A stretch of DNA of 64,000 nt from Methanobrevibacter millerae (GTDB lineage Archaea; Methanobacteriota; Methanobacteria; Methanobacteriales; Methanobacteriaceae). The position numbers and the translations under genes were made by a program. Positions 1 through 64,000 of the stretch are shown in pieces. How positions within the stretch are numbered: position 1 is the first letter of the stretch; each line of letters begins with the position of its first letter. The DNA is taken from NCBI RefSeq assembly GCF_900103415.1, contig NZ_FMXB01000004.1, forward strand, positions 1-64,000. The letters run 5' to 3'. Under the pieces are notes generated by a model that was not told the origin of the DNA, ran no database searches, and worked only from the letters and a program-made list of their open reading frames with translations.

Positions 1-382
1 TGTATTCTAAAGAAACATTGTCTTTTAGTATCATCCCATATATTGCTTGGCTGGTAGCAATATCTTTACGATTGATGGCTACAAAACCTACTGATGCGTA
101 AATTGAATATAGTAAGGAATTTTTAGGAATAATCCATGCACTGGAGTTATCTAATCCCCATTTTGTTATTGTTTTTTCTGTGTAATTAATATATTTTCCT
201 TGTGAGGTCATATCCTTAATACTTAAAAAAGGAATGTCTCCATCATAATAATCTGGATTAGAAGACTTTGGAGTTCCTCCTGCTTTACCTTCCTTAATTA
301 AATCACCCAACTTAACATTATCCCACTCATCATTAAATCCACTAAATCGTAATTTAGGTATTAATCTCTTTTTATTCATCAT
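1..382 (-). CDS. hsdS: Type I restriction specificity subunit HsdS, third copy (partial)
   Basis: This is the N-terminal ~127 residues of a third HsdS; the rest lies beyond the left window edge. Its first residues (MMNKKRLIPKLRF) match the start of the HsdS gene just upstream, after which the sequence diverges, as expected for a different target-recognition domain. Two ATG codons (382 and 379) follow an AGGTG ribosome binding site. HsdS subunits choose the DNA target of a type I methyltransferase/endonuclease. The gene sits 12 nt after the preceding hsdS and shares a 77-bp perfect repeat with it, so it could be an expressed third gene or a silent donor cassette. Its C-terminus cannot be judged here. 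Confidence 0.85.
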   Translation of the reverse strand, partial: MMNKKRLIPKLRFSGFNDEWDNVKLGDLIKEGKAGGTPKSSNPDYYDGDIPFLSIKDMTSQGKYINYTEKTITKWGLDNSSAWIIPKNSLLYSIYASVGFVAINRKDIATSQAIYGMILKDNVSLEY

Positions 383-420
383 AAACACCTGATTTTAAAC
401 AAACATTTGTTGGAGTAAAC
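344..420. repeat. 77-bp direct repeat, copy 1 (hsdS2/hsdS3 junction)
   Basis: This copy is identical to 1586-1662. It covers the last codons of hsdS2, the intergenic ribosome binding site and the first ~12 codons of hsdS3. The period between copies is 1242 bp, one hsdS gene length. Recombination between the copies would delete or duplicate one specificity gene. Confidence 0.95.
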
Positions 421-1624
421 TTTTCTTAAACATTGAAATTTTGGAATTTTGTTTTTTTATTGTATTTATTTTTAAATCTAAATCAGATAAGAAATCTGCA
501 ATTTTTTTCTGTTCTTCATATTGGGGTAAATTTATTTTAAATGATTCTATTTCCTTTTTACTAATATTCGGTTGAGCTCCAGCAACCAATGTTTTCTGTA
601 ATTCTCGTTTGAAAGAATTACTGAGAGTATATTGAACTAAAAAAGGATAATATAATTTTGGAGATGTCTTTTTAAACAATCCTACTCGTTGGTTTATGTA
701 TGATTCATGTTCTAAATCATAAACTGCGACTTTACCTGTTGTTGCTCCAGACATTGCAATAATAAGTTCACCTTTTTTAATAATGAAATCAGAATCATTG
801 TCTAGTTTGTCATAATATACTAAATCATCCAATATTACAGAATTATTTGAAGATATATTGGAAATTCTAACTATCGGCATTCCTTCTTCTTTAAAAAGTT
901 CACTTTTGAATGCATAACCCCCATTAAGTGAAATTATGTCTTTTAATTGTAATTGTTCCCAATTCTCACTAAAATTGCTATTCTCATCTTTAAATCTTAA
1001 TTTCTGTGCGAAAATCTGTTGGATCAGATATTTCTTGAAATCTACATATGCCTTGCATTTTTTTTCGAGTATTTCAATTTTATTATCAATTTTTAAAATA
1101 AAATTACTTATTTTCTGTTGTTCTTTAATTGAAGGTAAATTCACATTAATTTTTGATAAATCTCTCAAGGAAATTGATTCGTATGCAGTTACATTAATTC
1201 TTTTCTTAAAATCTTTAATAAAGATAGGAGTATTGAAATATGTTTCTAAAAAATAAGGATTTTCAGATGTTTTAATAATTGCAACACTACTCCTAAATGT
1301 ATATTCATTATTATAATCTTTTATAACCGCAGTTCTACATGTACTCCCAATTATTGTTAATAATACATCTCCATTTTCAATTTTATATTTTTTATGAAGT
1401 TTATTGTAATCTTCATGTGATATTTGTTGTGAATCATCACTTATATGTATTTTACCATTAAACACATCCTTAGAACTTAATAAATAAACTCCATCATCTA
1501 CAATTTTATGACTTGCATGAGTACCATCCTTAATTTTTGAAATGTCTGATAAACTTATACATTTCCATTCATCATCAAATCCAGCAAATCGTAATTTAGG
1601 TATTAATCTCTTTTTATTCATCAT
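395..1624 (-). CDS. hsdS: Type I restriction specificity subunit HsdS, second copy
   Basis: This is a specificity subunit of about 409 residues with the usual two target-recognition domains. Each domain ends in a conserved helix block (FKKYLIQQIFAQKLRF in the middle, FKKSLLQQMFV at the C-terminus). It would bind HsdM and read two half-sites of the DNA target. I chose ATG 1624 (or 1621). A GTG at 1630 is possible, but it lies inside the AGGTG ribosome binding site itself. The gene is 12 nt downstream of hsdS1 in the same operon. Its recognition domains differ from those of hsdS1 (different N-terminal sequence after PKLRF), so the two copies should direct different methylation. Confidence 0.93.
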   Translation of the reverse strand: MMNKKRLIPKLRFAGFDDEWKCISLSDISKIKDGTHASHKIVDDGVYLLSSKDVFNGKIHISDDSQQISHEDYNKLHKKYKIENGDVLLTIIGSTCRTAVIKDYNNEYTFRSSVAIIKTSENPYFLETYFNTPIFIKDFKKRINVTAYESISLRDLSKINVNLPSIKEQQKISNFILKIDNKIEILEKKCKAYVDFKKYLIQQIFAQKLRFKDENSNFSENWEQLQLKDIISLNGGYAFKSELFKEEGMPIVRISNISSNNSVILDDLVYYDKLDNDSDFIIKKGELIIAMSGATTGKVAVYDLEHESYINQRVGLFKKTSPKLYYPFLVQYTLSNSFKRELQKTLVAGAQPNISKKEIESFKINLPQYEEQKKIADFLSDLDLKINTIKKQNSKISMFKKSLLQQMFV

Positions 1625-1662
1625 AAACACCTGATTTTAAACAAACATTTGTTGGAGTAAAC
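1586..1662. repeat. 77-bp direct repeat, copy 2 (hsdS1/hsdS2 junction)
   Basis: This is the partner of 344-420, identical over 77 bases. It spans the last codons of hsdS1, the gap and the first codons of hsdS2. Such perfect identity beside divergent recognition domains points to recent duplication or ongoing gene conversion. Confidence 0.95.
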
Positions 1663-2863
1663 CTTTTTTAAATTCTTGCATATTTTTTAAATTATTATCA
1701 ATAGAAGAAATCTTATTATCTACACTAGACATTAAATTAACAATTTTTACTTGTTCTTCTTTTGAAGGATATTGTATTTTAAAATTTCTAATTTCTTTTA
1801 ATGCCAATTTTGGTTGGGCATTATTAGTTTGAACAGCTATAATTCTATTCTGAATCATTGTTGTATTTAAATAATATTGTAAATAATCAATGTTAATTTT
1901 GATTTCTGAGATCCTGTTCGCATTTTCAGTTAAATTAGCTTTATCTAAACACTTAGGGACTTTTTTTACCAAACCTAATGTTCCTGCAACAGATATTATT
2001 AAATCATTATAATCAACAATATAATTTTTTATTTGAGGATAGATTTCAGCTGGAACATATTGATATGTACTTAAATCTTCAAAATCATTATTCATATTAG
2101 AAACAGTTATGTAAGGATGATTATTTGGTTCATTAATCAATGAAGAACCTTTTGGCATTCTTTTACCACCAGTAACTTTGGAAATATCTTTTAATTTAAC
2201 ACTTAGCCATTCATCATCAAAATCAAATCTTAATTTCTGTGTGAAAATTTGTTGCATCAAATACTTTTTGAAATCTAAATATGACTGATATTGGTTTTCT
2301 AACAAATCAATTTTCTTATTAACAGTAATTAAAAATTTAGATAATTTTTCTTGTTCTTTTGTATTAGTAGGTAAAATGTGTTTGGTGTTAAAAAAATCAT
2401 TTACAGCAATATTTAACAAACCATGATTCCTAGCACCTTCAACAGCAATTTTATAAATCTCTTTATACCACTTATCTGTTTCAAAATATTCTTTTAACAA
2501 ATCAGAGTTCATTTTCTCATTAATTTTGAAACAAATATATAAGGTAGAGATTGCCCCATTTTCATAATTATCTAATCGTTTCACTGCCCCATATGGATAA
2601 CCATTAGAATAACTTTTATTATAAGCAAATTCTCCTTTATTCAACAAATAATAATTTATCAGACTATCACTTGCTACAATTTTATTAAAATATTCGATTT
2701 GATCTACTAAACCATATTGGGCAGAAATAGTCAATGGTCTATCAGTTTCTAATGATTTATTTTTTCTAGTGATTCTTTCAGAAATCTCATTTAATTTAAA
2801 AGATTTCCATTCTTCATTAAATCCACTAAATCGGAGTTTAGGCACTAATTTTTCATTTTCCAT
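1637..2863 (-). CDS. hsdS: Type I restriction specificity subunit HsdS, first copy
   Basis: This is a 408-residue specificity subunit directly downstream of hsdM (12-nt gap). It starts MENEKLVPKLRFSGF, has a central conserved block FKKYLMQQIFTQKLRF and ends FKKGLLQQMFV, so two recognition domains of about 180 residues can be placed. Being next to hsdM, it is the copy most likely to be translated best. The central block DNA (about 2226-2285) resembles that of hsdS2 (about 998-1050). That gives a second place where half-gene swaps by homologous recombination could occur. Confidence 0.94.
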   Translation of the reverse strand: MENEKLVPKLRFSGFNEEWKSFKLNEISERITRKNKSLETDRPLTISAQYGLVDQIEYFNKIVASDSLINYYLLNKGEFAYNKSYSNGYPYGAVKRLDNYENGAISTLYICFKINEKMNSDLLKEYFETDKWYKEIYKIAVEGARNHGLLNIAVNDFFNTKHILPTNTKEQEKLSKFLITVNKKIDLLENQYQSYLDFKKYLMQQIFTQKLRFDFDDEWLSVKLKDISKVTGGKRMPKGSSLINEPNNHPYITVSNMNNDFEDLSTYQYVPAEIYPQIKNYIVDYNDLIISVAGTLGLVKKVPKCLDKANLTENANRISEIKINIDYLQYYLNTTMIQNRIIAVQTNNAQPKLALKEIRNFKIQYPSKEEQVKIVNLMSSVDNKISSIDNNLKNMQEFKKGLLQQMFV

Positions 2864-2875
2864 AATAATCCATCT

Positions 2876-4408
2876 TTAAAATTTTGGTGTTCTAATACCT
2901 AATTCTTCACAGTATTTTTTGATTTCAGCATCTACTTCATCCATTTCTTTGGATATTCTTTCTAATTCATCACATACTTCATCTAAATCAACTGGTTCTT
3001 CTTCTTCAAAAGTATCGACATATCTAGGAATGTTTAAATTGAAATCGTTTTCTTCAATTTCTTCTAAACTTGCTTTATGTGAGTATTTTTCGATTTCTTC
3101 ACGATTAGCATAAGTATTAACAATTTTTTCAATGTCTTCTGCTCTTAATTTATTTTGGTTTTTAACTTTTTCAAAGTCTTTACTTGCATCTATGAATAAT
3201 ATGTCCTGATCATCTTCCCTGCATTTTTTAAAGATTAAAATACATGTTGGAATGGAAGTTCCATAAAATAGATTTGCAGGCAATCCTATTACTGCGTCTA
3301 AGTAATTTTTTTCTCCTACCAAATATTCACGGATTTTACCTTCTGCTGCTCCTCTGAATAATACTCCATGAGGCAACACAATTGCCATTGTTCCGCTTTC
3401 ATTTAATTGGTAAATCATATGTTGCACGAAAGCATAATCTGCTTTACTTTTAGGTGCTAATTTACCATAAGCGCTGAATCTACTGTCCATTTCCATTTCT
3501 TTGCTTGCACTCCATTTTGCAGAGAATGGAGGATTCGCAACTACAGCGTCAAATCTCATTTCTTTGTGTTGTGGGTCTTCTAATGTATCTCCTTGCTTTA
3601 TATCAAATTTATCATATTTGACTCCATGCAATATCATATTCATTCTAGCTAAGTTGAATGTTGTAGTGTTTAGTTCTTGTCCATAGTAGTTTGCTACTTT
3701 TGCTTCTTTTGAAATTCTTAATAGTAATGAACCTGAACCACAAGTAGGGTCATACACATTCTTTATTCTATCTTTTCCAAGTGTTACAACTTTAGCTAGA
3801 ATTTTTGATACCTCTTGTGGAGTATAAAATTCTCCCGCTTTTTTTCCTGCTTCAGATGCAAATTGGCTAATTAAATATTCATATGCATCTCCTAGAATGT
3901 CTGATTCTTCATTATCAAATTCAAAGTCAATATCATTTAATAATAACAATACATCAGATATTTTTTGGTTTTTATCTCCATCTTTTTTACCTAATTTTGT
4001 TGAATCTAAATCTACATCATCAAATAGGTTATCAAAATCATCTTCACTTTCATGTCCTTGTGAAGAATTAGTTATATCATTAAAAGCTTGTTTTAAATCA
4101 TTCCTGATGGTTTGATTAGTTTTACATTTTTCTATAATTGAGCTAAATAAATATTCTGGATTGATAAAGTAACCTAATGTATTTACACTATCTTCTTTAA
4201 GATCTTTTTTCCATTCTTCATCTTCACATGCTTCTTGGAATGTAACTTCATCTAGTTTCAATTCTTCATTTAGGTAGTTTTCTTGTTTTTCTGATAAATA
4301 ACGATAAAATATAAATCCTAAAATATAGTTTTTATATTCATTCGCATCCATATTTCCTCTTAATTCATCTGCAACTGCAAATAATTTTGTTTCCAAGTTT
4401 GTAACCAT
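2876..4408 (-). CDS. hsdM: Type I restriction-modification DNA methyltransferase HsdM
   Basis: This 510-residue N6-adenine methyltransferase subunit has an N-terminal HsdM helical domain and then the catalytic domain. GEFYTP lies near residues 192-197, the SAM-binding motif DPTCGSGS near 220-228 and the catalytic NPPF motif at 292-295. With HsdS it methylates the host target, and with HsdS and HsdR it forms the restriction complex. ATG 4408 is preceded by GGTGA. The gap to hsdR is 8 nt, so hsdR, hsdM and the hsdS genes read as one transcript. Length and motifs are those of an intact enzyme. Confidence 0.96.
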   Translation of the reverse strand: MVTNLETKLFAVADELRGNMDANEYKNYILGFIFYRYLSEKQENYLNEELKLDEVTFQEACEDEEWKKDLKEDSVNTLGYFINPEYLFSSIIEKCKTNQTIRNDLKQAFNDITNSSQGHESEDDFDNLFDDVDLDSTKLGKKDGDKNQKISDVLLLLNDIDFEFDNEESDILGDAYEYLISQFASEAGKKAGEFYTPQEVSKILAKVVTLGKDRIKNVYDPTCGSGSLLLRISKEAKVANYYGQELNTTTFNLARMNMILHGVKYDKFDIKQGDTLEDPQHKEMRFDAVVANPPFSAKWSASKEMEMDSRFSAYGKLAPKSKADYAFVQHMIYQLNESGTMAIVLPHGVLFRGAAEGKIREYLVGEKNYLDAVIGLPANLFYGTSIPTCILIFKKCREDDQDILFIDASKDFEKVKNQNKLRAEDIEKIVNTYANREEIEKYSHKASLEEIEENDFNLNIPRYVDTFEEEEPVDLDEVCDELERISKEMDEVDAEIKKYCEELGIRTPKF

Positions 4409-4416
4409 TGTTTCAC

Positions 4417-7209
4417 CTATTCAAAATTAAACATATCAAATATTGCTAAAATTTCATCTTTAACTTTTCTAATTTTTGCTTTCCTATCTTTATATTTCAA
4501 AGTTTTATCTTTAAATGCTTCTCTAATTAATTGTTCATCTAATTTTTCAGAAAATTCGTATTCACTTAATAAATCACGTGTAACCTCTTCTATTAATTCC
4601 TCCTCATCAATTAAATCACATATGGCTTGTCTTTTTTCATTTTGAATAAATGTATCGAATTCCTCTTTAATATTCAGACCTTTACCTCTTATGTGATTTA
4701 GTTCATAGTCCATGAATTTTTCCATTAATTTAATCTTACTTCTTAAATTAACGGTGTTTTCCATCATTTTAACAATTCTTTCTCTTTCTTTATCATAATT
4801 ATCTTTTATATTCATGTTTTCAAGTAATTCAAGAATATAATCTACATTAATCTTGTCATTTCTAAGCAGATCCAATTCAAAATCAATATCATCCAATATT
4901 GATATTCCTCCAGCACCATATCCTCCATCAGTGCCGGTTTCTTTTATATTTAAATAAGCTCCTGTGAAATCTTCATATTCCTGTTCATCAATGTTTAAAT
5001 CGTTAAAACTAAATTCTACAAATGTTTCTAATTTATTTTTTGTTTTAATAAGTTTTTTAAATGCTAATACAAAATCTTTCTTTTTACTTTCACTTTGAAG
5101 ATTATAAGCATCCTGAGCTGTTTGAACTAGCTCATATAATCTATCTAAATCCTCATTAAATCTTTTTACAAGGGCTTTGTAAGTTGGCAGAAGAATATCT
5201 TCTGATGGTGCATTATTTGAGAATAAAGCTATTGCTTCATCAACTTTTTCCTGAAGCGGCCTATAACATACAATATTCCCATGAGATTTACGAGGATTAC
5301 AGATTCTATTTGTTCTGGAAAATGCTTGTAACAATCCATGATATTCAAGGTTTTTATCGACATATAATGTATTTAGTAACTTACTGTCAAAACCAGTTAA
5401 AAACATGTTTATAACTAATAGTAAATCTATTTCACGATTTTTCATTCTTTTACATACGTCCCGATGGTATTCTCCCATAGTTTCTGTATCGAAGTTAGTT
5501 CCAAACATTTCATTGTAATCTACCATATATTCATCTAATAATTCTTGTGAATGCTTTTCCCTATCATCAAAATTCTCATTAGGTGCATATGTAAAGATTG
5601 TAGCTATTTTAAAATTTAAGTTCCTTTCTTTTATTTTTTCTTTAAATAATTTATAATAGTCGTGAATGAATCCTGTTGGATTATCTTTAGTTTTTTGAGA
5701 AACTGCAAAAATAGCATTAAATTCACTGTCTTTTGTTTTTACATTATAGCTATCCAAGATATGATCAACGATTAAATTTAATCTGTCTTTATGTGCATAA
5801 GCTTCATTAATTTTAATGGAGTGTACTTTCTCATCAATGACGCCCTCTTTAATTTTTAATGTGTTATAGTAATCTATTGAGAATCCTAACACATTATAAT
5901 CAGCTATTGCATCTTTAATCATATAAGTGTGTAATCTCTCACCGAATATTGTTTTAGTAGTCTTATGGCCCATTGCATTTTCTTCAAATATTGGAGTTCC
6001 TGTAAAACCATAAGATAAACTATTTTTAAAGAAATTACTTATATCTTGCTGCATTTTGCCAAATTGACTTCTATGACACTCGTCATAAATAAAAATGATA
6101 TTTTTATCTCTAATTTTTTCTAATTTTTTACTAGTATGTTTTCTATTTACTGCAATAGCTAATTTTTGGATGGTAGTTGTGATAAGTGGATTTTTATCAC
6201 TTAAAAGATTTTTAACTAATGCTCCAGTATGTTCCGATGTTCCAACACATTTAGGGCAGAATTTATTGAATTCCTTATTAGTTTGATCATTTAAGTCTCG
6301 TCTATCAACAACAAATATAACTTTATAAATAGAGGGTTCTTCAGCTAATAATTGGCTGACTTTGAAAGACGTTAATGTTTTACCACTACCAGTAGTGTGA
6401 TATACATATCCATTCTTTTTATTTTCTAATGCTTGAGTTAATACTGCATCTACAGCATATTTTTGATATGCTCTTAAAACCATGAGCTCTTTTGTGGATT
6501 CATTTAATACCATGAATTTAGAAATCATTTTAGCAATATTGCATTTCTCTAGAAAGTCTTCTGTAAATTCATTTAGTGGGTAAATGTTATTATTGTCTTT
6601 ATCTTTCCAATAGAATGTGTATCCGAAATCAACATCGTTAGGCCTACCATTAGCAAAATATTTTGTATATAATCCATTACTTACAATGAAGATTTGAATA
6701 TAACCAAATAAATTCTTATATGATGTTTTCATGTATCTTTTAACTTGATTAAAAGCTTCAGATATTGCTATTGACCTTCTTTTGAGTTCAACTTGAACCA
6801 ATGGCAATCCATTAATTAATATAGTAACATCATAACGGTTTTCATGTGTTCCTCTCATAGTAATTTGGTTAGATACTTGAAAGATATTTTTACACCAATC
6901 TTTTTGATTTAAAAATTTAATTGACACTGACATTTCATTGTCTCTTTTTATCGTGTATTCATCTCTTAGTTTGTCTGCTTTGTCGAATACTGAACCTGAA
7001 TCTAAATAAATGAGTATTCTTTCAAATTCATCATCAGTTAATGGTTTTCCATTGAGTTCTTTCTTATTTAATTTTTCTAATTGAATTTTAAAGTTTGCAT
7101 TCAATTCTTCTTCATTTTTTATTTTAATAAATTCATATCCCATTCCTTGAAGTTGTTTGATGAATTTATCTTCAAGCATTTTTTCACTTTCGACATCAAC
7201 TGGCATCAT
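4417..7209 (-). CDS. hsdR: Type I restriction endonuclease subunit HsdR
   Basis: This 930-residue restriction and translocation subunit carries an N-terminal PD-(D/E)xK nuclease site (D127, then E141-L-K143). A superfamily 2 helicase motor follows, with Walker A TGSGKT at 273-278 and Walker B DECH at 376-379. The C-terminal part is helical and would bind the methyltransferase core. The protein cleaves unmodified DNA after ATP-driven translocation. ATG 7209 is followed by a second ATG and preceded by AGGAG. It is the first gene of the operon, so the promoter should lie in the AT-rich 7210-7300 stretch. No frameshift is visible. Confidence 0.96.
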   Translation of the reverse strand: MMPVDVESEKMLEDKFIKQLQGMGYEFIKIKNEEELNANFKIQLEKLNKKELNGKPLTDDEFERILIYLDSGSVFDKADKLRDEYTIKRDNEMSVSIKFLNQKDWCKNIFQVSNQITMRGTHENRYDVTILINGLPLVQVELKRRSIAISEAFNQVKRYMKTSYKNLFGYIQIFIVSNGLYTKYFANGRPNDVDFGYTFYWKDKDNNNIYPLNEFTEDFLEKCNIAKMISKFMVLNESTKELMVLRAYQKYAVDAVLTQALENKKNGYVYHTTGSGKTLTSFKVSQLLAEEPSIYKVIFVVDRRDLNDQTNKEFNKFCPKCVGTSEHTGALVKNLLSDKNPLITTTIQKLAIAVNRKHTSKKLEKIRDKNIIFIYDECHRSQFGKMQQDISNFFKNSLSYGFTGTPIFEENAMGHKTTKTIFGERLHTYMIKDAIADYNVLGFSIDYYNTLKIKEGVIDEKVHSIKINEAYAHKDRLNLIVDHILDSYNVKTKDSEFNAIFAVSQKTKDNPTGFIHDYYKLFKEKIKERNLNFKIATIFTYAPNENFDDREKHSQELLDEYMVDYNEMFGTNFDTETMGEYHRDVCKRMKNREIDLLLVINMFLTGFDSKLLNTLYVDKNLEYHGLLQAFSRTNRICNPRKSHGNIVCYRPLQEKVDEAIALFSNNAPSEDILLPTYKALVKRFNEDLDRLYELVQTAQDAYNLQSESKKKDFVLAFKKLIKTKNKLETFVEFSFNDLNIDEQEYEDFTGAYLNIKETGTDGGYGAGGISILDDIDFELDLLRNDKINVDYILELLENMNIKDNYDKERERIVKMMENTVNLRSKIKLMEKFMDYELNHIRGKGLNIKEEFDTFIQNEKRQAICDLIDEEELIEEVTRDLLSEYEFSEKLDEQLIREAFKDKTLKYKDRKAKIRKVKDEILAIFDMFNFE

Positions 7210-7543
7210 GAAAACTCCTAATCTTTATATTATTATTTATTATAATTAACATATTATAATGATTATTATTTATGTTTAAATTGGGACAACAAATTTCATT
7301 GTTGATTTTTTTGATTTTACATAACATTTTTTCTCTAGTTTAAATAGTATTGTATCATTATAAAAATCTATGAATTAAATATTAAAAATAAAAAACATGA
7401 TTTAAGAATTAAAAAATATGAATAAAACTAAAATACAATCAAATATAATATTTAATTAACATCTAAAATCCAATTAATCCAATATAATCCTATAAAAAAC
7501 TACCTATAATCCTAAACTAATGAATTTAAACCAACATTAAAAA
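7210..7543. other. AT-rich intergenic stretch
   Basis: About 330 bases are almost pure A/T between hsdR and the next minus-strand gene. The part nearest hsdR must hold its promoter, and several TATA-like runs (TTTATATTATT near 7215-7225) fit. I see no open frame or strong hairpin in it. Confidence 0.6.
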
Positions 7544-7954
7544 TCAATCAAGACCAATATTTCTTTCTTCTTCAATAATTTCTTGCTCAACCAGACCATA
7601 CTTTATTCTCTTCAACAAGTCATCAAAATAATATTTAAGTGATAACATTAATTCAACTTCTTCATTCCATTCAGATATTTCATTATCAAGCACTTTCTTC
7701 CATTCTTGATAGTCGATATTTATCTCAGCAAATTCTTCTTTATTAATTTTTTCTAAAATTAAAAAATAGTTAATTCTAATATCTTCTCTTATCTTCTGAA
7801 GTTCAGTATAGTTATTGATTAGATTATCAATTCTATAATTAATTAGTTCAATTCTTGCTTTATCATATCTTATTTTCATTTCTCTAAATGCATCTAAGAC
7901 AACATGTTCATCAGCATTTAATTCATCATAGGACTTGATTTTATCTTTATGCAT
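7544..7954 (-). CDS. Hypothetical protein, charged and largely helical (136 aa)
   Basis: I do not recognise a family. The protein is short, rich in Glu, Lys, Asp and Ile, and has long heptad-like stretches (about residues 25-120) that suggest a coiled coil. It has no signal peptide or membrane segment. The start is secure: GGTGAT lies 3 nt before ATG 7954. A 23-bp palindrome sits just upstream of the ribosome binding site and could be an operator. It stands alone between the restriction operon and a transposase relic, so its neighbours say only that it lies in a mobile, defence-rich stretch. Confidence 0.7.
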   Translation of the reverse strand: MHKDKIKSYDELNADEHVVLDAFREMKIRYDKARIELINYRIDNLINNYTELQKIREDIRINYFLILEKINKEEFAEINIDYQEWKKVLDNEISEWNEEVELMLSLKYYFDDLLKRIKYGLVEQEIIEEERNIGLD

Positions 7955-7964
7955 TTAATCACCT

Positions 7965-7987
7965 ACTTACTTATTTAATAAGCAAGT
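7965..7987. promoter_or_regulatory. 23-bp palindrome, candidate operator
   Basis: The arms ACTTACTTATT and AATAAGCAAGT are complementary except for one pair, with a single T between them. It lies 10 nt upstream of the ATG at 7954, over the expected transcription start and ribosome binding site region. That position suits a dimeric repressor, or a hairpin in the leader. Confidence 0.4.
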
Positions 7988-8350
7988 ATTTAATTCTTTT
8001 TAGACATTTTGAATTAATTGATAAAAATCTTCATTAATGAATTTTTTTAAAAATTATTTATAGTTGAAACAAGATAAATTTCTGAAAAATTTATGATAAA
8101 TGACTGTAAAAAATTTAACTGACATATTTATTTCTATTTGAGATTTATTTTGATTATGGAGAATATCGTTAGAAATTTTCTAGAACACATGTTAGAATAG
8201 TTTGGTTAGATTAAATTGAACAAAAAATATATAATTTATAAGTAAACAATGAATATCTTTCAAAAAACAAGAAAAAATATGAAAAGAATATTACATAATT
8301 ATATTGATAAATACTACACACATACTTGAGAAATCAAAGAACAGAAATTA

Positions 8351-8760
8351 ATGCACACAAAAATTTCATATGCATCATATGGATTAAAAACTGAAATTAT
8401 ATACAAGCAATTTGACCTTAATATCTCAAGACCAAGCACATATTTACATGAAAAAGAATTATCGCCACAATACATCAACAAAAAGAACAAAAAATTAAAT
8501 AAAATCAAAAGATTAAAAATAGAACCTATCAATTACTACTATTACTAGAGGAATTTATAAAGATTAGTAAGAAAATTTATGTTAAATTGGCCTTAATTGA
8601 TGCCCATACAAAAATAATAATCAATGACGAATTAATTCCAAAAGATTAATTCAACAATGAATAATTCGATTCATAAATTTTTACAATACCGCAAATATGA
8701 TTTAATAGTAAAAAAATGTTTTAGGTAAAATCTAAAGAAATCAACAAAGAATTAGACGCC
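8351..8760 (+). pseudogene. Decayed DDE-type transposase fragment
   Basis: Two adjoining frames read like the start and middle of a transposase. The first is a 65-residue frame from ATG 8351, ending at 8548. The second is shifted, from 8551 to 8649, and contains YVKLALIDAHTKIIINDEL, which resembles the strand carrying the first catalytic Asp of DDE transposases. Several stops follow and the signal fades by about 8760. I see no terminal inverted repeats. This is a family-level resemblance from memory. The upstream sequence 7988-8350 shows nothing I can identify. Confidence 0.4.
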
Positions 8761-8781
8761 CTTCATTTTTTTTTAAAAACT

Positions 8782-8790
8782 TTTATATAC
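8782..8790 (+). promoter_or_regulatory. TATA box of a leaderless promoter
   Basis: TTTATATAC ends about 23 nt before ATG 8813 (31 nt start to start). The expected transcription start therefore falls at or just before the ATG. This supports ATG 8813 as the true start of the following small gene. Confidence 0.6.
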
Positions 8791-8812
8791 GTAAATAATA
8801 CAATTTATAATC

Positions 8813-9167
8813 ATGTTTGAATCAGATTATAATAAATGGTTAATAGAAAAAAGTAAAATTAAAAATTTTGATAAAATATCAGAAGAAGTTAAAAAAGGAA
8901 ATTTATAAAGCAGAACAAGAATTAACTGACAATGAAGAATTTGATTTAATTGAAATTATTATTAATGAACGTGAGGGACATCCTCCTGAATATAAATATA
9001 CTTTTACATGGATAGGTTATGATAAAGAACTTGAAAGAGGTGCAGAAGAGATGGGATGTACAGTAGAACAAGCAGAAGAGATTGTTGAGAGAGCAGGTCA
9101 TGAAATGATGAATGAGATACTTGGAGAATTCATCCCTCTTGGAGATAATGATGAAATAATTGTTTAA
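8813..9167 (+). CDS. Small acidic hypothetical protein, frame broken in an A6 run
   Basis: From ATG 8813 a frame runs 31 codons to a TAA at 8906-8908. The next frame is open from before that point to 9167. Taking one A out of the A6 run at 8891-8896 joins them into one ~117-residue protein (MFESDYNKWLIEK...ISEEVKK then EIYKAEQELTDNEEF). Only the TATA box upstream of 8813 fits a promoter, whereas a start at the TTG at 8868 has neither a promoter nor a ribosome binding site. The joined protein is acidic with helices (EQAEEIVERAGHEMM) and no known motif. Either the gene is a fresh pseudogene or the run is a sequencing error; programmed shifting is less likely. Confidence 0.55.
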
Positions 9168-9366
9168 TTCAATCGAATCTTCTTTTTATTTCTTAAATAT
9201 ATTAAATTTAAATAATTATTTGATTTATATATAAATAATCAAATATATTCTATACATTGTCATAATTTGACATAGATATTGATATTAGTAAAAATATATT
9301 TTGATAGTAGAACTTATTGGGTAACTTTAAATTAAATATTAAATATACTAATAAGTAGGTGAAATC

Positions 9367-10971
9367 ATGAGTCTGCCAAAATATAAAGATTTTCTTGTTC
9401 CAGTTCTAGAATTCTTCAAAGATAATAGAATCCATTCAAAAAACGAAGTTTCAAACTATCTAATTGATTTATTTGAACTAACTGATGAAGACATTAATCA
9501 AAAAAATAATACTGGTAAAGTTTCTATATTCAATTCAAGAGTAAATAGGGCTATTTCTGATTTAGTTAGAAGTGATCTATTAAAAAAAGAAAAAAGAAGC
9601 ATTTTTCAAATTTCAGAAGAAGGTTTGCTTCTCTCTAAAAAAGATTCAGAAGAAATTCAAAAAATAATTATAAAAAAAATAAGGTCTAGTCGTAGAGTTA
9701 GGCCTATTAATGATTCACTTGATATTAACATTAAGTCTTTTGGAGCAATTTCAGAGTCAAAAATGGATATTGGTAAAATTAATGTTGTTGGTGGACAAAA
9801 TGCAACAGGTAAATCTACAACAAGTAAATTATTATATTGCTTTTTGAAATATAGTTCAGCTAATCGTCAAAAAGAAGCTTATGAATCAGTAATTGATCAG
9901 ATTGAAAGTTTATTTTTAATGAGTAGAAGATTATATCCTCTAAGAGAAGGTTTTAATTTTGCAGAATTTTTTCATAAGACTTCATTAAATACATATGAAA
10001 TGTTAGAACTTTATGGAAAATTTAAAGAATTTGTTTATGATGAAGAATTTGATGAAGTTTATCCAAGACGCAGAACAAAAACTAGAATTTTTGATGAAAT
10101 CGAAGAGATTGATAAGTTAATAGAGATAATAGAAGAAGATGGAATTCCTTTATTTAATTTAATAATGAATAATTTATTGGAATCTGAATTTTCAAATAAG
10201 ATGAAAGGTTATGTCGAATTTAAAGGGGTTTTAAATGGCAATGAATTTAAATTTTCATCAAACTTCAGCAATGGATATAATTTTAATAAAGAAGGAGAAT
10301 TGTTTATAAATGATGTTTTCTATATCGATTCATTTTCATCACTGGATATTAATCAAATTAATGGCTTAAATAATACTAATCATGTACAATCATTGTTAAA
10401 GGCATTTAATAAAAAATCTGATGAATCTTATGATTTATTTGATCCAATAAAAAACCCCAATATAAGAAAACTTGAAAAGGACATAAATACATTATTAAAA
10501 GGTAAATTTCATTATGAAGATAATGAATTAAAATATTCTGATGATTACGGAATAACCTGTTCCATGAGTAATACCGCTTCAGGAATTAAGCAAATTGGAA
10601 TCATACAACTATTATTAGGCTATCGGAAGCTAAAACCAAATTCATTTTTAATCATTGATGAACCTGAAGTTAACTTGCATCCTGAATGGCAAATCAAGTT
10701 AGCTGAAATACTTGTAATATTAGCAAAAAATCTTGATGTTAAGATTTACATTAACACCCATAGCCCAATGTTTATTGAAGCCATGAGTTTATATTCTGAG
10801 TATTATGGCTTATTAAATGATACAAATGTTTATTTAACTGAAAAACATAAGCTTGGAGGATTCACATTCAAAAAAATTGATCCGAAAGACATGGGTGCCG
10901 TTTATGAAAACCTATCAAGACCTTATGATGATTTAGATAAGATTAAATCAAAATTAATATTTAGAAGTTAA
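9367..10971 (+). CDS. Mrr_N winged-helix / AAA ATPase fusion, candidate defence ATPase
   Basis: This 534-residue protein has two parts. Residues 1-92 resemble the Mrr N-terminal winged helix (KYKDFLVPVLEFFKDNRIHS, then a DNRV-like SRVNRA segment and a final FQISEEG wing). Residues 118-534 form an ABC/OLD-like ATPase with Walker A GGQNATGKS at 142-150, a degenerate signature TASGIKQ, Walker B FLIIDEPEVNLHP with D431-E432 and an H-loop THS near 464. Mrr_N is normally joined to a nuclease. Here the ATPase takes that place and the nuclease-like protein is the next gene, 10 nt on. GGTGA precedes ATG 9367. Inferred role: the sensor/motor of a defence system. Confidence 0.8.
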   Translation: MSLPKYKDFLVPVLEFFKDNRIHSKNEVSNYLIDLFELTDEDINQKNNTGKVSIFNSRVNRAISDLVRSDLLKKEKRSIFQISEEGLLLSKKDSEEIQKIIIKKIRSSRRVRPINDSLDINIKSFGAISESKMDIGKINVVGGQNATGKSTTSKLLYCFLKYSSANRQKEAYESVIDQIESLFLMSRRLYPLREGFNFAEFFHKTSLNTYEMLELYGKFKEFVYDEEFDEVYPRRRTKTRIFDEIEEIDKLIEIIEEDGIPLFNLIMNNLLESEFSNKMKGYVEFKGVLNGNEFKFSSNFSNGYNFNKEGELFINDVFYIDSFSSLDINQINGLNNTNHVQSLLKAFNKKSDESYDLFDPIKNPNIRKLEKDINTLLKGKFHYEDNELKYSDDYGITCSMSNTASGIKQIGIIQLLLGYRKLKPNSFLIIDEPEVNLHPEWQIKLAEILVILAKNLDVKIYINTHSPMFIEAMSLYSEYYGLLNDTNVYLTEKHKLGGFTFKKIDPKDMGAVYENLSRPYDDLDKIKSKLIFRS

Positions 10972-10981
10972 TGGTGGTTAA

Positions 10982-11812
10982 ATGCCTGAAGACTACACTG
11001 ATGAAGAAAAGTTATTTATTAATTTTTTAAATTATTATTCCAACTATCATATGGCTGCTTATAGAATAGCCGAAAATAATAATCATGAAACCATTCTTCC
11101 AACTGACCGGGGCAGAAATCGATTTGAGATGTATGCGCTGGATGAGATATGCAAATCCTGCCAATGTTTTAAACATCAAGATTATGAATCCAGACCTAAA
11201 ACTACTGATGCTATATGGTATAAAAAGCACGATGATAAGTTTTTCATATTTTTAATTGAATTTAAAGGAGATTACCTTTGTAAACATTCAAATAAATGCA
11301 GTTTAATAGATATTTTAGATACATTAAAACAGAAAAATGAAGCTTTAAATCATGAACTTACTGGTGAGATAAATCAGCTTAAAAAAATTGTGGGAAAATA
11401 TTCTGATAAAATGCTTAATGGCCTTGCTGTAAAACCACTTGAAACGGTTACAATAGCTCTGCCTTTAATTTATGAAGAGTATTACAATAAAAATAAAGAA
11501 AATAATATTGAACATTTGGATATTAGTAATTTCTTAAAAAACTCAAAAATTATTTATCGTGTAGTTTCAATTTCAGAAAACTATACTCCTAATCGTTGGA
11601 GATCAAGAGGAAATGCATATAGATGTTCAAATGTAACTCCAATCGCATGTACAAAATATGCAGAAGCTGAAAATGATGATGAACCCATAAAATCTTATGA
11701 AGATAGTTTAAAAGCATTTCACAGAAGATATTTGGATGCAGGCATTATTCAAAGTGCCGATTTTATTGAAAACACAGAATTTAATAATTTTATAATTAAT
11801 TGCCTAGAATAA
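10982..11812 (+). CDS. Putative PD-(D/E)xK-like nuclease of the ATPase operon
   Basis: I do not recognise a named family for this 276-residue protein. The segment TTDAIWYKK followed by FFIFLIEFKGDYLC (D76, E93-F-K95) has the spacing and strand pattern of a PD-(D/E)xK active site. A helix with a conserved-looking QLKKIVGKY follows, and then another strand pair (VTIALPLIYEEY). Paired cysteines (C57, C60, C62) precede the core and could bind metal. ATG 10982 follows GGTGG and the stop of the ATPase gene by 10 nt, so the two are surely co-expressed. An ATPase-nuclease pair is the common plan of abortive or DNA-degrading defence systems. The nuclease call is inference from a short motif. Confidence 0.6.
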   Translation: MPEDYTDEEKLFINFLNYYSNYHMAAYRIAENNNHETILPTDRGRNRFEMYALDEICKSCQCFKHQDYESRPKTTDAIWYKKHDDKFFIFLIEFKGDYLCKHSNKCSLIDILDTLKQKNEALNHELTGEINQLKKIVGKYSDKMLNGLAVKPLETVTIALPLIYEEYYNKNKENNIEHLDISNFLKNSKIIYRVVSISENYTPNRWRSRGNAYRCSNVTPIACTKYAEAENDDEPIKSYEDSLKAFHRRYLDAGIIQSADFIENTEFNNFIINCLE

Positions 11813-11865
11813 AAAGATTTTTTATTTCAGTACATTGCAATAAATTAAAAAATGTGGTGAGAATC

Positions 11866-13338
11866 ATGACAAATCAAGAATTTGAAGAGGACATATTAGA
11901 ACTTCCAGATACATCTCTACCATTTTTGCTTTATGGTATTTATAAGCCCAAAAAATTTAAATGGAATAAAATCAATAATATCCAAGAAATAAACTCTATT
12001 ACTTTTTCAAATGACCATATAAAGAAGATTATTCCATTAGAAATAAAATCAAATAAGAAATATTATGATAAAGGATATTTAATTCATTTTAATGAACAAT
12101 ATTCTGAAGAAGCATATAGTATTATTAATGACTCCGAATCTCCATTCTGTGAATGGAAAACAATTGAAATAGATGGAAACCCGGTTAACCTTTTGATTAA
12201 TAAACAAAAAAAGAATAATTTTCATCCTGATGATTATTCAAATCCCTTTTTCGCTTATGGCATATTTAAACCTGGCCAAATTGCTTTTTCGAAAATCTGC
12301 AAATGTGTTAAATCCATTGAAAAAGTAACACTTAATTCAGAAATGATACTTATGGATGCAATGGCATTAATCAGTGAAAGTTACTCCCGTAAAAATTCAA
12401 CTGATGGTTATTTAATTCATTTTAAAGATGGAAAAGAAAATGAAGCTTATAATATCATTTCTAGTACTGAACCTAAAGAGTTTTATAAGTGGAAAACTAT
12501 TCTTATTAAAGATAATCCGACAAATGTTTTAATAGGAATACATCCAAAAATGGATGGTCCTTTTAAAAAAGTGATTACCAATTATGATGGGGCATCTGAT
12601 TTATTTTTTATGGACGCATTAGATTTAATTGAAAAAGAAAAGTATAGTAATGATTTTTTTAAACTTCAAATGAATTATTTATTATTATGGGCATCAATTG
12701 AACGATTTTGTGTTTTAAAGTATGGGGAAAAAACCTCTTCTAGAAATAACCAAAGATTTGCTGGCGAAAGAATGTTTCGAAATTTTATTAAAAATAATTA
12801 TAAAAATCATAACCGGGAAGTTTGGGCTTATGAAAGATGTGTTTTTTCACCTAAAAAATTAAAAGATGTTTATTTTGATATTGAGGATTGCAGACAGATA
12901 ATTGAATATTATTATGCTATACGATGCAATGTTGCTCATAGAGGCAAGGCAACAAATGAATTAAATACCGTAAGAGCCTCATTAAATGAATTATTAATTA
13001 TTTTTAGGGATATATTGAAAGATACATTTAATATAGTTACAATTGAAGATATTAATTTCCATCTTCCATATGGTTTTAAAGAAATTAGCGAAGAGATTAC
13101 AGATGATGCCATTTTAAAAACTTTTAAAAAAGATGAAAGCATCTTAATAGAAGGAATTCCAAATTATGAAATTAATATTATTATTCAAGAGAATAATGAA
13201 TTAGAAAATACATTTACACGTGAAAATGGTTTATTGGAAGGAAATGTTTATAAATTTGTTGAAAATAATAAATTAGTAGAAATTAAAATTAATGATGAAA
13301 AAATAAGGGATATAATTAATGAATTCTTTATTAATTAA
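11866..13338 (+). CDS. Double AIG2/GGCT-like protein with C-terminal HEPN domain
   Basis: This 490-residue protein is third in the operon. Two tandem repeats, residues 18-110 and 126-224, each begin with a YGI(Y/F)KP motif and contain DGYLIHF, EAY.II and YKWKTI blocks. This pattern belongs to AIG2-like/gamma-glutamylcyclotransferase folds. Residues 260-390 look like a HEPN domain with the RNase-type motif R353-CNVA-H358. The frame is open further upstream (TTG 11800, inside the previous gene), but GGTGA at 11856-11860, 5 nt before ATG 11866, decides the start. The cyclotransferase Glu is not obvious, so the repeats may only bind a ligand. Inferred: an RNase effector or sensor of the same system. 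Confidence 0.7.
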   Translation: MTNQEFEEDILELPDTSLPFLLYGIYKPKKFKWNKINNIQEINSITFSNDHIKKIIPLEIKSNKKYYDKGYLIHFNEQYSEEAYSIINDSESPFCEWKTIEIDGNPVNLLINKQKKNNFHPDDYSNPFFAYGIFKPGQIAFSKICKCVKSIEKVTLNSEMILMDAMALISESYSRKNSTDGYLIHFKDGKENEAYNIISSTEPKEFYKWKTILIKDNPTNVLIGIHPKMDGPFKKVITNYDGASDLFFMDALDLIEKEKYSNDFFKLQMNYLLLWASIERFCVLKYGEKTSSRNNQRFAGERMFRNFIKNNYKNHNREVWAYERCVFSPKKLKDVYFDIEDCRQIIEYYYAIRCNVAHRGKATNELNTVRASLNELLIIFRDILKDTFNIVTIEDINFHLPYGFKEISEEITDDAILKTFKKDESILIEGIPNYEINIIIQENNELENTFTRENGLLEGNVYKFVENNKLVEIKINDEKIRDIINEFFIN

Positions 13339-13488
13339 AGCCAAATAAAACAATTAATAATTTCAAATTCTCCATTTTTGAATTTATTCTTTAAGATTTA
13401 TTGGATGTTGGAGATTATTCTGTTTAAATCATTTAAGGCAATAATATAGGTATTCATCCTATTTTATAATTAAGAATATAGTTGTTGA

Positions 13489-13682
13489 AACTCAAACAAC
13501 ACATCCACAGATTCATCTACATTAAGTTCATCATCCAATAGTTTTAATGTTCATGATGTTGATTTTGGTGACATTGCAAGAGAACAAGCTCAGGAATTCG
13601 GATATACTATATTTCATAACATGACCAACATTACATAGAATTTCATGACCCAAGATGTGGAAGCGGAGTTTATCCTGATTAA
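13489..13682 (+). pseudogene. Remnant of a Ser/Thr-rich (probably secreted) protein
   Basis: One frame (13489-13638) reads NSNNTSTDSSTLSSSSNS and then VHDVDFGDIAREQAQEF before a TAG. The next frame continues with IEFHDPRCGSGVYPD to 13682. The protein-like composition across a frame change, with no start codon, marks a decayed gene. The Ser/Thr-rich stretch resembles linkers of archaeal cell-surface proteins. The rest of 13339-13792 shows nothing else I can support apart from the promoter of the next gene. Confidence 0.35.
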
Positions 13683-13760
13683 TTAATCATTTTTAATTAA
13701 TTTTCATTGATTATTATAGATAATGAAATTTTAACTTTTAAATTTATGACCTACAAAAAT

Positions 13761-13770
13761 TTTATATACC
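13761..13770 (+). promoter_or_regulatory. TATA box of a leaderless promoter
   Basis: TTTATATACC starts 32 nt before ATG 13793. No ribosome binding site precedes the ATG, so a leaderless transcript is expected. Confidence 0.6.
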
Positions 13771-13792
13771 AATTAAACACAAATTATATATT

Positions 13793-14575
13793 ATGAAAGG
13801 TTTTGAAATTAAAATTCAATTGTATGGAATTTACCCTCAAATCTCAAGGGAATTGATTTTACCGGAAAAGACAACATTTCCGGAGTTTCAAAAAATCATT
13901 TGCAAATTATTCTCTCTTGATAATGAAACACCTCTTGGTTTCTGGCATGACACTGAATTCGATGGTTATATTGACCCTAAAAATTTCTTAGTTGAAAAAT
14001 ACATATACCAGAAATTTTATTTTGAACATTATGATTTTAACAACAAAGAAGTATGGTATGAAGTCACCCTAAACAGGGTTGTTGATTACGATAGGAATTA
14101 TGCAACGATAACCAATTACTCAGGAGACTTTAACCTAGATAAAATCCAAGAGGAATTAAAAAGCATGACAATCCTGAGAAACAGAGCTTATGACATAATT
14201 ATCAATTGCGAAAAGACAAAAGAAGTCATCAAAAGGGAGTTTCTGATTCCTGAAAAAACAACTTTCAATCAGTTGGAGAAAATTATCATGATAGCTTTCG
14301 ATACAAAGCCCATTTCATTTGAAAGAGATGATGTTTTGGTTGATGACTGCTTTAAAAAGTCAATTAAAATATATAGCCAAAATAAGGAATTCAACATAGA
14401 CGTTAAAAAGAGAATTTACTCAGATAAAAGATTTCCTCTTTTAATAAATTATGAAGGCGGTCTTAATCCTTTTGATTTGTGGTGGGAATATTATCCGAAA
14501 GTTCCGGTCGATGAATGTCAATGCTCTTTAGATGATTTCATTAACACTGAAGAAGCAATCGATTCACATTCATGA
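13793..14575 (+). CDS. pRiA4b ORF-3-like protein with two domain copies
   Basis: This 260-residue protein is made of two related halves, each opening with the typical beta-grasp-like start. These are IKIQLYGIYPQISRELILP followed by EKTTFPEFQKII, and IIINCEKTKEVIKREFLIP followed by EKTTFNQLEKII. The family (plasmid pRiA4b ORF-3-like) is common on mobile elements and has no settled biochemical role. The usual YDFGD motif is present only in weakened form (HYDFNNKEVWYEVTL). The promoter is leaderless. Related proteins lie at 33843-34412 and 35511-36078. Confidence 0.7.
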   Translation: MKGFEIKIQLYGIYPQISRELILPEKTTFPEFQKIICKLFSLDNETPLGFWHDTEFDGYIDPKNFLVEKYIYQKFYFEHYDFNNKEVWYEVTLNRVVDYDRNYATITNYSGDFNLDKIQEELKSMTILRNRAYDIIINCEKTKEVIKREFLIPEKTTFNQLEKIIMIAFDTKPISFERDDVLVDDCFKKSIKIYSQNKEFNIDVKKRIYSDKRFPLLINYEGGLNPFDLWWEYYPKVPVDECQCSLDDFINTEEAIDSHS

Positions 14576-14645
14576 AAAATTCCATATGAAAAATAACCAC
14601 AACTTATATATAATATAAAAACAAAACTAATATATAGCCACTGAA

Positions 14646-14686
14646 AGTGTATAGAATAATGTTGAATTTAACCTATACTTTTTTTC
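14646..14686 (+). terminator. Hairpin followed by a T7 run in the leader of the GGCT gene
   Basis: GTATAG at 14649-14654 pairs with CTATAC at 14673-14678, and seven T follow. A TATA-like TTATATATA lies at about 14604-14612. The hairpin therefore sits inside the likely leader of the gene at 14712 and could terminate or attenuate transcription. The stem is only six pairs. Confidence 0.3.
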
Positions 14687-14711
14687 AAAAAAATTTACAG
14701 GAGCCATTACT

Positions 14712-16139
14712 ATGAAAATATTAAGATTAAATAAGCAAAATGAACCAGATATAGATGAACTTTTCAGAATGCTTTCCGATTTGGAAGGTTTTCTCGATGA
14801 AGACGTAAATATAAATGATGAGTTATGGAATCAGAACTTTCAAACAGTTCTTGATTTTCAGGACCCCGACGGAAGTTTCAATCTTTTAAATTTCATTGAC
14901 ATGCCGTCAGATGCGAGAGTTGACTTCTATTATATGCCAACATATGTCTGCACTGCAGTTTTAATGAAGACATACCTGACTGATTCCTCCAGATTCAATA
15001 CAAAGGAAAAATCCGCTCTTTCAAAAGGTCTTAAAATGTCATGCTGCAGAAATTTATCCGGACATGGGTATGGAGGATTTAAAGGCCAAATCGAAGCCTT
15101 GAACATATTCATGAAAGGAGGAGTAAGAGAATTTATAGATTTATTCCCGGACTTCTGTCCCAAATTCAGCGAGATGATAAGGAGAATCATCTCCAGCTTC
15201 AGGGATATGGAATCTCAAGGCAAATTCTTTGGATCTTGGGGCGAAAGCTATGAAACGGAAATCAAGGCAATCAATGAATACTTTTCAAATAGAAATGTGT
15301 TTGTCTATGGAACGCTTATGAAGGGAGAAGGCAATGCCCGCTACCTCCAAAACAGCGCTTTCCTCTGCACTGCCGTAATCACAGGCTATCAGATGTATGA
15401 TGTTGGCTGGTATCCAGCAATCGTTTCAGGAGATAACCTGATTACAGGTGAGCTGTACAGAGTTCCGATTAAAGATATGCCGGCGATTGACATGCTCGAA
15501 GGGGAAGGCACACTCTACATCAAAAAATGTGAAAGAGTAACAGACAGCAAAGGAAATACGACCTTTGCATTTGTTTACATTTACAATGAAGATGTTTCAA
15601 ACCTTAAAAAAATAGATTCATGGAAGGAATATGTATGGTATGTTTCTTATGGAAGCAACATGCTAAGGGAAAGATTCATGTGCTATATAAAAGGTGGATC
15701 CTATGAAGGCAGCAGATATCGCGATCCTTGCGATGATACATCACTGCCCATAGCTGTCAAAACTGTTGAGATACCATATGACATGTACTTTGGTAATGAA
15801 TCCGGTTCATGGGAAAATGGAGGTGTTTCTTTTATTGATACTACTAAAAAGGGCAAAGCTCTTGGAGTAGCCTATCTTATAACCAAAAAGCAATTTAAAC
15901 ATGTTCGGGAGCAGGAAAATGGCGGACATTTTCCTGGAAATGGTAAATGGTATACTGATATCATTGACCTTGGCGAAATGGATGGTTTTGAAGTAAAAAC
16001 CATAACCAATAAAATCTTTCGTCGTTACAACAAACCCTGCGATGCATATTGGGATACATTGATTAAAGGAATAAAAGAAAACTGGCCGGATATGTCTGAT
16101 GAAGACATTACTGATTATCTAATCAATTGTATTAGATAA
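14712..16139 (+). CDS. Protein with two gamma-glutamylcyclotransferase (GGCT/AIG2) domains
   Basis: This is a 475-residue protein. Residues 1-190 form a helical domain I do not recognise. Residues 196-292 are a clear GGCT/AIG2 domain: it opens VFVYGTLMKGEGNARYL, has ITGELYRV, and keeps the LDxLEG-like AIDMLEGEGTLY segment bearing the presumed catalytic Glu. Residues 309-430 are a second, more divergent copy opening WYVSYGSNMLRERF. GGCT enzymes cyclise gamma-glutamyl amines to 5-oxoproline, and the substrate here is unknown. The start ATG 14712 follows GGAG. Base composition is less AT-rich than the upstream operon. It probably has its own promoter, although the same fold occurs in 11866-13338. 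Confidence 0.75.
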   Translation: MKILRLNKQNEPDIDELFRMLSDLEGFLDEDVNINDELWNQNFQTVLDFQDPDGSFNLLNFIDMPSDARVDFYYMPTYVCTAVLMKTYLTDSSRFNTKEKSALSKGLKMSCCRNLSGHGYGGFKGQIEALNIFMKGGVREFIDLFPDFCPKFSEMIRRIISSFRDMESQGKFFGSWGESYETEIKAINEYFSNRNVFVYGTLMKGEGNARYLQNSAFLCTAVITGYQMYDVGWYPAIVSGDNLITGELYRVPIKDMPAIDMLEGEGTLYIKKCERVTDSKGNTTFAFVYIYNEDVSNLKKIDSWKEYVWYVSYGSNMLRERFMCYIKGGSYEGSRYRDPCDDTSLPIAVKTVEIPYDMYFGNESGSWENGGVSFIDTTKKGKALGVAYLITKKQFKHVREQENGGHFPGNGKWYTDIIDLGEMDGFEVKTITNKIFRRYNKPCDAYWDTLIKGIKENWPDMSDEDITDYLINCIR

Positions 16140-16141
16140 TT

Positions 16142-16165
16142 ATCCTTTATTTTTTAAAGGATTTG
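16142..16165 (+). terminator. Hairpin after the GGCT gene
   Basis: ATCCTTTA at 16142-16149 pairs perfectly with TAAAGGAT at 16155-16162, starting 2 nt after the stop codon. The T-rich loop and following TTTG make it a plausible but weak terminator. The rest of 16166-16390 is AT-rich with no gene seen. Confidence 0.4.
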
Positions 16166-16390
16166 TCAATAAATCTTTAATCTATTAATTTACTTATTTT
16201 TCTATATTTAGTTATTTGATAAGAAATCCAATATTAATTATTCCACTATTTTTTCAAGAAGTAAAGGATTACCAATCTTTTAAAAGAAGATAATGAAGTT
16301 TTTGAAATTAATCTGAAACAATGAAGTGCAGTAAATAACAAAATTCAACTAGAAATAACATTTACAACTTTACAATTAATTAATAAACAC

Positions 16391-17056
16391 TTATTTTAAT
16401 TTATGACCACAGTGTATACAAAAATTGGTACTGGATTCAATACTATTACCACAGTTTGGACAAATAGTGTGTGTAGTATTTGAAGTATTTTGAAAATTAT
16501 TACTTACATCCTTAATAAACCTTCCAATTGTACCCGTAATTCCTTCAGAGGACTCACTAATTTTAATTTTTAATCTATTCAATTCATTTTTCAATTCATT
16601 ATTCTTAGATTTTAAATTAGTAATTTTTTTAGAAAGAATTGCATTTTCACTTTCTAATTTTTCTTTAATATTTTTTAATTCATTGATTTCTTTTAAATCA
16701 TTCTCTTTTTCTTCTTTTAAAACTTTCAAATTAATTTTCAAGTCATTTATTTCATTTTCATTCTTTTCAATTTGAGTTTTTAAATCATTATTCTCACTTT
16801 TTATTTGTGAAATCTTTTTATATTCTTTCAATATCGGATCTTCTTTTAAACTTTTTAGTAAATTTTCTTGACTTTTGATTTTTTCATTTAAATCATTGAA
16901 ATAATTAATAACTTCCTTATTTTTGGTAATAGCTTGAATTTCAATAGATGTTGGAAAAATTGGTCTTTCTTTTTCAACTTCTATTAATCTAGTACCACAA
17001 ACTACACAATACTCTTCATCATTATTTTCTTTATTACAATTCGGACATATTACCAT
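16391..17056 (-). CDS. Zinc-ribbon / coiled-coil / zinc-ribbon protein
   Basis: This protein of about 222 residues has a zinc ribbon at each end (C4, C7, C17, C20 in CPNCNKENNDEEYCVVC; CPNCGNSIESSTNFCIHC at the C-terminus). A long Glu/Lys/Asn-rich coiled coil of roughly 110 residues joins them. The frame opens at 17086, but that would overlap the upstream helicase. ATG 17056 has GGTGAT just ahead and lies after the helicase stop, so I use it. The gene directly follows the giant helicase in the same direction (22-nt gap), suggesting a partner or scaffold in the same system. The function itself is unknown. Confidence 0.75.
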   Translation of the reverse strand: MVICPNCNKENNDEEYCVVCGTRLIEVEKERPIFPTSIEIQAITKNKEVINYFNDLNEKIKSQENLLKSLKEDPILKEYKKISQIKSENNDLKTQIEKNENEINDLKINLKVLKEEKENDLKEINELKNIKEKLESENAILSKKITNLKSKNNELKNELNRLKIKISESSEGITGTIGRFIKDVSNNFQNTSNTTHTICPNCGNSIESSTNFCIHCGHKLK

Positions 17057-17078
17057 ATCATCACCCTTAAACTCATAA

Positions 17079-20000
17079 TTATTCATTAAGACCTAATGTC
17101 CCATTTTTATTAGATTTAATTTTTCCCTCATATGTTAACTCATCAATAATTTCATCAAATTTTTTATTAATATTTTTTCCAACAGCACTGAATCCTAAAT
17201 TAATTGAACTTGCTTTAATTAAATCTTCTTTTGGAGCATCAAATTGAAGTTTTAAAGTATTAATTACAGCTAATTTTAGCTCCTCATCATAAATTCTATC
17301 TAATTTAGGTTTTTTTCTTTTTCTAGGAATAAAATTATTTTTATCAAAAGAATTATCGAAATAGAATTCTCCAGAATGATTAATAATACCATTATCTAAA
17401 TTATAATTGATTAATGAATTAATTAACTTTTTAAATTTTTTATCCTTTCTTTTAGAAGATAAAATAATTTTCATAGTATCATAAATATCATCTATATGAA
17501 CAGGACCTTCTAATTTAACCATATTTCTAACTAAATCCTTTAATTCTAAACGAGAACTAAGATTGTAATTATTTAAATCTACATTATCTTTAAAATAGAC
17601 ATAATCTTTAAAGTATTCAACAGTTGGAGAAATTGCAGTTGGTTCAGGTTCATATTTTGGCCTTTCAGGTGGTGCTGGTTCTTTATCTTTATTAATTAAT
17701 GCTTTTTCTACAACTTCAATAAGTCTTTTTTGAGCAGAGATTCTGGAATTAAACCAATCAGTAGACCAAATTCTATAGAATTTCCAACCTAAATTCTCTA
17801 AAACTTGCTGTCTTAATCTGTCCCGGTCTCTTGCTGTTTTAGATGAGTGATAAGTGGTGCCATCGCATTCTATTCCTAAAACATATTTGTCAGAATTTTC
17901 AGGATCCACAATAGCTAAATCTATCCTGTATCCTGCACATCCAATTTGTTTTTTTACTTCATAACCATAAGCAGTTAAGAAATTATAAACAGACTCTTCA
18001 AATGGTGAATCAAAATCACCTTCAGTAGGAATATTTTGAGGGAATTTATTATATTTTGCATAACATAAGAAAGTTTTCAATGCTTTAATACCAAAACCTG
18101 ATTTTTTAGTGATTTTTAAATCACTAGGTAGAAAATTAGAGAATACTACACATTTTTCACGGGCTCTGGTAATTAAAACATTTAATCTTCTCTCTCCCCC
18201 ATCATTATTCAGCGGACCAAAATTCATTGAAAATTTATGGTCTTTATCAAATCCATATCCGATACTGATAAGTATAACATCTCTTTCATCACCTTGAATA
18301 TTTTCAAGATTTTTAATGAAAAATCCATTTTCTCCAGATTCGTCAAAGAGCGGTTCTAATTCAGGATTATTGCGTAATCTAAATTCTAATTCTTCAAGTA
18401 TTGCATTTTTCTGATTACTTCCAAATGTAGCAATACCTAAACTTTTTGACTTTCCATATTCTTTAAAATGTGTTATAGCATAATCAATAACATCTTTGGC
18501 TTCACCCCTATTTTTAGCGCTGTTACCTTTATCATAAATATTATCCGGATTATATATGTGTTTTAAACCAAGATTTTTACTTTCATTAAACGGTGATGGG
18601 AATACAATTAAATCATTATTATAAAATTCATAATTTGAAACAGAAATAAGAGATTCATGACGACTTCTATAGTGCCATTTTAACATTTTATATGGGAAAA
18701 CTGTTCTGCATATTTTTAAAATACTTTCAATATCTTTATATAAAGATTCATCATCCTCATCATCAACATCCCCGTCAAAGAAATGAGTTGGTGGGAGTTG
18801 TTTAGAATCTCCCATTATTACAAAATTTTTACCTCTTAAAAAAGCACCAATGGCATCTTCTGTTTTAATTTGACTTGCCTCGTCGAAAATAACATAATCA
18901 AAATGATTTGCATAAACTTTAGAATCTAAATATTGGGCAACTGAAATCGGACTCATCATAAAACATGGTTTAATTTTACCAATGACATTTGCAGCCTGAG
19001 CAAGCAATTTTCTTATAGGCATTTTTCGGCGTTTTTTATCAATTTCATGCATCAGTATCCCTAATTCTGAACCCATTTGGATACTATCCCTAGTAGAAGG
19101 TATTTGTTCATGTAAAATTTGTTTAACTCTATATTGGTTAATTTCAAGGATTCTTTTATCTAATTCTTTAAATGATTCAATTTTTTCATTAAATAATGTT
19201 TCATTAAAATTCATTAAATTAATATTGTATTCAATCATTTCATTTAATATGTTAGTCGCCACATTGAATTTAAATAAACTGATTATACATTCGGGTTTAA
19301 TTTTATCATCCCATATTAAAGGAATTATGTTTTTTAAATAAGATTTTTCTTTATTTTTACTATATAAACAGAATAATCTCCAATTTGTTAATAATTCATA
19401 ATTTGAATCTAAAATATCAAATTTTTCCTTTAATTCACGGGTAGTTAAATTAAAATTATTTTCATCATCCAATATCTCATTAAAATCAAAAACAGTATTT
19501 AATTCATTGAAAGAATTATGGATATTATCATTTGAATCAGCTAATTTAATTTTTAATCTATCAAATTCTTCATAATCTAATGTTTCAAGAGAGGAAAGGG
19601 TTTTTTCTGTGTAAAAACCAGAATTTAATAATTGATTAAACATGATTAAATCTTTGCTAAAATCTTTTAATTCAGATACATTAGAACTAACACCATTCCA
19701 AAGATTTTTGAAATATTTTTTGCCTTCTTCATCATTGTTATCAATTGTTTCTTTTAAATCTTTAAGTTCTAAAATATTATTAACTTCTTTTTCTAATTCA
19801 TTATTAAAGTTACATTCAATTAATAAATTTGAAAAGCTATATTTTACTTTATCAAAATCATAATCAAACAAATCTAAAATAAACTCATTTAATTTATTAT
19901 CTCTTAAAGAGATTTTACCATTTTTATAAACTTGCCAATCATTAATAGTATTTAAATTCTCAACTAAAGTAGACATGACTTGAGATAAATCTTTTAAAGG

Positions 20001-23000
20001 CATGGAATTAAATCTGAGGTTTTTAAATATGTTTAAAGAATTTAAAGCATTGAAATTATCAAAAATACGTTCTTTCAATGAAGATAATTTAGATAACATC
20101 CCATTAAAATCACTAGAATTTAATTTGGATAATGATTCTTCAGTTTTAGACGTGTAAAATTGAGATATTACTAAGTCATTAAATTTATTTAATCTTTCAA
20201 AATACTCGTTTATTTCATTTATATCTGAAGAAGATCTTTTCCAGTAATGAACGAAATATTTTTCACCAATTTCGTTTGAATCAATTAATTCTTTTAAATC
20301 TTTCAGTGAATTTAAATCAGAAGATTCCATTATTATTCTATTTAAAAATTCATTACAATCAAAATAATACGATAAAGTGTTCACGCTATTGTTTAATTTA
20401 TCAAAATCGTAATAATATAAACTAACTACATTATTTATACCAATACTTGATTTAAACCCATACCAGTCTTTGATATTATTAAAATCAGCTAATAAATCTT
20501 TCAATTTCTCTTTAAACTCTAAAATCCCAATAGAGTTTATGTCCAGGTTTTTAAGAGATAAATCTTTTAACTTAGATATATTATCTGAAATTTTATCCTT
20601 AGACTTTTGAATATTATTTAATCTAAGATTAAAATCTATATAATTTAAATTTTGGATTGTATCTTCTATTTCCATAGGATAGAAACCAGAATCCACTAAA
20701 TTATTAAATTCTTCCAATTTTTCATATCTTTCTTTTAAATCGTTTAAATTAGAATTTGCACCTTTCCAATCATTAAAGAAATAGGTTTTGGCTAAAATAT
20801 CATTGGATTCAATTTCAATTCTGGATTGATTAATTTTTGATAAATTATTAATTTCTTCATTTATATTTGAGAAAACTGGATTAGTAGAATATTTTTGTAA
20901 TTCTTTAACTGAATGTTCTACACTTTGTAAATCAAAATCTAATAAATTTTCCTTATTATTAGAGTTATCTAACTTAAATAACTCCCATTTATCTAAAACT
21001 TCTAAATTACCATATAAATTATTTATAGAAGAATGTAAATCAGTTATATTTTTAGAATAGATTGATTCAGTATTAAGTTCTAAGAAATCTTGAACATTAT
21101 TAAAGTCCTGATTAATATCTTTTTTGATATTTCTAATTTTATTTGAGTTATTTAAAAATAAGGACTTATCAAAAGCAGATAATTTATCTAATGTATCCTC
21201 AGTGAAAAATTCAGAATCATATAAATCATTAAATTCTCTTAAAACTAAATAACGATTGATTAAATCATCAACATTACTATTAACAGAATTCCATAAATCT
21301 CCGAAATATCGCTTGCCTAACTCTTCTTTAGATAATATGAAATCATATAATTCTTTAAATAATACTAAATTAACTAAATTTGATTGTAAGTCTTCTACAG
21401 ATTTTAAATTAATTGATATGAACTCTGAAAGTTTATTTTTAATATCAGAAATTTGATCTTGGATTTTAATAAAAATTTTTAACTCATTAATAATTTCTTC
21501 ATTACTAATTTCATTAGAGCAGTATTTTAAAATTTGATTTTTAAGAAGAGTAAGTTCATGATTGCTTTCTAAAAATAATTCTACATCATCAAAAATCTTA
21601 TTTTCATCAGTATCTGTAGGATAATCATTTTTTAATTCATTTAATGAAACAATAAATTGTTCATCAGAATCTCTTAAAATAGAATTTCGATTAGATTGTA
21701 TAATTTCCAATTTTTTTATAAAATCCGGATTTGCAGAACTATTTATAAACGGTAAATTTTTAATTTTATCATGAATACCATTAAATTGATTAAGAAGATT
21801 TTCTCCATTTTCTGTTAAAATTAAATCATTTTGAATATTTATTTTTTCTAAATCTTTAATTAAACTATTAGTTTTAGATAAAAGTTCAGCTAAATTCAGT
21901 TCAAGTATATTATGATTTATATCTTTTGTATAATATTGGTACTGAGAAATTTTGTTAATTAACTCCTCCAAATCATTATCCAAAATACAAAGATTAGAAT
22001 TTTTTAATATATCTGAAAAATCTAAAGTTCTATCAATACTTTTTAAATCATTGATTTTTACACCAGAAATCTTATTAAAATCAGAAATGTTATTTTTAAG
22101 TAAATATAAATTATTTAATAAAGAATTAACACCCTCTTTATAATTTTTAATTTCATTTGAGAAATCTTTTGAATTAAATAAATTCAAATCTTCCTGGAAA
22201 GACTCAACTAAACTTATGCAGTTTTTTACAGCATATTTATCTTCAATTATTCTGATTTCAGGATTTAAAAGATTTAAGTTACTTATCCATTCTTCAGTCT
22301 GATTGATATTTAATAATTTGGAACAGGAGGTATTTTCTGAAATAAAATCTGATGCATCTGAAAAATAGGATATGTCATCTATAAGTTGATTTAAAACATC
22401 TGTATATTCATTTACGTTTTCAGGTAAATTTTCATCTAACTTTATCGAATTTATGTTTTCATTGTAAGTTCTTAAATTATTTACAAGACTAGTTACTTCA
22501 TATTTATTTTCAAATATCTTTAAATCTGGATCAATAATTGATAAATTTTCCACATGTTTTTCAAAACCATCAAAATTATCTAAATTAGAACAATTAAGAT
22601 TTAAAGAAATATCATCTAAAATAGCTGTCAGCCGAATTAAATCCGCATTTATTATTTTAAATTTAGAGATCAATTCTTCAGAAAACTTATCATTTAAGTC
22701 TATTGAATTTAGTTTATTTTGATATTTTTCAATTTTTTCTATCAAACCTAGTAAATAATTTTCATCTTCGATAACAGATAATCCCGGACGAATAACATTT
22801 AAATTAAATAAAAATGCATCGAATTTATTTAAATCATTTGGATTAGAACAATTAACCAAAGAACTTAATGAATCCGAATAATCAATAAATGTGCCTAAAT
22901 TAGAAGTAATCTTATTTAAATCAGATTTAACAATTTCTAGCTTATTGGGTGTAAAATCTATAGGGAGAATGTTTTTCCAGGGATTTTTACTAACCGGAGC

Positions 23001-24482
23001 TACTAACTCATAAATATTACTAATACTAGATAATTCCTTTAATGTATCTTTTTGTTGAATCTGATTGAAATTTGTTAAATTTTCAATATCAAAATAGAGT
23101 ATTTCCTGATTTTTTTCCTCCAATAATTGTTGTTCTCTTTCTTTTATCCCAAATAATTTATAAGGATAAAAATCTGTATTTCCATAACTTTCATAAAGCG
23201 AACAGATATAATCATTTAACTCTTCTTTTAAATCATCCAAATCTTTAAAATCTTCAGATTTATTATTATAATATGAATTATCATTTAAAGTTTTATCTAT
23301 TTCATCTAAAACCGCACGTTTATTAGATTTATTACTATGTAACTCTAAACAAGCACTACCTAAATTAACAGCATCTAATCTTCGTTTTACTACTTCTAAT
23401 GCTGCCATTTTTTCACTGACAAAAAGAACAGACTTACCGTTTGCCATTAATTCAGCAATTATATTAACAATTGTTTGTGATTTTCCAGTGCCCGGGGGTC
23501 CTTCAACTACTATATTATTAGATTTCTTCACATCCTCAATAACTTCCATTTGAGAAGAATCCGCATCTAAAACTTGATATAAATCTTTAGAAGCAATTTT
23601 ATCTAATTCAAAATCACCATATGGTTCTAAAGTTCTTGATTCTGGATTAAATAACAATTTATTTAAATAATTCTTAGATTCCTTAGACCAATTTTTTAAA
23701 TCAATATCCTTATACATTACAATTTTTCTAAAACTAAATGTACTTAAATAAATTTCAGCACTTACATTCCAATCAGATTTGTTTGAAATTGCCTCTTTTA
23801 CTTGAGAAAAATAATTACATAAGTCTTCTTCATTTTCTAAAAACTCAAAAATAGGAAAATCAACATTTTGTTCTTTAAGTTTATTTTGCAATGAAATATT
23901 AGCAACAATATCTGACTGACTCCATTTAATTTTAAAAGGAGATCCTACGGAATTCCTTGTTATTTCTACAGGAATTAATATTAAAGGTGCTTTATACGGT
24001 TTTTCTTGAGATTCTTTATCATTCCATTCTAAGAAACCTAAAGCTAAATAAACATTATTGAAACCCTGTTCTGTCATAGAAGTTTTATAGTGCTGAAATA
24101 GATCAAATAATTTTTTTTGAAGATTTTTTTCTGTTAAATCCGTCTGTAAATAATTATCTGTATATTTATTATCTTTATGGGAGTCTGTTTTAACCATCGT
24201 CCATATATTCTCCATTTCCGCTAAATCATCATCTTCTTCACTTAATTCATCCAAAGGTTCTTCATCATCATCTTTTTTAGGTAAAAATTCCATACTTTTT
24301 TCATTTAAAACTAAAATTTTAAATACTTCAACGATACTCTCATCTACAATAGGAATTGTTCTTTTTAAGACTCTAATATTAAGTAAGTGATTATTTAAAG
24401 TCATATCTAAGAGTTTTTTTCGAAGTTCTTCTATTTCTTCAGACATATTTGTAAAATTTAAATCATTATTTTCACAAACCAT
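17079..24482 (-). CDS. Giant DUF4011-type SF1 helicase with C-terminal Vsr/MTES_1575-like nuclease
   Basis: About 2467 residues from ATG 24482 (GTG 24491 is an alternative). In order: a DUF4011-like N-terminus (EELRKKLLDMTLNNHLLN), Walker A GPPGTGKS near 331-338, then about 1200 residues of repeats, and the SF1 core with FDEAS near residue 1870. Helicase motifs GDSKQLPP, GDERDV and LITRARE follow. A nuclease domain near residues 2150-2250 (RIDLAI, GIECDG.TYH, RDRLRQ, WSTDWF) comes next, then a DUF3320-like tail. This DUF4011-helicase-Vsr plan is known from antiphage screens; the role here is inferred from it. A TATA-like TTATATAA near 24515-24522 suggests a nearly leaderless transcript. The AT-rich composition suggests transfer. 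Confidence 0.85.
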   Translation of the reverse strand: MVCENNDLNFTNMSEEIEELRKKLLDMTLNNHLLNIRVLKRTIPIVDESIVEVFKILVLNEKSMEFLPKKDDDEEPLDELSEEDDDLAEMENIWTMVKTDSHKDNKYTDNYLQTDLTEKNLQKKLFDLFQHYKTSMTEQGFNNVYLALGFLEWNDKESQEKPYKAPLILIPVEITRNSVGSPFKIKWSQSDIVANISLQNKLKEQNVDFPIFEFLENEEDLCNYFSQVKEAISNKSDWNVSAEIYLSTFSFRKIVMYKDIDLKNWSKESKNYLNKLLFNPESRTLEPYGDFELDKIASKDLYQVLDADSSQMEVIEDVKKSNNIVVEGPPGTGKSQTIVNIIAELMANGKSVLFVSEKMAALEVVKRRLDAVNLGSACLELHSNKSNKRAVLDEIDKTLNDNSYYNNKSEDFKDLDDLKEELNDYICSLYESYGNTDFYPYKLFGIKEREQQLLEEKNQEILYFDIENLTNFNQIQQKDTLKELSSISNIYELVAPVSKNPWKNILPIDFTPNKLEIVKSDLNKITSNLGTFIDYSDSLSSLVNCSNPNDLNKFDAFLFNLNVIRPGLSVIEDENYLLGLIEKIEKYQNKLNSIDLNDKFSEELISKFKIINADLIRLTAILDDISLNLNCSNLDNFDGFEKHVENLSIIDPDLKIFENKYEVTSLVNNLRTYNENINSIKLDENLPENVNEYTDVLNQLIDDISYFSDASDFISENTSCSKLLNINQTEEWISNLNLLNPEIRIIEDKYAVKNCISLVESFQEDLNLFNSKDFSNEIKNYKEGVNSLLNNLYLLKNNISDFNKISGVKINDLKSIDRTLDFSDILKNSNLCILDNDLEELINKISQYQYYTKDINHNILELNLAELLSKTNSLIKDLEKINIQNDLILTENGENLLNQFNGIHDKIKNLPFINSSANPDFIKKLEIIQSNRNSILRDSDEQFIVSLNELKNDYPTDTDENKIFDDVELFLESNHELTLLKNQILKYCSNEISNEEIINELKIFIKIQDQISDIKNKLSEFISINLKSVEDLQSNLVNLVLFKELYDFILSKEELGKRYFGDLWNSVNSNVDDLINRYLVLREFNDLYDSEFFTEDTLDKLSAFDKSLFLNNSNKIRNIKKDINQDFNNVQDFLELNTESIYSKNITDLHSSINNLYGNLEVLDKWELFKLDNSNNKENLLDFDLQSVEHSVKELQKYSTNPVFSNINEEINNLSKINQSRIEIESNDILAKTYFFNDWKGANSNLNDLKERYEKLEEFNNLVDSGFYPMEIEDTIQNLNYIDFNLRLNNIQKSKDKISDNISKLKDLSLKNLDINSIGILEFKEKLKDLLADFNNIKDWYGFKSSIGINNVVSLYYYDFDKLNNSVNTLSYYFDCNEFLNRIIMESSDLNSLKDLKELIDSNEIGEKYFVHYWKRSSSDINEINEYFERLNKFNDLVISQFYTSKTEESLSKLNSSDFNGMLSKLSSLKERIFDNFNALNSLNIFKNLRFNSMPLKDLSQVMSTLVENLNTINDWQVYKNGKISLRDNKLNEFILDLFDYDFDKVKYSFSNLLIECNFNNELEKEVNNILELKDLKETIDNNDEEGKKYFKNLWNGVSSNVSELKDFSKDLIMFNQLLNSGFYTEKTLSSLETLDYEEFDRLKIKLADSNDNIHNSFNELNTVFDFNEILDDENNFNLTTRELKEKFDILDSNYELLTNWRLFCLYSKNKEKSYLKNIIPLIWDDKIKPECIISLFKFNVATNILNEMIEYNINLMNFNETLFNEKIESFKELDKRILEINQYRVKQILHEQIPSTRDSIQMGSELGILMHEIDKKRRKMPIRKLLAQAANVIGKIKPCFMMSPISVAQYLDSKVYANHFDYVIFDEASQIKTEDAIGAFLRGKNFVIMGDSKQLPPTHFFDGDVDDEDDESLYKDIESILKICRTVFPYKMLKWHYRSRHESLISVSNYEFYNNDLIVFPSPFNESKNLGLKHIYNPDNIYDKGNSAKNRGEAKDVIDYAITHFKEYGKSKSLGIATFGSNQKNAILEELEFRLRNNPELEPLFDESGENGFFIKNLENIQGDERDVILISIGYGFDKDHKFSMNFGPLNNDGGERRLNVLITRAREKCVVFSNFLPSDLKITKKSGFGIKALKTFLCYAKYNKFPQNIPTEGDFDSPFEESVYNFLTAYGYEVKKQIGCAGYRIDLAIVDPENSDKYVLGIECDGTTYHSSKTARDRDRLRQQVLENLGWKFYRIWSTDWFNSRISAQKRLIEVVEKALINKDKEPAPPERPKYEPEPTAISPTVEYFKDYVYFKDNVDLNNYNLSSRLELKDLVRNMVKLEGPVHIDDIYDTMKIILSSKRKDKKFKKLINSLINYNLDNGIINHSGEFYFDNSFDKNNFIPRKRKKPKLDRIYDEELKLAVINTLKLQFDAPKEDLIKASSINLGFSAVGKNINKKFDEIIDELTYEGKIKSNKNGTLGLNE

Positions 24483-24864
24483 ATCAACCACAGAACAAAT
24501 GTTAAAAGTTAATTTATATAATGATATGTTTTAATAAAATATAAAATTTTATAATAATTAAAAATTCTATAAAATTTTAAAATATCAAAAAAAGAGCACA
24601 TAATTGAAAGTATAACTACATTCAAAGACGATATTATGAAATAAACTAATAAAATCATTTATTTTCATTATTTCAGCAACTTTTTTTAGCAATTTTTTTA
24701 AATAATAATTAACATAACTTATTAACAGCTAATACTATTGGTAGTAAAATCATGCCACATTATTATCATTGAAGTGATTTAGATTATAGGAATAATAAAT
24801 TATTATGTGTATCAAATTTAGTCTGTAATTTTTATTAATAGTACTTTATTCAAGGTGAAGCTAA
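24483..24864. other. Divergent promoter region between helicase and HExxH genes
   Basis: About 380 AT-rich bases. A TATA-like TTATATAA near 24515-24522 faces the helicase. An imperfect inverted repeat (ATGAAATAAA near 24637, TTTATTTTCAT near 24658) lies in the middle. I see no coding signal. Confidence 0.5.
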
Positions 24865-25986
24865 ATGTTAGACTTATTAAATAAATCAGTTATCGATTGG
24901 GAAAAAAGAGAGTTAATAGAAAGCATTATTCATCCAGTTCGAGAAAAAAGAACAATGCTGGGTGAGTATTGTGATGAAAGATATGATTTAGCTAAATTAT
25001 CAGCACCTATATTATTGAAAAGATTGGAAAAAATCTGTCCCGAATGCCACTCCAAATTTCCCAAACAAGAAAATTTCTGCCATAAATGCTCAGTCCGGCT
25101 TGTTGACATTAACGCAATCAATATCGAAGATATAGAAATTCCTCATGAAATCAACAGTGAAAACGTTGAATTATCAGAAATATTTACAAAGGAAAACATC
25201 GATAAGCTGTCAGAATTTAATTTCAACAAAGAAGATTTAGATCAGATAACAGATAACATCAAAGCAAGCTCAATTGAAACTTTAGATAAAGCATTAAAGG
25301 ACAATCATATTTATTTTGACGATTTATATGTCAGAGACAAAATATTAATCTATGCAAAGGCTTTTACCAACATAAATTTTAAATCCTACGGACAGGAACT
25401 GGGAAACTACCTCTTGGGTGACATTACAATTGATGACAGGCAATCAGACATCCTCCAAATTACAACACTACTCCACGAGCTGGCACATTTCCTATTAGCA
25501 GACATCCTAGCAGAAATATTATCAAAAACATTAGAAATGGCTAAAAGCAATCAAATCAAGGCAATCATCCATTACATATTATCCTCAAATGACTTTTTCA
25601 GGCTGCTTGACGAGTACTGTGCCCACAGCGCAGAATCACGATTTACTTTGTACGGCTTTCAGGATTATTCATCATTTAAAAATATTTTAAACACTACAAA
25701 GCTAAACGAGGACTGCATTGATGCAGCAAAACTCTTTGGAAACACATATTCAAAGTTAATCATTCAAATCCTGGAGTCAGTAATTGACAGGAACTTAAGA
25801 AATGAAATCAAAAACGAATTCATAAACGATTACATGACTCCATCGTTCGAAGATCTCAGATTAGAAACCTGTCGAGTCCTCATTGATGAAGATTTAATCT
25901 ATTCAATTAATTACATCTTAAACACAGGCTTTGAGGGTGCAATCAACAATCAGGACAAAATTGAAGAATACTCAAAAAGATTCTAA
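24865..25986 (+). CDS. Zinc-ribbon protein with HExxH metallopeptidase-like motif
   Basis: This 373-residue protein has a treble-clef/zinc ribbon C58-x2-C61...C72-x2-C75. In the second half LLHELAHFLL (HExxH, near residue 204) is followed ~45 residues later by DEYCAH. H-E-x-x-H with a downstream Glu is the zinc-site pattern of gluzincin-type peptidases, so a peptidase or a derived zinc-binding role is likely. There is no signal peptide, so it should be cytoplasmic. A paralogue with the same order of motifs lies at 61013-61957. GGTGA lies about 9 nt before ATG 24865. It is a single gene with no obvious operon partner. Confidence 0.7.
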   Translation: MLDLLNKSVIDWEKRELIESIIHPVREKRTMLGEYCDERYDLAKLSAPILLKRLEKICPECHSKFPKQENFCHKCSVRLVDINAINIEDIEIPHEINSENVELSEIFTKENIDKLSEFNFNKEDLDQITDNIKASSIETLDKALKDNHIYFDDLYVRDKILIYAKAFTNINFKSYGQELGNYLLGDITIDDRQSDILQITTLLHELAHFLLADILAEILSKTLEMAKSNQIKAIIHYILSSNDFFRLLDEYCAHSAESRFTLYGFQDYSSFKNILNTTKLNEDCIDAAKLFGNTYSKLIIQILESVIDRNLRNEIKNEFINDYMTPSFEDLRLETCRVLIDEDLIYSINYILNTGFEGAINNQDKIEEYSKRF

Positions 25987-26077
25987 AAATTGATAATTTA
26001 TGCCTATTCTTCTTGATTAATATAAAATAAATTCATTATCCTACATCGACAATGTTATAAATGCAAACAAACATATT

Positions 26078-26116
26078 TTATAATGAAATATGGGATTTTA
26101 AAAAAAATCTCATTTA
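26078..26116 (+). promoter_or_regulatory. Leader-like sequence of CRISPR array A
   Basis: TTATAATGAAATATGGGATT and the bases after it, up to the first repeat, recur with few changes at 32839-32876, immediately before array B. Shared sequence just ahead of the first repeat of two arrays is what a CRISPR leader looks like, and it sets both arrays on the plus strand. Confidence 0.6.
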
Positions 26117-26410
26117 TTAAATCAGATCTATAACGATGGGATTGAAATAACAAAGTGAATCTTGATTCAACAGAATGTGCACATTTTAAAATCAGACCTT
26201 ACAAGGGATTGAAATTAATTTATAAAGGACTCATACTCTGCATAATATGCATACTAATCAGACCTCCTACAAGGGATTGAAATTTGCAAAGAGTATTCTA
26301 TTAAAATAAGAATTGTGACATAATCAGACCTTAACGGGATAGAAATTATTTAATCATTATTTCATAAATTAAATCTGCATTGTTAAAATCAGACCTGTAA
26401 TGGGATTAAA
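26117..26410 (+). CRISPR. CRISPR array A: five degenerate repeats, four spacers
   Basis: Repeats lie near 26117-26148, 26186-26215, 26254-26283, 26319-26346 and 26382-26410. They share AAATCAGACC at the left and GGGATTGAAAT at the right, but the middle varies in sequence and length. The last one ends GGATTAAA. Spacers are 35-38 nt. The 8-nt ATTGAAAT end is the type I-B 5-prime handle left by Cas6. Variable repeat centres suggest an old array that is no longer being extended. Confidence 0.85.
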
Positions 26411-26603
26411 CACCACTAAAAACCAATAGATTAAACATATCTACAACCACACCATAAGATTTAACCAAATAAATTTAAACTCATGTAGATAAAATTATTC
26501 ATTAATCATTAATTTAAATGCATCATTAATTTAAACATAATTCCAATTAATTATTCACAAAGTTATTATCAAAAGATATGGAATTATCGCACAATAAATC
26601 AAT

Positions 26604-27332
26604 TTAACAGCAGGAATATATCATGCCGAAACCCATTGAATTTTTTTCTCCAAGTCCGACATCATATGCGAAATCAATCAAATCCTTATTCCCTTCTAAA
26701 ATCAAATCCATCATGTATGCTCGGTGATAAGTGGTATTCGGGCCTTTTGGAATCATGATTCTTTTTCTTTTGACGTGAGCCATCTCTGAATAAACACTGA
26801 TTTCCTTATCAGTGCTCTCCAGTCCATTATATTTGCAGTATTTTTTAACCAGATTGGCTTCAACACCTTTGAAAAACTTATCGCATGGCGCCAAATCAAC
26901 ACGTTTTAATTTACCATTAATTTCTTGCGTATCACGAACAATAATTGGAGATAAAGTTTTAAATTCGGATTTTTCACTGAACTGCGGCGCTTTTAAAGCT
27001 TCAATCTTTGTAACGGCCATTTTCTCCCTCCCGAATCTGACTTCCATGTCATCGACAAAGCCGTTAACCAGATTTTCCACCAGCAAATCATCAGGTGAGG
27101 ATAAATAAAAACTTATAACGCCATTTCTTGAGATTATTCCATCATTAACCACTTTTCTTTTTGGAATATCCAATTGGGAAAAGTTAAAGAACTTATAGGA
27201 GTTTAAAGAGTGCAGTTCATCTGCAAGATTTGAATCCTTGATTTTACTGTAGATTATTGATGAGAGGATATGATTATAGTTAAATGGTACTTTGAAGTTA
27301 TTTTTTGCTTTAAGGTCGATTTTAAGTCTCAT
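26604..27332 (-). CDS. cas6: CRISPR RNA endonuclease Cas6
   Basis: A Cas6 of 242 residues starts MRLKIDLKAKNNFKVPFNYN and ends with the glycine-rich loop VGLGEKNSMGFGMI typical of the family. It would cut the array transcript 8 nt before each spacer. The frame opens at GTG 27341, but the GTGAT 4 nt ahead of ATG 27332 acts as ribosome binding site, so 27332 is preferred. It is transcribed away from the other cas genes, with its 3-prime end facing array A. A His in the N-terminal half (HILSSIIYSKI) could be catalytic. Confidence 0.88.
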   Translation of the reverse strand: MRLKIDLKAKNNFKVPFNYNHILSSIIYSKIKDSNLADELHSLNSYKFFNFSQLDIPKRKVVNDGIISRNGVISFYLSSPDDLLVENLVNGFVDDMEVRFGREKMAVTKIEALKAPQFSEKSEFKTLSPIIVRDTQEINGKLKRVDLAPCDKFFKGVEANLVKKYCKYNGLESTDKEISVYSEMAHVKRKRIMIPKGPNTTYHRAYMMDLILEGNKDLIDFAYDVGLGEKNSMGFGMIYSCC

Positions 27333-27543
27333 TGTTATCACGTATATGGTTAATTAGCTTTTATAATAGTGTGAGAGATTATAAGGGAATTAATGGTTCT
27401 GATTTTTTCTGTTATATAATCTTTTGCTTTTTTAACCTTATTAAACGTTTCTATTTAAGCGCAAACCGAAAATTTAAACATATACATTAACCAATAGTTA
27501 AATGTCGATATTATTTAGTCAAAATAATATGTAATATACCATT

Positions 27544-27563
27544 AAAACTTCATTTGAAGTTTT
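27544..27563. promoter_or_regulatory. 20-bp inverted repeat in the divergent cas promoter region
   Basis: AAAACTTCA and TGAAGTTTT flank a central TT, a nine-pair inverted repeat midway between divergent cas6 and cas8. It may be an operator or a short hairpin. The remainder of 27333-27707 is AT-rich promoter sequence with no gene. Confidence 0.35.
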
Positions 27564-27707
27564 ATTTAATCAAAAATTATTAACTGTCTCTATTGATTTA
27601 TTGAAGAAATTAATAGCTTTACTTCAATTTTCCTTTAATCATCATTAGAGTTTTATAATATTCAAAATCATTTAATTAAGACATTATTAACTTTTCAGGA
27701 GGTAAAA

Positions 27708-29060
27708 ATGTCTAAATGTTTAGATATTAAAATAACCGGCAATCCCTTTGTTGATTCAGGTATTTACGCACTTAAAACAAGATTGGAAAAAGACATCCCT
27801 GAAATCACGGTTGAAGATTTGAAAAGCGAATCAAAAGAAATCTCCAAACTGTATACCAAAGATTCATGGAAAAGGAATATGCACAGCATTTTTCCAAATT
27901 CCGTCTTAGTCAATCCCGCATCAACAAACAAGACCAATTTAAGAGAGCTGTACTTAAAGAATTTAAATGAATTGACAGATTCCATCGAACCTGTACAGGA
28001 CAGCGGTTCCTGCATGGGATGCGGCATGAGAGATGCGAAAAATGTTTTCGCAAAGGATTCAGTTCCTTTAACCGGATCCAAATCATTGACAAATTATTTC
28101 TCATTTGCAAACCCCGGTGCGGATTACTGCCCTGCATGTGCGCTTCTTATGCAGTTTTTCCCATTGACATTGTATCGCTGCGGCGGCAGGATGATTTTAT
28201 TGCATTCAAATTCCCCTAAAGTCATGGAATTCTGGGCCAGAAAGGCAATTGAGGATATTGATTTGCAAATTTCCTCAGGTGAATCTAGCGGATGTTACAA
28301 TAAAGGAATTACAAGACCTACAAACGCAATATTCAACATCATATCTCAGATTATCAAATCAGGACGACACTGGAGAGGTGAAAATCCTTCATTTAACTTC
28401 TATTATTTCACCAACTACAATCAGGGCCCTGAACTTGATATATTCACGCTTCCTACATCTGTATTCACATTCCTAACGGAAATTCCCCCTGACGACTGGA
28501 AAAACTGGAATTTCATAGTTAAAAAAGCCTACAGATTCGTGAAATGGGAGAATGTTGAAAACAAAAAGGATTATGAAAACAATCCGAATACCGTCTTTAA
28601 CAATCTGCTTGAAGGAAAATCAATACTGAAATCATTCTATACGACCAGATTCAAAAGGACTTTCTGCACATGGAAACTTGTCGAATCATATATGAAAGAG
28701 GTTAGAAACATGGATAAAAAGAGAATTGAAGTAATAAAAGACGTTGGGGATAGATTATCCCGCTACATTAAGAATAATGACAGAATTAAAACATTGAATA
28801 ATCTGGAGCAGGCATCAAATTACAATACCTTTAGAAACGTCCTGAGAAAAATCCTAAAAAACAAGATCAATAATGGAGACAATGAATTGCTCTTTACCTT
28901 TGATGAATATGTTATTAGTTTATTTCCCCAAGGAAATACAACCTGGAGAGAAACGCAGGACTTGCTGCTCTTTAGGATATATGAAAATCTGAATGAATGG
29001 TTAATTGAAAACAAATACGTTGAAAACAAAACGGAAGATGAATTACTGGAGGAAGATTAG
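27708..29060 (+). CDS. cas8: Cas8, CXXC-CXXC (Cst1-like) large subunit of Cascade
   Basis: This 450-residue protein has two CxxC pairs, C102-MG-C105 and C141-PA-C144, the signature of the CXXC-CXXC group of Cas8 proteins found in type I-B (Tneap-type) systems. It would recognise the PAM and position Cas3 on target DNA. It starts with a strong AGGAGGT ribosome binding site, the best in the operon. Its stop is immediately followed by the ATG of cas7. The subtype letter rests on the gene order and this motif, not on alignment. Confidence 0.85.
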   Translation: MSKCLDIKITGNPFVDSGIYALKTRLEKDIPEITVEDLKSESKEISKLYTKDSWKRNMHSIFPNSVLVNPASTNKTNLRELYLKNLNELTDSIEPVQDSGSCMGCGMRDAKNVFAKDSVPLTGSKSLTNYFSFANPGADYCPACALLMQFFPLTLYRCGGRMILLHSNSPKVMEFWARKAIEDIDLQISSGESSGCYNKGITRPTNAIFNIISQIIKSGRHWRGENPSFNFYYFTNYNQGPELDIFTLPTSVFTFLTEIPPDDWKNWNFIVKKAYRFVKWENVENKKDYENNPNTVFNNLLEGKSILKSFYTTRFKRTFCTWKLVESYMKEVRNMDKKRIEVIKDVGDRLSRYIKNNDRIKTLNNLEQASNYNTFRNVLRKILKNKINNGDNELLFTFDEYVISLFPQGNTTWRETQDLLLFRIYENLNEWLIENKYVENKTEDELLEED

Positions 29061-30047
29061 ATGTCAATGAATATTTTAGGTTTAATGTTAATAGACGCTC
29101 CCCACTCAGCCCTTAACAATGCAGGATCCGATGCAGGGGAGAGAACGGACAACATAGTAAGAGTGAAAACTATAAGAAAAGGAAGGAGAAGATATCCTTA
29201 CGTTTCAGCTCAGGCATTCAGATACTGGCTAAGAGAAACCCTAAAGGAAAGGTTTGATTGGAAAATGTCACCAATCACCCGTGAATCAAAAATCGCATTT
29301 ACGAAGGCAAATCCTATCGAATACCCTGATGATGACGTCTTTGGATATATGAGAGCGATGAAGAAAAAGGACGGCGGAACTGTTACAAGGATTTCACCTT
29401 TAAAGAATTCTCCCCTGATTTCCGTTGTCGGTCAGAATCCGACTTCAGATTTCGGAGTTATGGCTCGCCATGAAGGAGACCCAGTTCCTTATGAGCATGA
29501 ATTCTATTCAACGGTGTTAAAGGGAATGTTTTCCATTGATTTGACGTCACTTGGGGTCTTTTGTGAAAGCGAAAAGTCAGGATACAGAAACATGCATCCG
29601 AAACTGGTTGAACTTGCAGATGAAAAAGGTTTAATCCATAAGGATGACTGCTGGATGCTTGACGATGAAACGAGAATCGCACGTGCCCAGGATATTATAA
29701 ATGCATTACCTTATTTGTCCGGCGGTGCTAAAAACACTTCCCATCTGACTGATGTAACTCCTAAAATCTTGCTTTTAGCGGCAATTGACAGTGGAAATCA
29801 CATATTTATGAATATCATTCGTGAAGAAAATGAAGAAAGCGTATTTGATATTGACGCATTAGATGAAGTCATAAATGAATATTCAGACATTTTAAAAACG
29901 GACGTTTATATTGGTCTTAGAAAGGGATTCATGAAAGATACTCAAGATAAAATCATTGAATACGCAAAAGATAATGATAATGTCCATATTGGAACCATTA
30001 AAGAAACGACAGATAAATTCTCTGAAGAAATTCCTAAGTTGATTTAA
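29061..30047 (+). CDS. cas7: Cas7 (DevR/Cst2 family) Cascade backbone subunit
   Basis: A 328-residue RAMP-fold protein opens MSMNILGLMLIDAPHSALNN and carries the RYPYVSAQAFRYWLR segment characteristic of DevR-type Cas7. Several copies coat the crRNA spacer. The start codon directly abuts the cas8 stop, with GGAGG in the end of cas8 serving as ribosome binding site. Length is normal and no break is visible. Confidence 0.9.
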   Translation: MSMNILGLMLIDAPHSALNNAGSDAGERTDNIVRVKTIRKGRRRYPYVSAQAFRYWLRETLKERFDWKMSPITRESKIAFTKANPIEYPDDDVFGYMRAMKKKDGGTVTRISPLKNSPLISVVGQNPTSDFGVMARHEGDPVPYEHEFYSTVLKGMFSIDLTSLGVFCESEKSGYRNMHPKLVELADEKGLIHKDDCWMLDDETRIARAQDIINALPYLSGGAKNTSHLTDVTPKILLLAAIDSGNHIFMNIIREENEESVFDIDALDEVINEYSDILKTDVYIGLRKGFMKDTQDKIIEYAKDNDNVHIGTIKETTDKFSEEIPKLI

Positions 30048-30671
30048 ATGAAATTTTTAAGGGTTTTAATCGAAGGATGGACGGCATCATTTAGATACCC
30101 TGCTTTTATATCAGGATTTCAGCCCACTTTGCCTGTCCCTCCCTTAAGCACGATTTACGGATTGCTGTCTTCAGTTAAAGGCGATATCGTCACTCCCGAA
30201 GACACATCCGTGGCTTTCGTTTTTGACTCAGAGGCGAAATCCGTTGATTTGGAAACGATTTATGAATTGAAAGGCTTAACCGGCAATAAATCAAACGTCA
30301 TTAAGCGGGAGTTCCTCTTCAACAATAAATTATACTTATACCTGGATAATCTTGACTTTAAGGAATCTTTTAAAAAGCCTGCTTATCCTGTTCTGCTTGG
30401 AAGATCATCTGATTTGGCATTCATAAAAGAGATTAGTGAAGTTGAGCTTGAAAAGAAAACAAATGTGAAATTAGGAAAAAGCATTCTTCCTTTCGGAACG
30501 GATGGTGCCTTTGGCGTGATTCAGGCTCTTCCAACACATTTTTCCGAGGATATTCCCCGAAAGGCAATGGGAACAAAGCCATATATTTTAATGGACAGGT
30601 TTTTCGAATATTCGGATGAATGCTATTTCGATGACGAACTCGATTGGGGAATCTGGATTCACAAGAAGTGA
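30048..30671 (+). CDS. cas5: Cas5 Cascade subunit
   Basis: This 207-residue Cas5 has the classic start MKFLRVLIEGWTASFRYPAF followed by PTLPVPPLSTIYGLL, where the family binds the crRNA 5-prime handle. It begins right after the cas7 stop, so translation is probably coupled. It is somewhat short but complete for a Cst-type Cas5. Confidence 0.9.
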   Translation: MKFLRVLIEGWTASFRYPAFISGFQPTLPVPPLSTIYGLLSSVKGDIVTPEDTSVAFVFDSEAKSVDLETIYELKGLTGNKSNVIKREFLFNNKLYLYLDNLDFKESFKKPAYPVLLGRSSDLAFIKEISEVELEKKTNVKLGKSILPFGTDGAFGVIQALPTHFSEDIPRKAMGTKPYILMDRFFEYSDECYFDDELDWGIWIHKK

Positions 30672-32831
<2,160 letters not shown>

Positions 32832-32838
32832 TAAACAT

Positions 32839-33119
32839 TTATAATGAAATATGTGATTTTAAGAAAAATCTCCTTTGTTAAATCAGATCTATACATAATG
32901 GGATTGAAATTACGGATACATTGACGATATTTTTCTATCAGGTCAAATAAATCAGACCTAATTAAGGGATTGAAATACAAAATTAGCATAAGAATGATCT
33001 GGATGGAAGTTAAAATCAGACCTAATGGGATTGAAATAATTTAATGGGATTGAAATCGGGTTATGTCACTGGAGGATATCATATCTCAAGTTAAAATCAG
33101 ACCTATAATAGAATTAAAA
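32839..33119 (+). CRISPR. CRISPR array B with leader: four degenerate repeats plus a partial one
   Basis: The leader-like copy occupies 32839-32876. Repeats lie near 32877-32910, 32947-32976, 33009-33037 and 33090-33119. An extra partial repeat (TTAATGGGATTGAAAT) at 33041-33056 looks like a small slip duplication. The last repeat has lost its GGGATTGAAAT end. A further fragment GTTAAAATCAGG at 33153-33164 abuts the next gene. Spacers are about 32-36 nt. As in array A, the repeat centres vary. Confidence 0.8.
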
Positions 33120-33165
33120 AGTATTCAGCATCAAAGACAACCACTACGAACAGTTAAAATCAGGC

Positions 33166-33831
33166 ATGAAATCATCAAAAGATACAACTGTAATTGTCTA
33201 TCATGAATATGACCTCAGAATCAATTTTGAAAATGACTGCATAAAATCAATGTACTGCAACTGCCCTTTTGAAGGAAACTGCAAGCATCTTGCAGGCGTC
33301 TTATATTACGCAGACAATCATCCGGAGATTTTTAAAAGTGACCCGGACATTTACACAGTCATGGACGGCATGTCTTCAGACGAATTAAGGGAATTTCTAA
33401 TTCCCGAACTGATAAACGATTACGAATTATCAAATAAATTCAGATTATTCACAAATCAGGACATTGATGAGGAATACTATATCGAAAAGCTTAAAAACTC
33501 ATGGGACAATTCAACTGAAGTCTTTAAGTTTATTGATGATGACATGCAGTCATTAATTAATGCGGGGCGTTTTGATTTGATATTCAAGTTATGTGACGTT
33601 TTAATACTTATTCTTGATGAGTACAATTATGAGCATATGTGGTACGCTTATGAGAACCTTTGTGAAAAATTGGAAAAGTTAATGTGTCAGTTAATCAGTT
33701 CAGAGTGCAGAAATCAGGCTAAAGAGTTTATGGCTAAAGTCATTTTGGATAGTGAAGATGAAGCGCTCTCTGACGGATTTTCATTTATCTATTCGAAATA
33801 TTGGGACACTGATGCGCTCTTTGATGAATAG
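33166..33831 (+). CDS. SWIM zinc-finger protein, probably 5-prime truncated
   Basis: In this 221-residue protein the SWIM motif C31-N-C33...C39-K-H41 (CNCPFEGNCKH) sits unusually close to the start. SWIM proteins normally carry a longer N-terminal part. Upstream of ATG 33166 the frame stays open and protein-like back to 33118 (KVFSIKDNHYEQLKSG), exactly where the last CRISPR repeat ends. The array boundary therefore seems to cut the gene. SWIM domains bind DNA or protein. The rest is helical and unrecognised. The following genes are close (11 and 15 nt), suggesting a small operon. Confidence 0.65.
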   Translation: MKSSKDTTVIVYHEYDLRINFENDCIKSMYCNCPFEGNCKHLAGVLYYADNHPEIFKSDPDIYTVMDGMSSDELREFLIPELINDYELSNKFRLFTNQDIDEEYYIEKLKNSWDNSTEVFKFIDDDMQSLINAGRFDLIFKLCDVLILILDEYNYEHMWYAYENLCEKLEKLMCQLISSECRNQAKEFMAKVILDSEDEALSDGFSFIYSKYWDTDALFDE

Positions 33832-33842
33832 CTATTTAAACA

Positions 33843-34412
33843 ATGACCAAAAGACATTATATCATGTCAGGTTATGAAATCCGGCTGATGTTATACAGCA
33901 ATATTGAAACGTCAAGAACTGTCCAAATTCCAAAAAGCATTAATTTTAAACAGTTGCATATGCTGATTCAAAAGATTTTCGGCTTTAAGGACTATCACAA
34001 CTACGAATTTCAAATTCCAAGAGAAATTCCCGGCGAGGATGCAGTTGACTTGAACAGCATCAAAAGAACTATAGGCTATGAGGACACACAAAGCGTTATA
34101 ATTTCAGAGGTTTTCGATGAAGATGAAGTGGTTTTATATGTCTATGACTTCGGAGACAACTGGGAAATAGTCGTTCACAAACAGAAGGATATCGACTACA
34201 CCAATAAAACCGCATTAATCACTGATTATAAGGGCAAATACAATCCCCTCGAGGATATGGGAGGCATTTTCGTCTTTGAAGAAATTGTTGAAGCGATTGA
34301 AGAAAATGAAAATTTAAAATATGTTCTTGATGAGTACTGCCTTACAAAAGGGGACCTGGCGAAAATGGACTTTGAAAGGAAATATAAGGTAGGCTCAAGG
34401 CTTAGAATTTAA
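33843..34412 (+). CDS. pRiA4b ORF-3-like protein
   Basis: This 189-residue protein shows the family core: YEIRLMLYSNIETSRTVQIP at the start, FKQLHMLIQKIFGF, then YVYDFGDNWEIVVHKQ with the diagnostic YDFGD and a closing YNPLEDMGGI. ATG 33864 (MSGYEIRLM) is an alternative start. No enzymatic role is established for the family, and it is often found on mobile elements. It lies between the SWIM gene and a helical protein in one apparent transcript. Confidence 0.8.
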   Translation: MTKRHYIMSGYEIRLMLYSNIETSRTVQIPKSINFKQLHMLIQKIFGFKDYHNYEFQIPREIPGEDAVDLNSIKRTIGYEDTQSVIISEVFDEDEVVLYVYDFGDNWEIVVHKQKDIDYTNKTALITDYKGKYNPLEDMGGIFVFEEIVEAIEENENLKYVLDEYCLTKGDLAKMDFERKYKVGSRLRI

Positions 34413-34427
34413 AGGGATGCTTTAAGA

Positions 34428-35354
34428 ATGTTTAAAAGAGGATTTGATTCAAGGGATTTCGAGTTCAATGTTGCAGAAATCAGAAAGTCAGAGTATGACA
34501 AAAATGAGGATTTGGATTTAAGGACTGAAAAGAACGTGTGTGAAATCGTCAGATACACAAGCGAAAACCCGACTCCCTGGGAATGGGGCTTCAATTATGA
34601 TTATGACCCGGATTCATTTGACTTTGCTATAGAAAGGGGCTATCTTGACAAGATTATGCCCGAGGAGTTTCCAAAATATTTCGAAAAGTACTCAAAAGAA
34701 GAGCTTATCATACAGTCACAGTCATTCATCAATCCCAAAACCTCAAAAGAGGACGTTATAAAAATCCTGATGGATGAAGCAGATTACTCATGGATTGTAA
34801 GCGAAAAGGGCTATGAATACCTCGAATCCCATCCACTTTATGCTTTTTTCACAGCCCATCTGATCAAGTTCAACTTGTATGAATTCAAATTCTTCGCTGA
34901 AAAAAACAGCGAGCTTGAAATCGAAGAACTCTGTGACAAATACATCAATTTAAAGCTTGCAAACGCCTTGAGAAAAGGAGACACTGACTGCTACTTATAT
35001 TATATCGATTATCACTACACTTTATCCCTGAAAAAGGAGGATTATGATAGTGCGCTTTATTATCTGTGCCAGAGAATTATTTTCCAGACCAATTCATGGC
35101 TTTTAAAGAAAAATCATAGCTTTCTAGATGAGGCTTATGACAATGAAACATTTTACCTTTCATTCAGGCTAACCAACATGAATCTGGATTTCGATATAAG
35201 GGGCATCTATGATAAGGCGTTTGACGAGTTCAGAATACCCAAATATAGGATCAATCATGAAAAGGTCTATAATATAATGACCAGGCTTGTCAATGATAAT
35301 GAGGATCCGTACCAAATCTGTGCAGAATTGATTGATGAAAGGGATTCAATATAG
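34428..35354 (+). CDS. Hypothetical helical protein with possible SAP-like segment
   Basis: I cannot assign this 308-residue protein firmly. Residues ~85-130 (YSKEELIIQSQSFINPKTSK, then a KGYEYL-type turn) look like a SAP/HeH-type helix-extended loop, a DNA-binding fold, but this is weak. The C-terminal half is helical with aromatic residues. It starts 15 nt after the pRiA4b-like gene and is probably co-transcribed with it. Confidence 0.6.
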   Translation: MFKRGFDSRDFEFNVAEIRKSEYDKNEDLDLRTEKNVCEIVRYTSENPTPWEWGFNYDYDPDSFDFAIERGYLDKIMPEEFPKYFEKYSKEELIIQSQSFINPKTSKEDVIKILMDEADYSWIVSEKGYEYLESHPLYAFFTAHLIKFNLYEFKFFAEKNSELEIEELCDKYINLKLANALRKGDTDCYLYYIDYHYTLSLKKEDYDSALYYLCQRIIFQTNSWLLKKNHSFLDEAYDNETFYLSFRLTNMNLDFDIRGIYDKAFDEFRIPKYRINHEKVYNIMTRLVNDNEDPYQICAELIDERDSI

Positions 35355-35510
35355 GCCGTACATTGGTTAATTATAAACTTCACTGCACCATTTATTTAAA
35401 ATGAAATGTCAATTAATTATTCATCAATCAATTATCAAAATTCATCGAATCATCACACCATAATTCAATTTAACGGCATGAAAAATTTAATTATCCGTTG
35501 AAACACATAT

Positions 35511-36078
35511 ATGTTCATGAAAGGCTATGACGTTAAAATCCGCCTGGACGATTTCAGGCCGATTACGTGGAGAGACATGATAATTCCGGAAAAAATTACA
35601 TTTAAAGAGCTTGACAGGATAATTAAAATCACGTATGGCTTTTTGGGTTATCATTTATCTGCGTTTACATTTAAGGACAGCGACATTGAAATCCTTGATT
35701 TGTCCAATGATATCGTGGCGGCAAATGAAGCGAAGGATATGAATGAGACATATATCGATGAGTATTTCCAAAATGAAAAGAAGATTTTTTTATGAATACG
35801 ACTTTGGAGACGGGTGGGCCTTTACGATTGAAATCAAAAAAATCGTTGACTATGACAGGGATTATCCGACGATAAAAAGATTCAAGGGGGATTATAACCC
35901 TATTGAAGACTGCGGCGGTGTTTACGGACTTGAACTGATACTTTATTATAAGGACCATCCCGATGAAGCTCCAGACATATATCTGGAACAGATTAACCTT
36001 TTGGAAAAATTCAATCAGGAAGACATTCAGGACAGGCTGGAGGATTTCAAATCAGATAATGATTTTTTCCTACTTTAA
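35511..36078 (+). pseudogene. pRiA4b ORF-3-like gene broken by a +1 shift in a T7 run
   Basis: The first frame (35511-35795) gives the family N-terminus (MKGYDVKIRLDDFRPITWRD). The rest of the family (YEYDFGDGWAFTIEIKKIVD, YNPIEDCGGV) continues in the next frame to 36078. Removing one T from 35785-35791 joins YFQNEKKIF to YEYDFGDGW without loss. ATG 35517 may be the real start. It is either a recent pseudogene or a homopolymer error in the assembly. Confidence 0.75.
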
Positions 36079-36081
36079 ATC

Positions 36082-36420
36082 CTATTCTATCAAAAGATGA
36101 TGAGTTAAACCATTAGCAGAACCCTGAGAGATTATCTGAGCCTGATAGTTATCCATGTCATCAATTGCCTAAAATCTGCTTTCGTCCTCGGCAGGGTAAG
36201 GGTTTTCTTCACGATATTGCATCTGGCTTTCATGAAATGCCCAGTCCTCGCCACTTACACCGGCATGCTTGTCATTACTGCCGGTACGGGTGGTATTTAA
36301 AGCTTTTGTGCTTGAACTTGGTGTATTGGAGGCAGTTTCATTGGCGGTGGAATTATCGGTGAACTTCACTGAAGACACTATCTTTTTAAGCGGGTCAAGA
36401 TTCTTGCAGACAGCGACCAT
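36082..36420 (-). pseudogene. Remnant of a Ser/Thr-linker protein with an in-frame TAG
   Basis: An 83-residue frame from ATG 36420 holds a Ser/Thr/Asn-rich linker and GEDWAFHESQMQYREENPYP. It stops at a TAG (36169-36171), but the same frame continues AIDDMDNYQAQIISQGSANG up to a second TAG at 36082. A single change (GAG or AAG to TAG) explains the break. The N-terminus, where a secreted protein would have its signal, is missing. The flank 36421-36696 shows no gene. Confidence 0.4.
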
Positions 36421-36696
36421 GTTGTCATGTGCAATTAATCATATCCGGGAGAGTTTCAGTTAAAGGCCATGAAAAAGTTAATTAACGATTAAAACAAATT
36501 ATGATTATTAATGCAGTCATATCGGTGAGCCAAAGTAAAAATGGTCAAAAAAAAAACAGCTTATGCACAACATTAACCAAAGATTGATACATCATTGCAT
36601 ATAATTAACAAACACCGGAAGCGAGTGAAAATGCTGGGAAAAACAGGAAAAATCATACTAAATGTATAAATATAACTTGCCCACATATAATTAATT

Positions 36697-36718
36697 GCAG
36701 TAGAATTCTTTCTATTGC
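36697..36718. other. Hairpin with nine-pair stem
   Basis: GCAGTAGAA pairs with TTTCTATTGC (one G-T pair) around a short TTC loop. It lies 13 nt before a longer inverted repeat. A TATA-like run near 36664-36672 precedes it, so a short structured transcript is possible but unproven. Confidence 0.35.
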
Positions 36719-36731
36719 GTCAGGCTGTATT

Positions 36732-36801
36732 AAAAAAAGGATGATGGAAAAAATGGCTAGTTGTCATTCATAGTCATTATCACCTATCATCCTTTTTTTT
36801 T
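36732..36801. terminator. Bidirectional terminator-like inverted repeat
   Basis: AAAAAAAGGATGAT at 36732-36745 is fully complementary to ATCATCCTTTTTTT at 36786-36799, with a 40-nt loop. Read on the minus strand, it follows the stop of the glutamate-synthase gene by about 40 nt and ends in a T-run. Read on the plus strand, it also ends in T9. Confidence 0.6.
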
Positions 36802-36840
36802 ACTTTATACTTTTTTTGCGTTTCAAAATGAAATGATGAT

Positions 36841-38220
36841 TTAAACGTGTTTTATATCTGTATGATTGGATATTTCAGAATTTATCGTTGCCAGGTCATT
36901 AATGTTCAAGTCATGTACATCATTGTGTCCGGTTATTCTTGCGAATGTTTTAAGCTCTTCTGTTGATACTTTAAGGTAGTTTTCCACTCTTTTTGCCGCA
37001 TGGTCAATCTTCAGCCTTTCGCGCAGTTCCTCATCCTGGGTTGCAACGCCGACAGGGCACTGGCCGGTGTGGCAGATTCTGTACTGCTGGCAGGCGGCCG
37101 CAATCAGGGCGCCGGTTCCGACGGCTATGGCATCAGCACCAAGGGCAAGGGCTTTTGCAAAGTCGGATGACAGCCTCAGTCCTCCGGTGATTACCAGATC
37201 CATTTCGCTTCCCTTTTCATCAAGGTACTTTCTTGCCCTTGAAAGCGCGTAAACGGTGGGAACTGATGTGGAATCATTCACTATTTTCGGACTTGCTCCG
37301 GTTGAGCCTCCACGCCCGTCAATCGTCACGAAATCCGCTCCGGAATATATTGCGTATTCCAAATCGTCCTCGATTCTTCCGGCAGCAAGCTTTAACCCGA
37401 TTGGCCTTCCGCCGGACCTTTCACGCAGCTCATCAACAAGATTCTTCAAGTCATCTGCGGAATCAATCCCCGGAAGAGTTGCGGGGGAGTGTATGTTTTT
37501 GCCTTCAGGCTTTCCCCTGATTTCTGCAATCTCGCCGGTGACCTTTTCGCCCTGAAGCTGTCCTCCAAGACCCGGCTTTGTTGCCTGGCCTATCTTGATT
37601 TCGATTGCATCGCAGCTTCTTAGGTTCTCATCGGTTACGCTATAGCGATTGGGAACGTATTCGAATATGTATCTGTATGCATTTTCCTTTTCGGCGGGAA
37701 GTATTCCTCCTTCCCCTGATGCCTGTGCCGTTGCAACAGCGGCGCTTCCCTTTGCAAGGGCAATTTTTGTTTCCCTTGAAAGGGCGCCGAATGACATGTG
37801 TGTTATATAGACGGGTGTTTCAATCACCATCGGCTTTTCGGCATTTTTGCCGATTACGGTTTGCGTATTCACCTCAACGTCGCCTTCCAGAGGATGGGGG
37901 TTCAGCTGACAGCCCATTATCAGGATGTCATCCCAGTTAGGCATATTGAGCTTTGTTCCCATTGCGGAGACAATAGTTTCACCGGTAACTGCCATTTCAT
38001 GAATCATATCCATTGCCCTTAGGCTTTCATCGCTTTTTGCAAATTCCTTGGGGTATGAAAGCTCACCGGCTGAAACTTCACCTAATGCTTCGCTTTCGCT
38101 GATTTCAACAAAGTTGGAGATGTCCTGCCTGCAGACGGGACAGCTTTCCAAATCCTCAAGAGGAATGCCTGTGGCTTCCTCGTCATGGACGTATCCGCAA
38201 ATCAAACATTTGTATATCAT
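36841..38220 (-). CDS. Glutamate synthase-domain protein with N-terminal rubredoxin domain
   Basis: This 459-residue enzyme has a rubredoxin-like domain at residues 1-35 (C5-LI-C8-G, C27-PV-C30). The FMN-binding glutamate synthase barrel follows (LGGQLQGEKVTGEIAEIRG, DFVTIDGRGGSTGASP, ITGGLRLSSDFAKALALGAD), and the cluster-binding CxxxxxCHTGxCPVG lies near 355-375. This architecture is that of archaeal GltB-like FMN proteins, which probably pass electrons through the rubredoxin iron and an Fe-S cluster. It lacks an amidotransferase domain, so the precise reaction is uncertain. It is the most GC-rich gene of the window and looks like core genome. The promoter is divergent from that of the 38276 gene. 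Confidence 0.88.
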   Translation of the reverse strand: MIYKCLICGYVHDEEATGIPLEDLESCPVCRQDISNFVEISESEALGEVSAGELSYPKEFAKSDESLRAMDMIHEMAVTGETIVSAMGTKLNMPNWDDILIMGCQLNPHPLEGDVEVNTQTVIGKNAEKPMVIETPVYITHMSFGALSRETKIALAKGSAAVATAQASGEGGILPAEKENAYRYIFEYVPNRYSVTDENLRSCDAIEIKIGQATKPGLGGQLQGEKVTGEIAEIRGKPEGKNIHSPATLPGIDSADDLKNLVDELRERSGGRPIGLKLAAGRIEDDLEYAIYSGADFVTIDGRGGSTGASPKIVNDSTSVPTVYALSRARKYLDEKGSEMDLVITGGLRLSSDFAKALALGADAIAVGTGALIAAACQQYRICHTGQCPVGVATQDEELRERLKIDHAAKRVENYLKVSTEELKTFARITGHNDVHDLNINDLATINSEISNHTDIKHV

Positions 38221-38275
38221 AGTATTATCTCTGTAATTCTCATCTGATTTATAGTTTTTGGGGTAATCTATTTTA

Positions 38276-38758
38276 ATGCCAATTTACCAATATTTAACTA
38301 TGGTCAAGAGTTGCAAATACTGTGGGGCTGAACTCAGCGAGGATACGCTTTTCTGTCCCAAATGCGGAAATTACATAAAAAGAAAAGAGGCCGATAAGTC
38401 ATCCCCGGTCAAGTGGATTTTAATAGCTATCGCATGCATGCTCCTAGTCGTGGCTGCGGGGATGCTGATTGCAACCAACAATTCAAAGACCCAGACGGCC
38501 CTTACGATGCAGTCCGATTCGAATCTGGATGCATCAAACGAGTATGTCGTCTACTTATGCGACGAGAACAACAATACGCTTGCAGACAAGTTCATCGTCG
38601 TTGAAATAAATGAAAACTCATATACGTTAATGACCGACGAGAACGGCTTTGCTTCAATCAACCTGACGGTCGGCGAAGGATCATATCAGGTGAATTCATA
38701 TTTCAAGGGTGACGACAAGTACGCAGAGTCCCATACCTCAGACATCATTATCAAATAG
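38276..38758 (+). CDS. Membrane protein with cytoplasmic zinc ribbon and C-terminal Ig-like region
   Basis: This protein of 160 residues has a zinc ribbon CKYCGAELSEDTLFCPKC, then one hydrophobic helix (WILIAIACMLLVVAAGMLIA), then a beta-rich extracellular tail with an ENGFASINLTVGEGSYQV pattern like that of the adhesin repeats. ATG 38300, right before the zinc ribbon, is a reasonable alternative start. It may connect the surface to a cytoplasmic partner, which is inference from topology. Confidence 0.7.
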   Translation: MPIYQYLTMVKSCKYCGAELSEDTLFCPKCGNYIKRKEADKSSPVKWILIAIACMLLVVAAGMLIATNNSKTQTALTMQSDSNLDASNEYVVYLCDENNNTLADKFIVVEINENSYTLMTDENGFASINLTVGEGSYQVNSYFKGDDKYAESHTSDIIIK

Positions 38759-38773
38759 GGAGAGATTTTTAAA

Positions 38774-39427
38774 ATGATTGATGAAAACTACACTGAAATA
38801 ACGCCGGATAAAATAAATGAAGTCGAAAAGACATTAAATTCCGGTTTTTGCGATTACAAACTTAAAGATTCAGAATTCAATATTGAAACGTTCGAAAATT
38901 CCAAAGACATTACGCTAATCCAGACTGTCGGAGAAGAGGAAATCGAGCTTTTATTCAAAACGAAAGAAGATGACGGAAAGTACTTTATCAATTCAAGCTT
39001 TGAGATTATCTCAGATGACCTGCTTGAAGGCCACCAGACAAGAGACGTTTTCCAGTCCGTAAACATGTATTTTAGAAACGTCATCGCCAATCCCGACGAA
39101 GACTTTACAGAAGAAAAGGAATCATTAATCAATTTCCTGACATTAACCGATGAGAAATACAACAAGGACAATTTAGAAATACTATTAGACCCTGATAAAA
39201 TCAGATCCGACTACAATAATGACCATGACAGGATATATTCAGAAGAGGATTTAACCGATATCCAGAAGTCATTGGCATTAAAAGAACTTCTCCACATGTC
39301 AATCTGTGAAGTGATAGACGATTTGGAGCTTTACTTTACAAGACCGTTAGACCTTTCACCTGCAGAGGAGCATGAGAAGAACCGCCAGGAAGCAAAAGCT
39401 TTGGAAAATGAGATGAAATTATACTGA
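38774..39427 (+). CDS. Hypothetical acidic protein (217 aa)
   Basis: No family is recognised. The protein is acidic, without signal or membrane segments. It has alternating strands in the first half (SKDITLIQTVGEEEIELLFK) and helices in the second (LTDIQKSLALKELLHMSICE). GGGAGAG precedes ATG 38774, and it follows the zinc-ribbon membrane gene by 15 nt, so the two are probably one operon. A short terminator-like stretch is not evident after it. Confidence 0.65.
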   Translation: MIDENYTEITPDKINEVEKTLNSGFCDYKLKDSEFNIETFENSKDITLIQTVGEEEIELLFKTKEDDGKYFINSSFEIISDDLLEGHQTRDVFQSVNMYFRNVIANPDEDFTEEKESLINFLTLTDEKYNKDNLEILLDPDKIRSDYNNDHDRIYSEEDLTDIQKSLALKELLHMSICEVIDDLELYFTRPLDLSPAEEHEKNRQEAKALENEMKLY

Positions 39428-39533
39428 TTGTATACATTTTTAAAAAATGAATACAAAACTTTATATAGTAGAACCTCCAACATAATAGTGTGTACACAAA
39501 ATTAAAAAATGTAAACATTAAGGAGGTTTACTT

Positions 39534-40304
39534 ATGAGTGATGAAAACCCAAGAGAATACAGATTCGGTAACGAAAAGTTCGGCGGATTCTACAGGCCGG
39601 GCGAATTCGAATTAAATCTGCCTGATGACTTGACCCTTGACGAACTTGAGGAAATGTTCGCCGAAAGGATAGGTGCCCTTCACAAGTTCGGCCGTGAAAT
39701 CTATCCCTTTGACGATGACGAGCCTGAAAAGACCAGAAAAGAAAAGCTCAAACCATTAAGCATTCGCGTAAAGGAACATACCAAGGAATTCTTTAAAAAC
39801 AAATCAATCCTAAGCGCAAGAGAAGTCCTTGAAATCTATGAAAACTACAACAACGCAAGCGAGGCATTCATCGACTCACTTCTAAAAGAGGAGCATGATC
39901 TTGAAAAGCAGCTGGCAGAAATCCAGGAAAAGCTTCACAACGCAAAACTGTTCAAAGACAAATTAAATGATTTGGATTTGGAAAAGGCTCCGCTGGACGA
40001 TGATGAGAGAATCAAAATCCTGAATGAAAGCTTCAAGGACTCAGAAATCAAGACCGAAGCTTCAAAAGATAAGATAATTGCCGATATCGAGCTTTACAAT
40101 ACCAAAAAAGTGGCAATGCATGTGGATGACTATCTTGAAATCACGGCATTAAACGATTTGACTCCTGTCATTTATTACTTTGAAAACGATTTCGACCCTG
40201 ACGAACTCACCGATCTGGCCAAAAGCGTCAAGGACTACTGCGATGAAAAGGAAATCGAATGCTGCCTTGTTGAAGATTCCATTTTTTCAAAAGATGAGGA
40301 ATAA
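39534..40304 (+). CDS. Hypothetical coiled-coil protein (256 aa)
   Basis: I recognise no family. Its central region (about residues 100-145, with FIDSLLKEEHDLEKQLAEIQ) is a probable coiled coil. The C-terminal part alternates strands and helices (VIYYFENDFDPDELTDLAKS). It is highly charged and cytoplasmic by appearance. It has its own promoter (ACTTTATATAGT near 39451-39462) and a strong AAGGAGGT. A leader of ~55 nt contains a repeated TGTATAC/TGTACAC-type motif. The T-rich tract after 40304 may end transcription. Confidence 0.6.
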   Translation: MSDENPREYRFGNEKFGGFYRPGEFELNLPDDLTLDELEEMFAERIGALHKFGREIYPFDDDEPEKTRKEKLKPLSIRVKEHTKEFFKNKSILSAREVLEIYENYNNASEAFIDSLLKEEHDLEKQLAEIQEKLHNAKLFKDKLNDLDLEKAPLDDDERIKILNESFKDSEIKTEASKDKIIADIELYNTKKVAMHVDDYLEITALNDLTPVIYYFENDFDPDELTDLAKSVKDYCDEKEIECCLVEDSIFSKDEE

Positions 40305-40370
40305 TTCCTCTTTTTTTAATCTTTTTTCAAATCAATAGATTTATTAACACCGTAAATACAATTTAACCAT

Positions 40371-40928
40371 ATGAAGAAAATATTTCTCATTTTAATCGTT
40401 TTATTAATTTTTCTCCCGTCAGCTTATGCTCAAAGCGTGACCATACACGGTGCGGATTTTGAAATTCCGACAATCTATGAGCACGGAACGGCAAAGGAGT
40501 CATCATACGTATATGAAAGCGGACACACCTTCAGGATTTTAGGCCTTGAAAACAAGGACAACTTAAGAATCAACTACGGCGACGATATAGTTAACGCCAA
40601 GTCAAGCGAGCAGACCTCAATTGCCGGTCATGACGCAATCGTAATCCATGACGACTACAAGGGCAAGGAATACACCACCATTTACCTGCCAATCGGAAAC
40701 GAGATATTTCTGATTTGCTACAACGACACCTATGTGAGAGACGATATCAAAGAGATGATTTCAAAGGCACCGGCACAGACCATGAGCACTGAGGACTTTT
40801 TGACATCTCTAAACGATGCGGTTGATGCATATCAGGAGCAGGTTTCAAATGAACAGGCAGAACTTGACGCCGAGGCATATCAAAGGGCAAACAAGCCAAC
40901 TAACAGATATTACTTCTTCTGGTTTTAG
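40371..40928 (+). CDS. Small secreted protein (185 aa)
   Basis: It has an N-terminal signal peptide MKKIFLILIVLLIFLPSAYAQ with a likely cleavage after AYA. The mature part is beta-rich with an (F)EIP motif and an end segment (DIKEMISKAP) like that of the secreted proteins at 41633 and 42507. It is therefore probably a diverged member of the same small-domain family. The function is unknown. There is no ribosome binding site before ATG 40371, so a leaderless transcript is likely. Confidence 0.65.
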   Translation: MKKIFLILIVLLIFLPSAYAQSVTIHGADFEIPTIYEHGTAKESSYVYESGHTFRILGLENKDNLRINYGDDIVNAKSSEQTSIAGHDAIVIHDDYKGKEYTTIYLPIGNEIFLICYNDTYVRDDIKEMISKAPAQTMSTEDFLTSLNDAVDAYQEQVSNEQAELDAEAYQRANKPTNRYYFFWF

Positions 40929-41002
40929 CGAATACTTATCACGCGCTCTTGGACTTTCTTTATAAACTGTTAAATTCAGACTCTTAAGTAGAGGTTTTTA
41001 AA

Positions 41003-41119
41003 ATGAGCGAAGAGAAAAAAGAGTCCAAAAAGTGTGAAGCGAGATTAATCATTCCATTGATTAATCCGGATTGTATCGTAACCGCCTTGCTGTATGAGGG
41101 ATGTGCTGGAAATTATTGA
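41003..41119 (+). CDS. Short open frame (38 aa), uncertain
   Basis: ATG 41003 follows AGAGG at a normal distance and opens MSEEKKESKKCEARLIIPLI, ending at a TGA at 41119 inside the next gene. It may be a real small protein, the stub of a truncated gene, or the true 5-prime part of the next gene with a frameshift. I cannot decide between these. Confidence 0.3.
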   Translation: MSEEKKESKKCEARLIIPLINPDCIVTALLYEGCAGNY

Positions 41120-41489
41120 TTCCCATTTAAACAAACTGATAAATTCCACTCCGTCAAGGGATTTAAAAATCACCTTAAATGATTTAATTGAATCATTAAA
41201 GGACTATGATTACCCGATGGAGGAGCTTGTCGACATCATCTCAGTCGGCATTATGCTTGATTACCTCTTATCCGCAGACGAGAGAATTGCTTCACATGAA
41301 AAATTCATAAAAAAGGGATTTGAAATTATTTCAGACATCTTAGGCGACAGGCTCTACGTAAAAATAGAGCCTGAACTCATTTCCTTAGAAGACGAATTTT
41401 ACAGAAACATTGCACCGAGCCCAAAACAGTTTGACAATATGCTCACCGAAGAGATAAAAAAGCTCGTAATTAAACAGTTTTCAGATTAA
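41094..41489 (+). CDS. Hypothetical helical protein (131 aa)
   Basis: This all-helical, charged protein (VLEIIDSHLNKLINSTPSRD, MEELVDIISVGIMLDYLLSA) has no recognisable motif and no signal peptide. The chosen ATG 41094 has no clear ribosome binding site and overlaps the preceding short frame, so translation may be coupled. It lies between secreted-protein genes but is itself probably cytoplasmic. Confidence 0.5.
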   Translation: MRDVLEIIDSHLNKLINSTPSRDLKITLNDLIESLKDYDYPMEELVDIISVGIMLDYLLSADERIASHEKFIKKGFEIISDILGDRLYVKIEPELISLEDEFYRNIAPSPKQFDNMLTEEIKKLVIKQFSD

Positions 41490-41510
41490 TTTTTTAAACG
41501 CACTTATTGG

Positions 41511-41570
41511 TTAACCCAATCCGAAAATAGCTAAATCAATCAAATTGAATCAGTAAAATATATATGTAAA
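41511..41570 (+). promoter_or_regulatory. Shared surface-gene promoter, copy 1
   Basis: TTAACCCAATCCGAAAATAG, then CTAAATCAA, ending in the TATA box AAATATATATGTAAA (about 41556-41570), is closely matched at 46270-46330 and partly at 42270-42300. The shared block reaches some 45 nt upstream of TATA, as expected for a common regulator site. Confidence 0.5.
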
Positions 41571-41632
41571 CGTTCATATAGATTTAATCATATCTTTTAA
41601 TTGAAAGATAGAAAAAAAGGAGATTTAAAAAA

Positions 41633-42169
41633 ATGGATATCAAAAAAATATTAGCTTTAACGGTAATCGTTCTGGCACTTTTCAGCTGCATGAGCGTGGC
41701 CAGTGCAGGATTATTTGACTTCCTGATGGGCCCAAGCCAACCTGCAAACCAGACTTACCAATTTGACGGATTTACACTGCAAATTCCGGAAAACGCAAAC
41801 GTAACGGTAAACAAAACAGTAGAAGCAGGCTACAACCAGACCAACTATGACATGAACTGGACTACCGGAGATAACAAAAACGTAACGACAGTCAGCGTTT
41901 CAGTGGCAAGGGGAAGCCTTATCGTAACCACGGCTGAAGAGTTCGTATACAACTGGGTTTCATCAGGCGCCAAATCCCTTGGAAACTACAGTGACTGGGC
42001 AGTTATTGACATTAACGGCGTTCCGGTCAAAATCTTCCAGGACCTTGGACTGAACTTCACGTACTCAGGCTACATGCTCGCCAAACACACCGGATCTGAT
42101 TTAATCGTCATTTCAGGCGACGATCTGGCACTGCTTAAAAACATTGCCGATACCTACAAGAAAACTTAA
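41633..42169 (+). CDS. Small secreted protein, paralogue 1
   Basis: A 178-residue protein opens with signal peptide MDIKKILALTVIVLALFSCM...VASA. The mature domain has the pattern F.G(F/Y)TL(Q/D)(I/L)PENA, an (F/Y)(V/A)(Y/R)NWV helix, W(A/T).ID and a final DDLALLKNIADTYKKT. The same pattern appears in 42507-43022, and in shortened form at the C-termini of the two adhesins at 43106 and 46494. It is therefore a reusable surface module of unknown role. AAGGAGA precedes the ATG. Confidence 0.75.
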   Translation: MDIKKILALTVIVLALFSCMSVASAGLFDFLMGPSQPANQTYQFDGFTLQIPENANVTVNKTVEAGYNQTNYDMNWTTGDNKNVTTVSVSVARGSLIVTTAEEFVYNWVSSGAKSLGNYSDWAVIDINGVPVKIFQDLGLNFTYSGYMLAKHTGSDLIVISGDDLALLKNIADTYKKT

Positions 42170-42170
42170 A

Positions 42171-42204
42171 TGCTGTTAACTTAACAGCAATCTTATTTTT
42201 TTTT
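42171..42204 (+). terminator. Terminator hairpin after secreted paralogue 1
   Basis: TGCTGTTAA at 42171-42179 pairs perfectly with TTAACAGCA at 42181-42189, then ATCTTATTTTTTTTT follows. It starts directly after the stop codon. Confidence 0.65.
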
Positions 42205-42270
42205 CGTTTTAAACAAAGCGAACAATATTTTTCAAAACCCTAAATGCAGTTTAGCAAAAGACAAAAAAAG

Positions 42271-42300
42271 CTAAAGCGATTTAGTAAATTATATATGCAG
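42271..42300 (+). promoter_or_regulatory. Shared surface-gene promoter, copy 2
   Basis: CTAAAGCGATTTAGTAAATT followed by ATATATG matches the promoter-proximal part of the copies at 41511 and 46264. The gene start lies ~207 nt downstream, so the transcript should carry a leader of about 180 nt (42323-42506) in which I see no credible gene. Confidence 0.45.
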
Positions 42301-42506
42301 ACACCCACAAATATTCAATTATGTGTTTGTGAGGTTTATTTTTATGAATCTTAATCGGGGCGCAAATAGGGGAAATTACTGCACGCTTTCAATTTCCAGA
42401 TTGCCCGCCGTTTGTGAATCAAAACCCGCAGCATATGCACCAACTGTCACACCCTTTAAATCATATAAACGCTTTTTTTACATAAAAACAAGAGGAGATT
42501 TTAAAA

Positions 42507-43022
42507 ATGGACATGAAAAAACTATTTGCTTTAATGATGGTCATTCTGGCAGTGTTCTGCTGTCTTAACGTGGCCAGCGCAGGACTTTTCGACTTTTTAG
42601 GAGGCAGCGATGCACAAAAAGAAGTCGCCAACCAGACATACAAATTCGACGGATACACACTTGACTTGCCTGAAAACGCTACCATTTCCAACTTCACATG
42701 GGACGGAAGCGGATACACCGTAAACTCATACATCGTAAGCTACCAGAACAAAAGCCTTCTCGTTGACATCACGACGGGTTCAGGAGCGGTTTCATCATCT
42801 GCTGAATACGCCCGCAACTGGGTCAACAACAACGGAGCTTCCCTTGGAGGAGATTACGGAAACTGGACAATAATTGACTTGACAAACGCTACTTCTCAAG
42901 ACAAAAACACAACAATGGGAGGATATATCCTGGCTACCTATACCGGAACGAATCTCTTTGAAATCCAGGGAAACAATTTGGATGAGTTAAAACACATTGC
43001 AGATACGTTCAAGAAAGCTTAA
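42507..43022 (+). CDS. Small secreted protein, paralogue 2
   Basis: This 171-residue paralogue of 41633-42169 has signal peptide MDMKKLFALMMVILAVFCCL...VASA, then AGLFDFLGG, FDGYTLDLPENATI, YARNWVNN, WTIIDLTN and the end NNLDELKHIADTFKKA. Its closeness to the neighbouring gene indicates tandem duplication. GAGGAGA precedes the ATG. It is presumably exported and kept at the cell surface, but no anchor is visible. Confidence 0.75.
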   Translation: MDMKKLFALMMVILAVFCCLNVASAGLFDFLGGSDAQKEVANQTYKFDGYTLDLPENATISNFTWDGSGYTVNSYIVSYQNKSLLVDITTGSGAVSSSAEYARNWVNNNGASLGGDYGNWTIIDLTNATSQDKNTTMGGYILATYTGTNLFEIQGNNLDELKHIADTFKKA

Positions 43023-43026
43023 AGGA

Positions 43027-43062
43027 GTGCTGTTTTTAAAACGGCACATCATTTATTTTTTT
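43027..43062 (+). terminator. Terminator-like hairpin after secreted paralogue 2
   Basis: GTGCTGTTTT at 43027-43036 pairs with AAAACGGCAC at 43038-43047 (one G-T pair), then ATTTATTTTTTTT. The adhesin gene starts only ~45 nt later, so partial read-through may express it. Confidence 0.5.
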
Positions 43063-43105
43063 AAAGGGAAAGCAGTTTTTCACTATTACAAGAGGAATGA
43101 TTTAA

Positions 43106-46100
43106 ATGAAGAAAAAAATATTGATTTTGGCACTGTTAATCTTCATCGCCTCAATCGGATGCGCATCAGCCGCAGAAGACGCTGACGCATTATCCTTAGA
43201 GGACACGGATGAAGTATTGACCGCAGATCCCGGCACTTTCAATGACCTTCAGGAGATTATTGATAATGCCGAGCTATACGAAACGATTGAACTGGATACC
43301 GATTATTACGGTAACGGCACTGAAATTGCGATTGTAAACAAGACCATTACTATTCAGGGTAACGGTCATATTCTTAATGCAAGTTGTGATGACGAATTGA
43401 AATACAGCAGAATATTTAATATAGACGAAAACAGTGAAGTGCACATATACAACCTCAACTTTACCGGAGGATTTGACAACATCCAGGGCGGCGCAATCTT
43501 AAACAAAGGCACACTCTTCCTGACCGGCTGTACATTCATGTACAATGCAGGCTATTACGGCGGCGCAATCTACAACACTGGTTCTCTCTATATGGATTAT
43601 ACCTCCTTTAACATAAACCATGCGGACAGCGGAGGAGCAATATATACAAGAGGCGAAACGTATATGGAAAACACCATATTTAACATGAACTCTGCGGAGT
43701 ACTCAGGCGGAGCGGTTCACTGTGTGAACGGGAAAACTGAAATGGCTTACTGTCAGTTTTTTAACAACACCGCTGACGTTTACGCAAGTGCCGTTCAGGG
43801 AGGAAATATCCTAAGCATTGTCTCTTCATCCTTTATAAGCTTTAACGATGACGTTGAGTTTGTTGACTATTACAACAAGGAAGAAATGGAAGGCGCATAC
43901 CTTAATCTGAATAACAACGGCATGTATTCCCTGGCCCCATATCCTATCGTATATGACAACTGGAACCCGATAAACTCCCAGGTTACCCTTGAATTCTTTG
44001 ATAGTGAATGTGAACAGGGAGATGCCGTAGAGATTGCAATCATGTACGATAACATGGATAATGCCATTCTCTTCAACAGGAACTTTACAGTGAAAATATA
44101 CAACGGAAGCGAACTTGTCGATGAAGTCAATCTGACTTACGATGAGGTTCTGGAAGGATATTACTATTACTGCAATTTGGAAAACGGCACATACACCATA
44201 AACGGAACAATCTCAAAACAGTATGCAAAGAAAGTAACGGTCATTGACGGCGAACTCGTTGTCGGCGGCTCAAGTCCGAAAATAACTCCGAACGTCACGA
44301 CGACCTGCAACACCTTCGGGGACTGCGTTACCTTAACCGCCACCCTCGAACCGAGTGACGCAACAGGAATCGTATCATTCTACATCGGAGAAGACCACTA
44401 CGATCCGGAAATTGACGACGGAAAGGCATCATACACTGTACCTGGCCTTGCAGACGGAACATACACGGTTAAAACCGTATATCGCGGTGATGAAAACTAC
44501 AATCACGCTAACGCTAAAGACGTGAACTTCACCATCAATTCAACCGCAAACAGAACCGCTTCAAGCGCTGTAACGACTTATGTTAAAGACAGCAGCACCG
44601 TCGTTACATTAACGACCACTATAACTCCTTCTGATGCAACCGGAACTGTAACGTATCTCTTAAACGGCGAGGAATACAATCCTGTAACTGTAACTGACGG
44701 AAAGGCAACCAAAAAGTTAAGCGGTCTTCCTGACGGAACATATACCGTTGAAGCCTTATACAGCGGTGACGGAAGCTATTATCCTTCAAACGCAACCCCG
44801 GTCAATTTCACTATCTCTACAACGGGCCTTGTCATTGACGCTCCTCCGTTAGTCAAATACTACGGAGGCTCCGAAAGGTTTACGGTTACATTAACCGAGG
44901 ACGGATTGCCTTTAGCCAACAAGACCGTTACAATCAACCTCAACGGAAAGGATTATGAAAGAACTACTGACAGTTCAGGAATAGCCCGCATGAACGTCAA
45001 CTTAAACAGCGGAGTATATCCTGTAACTGTTACTGCCGAAGGCCAGAGCGTAAATACGACAGTTACAGTTAAGGCTACCGTTTCAGGTGAAAACGTAACA
45101 AAGATATTCAGAAACGGCACACAGTACTACGCCACTTTCGTCGACTCAACCGGCAAAACTTTAGCCAACAACACTGGAGTCGAGTTCAACATCAACGGTG
45201 TTTTCTATACCAGATACACCAATGAAAATGGCGTTGCAAGGATGAACATTAATTTAAATCCTGGCGAATATATTATAACAGCTAAAAACCCTAAAACCGG
45301 CGAGATGTACACTAATCTCATTACAGTTTTAACAAATATCGTCGAGAACAATGACCTGGTAAAGTACTACAAGAACGATTCACAGTACAGAATCAGGATT
45401 CTTGCAGATGACGGAAGCATTGCAGGCGAAGGCGTTAAAGTCACATTCAACATCAACGGAGTCTTCTACGACAGATACTCAGATAATGAAGGATATGTCC
45501 AGCTTAAAATCAACCTGAACCCTGGCGAATACATCATTACGGCCGACTACAACGGACTGATGGCGTCAAACAACATTACGGTTTTAAACGTCCTGTTTGG
45601 CCATAACCTTGATATGGAATACAGGGACGGCTCAAAATACACCGTACTGCTTCTTGACGGACAGGGCAATCCTTACTCCAACCAGACAATTGAGATCAAC
45701 ATCAACGGAGTATTCTATTATAAGGTAACCAACGAAAGCGGAATTGCAGCACTTAACATCAACCTTGATCCCGCTTCATACATCGCCACGGCAACTTACA
45801 ACGGATTGAGCTGTTCAAATATAGTCAACGTTGCAAAGGAAGGTATGGTTGAATATGATTTAAAAATTATAAAAATATCACTTCCTAAATCCGCCACCAT
45901 CGAAATTACCGAGAACAAAACGGATTACCTGGTATATAGCGTAAACTATCGCGGAGACATATATAAGCTGACCATTGACGGCGAACACACCTCTGCAGAG
46001 TATAAGAATCTCATCTTATCCGAGGGCGGAACCGATTGTGGAACATATCACGGATGGAAAGCCGTAGAAAAAATCTATGACTATTTCCTGTTTACTGATT

Positions 46101-46177
46101 TTATGAAAACATGCATCGGTTTCGACGGTGCAGACCCAAGCTTCGTCAGAAGCACTGTGGATGCAATCAAGTTTTAA
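43106..46177 (+). CDS. Adhesin-like surface protein 1 (1023 aa)
   Basis: It opens with signal peptide KKKILILALLIFIASIGCAS. Residues ~40-290 form a right-handed beta-helix with polymorphic-protein-type GGAIY...N repeats. Residues ~391-571 hold two Big_3-like Ig domains (PSDATGTV...DGTYTV). Residues ~575-911 hold four ~85-residue fibre repeats marked by FNINGVFY and INLNPGEYIITA. Residues ~913-1023 match the small secreted proteins upstream. No membrane anchor or transglutaminase-like domain is visible, so how it is held on the pseudomurein wall is unknown. Proposed role by family: attachment to other microbes or surfaces. Confidence 0.85.
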   Translation: MKKKILILALLIFIASIGCASAAEDADALSLEDTDEVLTADPGTFNDLQEIIDNAELYETIELDTDYYGNGTEIAIVNKTITIQGNGHILNASCDDELKYSRIFNIDENSEVHIYNLNFTGGFDNIQGGAILNKGTLFLTGCTFMYNAGYYGGAIYNTGSLYMDYTSFNINHADSGGAIYTRGETYMENTIFNMNSAEYSGGAVHCVNGKTEMAYCQFFNNTADVYASAVQGGNILSIVSSSFISFNDDVEFVDYYNKEEMEGAYLNLNNNGMYSLAPYPIVYDNWNPINSQVTLEFFDSECEQGDAVEIAIMYDNMDNAILFNRNFTVKIYNGSELVDEVNLTYDEVLEGYYYYCNLENGTYTINGTISKQYAKKVTVIDGELVVGGSSPKITPNVTTTCNTFGDCVTLTATLEPSDATGIVSFYIGEDHYDPEIDDGKASYTVPGLADGTYTVKTVYRGDENYNHANAKDVNFTINSTANRTASSAVTTYVKDSSTVVTLTTTITPSDATGTVTYLLNGEEYNPVTVTDGKATKKLSGLPDGTYTVEALYSGDGSYYPSNATPVNFTISTTGLVIDAPPLVKYYGGSERFTVTLTEDGLPLANKTVTINLNGKDYERTTDSSGIARMNVNLNSGVYPVTVTAEGQSVNTTVTVKATVSGENVTKIFRNGTQYYATFVDSTGKTLANNTGVEFNINGVFYTRYTNENGVARMNINLNPGEYIITAKNPKTGEMYTNLITVLTNIVENNDLVKYYKNDSQYRIRILADDGSIAGEGVKVTFNINGVFYDRYSDNEGYVQLKINLNPGEYIITADYNGLMASNNITVLNVLFGHNLDMEYRDGSKYTVLLLDGQGNPYSNQTIEININGVFYYKVTNESGIAALNINLDPASYIATATYNGLSCSNIVNVAKEGMVEYDLKIIKISLPKSATIEITENKTDYLVYSVNYRGDIYKLTIDGEHTSAEYKNLILSEGGTDCGTYHGWKAVEKIYDYFLFTDFMKTCIGFDGADPSFVRSTVDAIKF

Positions 46178-46183
46178 ACGCTA

Positions 46184-46210
46184 AAATCCCCTTTCAATTC
46201 AAGGGGATTT
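46184..46210 (+). terminator. Terminator after adhesin 1
   Basis: AAATCCCCTT at 46184-46193 pairs perfectly with AAGGGGATTT at 46201-46210 over a 7-nt loop; T-rich sequence follows (46217-46225). Nearly the same hairpin follows adhesin 2. Confidence 0.75.
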
Positions 46211-46263
46211 CATTTACTTTTTTTAGAATTGAACATAATTTAAATAAATTTTTTAAACGCCAA

Positions 46264-46330
46264 ATGAAATTAACCCAATCCGGAAAATATCTAAATCAAC
46301 TGAAACGATTCAGCAAATTATATATGTAAA
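46264..46330 (+). promoter_or_regulatory. Shared surface-gene promoter, copy 3
   Basis: TTAACCCAATCCGGAAAATA leads to GATTCAGCAAATTATATATG, which parallels 41511-41570. TATA lies about 46315-46326. ATG 46494 is ~168 nt downstream, implying a ~145-nt leader. The leader begins like that of copy 2 (GAGGTTTTATT after a GTATTGAT/GTGTTTGT element). Confidence 0.5.
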
Positions 46331-46493
46331 TTTTCATAAATATTAAATCATGTATTGATGAGGTTTTATTCATTAATCTTTAAATTCGAAAGAATTTGAA
46401 AAAATAGGTTTTTGAAACAGGCTCTCAATATCAGCTATAGCTCCATTTAAGGGAGATGTGGCTTTTCAATATTATAAAAGGATTTGATTTAAA

Positions 46494-49400
46494 ATGAAAA
46501 AGAAAATATTGATTTTAGCCTTGTTAATATTCATTGTTTCAATGGGATGCGCATCAGCGGCTGAGGATAACTCAACCGACGCATTAACCCTGGATGATTC
46601 AAGTGAAGTATTGACAAGTGAATATGGAGGAAATTTCGGCGAATTAGCAGATTTGATTGAAAACGCCGATGAAGGAGACACGATTACCTTAAAGAAAGAT
46701 TATAACGGCAGCGGTTCAATTACAATAGGTAAGGGATTGGTCATTGACGGTGCCGGACATTCCATCAATGCAAATTTTGAAAGCAGAATATTCCTTGTAG
46801 ATTCTGAAAGCGAAGTATTAATAACGAACACGATATTCTCGAATGGATTTGATGAGTATGAAGGCGGTGCAATCTATGCTTATAGCCCACTCTACATATA
46901 TAATTGTGAATTCTACTATAACGGAGCTTATGATATGGAGGAATACAGTTATGGTGGTGCAATCTATGCCTGTGATGAACTGGGAATATTAAACTCCTAT
47001 TTTGAAGGAAACTTTGCAACAATGGGTGGAGCAATATATTCAGAAAATTACCTGATTATAAACAATACGGGATTTTTGAATAATTATGCAAACTCAGGCG
47101 GTGGAGCAATATCAGGTCTTTATTCAAATATGATAATCAATGCTTCCGGATTTGAAAACAACACTGCAGAAGGTTATGGCGGAAGCATTTTTGCCGGGCA
47201 GATACTGCAATTGACCAATTCATTTTTCATAAGCGGAGAGGATGAAGTAGACATTATCGATTATTATAATTATGATGAAGCTGACGATAGCATTTACCTC
47301 TATCTGGAAAACAATACAATGTACACTCCATATGCATACAGCATATGGTATGAAAGCTTGAACAGAATACTTTCTCCGGTTAACCTGGCATTTACGAAAG
47401 ATGAAGCTGAAAATGGCGATGTTATAGAAATTGCAAGGGTAATGGACGATATGGGAAACATCATCCGTTATGATTATGACGTTACAATGGAAATATATGA
47501 TGGAAATACCCTTGTCGATACAGTCGAATTGGAATATGACATGGATAATAAGGGATATTACTATGAATGCGATTTGGATAACGGCACCTACACCCTGACC
47601 GGAAGTCTTTCAAGCGATTATGTAGCCAAAATAAACGTTTATGAAGGACAACTGGTTGTCGGCAGCACAAGCGAAAAAACGGCAACGACACTTAGTGCTG
47701 CATATACATTAAATGGAAATTCAGTCACCCTAACAGCCACGGTTGCTCCTTCAGATGCAACAGGAACCGTAACCTTCAGCATCGCAGGCAATGATTACAC
47801 CGCAAAAGTAAATAAAGGAAAGGCAACAAAAACCTTAAGCAACCTTGAAGACGGCTCATACACCGTCAAGACTTCATACGGTGGTGACGACAATTACAAA
47901 GCATCCGTCGCAAAGACTATCAGCTTTACGGTTTCCACATCCTCATCCTCAGAAATTACCATAGATGCCCCTGAACTGACCAAGTACTACAGGGATTCAG
48001 ATAAATTTGTCGTAACGCTGAAAGAGGATGGAGTTCCGTTAAGCGGAGAAACGGTTACAATCATCATCAACAACGTTTACTATGACAGAACCACCAACAC
48101 CCAAGGTCAGGCAAGCATGTCAGTTAACCTGGCTCCAGGCGTTTATCCGGTAACTGTCAAGGCCGAAGGAGAGCAGACGACTTCAAAAATCACTGTCCTT
48201 AAAGCAACGCCTAAAGTCACAGCAGCATATGACCTGAACGGAAATTCCGTTACCTTAACTGCCGAACTCAATGCAACATCCGCAACGGGAACTGTAAGCT
48301 TCAACGTAAACAACAAAAACTACGATGCGGATATTGAAAACGGAAAGGCAACAAAAACCTTAAGCAACCTTGCAGACGGCTCATACACAGTCAAGACAAC
48401 ATACAGCGGTGACGAAAACTACAACTCAGCAAACGCAAAGCAAATCAGCTTTACAGTCGGCGGCACTCCAGGAGAAAAAACAACACCGAGCGTTACAGCA
48501 AGCTATGAGCAAAATCAAAACAGCGTTACGCTGACCGCAGAGCTTGATCCGTCAGATGCATCAGGAACCGTAACCTTTAACGTAAACAACAGAAATTACA
48601 ATGCAGAGGTTACAAACGGAAAGGCAACAAGAACCTTAAACAAACTTGCAGACGGCTCATACACCGTCAAGACATCATACAGCGGTGACGAAAATTACAA
48701 CTCAGCAAACGCAAAAGAGATTTCATTTACAATAGGCACGCCGGCAGAAAAAACAACTCCAACTGTTACAACTTCATATACTAAAGACAGCAGCACTGTC
48801 GTTACATTGACAACTACCGTTTCCCCTTCAGACGCAACGGGAACAGTAACATATATCATCAACGGCGAGGAATACAATCCTGTAGCGGTAACCAACGGAA
48901 AGGCAACCAAAAGATTAAGCGGCCTTGAAGACGGCTCATACACCGTCAAGACATCATACAGCGGCGATAATAATTACAACTCAGCAAACGCAAAACAGGT
49001 CAGTTTTGTTATCGCTTCAACCGGAGTCAATATAGATGCGCCTGAACTGGTCAAATACTACGGCGGCTCCGAAAGGTTTACGGTAACATTAACCGAAAAC
49101 GGCGAGCCTTTATCCGGCAAAACCGTTAAAATTACAATCAACGGACAGACTTATGAAAGGACTACCGACAGTTCAGGAAAAGCCGGCATGAACGTCAACC
49201 TGAACAGTAAGGAATACCCTGTAACTGTTGAAGCCGAAGGCCAAAAGGTCTCATCAAAAGTTACGGTCAAGCCAACCGTTTCAGGAAATGACATTACAAA
49301 GATATTCAAAAATGGAACACAGTACTACGCAACATTCGTCGACACTCAGGGCAATCTATTGAGAAATACTGACGTTAATTTCAACATCAACGGAGTATTC

Positions 49401-50408
49401 TACACCAGAAAAACGGATGGAAACGGCGTTGCAAGGATGAACATCAACCTGAATCCTCAAACTTATGTCATAACAGCCAAAAATCCGGTTACCGGTGAAC
49501 AGTACACAAATACGATTACCGTTTTAACGAATATCATCGAGCACAATGACTTAACCAAGTACTACAAGAACGATTCACAGTACAGAATCAGGATACTTGC
49601 AGATGACGGAAGCATTGCAAAGGCAGGCGTTAAAGTCACTTTCAACATCAACGGAGTATTCTACGACAGGTATTCAGATGACAACGGATACGTCCAGATG
49701 AGAATCAACCTCAATCCGGGCGACTACATCATCACGGCCGACTACAACGGACTGAAGGCTTCAAACAACATTAAAGTGCTGAACATCTTATTCGGTAACA
49801 ACGTCAACATGGAATACAAGGACGGCTCAAAATACACCGTTAAACTGCTTGACGGTCATGGAAATCCTTATTCCGGACAGACAGTTGACTTAAACATCAA
49901 CGGAGTATTCTACAAAAGGGTAACCGGTTCTGATGGAGTGGCAAGCCTCAACATCAATCTGGAAGGCGGATCATACGTCATTACTGCCTCATACAACGGG
50001 TTAAGCTGTTCAAATACAGTTAACGTTGTCGTGCCTATGTCAGACTATGAGGTGGGAAATTACCACTTCAGCGTTCCGAAATCATGCAATGTCAAAGGTC
50101 GCCTAAGCGATGACCGTACATCATATACATACACTATTGACTATACAAACGGCCAGCACGCCGGTGTATCTTTCCAATATGCAACATCATCACCTCTCAG
50201 CTACAGTATAAATGCTGTTAAATCCGAGTATGGAGGTCAGGAAATTGCACCGTATAACGGATGGGTCGTTTTGGACTTCTACAATGCAGTGCGTCAAGGC
50301 TACTTAGACGATAGATACTATGCATTTTCCGATGACGGAACTTATTACTATCACATACACTCTAATGATTTAGGCCTTTGCCAGCAGATTATAAGTTCGT
50401 TCCATTAA
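46494..50408 (+). CDS. Adhesin-like surface protein 2 (1304 aa)
   Basis: It has the same signal peptide type and beta-helix (about residues 40-300) as adhesin 1. The stalk is longer: one Ig-like domain (396-480), one fibre repeat (488-568), three further Big_3-like domains (571-840; GSYTVKTSYSGDENYNSANA recurs), four fibre repeats (846-1179) and the small secreted-type domain (1181-1304). The extra Ig domains are near-copies of one another at DNA level, pointing to stalk lengthening by recombination. It is exported and surface-exposed. The ligand is unknown. Confidence 0.85.
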   Translation: MKKKILILALLIFIVSMGCASAAEDNSTDALTLDDSSEVLTSEYGGNFGELADLIENADEGDTITLKKDYNGSGSITIGKGLVIDGAGHSINANFESRIFLVDSESEVLITNTIFSNGFDEYEGGAIYAYSPLYIYNCEFYYNGAYDMEEYSYGGAIYACDELGILNSYFEGNFATMGGAIYSENYLIINNTGFLNNYANSGGGAISGLYSNMIINASGFENNTAEGYGGSIFAGQILQLTNSFFISGEDEVDIIDYYNYDEADDSIYLYLENNTMYTPYAYSIWYESLNRILSPVNLAFTKDEAENGDVIEIARVMDDMGNIIRYDYDVTMEIYDGNTLVDTVELEYDMDNKGYYYECDLDNGTYTLTGSLSSDYVAKINVYEGQLVVGSTSEKTATTLSAAYTLNGNSVTLTATVAPSDATGTVTFSIAGNDYTAKVNKGKATKTLSNLEDGSYTVKTSYGGDDNYKASVAKTISFTVSTSSSSEITIDAPELTKYYRDSDKFVVTLKEDGVPLSGETVTIIINNVYYDRTTNTQGQASMSVNLAPGVYPVTVKAEGEQTTSKITVLKATPKVTAAYDLNGNSVTLTAELNATSATGTVSFNVNNKNYDADIENGKATKTLSNLADGSYTVKTTYSGDENYNSANAKQISFTVGGTPGEKTTPSVTASYEQNQNSVTLTAELDPSDASGTVTFNVNNRNYNAEVTNGKATRTLNKLADGSYTVKTSYSGDENYNSANAKEISFTIGTPAEKTTPTVTTSYTKDSSTVVTLTTTVSPSDATGTVTYIINGEEYNPVAVTNGKATKRLSGLEDGSYTVKTSYSGDNNYNSANAKQVSFVIASTGVNIDAPELVKYYGGSERFTVTLTENGEPLSGKTVKITINGQTYERTTDSSGKAGMNVNLNSKEYPVTVEAEGQKVSSKVTVKPTVSGNDITKIFKNGTQYYATFVDTQGNLLRNTDVNFNINGVFYTRKTDGNGVARMNINLNPQTYVITAKNPVTGEQYTNTITVLTNIIEHNDLTKYYKNDSQYRIRILADDGSIAKAGVKVTFNINGVFYDRYSDDNGYVQMRINLNPGDYIITADYNGLKASNNIKVLNILFGNNVNMEYKDGSKYTVKLLDGHGNPYSGQTVDLNINGVFYKRVTGSDGVASLNINLEGGSYVITASYNGLSCSNTVNVVVPMSDYEVGNYHFSVPKSCNVKGRLSDDRTSYTYTIDYTNGQHAGVSFQYATSSPLSYSINAVKSEYGGQEIAPYNGWVVLDFYNAVRQGYLDDRYYAFSDDGTYYYHIHSNDLGLCQQIISSFH

Positions 50409-50422
50409 AAAACATTTAAAAA

Positions 50423-50460
50423 AATCCCCTTTATTCAAGGGGATTGACTTTACTTTTTTT
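50423..50460 (+). terminator. Terminator after adhesin 2
   Basis: AATCCCCTT at 50423-50431 pairs with AAGGGGATT at 50437-50445, and T8 at 50453-50460. It is a close copy of the hairpin after adhesin 1. Confidence 0.75.
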
Positions 50461-50545
50461 AATTACCACATAAAGTTTTCAATCAATCATCAGAAAAATA
50501 ACCTTTAATATCCATTCAAAACATATAATCAATCAAGGTGATTCA

Positions 50546-53329
50546 ATGAAAAGACTAATTATTTTACTTTCATTTCTCATGTTGATATCATTGAGCTGCG
50601 TATCGGCAGCGGATGACGTGAATGAAACATTGGAAATTAATGAGCAGGACTTATTGACAGCTGATGCGGGAACATTTCAAGCGCTTCAAGCAAAAATCAA
50701 TCAGGCTCCTGCAGGCTCAACGATCAATCTGGAAAACGATTACGTCTACAGCAATGATGTTAATCCCCTATACGGAATCTCAATCGGTAAGCAAATAACG
50801 ATTAACGGTAACGGCCACACCATTGACGGCCTTCATACCTCACAGATATTTAATATCAAGACGGAAAGCCTTGTAACGTTCAATAATATCCGATTCGTTA
50901 ACGGCCAGGCTCACTGGCACGGCGGCGCAATCGGCATAGGAGACATATTGAGTTACGGAAACATCAGAGTCGACAACTGCTATTTCATCGACAACAATGC
51001 AGAGGTTGGCGGCGGAGGCTTTGACGTTTATCATGCAGATGTAAGCAATTCCCATTTCATAAGCAATCATGCGGAACAGGGCGGTGCATTTCAGTGCTCA
51101 AACGGCGCCAATATTGTTAACTGCGAATTCAAGGATAATTCCGCTGAAATTATGGGCGGAGCAGTCTACATATTGGGCGGCTATGAATGGGATGTGCCGG
51201 CAGCTTCCACTATAAGGAATTCAAGATTCATCAATAACCATGCCGAAAGCAGCGGAGCGGCAGCCCTTTACTGTAAAGCAACAATTGCGGACTGTGAATT
51301 CAGTGACAATTACGCAGATACCTTCGGTGCCGGAGCATTATATATCGAAGATGGAAGCATCCTGAAGTGCAATTTCACGGGTAATCATGCTCCGCAGAAT
51401 GGAGGTGCAGTATGCTTCAGCTCCGACGGTACAGGTGAAATACGCAGCTGCAGCTTCAACGGCAATCATGTAAATGACGCGGGAGGAGCTGTTTACGGAA
51501 ACTTTGAAGGCTATCGTCTTGAAATCCGTGACTGCAATTTCACGGCCAATCATGCGGAATTGGAAGGAGGTGCAGTTTACGGTTCATGGAATATATTCAA
51601 CTCCAATTTCAACGCAAATACTGCTGATTACTATGGCGGTGCAGTTTGCGGCTACGGGGATATATATGACTGCGTTTTCAACTCCAACAGTGCCAAAGAA
51701 AATGGAGGTGCAATTTCTTCTGCATTAACTGTTTCAAATTCCAAATTCACAGACAACAGCGTTACGGATAAAGACAGCTATGGGGCAGCAATATCCGGTG
51801 CTGAAAGCGTTGAAAAGTGTGAATTCACAGACAATAAAGGTCCAAACGTCGTTTCCAGTGCCGCTTCAGTGTGCGGAAATGTCTTTAAAAGCTCTGCAAA
51901 CAGCGATGAATTCATTTACGGAACGCCTGAAATGACTTTAAAGAACAATAAGATGACTTCAAACAACAGGTATGACATTAAAATCGATTGCTTTGAGACA
52001 CAGACAATGGCTTTTGATTTGAATCTTGTTTTCGAAAACAGGACTGTAGCGCCCAATTCGACAATAGAGTTATGCCAGTTTCAGGATGACTCACAAAACA
52101 AGATTGTCTTTGAACCTGAAATGGAAATAAAGGTAAAACTGACAAACCAGGATACGAAAGCCACCGAAGACATTACCCTATATTATGACAGTGAACTGTC
52201 AGGCTATTACTACAAATGCGAACTCGAGGAAGGCACATATGACGTAACGGGCAGTGCAGAGATTAACAATTATCATATACTGAACGGCGTTCTGGTTGTT
52301 GACGGAGATACCAACTATACGTTAACCGCCAATGATTTAACCAAGTATTATCACGGACCTGAACGCTTCGGCGTAACCGTAACAAACACAAAGGGCAGAC
52401 TGATTGCAGGAATTCCGGTTCAAATAAATGTAAACGGCCAGACATATACAAGAACAACCGATTCCAGGGGTGTTGCGTCAATGGCAATCAACCTGAACAG
52501 CGGAACCTATCCGGTAAGGAGTGAATGCGGCGAGGCCAAAGCAAACGCAACGATAACCGTTTTGAAAACGATTTCGGGCGATAATATTGTGAAAATATTC
52601 AGAAACGGCACCCAGTATTATGCCACATTCATTGACACTCAAGGAAATCCATTGAAAAACACCGACGTTGAGTTCAACATCAACGGAGTATTCTACAAAA
52701 GGCCTACAAATGACAGAGGCGTTGCAAGGATGAACATCAACCTGAATCCGGGCGAATACATCATAACGGCTAAAAACCCTTCAAATGGCGAGCAATATAC
52801 CAATATCATTACTGTTTTAACTTCAATTGTTGAAAACAATGATTTAACCAAGTATTATAAAAACGCTTCACAGTACAAGGTCAGGATACTTGCAGATGAC
52901 GCAAGCTACGCCAAAGCGGGTGTTAAAGTAACATTCAACATCAACGGAGTATTCTATGAGAGATACTCGGACGATGACGGCTACGTCAAGATGAACATAA
53001 ACCTGGAACCGGGCGAATACATCATAACGGCCGATTACAACGGCCTAAGGGCGTCAAATAAGATTACTGTAAAGTCCGTTATAAAAACTGAAAATCTGGT
53101 GATGTCATACAGGGACGGATCCAGATTCAACGCCACAATTTTAGATGGTCAGGGAAATCCCTACCCGAACCAGACTGTGACCTTTAACATCAACGGAGTA
53201 TTCTATGAAAAGATAACCGATGAAAATGGAGTTGCAGGCCTAGCCATCAACTTAATGGCCGGCGAATACATAATAACATCCAGCTACAACGGCATGAACG
53301 CCGCAAACAAGGTAACAATTTCAGGTTAA
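50546..53329 (+). CDS. Adhesin-like surface protein 3 (927 aa)
   Basis: The signal peptide is MKRLIILLSFLMLISLSCVS...A. A long beta-helix occupies about residues 36-468, with many GGAVY/N(F/S).N.A rungs. A strand-rich domain (470-588, ending YDVTGSAEINNYHILNGVLV) follows, then four fibre repeats (589-927) ending NGMNAANKVTISG. Unlike adhesins 1 and 2 it has no Ig (Big_3) domains and no small C-terminal module. Its upstream 50 bp (AACATATAATCAATCAAGGT and the start region) are repeated before adhesin 4. GGTGA precedes the ATG. Confidence 0.85.
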   Translation: MKRLIILLSFLMLISLSCVSAADDVNETLEINEQDLLTADAGTFQALQAKINQAPAGSTINLENDYVYSNDVNPLYGISIGKQITINGNGHTIDGLHTSQIFNIKTESLVTFNNIRFVNGQAHWHGGAIGIGDILSYGNIRVDNCYFIDNNAEVGGGGFDVYHADVSNSHFISNHAEQGGAFQCSNGANIVNCEFKDNSAEIMGGAVYILGGYEWDVPAASTIRNSRFINNHAESSGAAALYCKATIADCEFSDNYADTFGAGALYIEDGSILKCNFTGNHAPQNGGAVCFSSDGTGEIRSCSFNGNHVNDAGGAVYGNFEGYRLEIRDCNFTANHAELEGGAVYGSWNIFNSNFNANTADYYGGAVCGYGDIYDCVFNSNSAKENGGAISSALTVSNSKFTDNSVTDKDSYGAAISGAESVEKCEFTDNKGPNVVSSAASVCGNVFKSSANSDEFIYGTPEMTLKNNKMTSNNRYDIKIDCFETQTMAFDLNLVFENRTVAPNSTIELCQFQDDSQNKIVFEPEMEIKVKLTNQDTKATEDITLYYDSELSGYYYKCELEEGTYDVTGSAEINNYHILNGVLVVDGDTNYTLTANDLTKYYHGPERFGVTVTNTKGRLIAGIPVQINVNGQTYTRTTDSRGVASMAINLNSGTYPVRSECGEAKANATITVLKTISGDNIVKIFRNGTQYYATFIDTQGNPLKNTDVEFNINGVFYKRPTNDRGVARMNINLNPGEYIITAKNPSNGEQYTNIITVLTSIVENNDLTKYYKNASQYKVRILADDASYAKAGVKVTFNINGVFYERYSDDDGYVKMNINLEPGEYIITADYNGLRASNKITVKSVIKTENLVMSYRDGSRFNATILDGQGNPYPNQTVTFNINGVFYEKITDENGVAGLAINLMAGEYIITSSYNGMNAANKVTISG

Positions 53330-53385
53330 ATGGGTTCGGATACCCTTTTAACCGCACTTATTTTTTTTAACCGTAAAGCCTGTTT

Positions 53386-53435
53386 TTATGTGAAACGTTC
53401 TTGTAAAAGCTTTTTTTCTTACAAACCCCACATAA
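53386..53435. other. Nested hairpin between adhesins 3 and 4
   Basis: Outer arms TTATGTG (53386-53392) and CACATAA (53429-53435) and inner arms TTGTAA (53401-53406) and TTACAA (53419-53424) give a two-stage stem around a T-rich loop. It may be a terminator or RNA-processing element. ATATAGACATTAAGCAAAAA follows at about 53455, matching the tail of the palindromes at 56425 and 56672. Confidence 0.4.
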
Positions 53436-53526
53436 GTAAAATTAAATAGAAATGATATAGACATTAAGCAAAAACCGAATAACATTTAATATTCATGCAA
53501 AACATATAATCAATCAAGGTGATTTA

Positions 53527-56043
53527 ATGAAAAGATTGATTATTCTAATTTCATTTCTTATATTGATATCATTGAGCTGCGTATCGGCAGCAGATGATGT
53601 GAATGAAACATTAACCGCATCCGATGATGCAAATGACATTATAGAACTACCCGAAACTGATGAAACGTTAGCTGACCCTCCGGGATCATTTAGTGAACTT
53701 CAAAGCAGAATCAATCAGGCAAGGGAGGGCTCAACAGTTACTCTAGACAAGAATTATGCCTACAATTCAGGATTTACCGATTTGGGAATTGTAATTACAA
53801 AATCAATTACCATAAACGGGAACGGACACACCCTTGACGCTGGAGGACATTCAATAATATTCTTTATAGATGTAAATAGTGATAAAACGTATACCTTTAA
53901 CGATATCACTTTTGTCGCAGGATATACCAACGGATATGCTGGAGGATACCATCTTCCCGGAGGAGGTGCGATATGTTCAGCTGCCGGCGAATCGGTGATT
54001 AATGTAAACAACTGTAATTTCCTCAATAATTACGCTTCAGACCAAGGCGGCGCAATTTACGGAGAGGTTATTAACCTGAACAACTGCAATTTCCAGAACA
54101 ATCGTGCAAGTTACGAAGGCGGTGCCGTATTTATGGAAGGAGGAACGGTAAGCAATTGTGTTTTTGAAAATAATCATGCGTTGGGAACAGAAGAATTTAT
54201 GGGAAGCGGAGGAGCAATTTTTTCTGAAAACTATCGCAAATGCACAATTACGCAATCAAGGTTCATCGCCAATTCCGCCCAATACCACGGCGGCGCCTTA
54301 ACTGTTCGGTATAATGATGACGGCTACGGATACTACTCCCAAGTATTGATTTCAAACAATCATTTTGAAAGGAATTCTGCAACAATGACAGGCGGGGCAA
54401 TATACATGTCAGGATCAATGGATTCACAGTTGAAAAATGAAATCAGAGGCTGCAATTTTGTTGAAAACACAGTCTCTGAAGGAAGCGGAGGTGCAATATG
54501 GGCTGATTCCTTGGTGGATATTGACCATTGCGACTTTACAAACAATAACGCAGACGGCGCAACCGCCATATGTGAAGCGAAAAGCATTACAAACTGCAAC
54601 TTTGCCTCAAACAAAAATGATTACTTTGTCTATGCCGAATCAAGCGTGACGTTAAGCAACAACAAAATGACTGCAGACAACAAATATGACATCCTGATAT
54701 CCGAAGGGGAATCACCATCCAGAGTAAAATCAAATCTTGTTTTTGCAAATACCCTTGCAGTGCCGAATTCAATAGTTGAGATATGTAAATTTCAGGATGA
54801 CAACGGTAATGTAATAAGATTTGAATCAGGCATCACAATCCATGTTAAATTCACAAACAGGGACACTAAAACCACAAAGGAAACTACCATAATCCGTTAT
54901 TACATGGATGGGGAGCCTTACTATTATCAATGCGACCTGGCTGAAGGAACATATGACGTTACAGGATCAGCCGATATTTCAAATTACAACGTAAAGCCCG
55001 GAGTTCTGATAGTTGACGCAAATACGGACTTCACGTTATCCGCAGGCAATCTGACCAAGTATTATCACGGCCCTGAGCGCTTTGGCGTAACGGTGACAAA
55101 CGGAAACAATAGGCTGATACCTGGAATCAGCGTGGATATAACGGTAAACGGCCAGACATATACAAGAACAACGGATTCCAACGGAGTTGCATCAATGGCA
55201 ATCAACTTAAACAGCGGAACATATCCGGTAACGTGTGAATGCGGCGATGCAAAGACCAGCGCAAGCATAACCGTTCTTAAAACGATTTCAGGAAACGACA
55301 TTACCAAGATATTCAGAAACGGCACACAGTACTACGCCACATTCATCGACACTCAGGGAAAAGCTTTGAAAAACACAGAAGTTGAGTTCAACATCAACGG
55401 AGTCTTCTATAAAAGGCCTACTAATGATAATGGCGTTGCAAGGATGAACATTAATTTAAACCCCGGCGAGTACGTGATTACGGCAATCAACCCTTCAAAC
55501 GGCGAGCAGTACACAAATAAAATCACTGTACTGACAAATTACGCCGAGCACAATGACCTGACTAAGTATTATAAAAACGCTTCACAGTACAAGGTCAGGA
55601 TACTTGCAGATGACGGAAGCTACGCCAAAGCAGGTGTTAAGGTAACCTTCAACATCAACGGAGTATTTTATGAAAGATACTCTGACGATGAGGGCTACGT
55701 CAAGATGAACATCAATCTGGAACCGGGCGAATACATCATAACCGCCGATTACAACGGCCTGAGAGCATCAAATAAGATTACTGTAAAGTCCGTTATAAAA
55801 AGCGATGACCTGGTGATGTCATACAGGGACGGATCCAGGTTCAACGCCACGATTCTGGACGGCCAGGGAAATCCCTACCCGAACCAGACTGTGACCTTTA
55901 ACATCAACGGAGTATTCTATGAAAAGATAACTGATGAAAACGGGGTTGCAGGCTTAGCCATCAACTTAATGGCCGGCGAATACATAATAACATCCAGCTA
56001 CAACGGCATGAACGCCGCAAACAAGGTAACTGTTTCAGGTTAA
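53527..56043 (+). CDS. Adhesin-like surface protein 4 (838 aa)
   Basis: This is a close paralogue of adhesin 3: the same signal peptide type, a beta-helix (about residues 55-385), a strand-rich domain ending YDVTGSADISNYNVKPGVLI and four fibre repeats (498-838) with the identical end NGMNAANKVTVSG. The last ~200 bp of the two genes and their downstream GGTT..GATACC...TTTTTTTTAACCGTAAAGC sequence are nearly the same, so the duplication included promoter and terminator. The beta-helix differs most, as expected if it is the ligand-binding part. Confidence 0.85.
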   Translation: MKRLIILISFLILISLSCVSAADDVNETLTASDDANDIIELPETDETLADPPGSFSELQSRINQAREGSTVTLDKNYAYNSGFTDLGIVITKSITINGNGHTLDAGGHSIIFFIDVNSDKTYTFNDITFVAGYTNGYAGGYHLPGGGAICSAAGESVINVNNCNFLNNYASDQGGAIYGEVINLNNCNFQNNRASYEGGAVFMEGGTVSNCVFENNHALGTEEFMGSGGAIFSENYRKCTITQSRFIANSAQYHGGALTVRYNDDGYGYYSQVLISNNHFERNSATMTGGAIYMSGSMDSQLKNEIRGCNFVENTVSEGSGGAIWADSLVDIDHCDFTNNNADGATAICEAKSITNCNFASNKNDYFVYAESSVTLSNNKMTADNKYDILISEGESPSRVKSNLVFANTLAVPNSIVEICKFQDDNGNVIRFESGITIHVKFTNRDTKTTKETTIIRYYMDGEPYYYQCDLAEGTYDVTGSADISNYNVKPGVLIVDANTDFTLSAGNLTKYYHGPERFGVTVTNGNNRLIPGISVDITVNGQTYTRTTDSNGVASMAINLNSGTYPVTCECGDAKTSASITVLKTISGNDITKIFRNGTQYYATFIDTQGKALKNTEVEFNINGVFYKRPTNDNGVARMNINLNPGEYVITAINPSNGEQYTNKITVLTNYAEHNDLTKYYKNASQYKVRILADDGSYAKAGVKVTFNINGVFYERYSDDEGYVKMNINLEPGEYIITADYNGLRASNKITVKSVIKSDDLVMSYRDGSRFNATILDGQGNPYPNQTVTFNINGVFYEKITDENGVAGLAINLMAGEYIITSSYNGMNAANKVTVSG

Positions 56044-56424
56044 ATGGGTTTTGATACCTTTTTAACCGGACTTATTTTTTTTAACCGTAAAGCTTATTAA
56101 TCATGTATTAGTGAGGACAATTCTTAGGAGTGAGCTCAACAAGCTATAAATACTTCTTAAATTAAAGATATTATCTCAATAGAACCAAGAAAAGGCTACC
56201 TTACAGAAAAAAGATTGGCATTTCCTCCTCAATCTAAAGAGGTCGAGATATCCTTGCCAAAAATAAGATGATATACTTTAAAAAGAAAATCATATTTCTT
56301 CACGGGGGCTTTTTTGCTTAGAGGAACACTACTCAATTGCCTATTTAAAAAAAAAGATTAGATTTAAATAAAAGATAATGTAAATAATATTACAGAGGAT
56401 AAAAACCTCATGTGGAAGAAGATT
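56044..56424. other. Noncoding stretch with hairpins downstream of adhesin 4
   Basis: A terminator-like tract copied from adhesin 3 occupies ~56046-56090. TTGGCA (56215-56220) pairs with TGCCAA (56255-56260), enclosing a CCTC/GAGG stem. TTAGTGAGGACAATT at 56108-56122 recurs inverted at the right end of the window (14 nt, 63987-64000). No open frame is credible. Confidence 0.5.
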
Positions 56425-56473
56425 TAATGTCTAACAAGATTATTGCGGGTTTTCCCGCAATATAGACATTAAC
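56425..56473. repeat. Bulged palindrome, copy 1
   Basis: Outer arms AATGTCTA / TAGACATT (56426-56433, 56463-56470) and inner arms TATTGCGGG / CCCGCAATA (56441-56449, 56454-56462) form a stem with a 7-nt one-sided bulge and a TTTT loop. ACC follows. It is closely matched by 56672-56720. Confidence 0.85.
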
Positions 56474-56549
56474 CAAAAACTGATTTTCAAAAACACCAAA
56501 TCATCAGCATAATTAAACTTAAATATAATGCTTATCTAAATTAACAAAT

Positions 56550-56668
56550 AGAGGTGAACACCACCTCTGGGGATATAGAAGGATGTGCCCAATGGTAATT
56601 GCCAGATATGGGTATCAATTCTCGTTTGTTAAACTGGGGGCTAAAACCTCCTTTGGAAAACAATAAAC
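56550..56668 (+). ncRNA. Candidate structured RNA between the two palindromes
   Basis: The segment has a perfect seven-pair hairpin AGAGGTG/CACCTCT (56550-56556, 56562-56568), then GCCCA...TGGGT, TGG...CCA and GGGGG...CCTCC pairings, in a region of higher GC than its surroundings and without an open frame. I do not recognise a known RNA family or riboswitch. It is called only from pairing and composition. Confidence 0.3.
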
Positions 56669-56671
56669 ATT

Positions 56672-56720
56672 AATGTCTAAGGGAATTATTGCGGGACTTT
56701 CCCGCAATATAGACATTAAC
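56672..56720. repeat. Bulged palindrome, copy 2
   Basis: The same arms as copy 1 (AATGTCTA 56672-56679, TATTGCGGG 56687-56695, CCCGCAATA 56701-56709, TAGACATT 56710-56717), with loop and bulge changed. Both arms are kept while unpaired bases vary, which suggests selection on the fold or a mobile repeat. Confidence 0.85.
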
Positions 56721-56761
56721 CGAAACTACTTTTATATACCTTACTTGACAAATAATCAATC

Positions 56762-57142
56762 ATGGAAACTAAATATTTACTGATTCTGATTGCCATATGC
56801 GTTGTCTGCTTTGCAGTCTTTTTCTATCAGTTCAGCAATGACGTGACCACTTTCATCATAATCAATGATACGGAAGTGACTGAAAACTCAACCGTTACGG
56901 GATTTCTGGTGGATGCCTACAGCAGAGGCGTTGAAAACCAGACAATCTATTATCACCAGGCAGGAGATGACAAGAACACTTTCGTTAATGTCACAACTGG
57001 AAAAGATGGCATTTTCAAGATAGAAAATATTAAAAACGTTCCTGAAAGCGGAAACAACAATTATTACGGCGACATAACGTTTAAAGGAAGCGGCGAGTAT
57101 CAGCCTTGCGTATTCGAATACAACTTGACTGTGAAAGCATAA
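56762..57142 (+). CDS. Membrane-anchored Ig-like protein (126 aa)
   Basis: An N-terminal hydrophobic helix (YLLILIAICVVCFAVFFYQF) acts as signal anchor. The extracellular part reads as one Ig-like/carboxypeptidase-regulatory-like domain (VTGFLVDAYSRGVENQTIYY, TTGKDGIFKIENIK). It is a single-domain cousin of the adhesin stalk. TTTATATACC at 56731-56740, 31 nt before the ATG, predicts a leaderless mRNA. Confidence 0.7.
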   Translation: METKYLLILIAICVVCFAVFFYQFSNDVTTFIIINDTEVTENSTVTGFLVDAYSRGVENQTIYYHQAGDDKNTFVNVTTGKDGIFKIENIKNVPESGNNNYYGDITFKGSGEYQPCVFEYNLTVKA

Positions 57143-57314
57143 GCTGATGTAGATATGGTCTTTTAAAGTCACTTTGAAAAATCTTTAAATGCATCATATC
57201 AATTATAGCATCATTTATATTGAATGTTTCAAGTTATGAATATAAAATAATTGAAGCTTCATTCAATATTATTGATGGGACAAAGCAGGCTGCACAGATA
57301 ATTAATTCCTGTGA

Positions 57315-57514
57315 AATTGTAAAACAAAACACCAAAAAAATGTAAAGTAAAACACCAAGAAATTGTAAAACAAAACACCAAAAAAATGTAAAGTAAAACA
57401 CCAAGAAATTGTAAAACAAAACACCAAAAAAATGTAAAATATTTATAATAAAAAATGTAAAGTAAAATATAGAAAAATTGTAAAGTAAAATACCAAAAAA
57501 ATGTAAAATGAGGT
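57315..57514 (+). repeat. Nine iterated ~22-bp repeats upstream of the DUF4143 ATPase
   Basis: Units of the form AAATTGTAAAACAAAACACC recur every 22-23 bp, alternating with AATGTAAAGTAAAACACC, so a ~45-bp higher unit is also visible. The array ends 7 nt before ATG 57521. The regular two-turn spacing fits a protein binding along one face of the DNA. The upstream 57143-57314 has no gene. Confidence 0.85.
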
Positions 57515-57520
57515 TAAGCA

Positions 57521-58792
57521 ATGAAATATTTAAGAAGAGTCATTGACGATGATTTGGAAAAATACCTTAAAATGATTGGTGCAATCCTTATTATCGGCCC
57601 AAAATGGTGCGGTAAAACAACTACTGCTCAGCAACATGCAAAAAGCATATTGAAATTAGATGATAAAGACAATTATCAATCCAATATGATGTGGGCGGAT
57701 ATCGAACCTTCAAGATTATTGAGGGGAGACAAACCAAGATTAATTGATGAATGGCAAGTAGCCCCTGCTCTATGGGATTCCGTAAGAAACAGCGTTGATG
57801 AAAGTGACGGGTATGGATTATATATCTTAACAGGTTCAACAGTAGTGGATGAAAACAGCATTATTCATTCAGGAACTGGAAGAATTCATAGGCTATTAAT
57901 GAGACCAATGTCCTTATATGAAAGCGGCGAATCCAATGGTCAAATTTCAATAATGGAGCTATTTGACAATCCGGATATGAATATTAATAATTTTGAATCA
58001 CAACTGACAATGGATAAATTGATTTTTGCAGCATGCCGTGGAGGCTGGCCTGATTCCCTAAATCAGGAAACGGAAGAAGGGCAGCTATTCATAGCATACT
58101 CCTATTTGGAAAATATATGCAATACGGATGTTTCTGTTGTTGATGGAATTAAACGAGACCCTGATAGAGTTAGATTGCTGTTGCGTTCAATTGCACGCAA
58201 TAATTCCACAATGGCAAAAGACCAGACCATAATTGATGACATCAATGCAAATTTCATGGATATTTCCAGACCAACATATTATTCATATGTTGATGCATTG
58301 AAAAGATTGTTTGTTATTGAAGACAATCGGGGCTGGTCACCCAATATCAAGTCCAAATCAGCAATCAGATCAGGAAATAAAAAAGTTTTCATAGATCCTT
58401 CAATTGCTGTAGCCGCTTTAAATGCAAATCCGGAATCAATGGAAAAAGATTTGAAAACCTTCGGATTTATTTTTGAAAACTTGTGTATTAGGGACTTAAG
58501 CGTTTATACGAATTCACATGGCGGAAAAGTTTCATATTACAGAGACAACTCCGGTCTGGAAGTTGATTGTGTTGTTCATTTAAGGGATGGAAGATATGCA
58601 TTAATAGAATGTAAACTGGGCACCAAAAGAATAGAAGACGGTGCACAAAATCTACTTAAAATCAATAGTTTAATTGAAAAAAATGAAAAAATAGATAATC
58701 CAACTTTTCTTGCGGTCTTAACAGGCGGAAAAGATGCAGTTACAAGAAAGGATGGTGTTAAGGTTATTCCTATTGGATGTTTAAAGCCATAA
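57521..58792 (+). CDS. AAA ATPase with DUF4143 domain
   Basis: This 423-residue protein has Walker A GPKWCGKTT at 26-34, Walker B RLIDEWQ and sensor LTGSTVVDENS. A winged-helix-like middle follows, then a C-terminal DUF4143 part with VDCVVHLRDGRYALIECKLG, a degenerate PD-(D/E)xK-like core (V-D...E-x-K). Such ATPases are frequent in gut anaerobes and methanogens and their role is not settled. GAGG precedes the ATG, and the last iteron overlaps the ribosome binding site region, suggesting autoregulation. The gene looks intact and stands alone. Confidence 0.85.
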   Translation: MKYLRRVIDDDLEKYLKMIGAILIIGPKWCGKTTTAQQHAKSILKLDDKDNYQSNMMWADIEPSRLLRGDKPRLIDEWQVAPALWDSVRNSVDESDGYGLYILTGSTVVDENSIIHSGTGRIHRLLMRPMSLYESGESNGQISIMELFDNPDMNINNFESQLTMDKLIFAACRGGWPDSLNQETEEGQLFIAYSYLENICNTDVSVVDGIKRDPDRVRLLLRSIARNNSTMAKDQTIIDDINANFMDISRPTYYSYVDALKRLFVIEDNRGWSPNIKSKSAIRSGNKKVFIDPSIAVAALNANPESMEKDLKTFGFIFENLCIRDLSVYTNSHGGKVSYYRDNSGLEVDCVVHLRDGRYALIECKLGTKRIEDGAQNLLKINSLIEKNEKIDNPTFLAVLTGGKDAVTRKDGVKVIPIGCLKP

Positions 58793-58831
58793 TCCTAAGG
58801 TATTAATGCATCCAAAAACAAAGGAAAATAC

Positions 58832-59830
58832 ATGAAAGACATATTCGACAAATGCGATTTTGGAGATTTTAAGCTTAACAGCAGGATTGTGAGAACCGGA
58901 TTGTGGGAATCCCAAAAGGAGCTTGGAAAGCTTTCCCCGGAAATATTTCTGCGCTATGAAAGGCTTGCAAAAAGCCATGTGGGAATTATTACAACGGAAC
59001 TGATTTCACTTTATGACCATGACCGCTTCAGCGACTATTCCCATTCAATAAACAGCCCTGCCTTCATCAAGGAATTCAAGTACCTTACAGAATTAACCCA
59101 TAAACATGACGTTCCCGTTCTGGCTCAAATCGGCTTTGTCGACTGCAACGTCAACGGCAAGCAGAGCGTAAGCGTCAATGATTTAACATTGGAAGACATA
59201 AGGCAGATTCAGTCCGATTATATCGTTGCGGCCAAAAAGATTTCATTTGCGGACTTTGACGGAATACAGCTGACGATGGGAAACACTTACTTTTTCTCTA
59301 AAATGATCAATCCAAAAGAAAACAGGAGAAAGGACGATTACGGCGGAAGCGCATTCAACCGTCTGAGAATGATTCTTGAAATCATTAAGGTAATCAAAAG
59401 CACGACGAATCTGCACGTCAACTGCAGGATTAACGCATCGGATGAGGCTTTAGAAATTTCTGAAATCCTTGAAAAAATCGGTGCCGACAGCATTCAGATA
59501 ACGAAGCCCTCTTCACCCCAATATTTCAGAAAGGATTCTGAAAACAAAAACATTTTATTTGACGTTACCGATGAAATAGCTGAAAGCGTTGATATCCCTG
59601 TAATTCTCGGAGGGGGACTTGATGATGCTGATTCAATCAATGACTTAATCAACTCCACAAGCATTGAATTCGTATCCATGCAGAGGCCGTTTGTCTTCAA
59701 TCCTACATTCTTGAATGACTGGAAGGAAGGAAAGGAAACGCAGACTCTCTGCAGGACATGCAACAACTGCTACTGGAAAAAGACAAGCACATGCCACGTA
59801 AAAATGAATGAAGAGGATTTGAAGTGCTGA
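58832..59830 (+). CDS. Old-yellow-enzyme family NADH:flavin oxidoreductase
   Basis: This 332-residue TIM-barrel flavoenzyme has family segments NSRIVRTGLWE, VPVLAQIGFVDCN, NPKENRRKDDYGGSAFNRLR (the conserved N..D.YGGS.NR phosphate/FMN block) and IPVILGGGL. The C-terminal cysteines CRTCNNCYWKKTSTC could hold a metal or Fe-S cluster, as in the 2,4-dienoyl-CoA-reductase branch, but there is no second reductase domain. The natural substrate is unknown. No ribosome binding site is obvious, so a short or leaderless transcript is possible. Confidence 0.85.
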   Translation: MKDIFDKCDFGDFKLNSRIVRTGLWESQKELGKLSPEIFLRYERLAKSHVGIITTELISLYDHDRFSDYSHSINSPAFIKEFKYLTELTHKHDVPVLAQIGFVDCNVNGKQSVSVNDLTLEDIRQIQSDYIVAAKKISFADFDGIQLTMGNTYFFSKMINPKENRRKDDYGGSAFNRLRMILEIIKVIKSTTNLHVNCRINASDEALEISEILEKIGADSIQITKPSSPQYFRKDSENKNILFDVTDEIAESVDIPVILGGGLDDADSINDLINSTSIEFVSMQRPFVFNPTFLNDWKEGKETQTLCRTCNNCYWKKTSTCHVKMNEEDLKC

Positions 59831-59891
59831 GTTTTCAAATGACAATCTATTAAAGGAACTCTTTTTAAATATATTAATGGTGTTTAAAAAA

Positions 59892-61016
59892 ATGGAGTTA
59901 TATTCATATTCCTCACATAAGATAAAGGAAACTCTTGAGGATGCGGGAATCGAGAGCGATTTTGAATTTGACATTCAAAAGACGATTGAAAACAATATTG
60001 AGCGCTCAAGCCTTGAGGCAAGTGACATCGAGCCTAAACTGGACTATATCGTTGACCAGCTATCCACAATCGCCGATGAAAGCGAAAGCGTCACGCTCAC
60101 CTCATCACCGGATGAGAGAAGCCTTAAGTTTTTAATAAACCAGGAACATAACCTCAAGAGTTGTCCCGAATGCGGAGCCATGTTTTTAAAAAGCGATTCC
60201 TACTGCTTTAAATGCGGATTAAAGCTTGGCCGGCCAGATTATGAAGAAGAACTGAACGACCTGGAAAAGCTTTATGATAAAAAGATTTCACACTGCTCGG
60301 ACAATAACTTCAAGTTCGCCTACGTCATCTATCTTGAATATCTCCATACCAATGGCCACATAATTCCCGAAAGCGAAATCAGGTCATTTAACGTCACTTT
60401 GGAGAGATTAACTAGAAAAGCCTCAGAGGACGGCTATGACTCCATAGAAAGGGCGGAAGATTTCATAAACGACAACAGGCACGTGATTTTCTACAATTCA
60501 CATCCCGAGCTTAAAAGGGTCATTAACGTCGACTTGTATGAGGACATTTTCGAAAATAAGTGCAGAAGCTCTGAGAAAAATATCGTTGAAACTATTGCTG
60601 AGTACTTAAAAAGACAATACATGATTACCCTTTCCAATTATGAAATCTCAAGATGCTACAATATCCTGCATATCCTCTCAAAATGCCACGAATACCTTGG
60701 AAATATTGATTCTGTGTTAAAATGCAACTTTAAACTATTTATTCTTGATGTTAACAATTTCACGGAAGATAAAAAAAGGCCTGATTCCTGCAAAGCCAAG
60801 ATAAATGAGGAAACAGTTGATAAATTAACGAAGCTGCTTGATGAAAACTCAATTGCAAGCAATAAATTAAACTATTTATTCAATTCGGCTTATGCAGACA
60901 TTAAAGAACTGAAGCCATGCACAGGCGTTGAGGAAACTTTAATCTACTTTTTAAGGATTTTCAACGGAGAAAAGATTTCAGACGTTGAAAAGAGCATTCA
61001 CCTTAAATACTCCTAA
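59892..61016 (+). CDS. Zinc-ribbon protein of unknown function (374 aa)
   Basis: A zinc ribbon CPECGAMFLKSDSYCFKCGLKL lies near residues 90-115, preceded by an acidic helical stretch and followed by an all-helical C-terminal part. ATG 59877 is possible. A TATA-like TTTAAATA at 59864-59871 puts the transcription start at about 59890, favouring ATG 59892 (leaderless). The start region resembles the neighbouring HExxH proteins in carrying a ribbon, but no peptidase motif is visible here. Its stop overlaps the stop of the convergent gene by 3-4 nt. Confidence 0.65.
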   Translation: MELYSYSSHKIKETLEDAGIESDFEFDIQKTIENNIERSSLEASDIEPKLDYIVDQLSTIADESESVTLTSSPDERSLKFLINQEHNLKSCPECGAMFLKSDSYCFKCGLKLGRPDYEEELNDLEKLYDKKISHCSDNNFKFAYVIYLEYLHTNGHIIPESEIRSFNVTLERLTRKASEDGYDSIERAEDFINDNRHVIFYNSHPELKRVINVDLYEDIFENKCRSSEKNIVETIAEYLKRQYMITLSNYEISRCYNILHILSKCHEYLGNIDSVLKCNFKLFILDVNNFTEDKKRPDSCKAKINEETVDKLTKLLDENSIASNKLNYLFNSAYADIKELKPCTGVEETLIYFLRIFNGEKISDVEKSIHLKYS

Positions 61017-61957
61017 CCATTGTTTTCAATGAAATCCTTCTTGATTTGCCTTAAAAGCTCATAGGATTCCTCGTCCTTGGAGGCGATGATGCCTGAGATT
61101 AGAATTATATGGAGATGCTTAAGCTTTTCGGCCGTTTCATATACCTCGTCGCTTTCCAAAAGGATCTCGTCATAGTTCGCAGGATTGTTGTAGTTTCGCT
61201 GATAGACCAGCTTGATTTCATCCCTTAAATCATCACCAATGAAATTTTCAAGAATACGGATTATGTCATCGGCAATGGAATTACCCATCATCAGGGCAAA
61301 GTCAATGACTTCTGCGTCATTTTCCAAATCGAATTCCTCGGTTAGAATCCTGTTGAAGGAGGCGTACTTCTGATAGCCGTGTGGAATGAACCTTCCCTCA
61401 ACCGTATGGGCGCAGTACTCGTTTATTAAAACGTAAATCGGATTTGTGCCCAGTATGAATGAGACGAAAGCCTCCAGGGCGTAGGTCTTTTTGACTTCCC
61501 ATATCAGCATGAGCATCTGCTCGAAAATCTCGCTTAAAAGGTGATGTGCCAGCTCATGAATCAGGGTAGCTATTATGTCGCAGTCCGCCAATCTGTCATC
61601 GATTCTGATTCTGTTGTAGGAATAGCTTCCGAACTCGGCTCCCTTTGACTTGTAAGTGATTTTAGCGTATGATGAGGCAATGACTCTAATCTTGTCGATG
61701 GTGTTTAATGCGGTTAAGTCATGCCTTTCAAGGTTTCTTAAAGCAATCCGGCGAATGTTTTCAAGGATTATTTCATATTCTGTTTCCGTAACCGGAGTGG
61801 CTTTAAGGATTTCAATGTTTTCGTCGTTTGCAATCTGGGCGAAGCTGTTTAGCTCATTTATATTGAAATACTTCTCGCTGATTAAGATTGATTTGCAGTT
61901 TTTGCATACTTTGCTTTTTGAGTCCGATTCGACGCCGCAGACAGAACAGAATACCAT
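61013..61957 (-). CDS. Zinc-ribbon protein with HExxH metallopeptidase-like motif, paralogue
   Basis: A 314-residue protein opens with a zinc ribbon (CSVCGVESDSKSKVCKNC). It carries LIHELAHHLL (HExxH, near residue 134), followed ~45 residues later by NEYCAHTVEGRF. The order and later blocks (RFIPHGYQKYASFNRIL; DDIIRILENFIGDDLRDEIK) match the protein at 24865-25986, so the two are paralogues 36 kb apart. Cytoplasmic zinc-dependent peptidase-like role by motif; the substrate is unknown. ATG 61957 lacks a clear ribosome binding site. Confidence 0.7.
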   Translation of the reverse strand: MVFCSVCGVESDSKSKVCKNCKSILISEKYFNINELNSFAQIANDENIEILKATPVTETEYEIILENIRRIALRNLERHDLTALNTIDKIRVIASSYAKITYKSKGAEFGSYSYNRIRIDDRLADCDIIATLIHELAHHLLSEIFEQMLMLIWEVKKTYALEAFVSFILGTNPIYVLINEYCAHTVEGRFIPHGYQKYASFNRILTEEFDLENDAEVIDFALMMGNSIADDIIRILENFIGDDLRDEIKLVYQRNYNNPANYDEILLESDEVYETAEKLKHLHIILISGIIASKDEESYELLRQIKKDFIENNG

Positions 61958-62037
61958 GGATAATATTATGTCTGAAATGATAAAAAAAGTTTTTTCATTA
62001 TGTTCCTATAGAAGATAGTAATTGATTAGTATACAAT

Positions 62038-62301
62038 ATGGCCGTTAATATTGAAGTTGTAACCAATGAAAACGATACATTCATCGTTATGTTACTGACG
62101 CCAATGGCAATGCGATAACCGGATACAACGTGACATTTAAAGTGAACGGCGCAAGCTACAATTGTGAGATTAACCAGACGGGTTATGCAAAATTAAACGT
62201 TAAATTGAATAATGGTTTATATCGAATTGTTACTGCATTCTGTATTGAAAACTATCAGGACAGGCTACTGTACAATACGCTTAAAGTAACAAGAATATAA
62301 A
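62038..62301 (+). pseudogene. Fragment of an adhesin-like fibre repeat
   Basis: The frame from ATG 62038 (MAVNIEVVTNENDTFIV) gives way, after a frame change near 62090, to YVTDANGNAITGYNVTFKVN...SYNCEINQTGYAKLNVKLNNG and a TAA at 62301. This is one copy of the ~85-residue repeat found in the four adhesins. There is no signal peptide, so it is a relic of a lost adhesin gene. Confidence 0.75.
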
Positions 62302-62329
62302 CTCATTATTTTTTTCTTCTTTTTTTAAA

Positions 62330-62455
62330 TTAATGTTCATCTTCAAAAACTACGCTTTCAGAAACTTTAGCAAAATTTTTTCTTAATTTAGCATCTTGTT
62401 CTTCCCAAATACGTTTTTTAATTTCTTCTGCTCTTTTTTTAGGAACCCACATCAT
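62330..62455 (-). CDS. Microprotein array member 1 (41 aa)
   Basis: It reads MMWVPKKRAEEIKKRIWEEQ followed by DAKLRKNFAKVSESVVFEDEH. It is highly charged and predicted as one long helix after the MMWVPKK start. GGGAGTG precedes the ATG. It aligns without gaps to members 3 and 4 except at its own C-terminus, where RKN is replaced by EDEH. The function is unknown; size and basic helix would suit a nucleic-acid- or protein-binding peptide. Confidence 0.6.
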   Translation of the reverse strand: MMWVPKKRAEEIKKRIWEEQDAKLRKNFAKVSESVVFEDEH

Positions 62456-62514
62456 TTCTTTCACTCCCAAATACAATAGTTAATAACACACTAATGGTGA
62501 TGAATTTTACGAGC

Positions 62515-62638
62515 TTAATTTTTTCTAGAAAAAACCTTTTCAGAAGTTTTAGCTATATCTGCCCTAAACTTAGCTCTTTGTTCATCTGAAATACGTTTTT
62601 TAATTTCTTCTCTTCTTTTTTTTAGGTATCCAAATCAT
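62515..62638 (-). pseudogene. Microprotein array member 2, frameshifted
   Basis: The same family: MIWIPKK, then REEIKKRISDEQRAKFRADI and AKTSEKVFSRKN. The codons after MIWIPKK contain a run of eight T on the plus strand (62616-62623) where members 1, 3 and 4 have seven, which throws the frame. Removing one T restores a ~40-residue protein. GGGGAGTG lies before the ATG as in member 3. Confidence 0.6.
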
Positions 62639-62845
62639 TTAATTCACTCCCCAAAAATACAATAGTTAATAACACACTCTAATGGTGATGACATTCAACA
62701 ATCTTAACAAAAAACAATTCTTTCGGAAGAAATACGCAATTATTCTTCTAAAAGATGTTTTTACTCACAAATATCATTTATCATATTAAAAAAGCATCTA
62801 AAATACTTTTAAACACAATCTAAAATGATGATGATATTTACGAGA
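62639..62845. repeat. Spacer of the 330-bp tandem unit, copy 1
   Basis: This 207-bp noncoding spacer between members 2 and 3 is almost identical to 62969-63174. It carries the stem AGATGTTTTT/AAAAAGCATCT and GGAAGAA...TTCTTCT. Each spacer should hold the promoter of the member to its left and the terminator of the one to its right. Confidence 0.8.
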
Positions 62846-62968
62846 TTAATTTTTTCTAAAAACGACCTTTTCAGAAGTCTTGGCTAAATCTGCTCTAAAT
62901 TTAGCCCTTTGTTCTTTCCACATACGTTTTTTAATTTCTTCTCTTCTTTTTTTAGGTACCCACATCAT
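62846..62968 (-). CDS. Microprotein array member 3 (40 aa)
   Basis: Intact: MMWVPKKRREEIKKRMWKEQ, then RAKFRADLAKTSEKVVFRKN. GGGGAGTG sits 6 nt before ATG 62968. The gene repeats with a period of 329-330 bp relative to members 2 and 4. The conserved core is M(M/I)W(V/I)PKKRREEIKKR with AKTSEKVVFRKN at the end. Confidence 0.65.
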   Translation of the reverse strand: MMWVPKKRREEIKKRMWKEQRAKFRADLAKTSEKVVFRKN

Positions 62969-63174
62969 TTGTTCCACTCCCCAAAAATACAATAGTTAAT
63001 AACACACTCTAATGGTGATGACATTCAACAATCTTTACAAAAACAATGCTTTCGGAAGAAATACACAATTATTCTTCCAAAAGATGTTTTTACACACAAA
63101 TATCATTTATCATATTAAAAAAGCATCTATAATACTTTTAAACACAATCTAAAATGGTGATGATATTTACGAGA
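62969..63174. repeat. Spacer of the 330-bp tandem unit, copy 2
   Basis: It matches 62639-62845 with few changes. The GGAAGAA/TTCTTCC stem (seven pairs) is perfect here. ATACAATAGTTAATAACACA near the right-hand side of each member is also present beside member 1 (62470 onward). Confidence 0.8.
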
Positions 63175-63297
63175 TTAATTTTTTCTAAAAACAACCTTTT
63201 CAGAAGTCTTAGCAAAATCTCTTCTTAATTTAGCATCTTGTTCTTCTGAAATGCGTTTTTTTATTTCTTCTCTTCTTTTTTTAGGTATCCAAATCAT
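63175..63297 (-). CDS. Microprotein array member 4 (40 aa)
   Basis: Intact: MIWIPKKRREEIKKRISEEQ, then DAKLRRDFAKTSEKVVFRKN. It has a different upstream region from members 1-3: GGTGG is placed 5 nt before the ATG and overlaps the stop of a coding remnant (63307-63441). It may be the ancestral copy, once the second gene of a two-gene unit. Confidence 0.65.
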   Translation of the reverse strand: MIWIPKKRREEIKKRISEEQDAKLRRDFAKTSEKVVFRKN

Positions 63298-63306
63298 TTA
63301 TGCCAC

Positions 63307-63441
63307 CTACTTAATAATTATACATTTTGATTTATTTAAACTTTCATGTTCTTTTTTTATCCATTCAACACCATTATTTTTTGAAACAAATATGCCTTCA
63401 GTTTCGATACTTACTGTTTCATCCAGAATCCAAAAATTATA
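63307..63441 (-). pseudogene. Coding remnant just upstream of microprotein 4
   Basis: A 44-codon open frame without an ATG, GTG or TTG start reads ILDETVSIETEGIFVSKNNG and then VEWIKKEHESLNKSKCIIIK before TAG. Composition and codon use look genuine. The TAG is followed at once by the GGTGG of the microprotein. It is probably the 3-prime end of a lost gene. No family is recognised. Confidence 0.35.
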
Positions 63442-63497
63442 TTAATATCGAAATTTAAACTTTATTATTTGTTTACGTTAAAAATCGAGGAATTATC

Positions 63498-63743
63498 ATG
63501 AAAAAGCAATATGATTCCTTAAATAGTAATATTAATCCTCCCATCATTGAAGAGATTACTTTAAGGAGCCTGCCATACGATCAAAAGAAAGAGGAAATAA
63601 TAGAATACTGCAGAATACATAAAAGAGTCCTAATGTCTGAAATAGCTAATGATTTAAGGTTTGACTTGGGTGATGTATATGAAATCATTAATGAATTGAT
63701 TGATGATGATATACTGGGCGTTAGAAATGATTATTCTATTTAA
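63498..63743 (+). CDS. Small winged-helix-like protein (81 aa)
   Basis: The second half (KKEEIIEYCRIHKRVLMSEI...LGDVYEIINELIDDDILGVR) has the helix pattern and final turn of a winged helix, as in small archaeal DNA-binding regulators. The N-terminal 25 residues are unstructured. GAGG precedes ATG 63498. It is divergent from the microprotein array and could regulate it, but that is inference from position alone. Confidence 0.6.
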   Translation: MKKQYDSLNSNINPPIIEEITLRSLPYDQKKEEIIEYCRIHKRVLMSEIANDLRFDLGDVYEIINELIDDDILGVRNDYSI

Positions 63744-63778
63744 GTTTAAAACAAAAATAAAAGCAGATTATATAAATA

Positions 63779-63806
63779 AGTTAGAATCCGAAGATTCTAA
63801 CTTTTA
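63779..63806 (+). terminator. Terminator after the winged-helix gene
   Basis: AGTTAGAATC and GATTCTAACT form a perfect ten-pair stem with a CGAA loop, followed by TTTT. It lies 36 nt after the stop codon. The remaining 63807-64000 shows no gene; its last 14 bases are the inverse of 56109-56122. Confidence 0.8.
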
Positions 63807-64000
63807 ATACCTAAATTCTTGTGAAAAGAAACCTATAAGATTTGTAGTATTTAATACTATCTATTTTAATTAATGCAGGAAGAACCTACTGAGGATATTA
63901 CTTAAATTAACCAGTTTTTAACCACTATGAATTGTTTTAACCCTTAATTATTGCTTTAACTTCCAAGAATTGACTTGTCATGCAGTAATTGTCCTCACTA

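Follow-up and report, generated by a model that had tools for sequence, protein, structure and literature searches.

Tandem hsdS genes with an exact 77-bp junction repeat in Methanobrevibacter millerae, compared with integrase-associated hsdS arrays of the genus

Introduction

The phase-variable type I RM systems in the literature found are bacterial, as far as the excerpts of those sources extend. For the SpnIV/tvr system of Streptococcus pneumoniae, the excerpt (PMC6265443) describes direct repeats among hsdS segments with circle excision possible, a recombinase of its own (TvrR) and regulators, and the movement of TRD-sized segments, not of a whole gene. SpnIII-type inverting systems have several hsdS genes per hsdM and exchange TRDs, with inverted repeats and a recombinase (PMC7394358 and PMC4948785, in excerpt). 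BlihIA of Bacillus licheniformis has two S genes, a full hsdS and a one-TRD half hsdS, and no rearrangement was detected in an E. coli host according to the excerpted text (PMC12429846). Staphylococcus hsdRSMS operons hold more than one S gene, and the excerpt (PMC10030836) argues that the short one, which precedes hsdM, stands outside target recognition. For archaea, the available portion of an RM survey (PMC10609329) mentions neither Methanobrevibacter nor such arrays, that of an inversion survey (PMC5903667) gives none in 6 archaeal datasets, and no hsdS array in Methanobrevibacter or other archaea was named in a title or abstract opening among the matches listed.

The M. millerae locus described here is of the same general type and differs from the known multi-hsdS systems compared. 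It shares with tvr the direct repeats bounding an hsdS segment (a 77-bp repeat), with SpnIII-type systems the several hsdS genes per hsdM and the exchange of TRDs, with BlihIA the combination of full and half hsdS, and with hsdRSMS the presence of more than one S gene. Unlike tvr, the segment bounded is a whole gene. Unlike SpnIII-type systems, the repeats are direct and the three S genes share one strand, so the inverted hsdS copy of such systems is absent at the locus. Both tvr and SpnIII-type systems encode a recombinase at the locus; here, no relative of the family integrase was found within 24 kb. Unlike the short S of hsdRSMS, its third S gene has a Methylase_S domain.

Methods

The window is the whole stretch analysed, bases 1-64000 of contig C4 of Methanobrevibacter millerae, whose genome comprises 2.72 Mb in 48 contigs. 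Relatives of hsdM were taken at E <= 1e-140 and were present in 13 of 67 genomes of the genus, that of M. millerae included. S genes were surveyed using a profile built from halves of the hsdS genes of these arrays, so distant S genes may be missed; bacterial rows were used in no count. The eight multi-S loci counted include that of the window. Left out were L057, an archaeal MAG (hsdM 75% identical; a short inverted S with the contig ending about 0.25 kb further along, and no integrase seen), L060 (a single S, with part of an integrase at a contig end), and G004 and G044 (hsdM and integrase on separate contigs, no S seen). The sole LRF start motif of L057, TTACGATTT, is outside the 26 and 31 motif sites reported below. 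L055, L056, L058, and L059 duplicate G002, G035, G041, and G019. Contig ends were counted for 13 hsdM contigs without G011 (a single contig) and G036 (S before hsdM).

Results and Discussion

The type I subunit set of HsdR, HsdM, and HsdS is complete at the locus, with Pfam matches above cut-off for all, and lies on the minus strand throughout. The complete genes are hsdR (4417-7209, 930 aa; HSDR_N and EcoR124_C above cut-off, the latter an EcoR124-like C-terminal domain), hsdM (2876-4408, 510 aa; HsdM_N and N6_Mtase above cut-off), the hsdM-proximal hsdS1 (1637-2863, 408 aa), and hsdS2 (395-1624, about 409 aa from the ATG at 1624), which is the unit between the 77-bp repeats; hsdS3 (1-382, ATG at 382) is truncated by the contig end. 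Both S1 and S2 have two TRDs and match Pfam Methylase_S. Gaps of 12 nt separate hsdM from S1, S1 from S2, and S2 from S3 when S2 and S3 are started at ATG 1624 and 382, and a ribosome-binding-like AGGTG precedes each of these two start codons within the repeat. The original prediction of conserved central blocks and divergent recognition domains was borne out, though the blocks, which contain TTAAGATTT in S1 (2225-2359, minus strand) and in S2 (992-1126, minus strand), are 76% identical; the five recognition halves of S1, S2, and S3 are 27-30% identical pairwise. That prediction was right in its main point, and its gene count and the repeat at S1 needed correction.

The gene count concerns hsdS3, which continues on contig C10 to base 530. 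The first 291 bases of C10 are the exact reverse complement of window positions 1-291, and the genome holds this sequence at those two places only, the left end of C4 and the start of C10. Joined across the overlap, hsdS3 encodes 206 aa with one TRD, a half-size HsdS, and its one Methylase_S domain spans C10:3-527. The half size of hsdS3 is well supported through the contig overlap, and the adjacency of C4 and C10 is likewise drawn from that overlap, not from reads. The tandem order of three S genes after one hsdM thus stands, with two of them complete in the window and the third half-size. An assembly artefact, in which the half size of S3 or the adjacency of C4 and C10 is false, would fit the contigs breaking at S3, but the overlap is exact and unique to the two contig ends, and C10 keeps the reading frame to an ordinary-looking C-terminal end, which makes this extremely unlikely.

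After hsdS3, C10 encodes an N6-methyltransferase ORF (694 aa), a half-size S (231 aa), and a DUF1802 protein. The 694-aa methyltransferase was considered as a member of the array and rejected: at E <= 1e-60, none of the other 66 genomes of the genus holds a relative, so it seems to have been inserted separately. A search for the family integrase found no relative in the first 24 kb of C10. C10, taken as the sequence to the left of the window, where a check for more copies or a recombinase had been proposed, has a further half-size S and, in its first 24 kb, no relative of that integrase.

The 77-bp repeat was confirmed at 1586-1662 and 344-420 (minus strand, period 1,242 bp) as an exact and maximal match that extends on neither side. 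Read in the coding direction, it begins in the final codons of one S gene, crosses the stop and the gap, and enters the next S gene as far as CGATTT; the first copy covers the end of S1 and start of S2, and the second the end of S2 and start of S3. Aligned without gaps, its flanks match at 58% over 130 bp; just upstream, 11 of 20 bases match, and downstream, a partial match of about 20 bases falls to background. When 200 bp at 85% identity were simulated 200,000 times, the fraction with a run of at least 77 was 7.5e-5, and the identity lies far outside chance expectation. Six related arrays have longest exact repeats of 23-47 bp, all shorter than 77 bp. The start of S1 lacks the repeat, and the 62-66 bp that can be aligned there show 77-79% identity with the starts of S2 and S3. 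No match to the whole repeat was found at E <= 1e-4 in the other 66 genomes of the genus, and the partial matches there span 22-44 of the 77 bases, mostly in the end-of-gene part. With the identity beyond chance and no full-length match in the 66 other genomes, the junction was, we conclude, recently homogenized or duplicated in M. millerae.

The same junction might instead belong to static paralogues, that is, a tandem duplication with subsequent TRD replacement and a junction kept alike by chance conversion, in which recombination no longer plays a part. The closest relatives carry one S without an integrase, the 77 bp holds start and stop regions under some constraint, and other genomes of the genus contain the end-of-gene part at 93-100% over 22-29 bases, all as this account would have it. 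The identity, however, also covers synonymous and intergenic bases and has a sharp upstream edge, and TRD reassortment is family-wide; we regard static paralogues as quite improbable.

The hsdM orthologues in the genus are 70-87% identical, with one at 53%, and six named hsdM relatives at 71-86% identity comprise five Methanobrevibacter MAGs and one archaeal MAG. The closest orthologous loci, G026 (87% hsdM) and G066 (86%), have a single S and no integrase. Arrays with an integrase were found at G035 (three full S, a half S, an inverted S), G041 (two S, a half S, an inverted S, the integrase broken), G010 (S, S, half S, and integrase, all in one direction), G006:C31, G011, and G038, where three start-less S cassettes and an integrase are followed by the contig end before any hsdM. 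At G019, inverted cassettes are followed by the contig end before any integrase could show. An integrase therefore accompanies six of the eight multi-S loci (broken in G041), G019 is limited by its contig end, and the window has none, the 24 kb of C10 included; the prior mention of copies without an integrase holds for the window locus, as regards relatives of the family integrase within those 24 kb, and fails for the family. A half-size S stands ahead of the recombinase in G035, G041, G010, and G038, and the window likewise has the order full, full, half.

These integrase arrays are the closest comparators of the window. They share orthologous hsdRM (hsdM being unseen in G038), repeated hsdS, the CGATTT start, and the TTAAGATTT center, with a half-size S in several. 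They differ in having a tyrosine recombinase and start-less or inverted cassettes, whereas the window array has neither an in-cis family integrase nor start-less silent cassettes. Since six of the eight multi-S loci carry an integrase, the tandem array of the window looks like a remnant after its loss. The reading we favor, by a little over even chance, is that the array derives from Methanobrevibacter hsdS cassette arrays, has been orphaned of its integrase, is probably co-expressed, and changes slowly by homologous recombination. The operon hsdR-hsdM-hsdS1-hsdS2-half-hsdS3 would descend from integrase-driven cassette arrays, the integrase having presumably been lost from the locus, as the pattern across loci suggests. 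Alternatively, the array may have arisen by duplication in a locus that never held an integrase, given that G026 and G066 have one S and no integrase. The window and its relatives form a natural series from a single S without integrase through an orphan tandem array to a full integrase array.

TRD halves reassort between species. The second half of S2 is 84% identical to that of the sole hsdS found at G026, while identity between the first halves is 32%. A particular second half is shared by G035, G019, and G011 at 90-93%, and a particular first half by G035, G006:C31, and G010 at 75-79%. The first half of S1 is 60% identical to a second half of a G006:C31 S gene, and a G035 second half is 77% identical to a G010 first half; both matches are changes of position.

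The S halves of these arrays begin at an LRF motif. In the window, it is encoded by CTCCGATTT in S1 (2828-2836) and by TTACGATTT in S2 (1586-1594) and S3 (344-352), all on the minus strand, and the CGATTT start motif is present on all three S genes. With the motif located at the protein level, CGATTT was found at 25 of 26 N-terminal sites; the count becomes 30 of 31 with five added sites, most of which were located by the motif itself and so are not independent. Of the 509 Arg codons counted across 28 genes of the window, 4.3% are CGA. As a control, the 10 Arg columns that do not vary among 13 hsdM orthologues gave a mean majority-codon share of 0.73 with one column uniform, and CGA was the majority codon in none of the 10. 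The central motif TTAAGATTT was present in 17/17. In start-less cassettes, the bases upstream are unrelated, and the common sequence runs from the motif onward. The Leu codon of the motif matches in 27/32 within-locus pairs, and 6/8 multi-copy loci are fully uniform; agreement as high occurred in 0/20,000 shuffles, and it can partly reflect shared descent of the cassettes. From these patterns, we take the motif to be the crossover core or to include it, which makes it a testable crossover site hidden in codons. Motif cores agree within each integrase array with one exception (G041), whereas those of the window disagree, with CTC at S1 and TTA at S2 and S3. Under the core rule, pairing of S1 with either S2 or S3 would not be expected.

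The whole assembly holds one copy of the family integrase, on contig C2, at a different type I locus with an inverted hsdS. It is an intact tyrosine recombinase (Phage_integrase domain) and might act in trans on the window array, using the TTACGA sites that match between S2 and S3, and excise S2 as a circle. This is the only such integrase in the genome and is 66-70% identical to the integrases of the orthologous arrays, the core is common to S2 and S3, and within the 64-kb window the arm pattern TAAA-N6-TTTAG is confined to S1 and S3, a form found as well where the inverted C2 hsdS starts. We nevertheless consider such trans action very unlikely: nine of 11 loci with C2-type integrases (at least 89% identical) carry a different sequence, AAATTTGAGTTTA; the 14-base form of the C2 site occurs five times in the window against 4.45 expected, no more commonly than by chance; the arm pattern was recognized post hoc, the site at S2 deviates from it, and start-less cassettes do not preserve its left arm; and the pattern occurs five times in a 4.1-kb C2 stretch, mostly away from hsdS starts. 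The 13-base C2 sequence matches window positions 1-2900 at one place with two mismatches, the S1 start, and at none with fewer. The 77-bp repeat as a site of the C2 integrase was rejected and kept only as a weak rival. A broader proposal, decidedly doubtful, is that Methanobrevibacter possesses a widespread archaeal system for shuffling hsdS cassettes, with its crossover core in the Leu-Arg codons of KLRF (YTNCGA at the start, TTAAGA in the middle), and that the window is an orphan array whose S2 alone is still placed between matching cores, from where the C2 integrase can excise it in trans.

For the integrase-orphaned array favored above, each S gene with its own start codon and 12-nt gaps makes co-expression probable and likelier than switching one gene at a time. 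S1, S2, and the half-size S3 would then be co-expressed and compete for HsdM and HsdR, giving several specificities at once, with S3 presumably acting as a homodimer. Homologous recombination between the repeat copies would give S1-S3 or S1-S2-S2-S3, so that the output is the presence or dosage of S2; less likely, recombination in the central block (76% identity) could give an S1-TRD1/S2-TRD2 chimera plus S3. The whole gene that was expected to be deleted or duplicated is thus S2. The accompanying claim that recombination changes the hsdM-proximal hsdS does not hold: S1 is upstream of both repeats and would stay next to hsdM in every product. The predicted switching of specificity keeps the possible loss or duplication of S2 and the example of the related arrays, whereas the separate start codons favor co-expression. 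The locus bears on how gut methanogens may vary restriction against viruses.

The exact 77-bp identity points to recent exchange, which could mean recombination faster than slow change. An active phase-variable switch, in which repeat recombination often alters the S2 copy number and diversifies clonal populations, would agree with an exact repeat longer than any in the six related arrays, with the assembly break inside S3, and with the placement of contig ends near hsdM. Of the 13 hsdM contigs, five terminate within 1 kb on the downstream side of hsdM and none within 1 kb on the upstream side, with 0.49 expected (simulated probability 2.5e-5); at a 3.2-kb threshold, the counts are seven and two, with 1.58 expected. 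Two contigs of G006 overlap at their ends by 99 bp inside the central block, and this overlap together with the contig-end excess fits repetitive or variable S regions alike. The break itself was rejected as proof of population variation: two further contig-end overlaps of about 300 bp (309 and 295 bp) among contigs 1-40 of the assembly lie at transposase-like and repeated Cas6-like genes (named by eye from translations), so the break within S3 says little of variation specifically. No second arrangement was seen in the assembly, all eight Methylase_S matches being on C2, C4, and C10. With S1 fixed beside hsdM, an output limited to S2, and no family-integrase relative in cis, an active switch is unlikely.

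In several relatives, short S-like ORFs were also seen before hsdM or hsdR; they are outside the array counts and resemble the short S of hsdRSMS operons as the excerpt of PMC10030836 describes it.

A second type I locus, carrying the sole copy in this genome of the tyrosine recombinase (integrase) of Methanobrevibacter hsdS arrays together with an inverted hsdS, was located on contig C2 (L010 3467-8750). Where this inverted gene starts there is a 26-bp palindrome, TAAACTCAAATTTAAATTTGAGTTTA, and the sequence AAATTTGAGTTTA was common to 9 of the 11 loci with integrases close to that of contig C2.

On contig C10 (L009), which overlaps the left end of the window, hsdS3 is followed directly on its 3' side by an N6-methyltransferase ORF, a half-size S gene and a DUF1802 gene, in that order (L009 541-3996). 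A search of the 66 remaining genomes in this genus returned no relatives of this N6-methyltransferase at E ≤ 1e-60. Its frame stays open 5' of the first ATG, and no ordinary start codon was noticed in that part. Further along, at a distance of approximately 6.7 kb from where hsdS3 ends, a 1,259-aa ORF resembling RNA polymerase subunit A' carries a long extension at its C terminus (L009 7215-10994, minus strand); another A'-like ORF is present on contig C3 (L246 1-2124), and both were recognised by eye in translation.

In the related hsdM/hsdR loci, short ORFs resembling S genes and encoding about 184 aa were observed 5' of hsdM (L046, L048, L049, and L054) or 5' of hsdR (L055), and these are similar to the short S that precedes hsdM in the Staphylococcus hsdRSMS operons.

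The ends of many contigs of the M. millerae assembly have in common a sequence of ~300 bp at ~99% identity, which is a repeated element of this genome. Within the window, numerous long exact direct repeats of up to 80 bp were found at 44660-57440 and 62380-63300, and these are perhaps repeated domains of large proteins.
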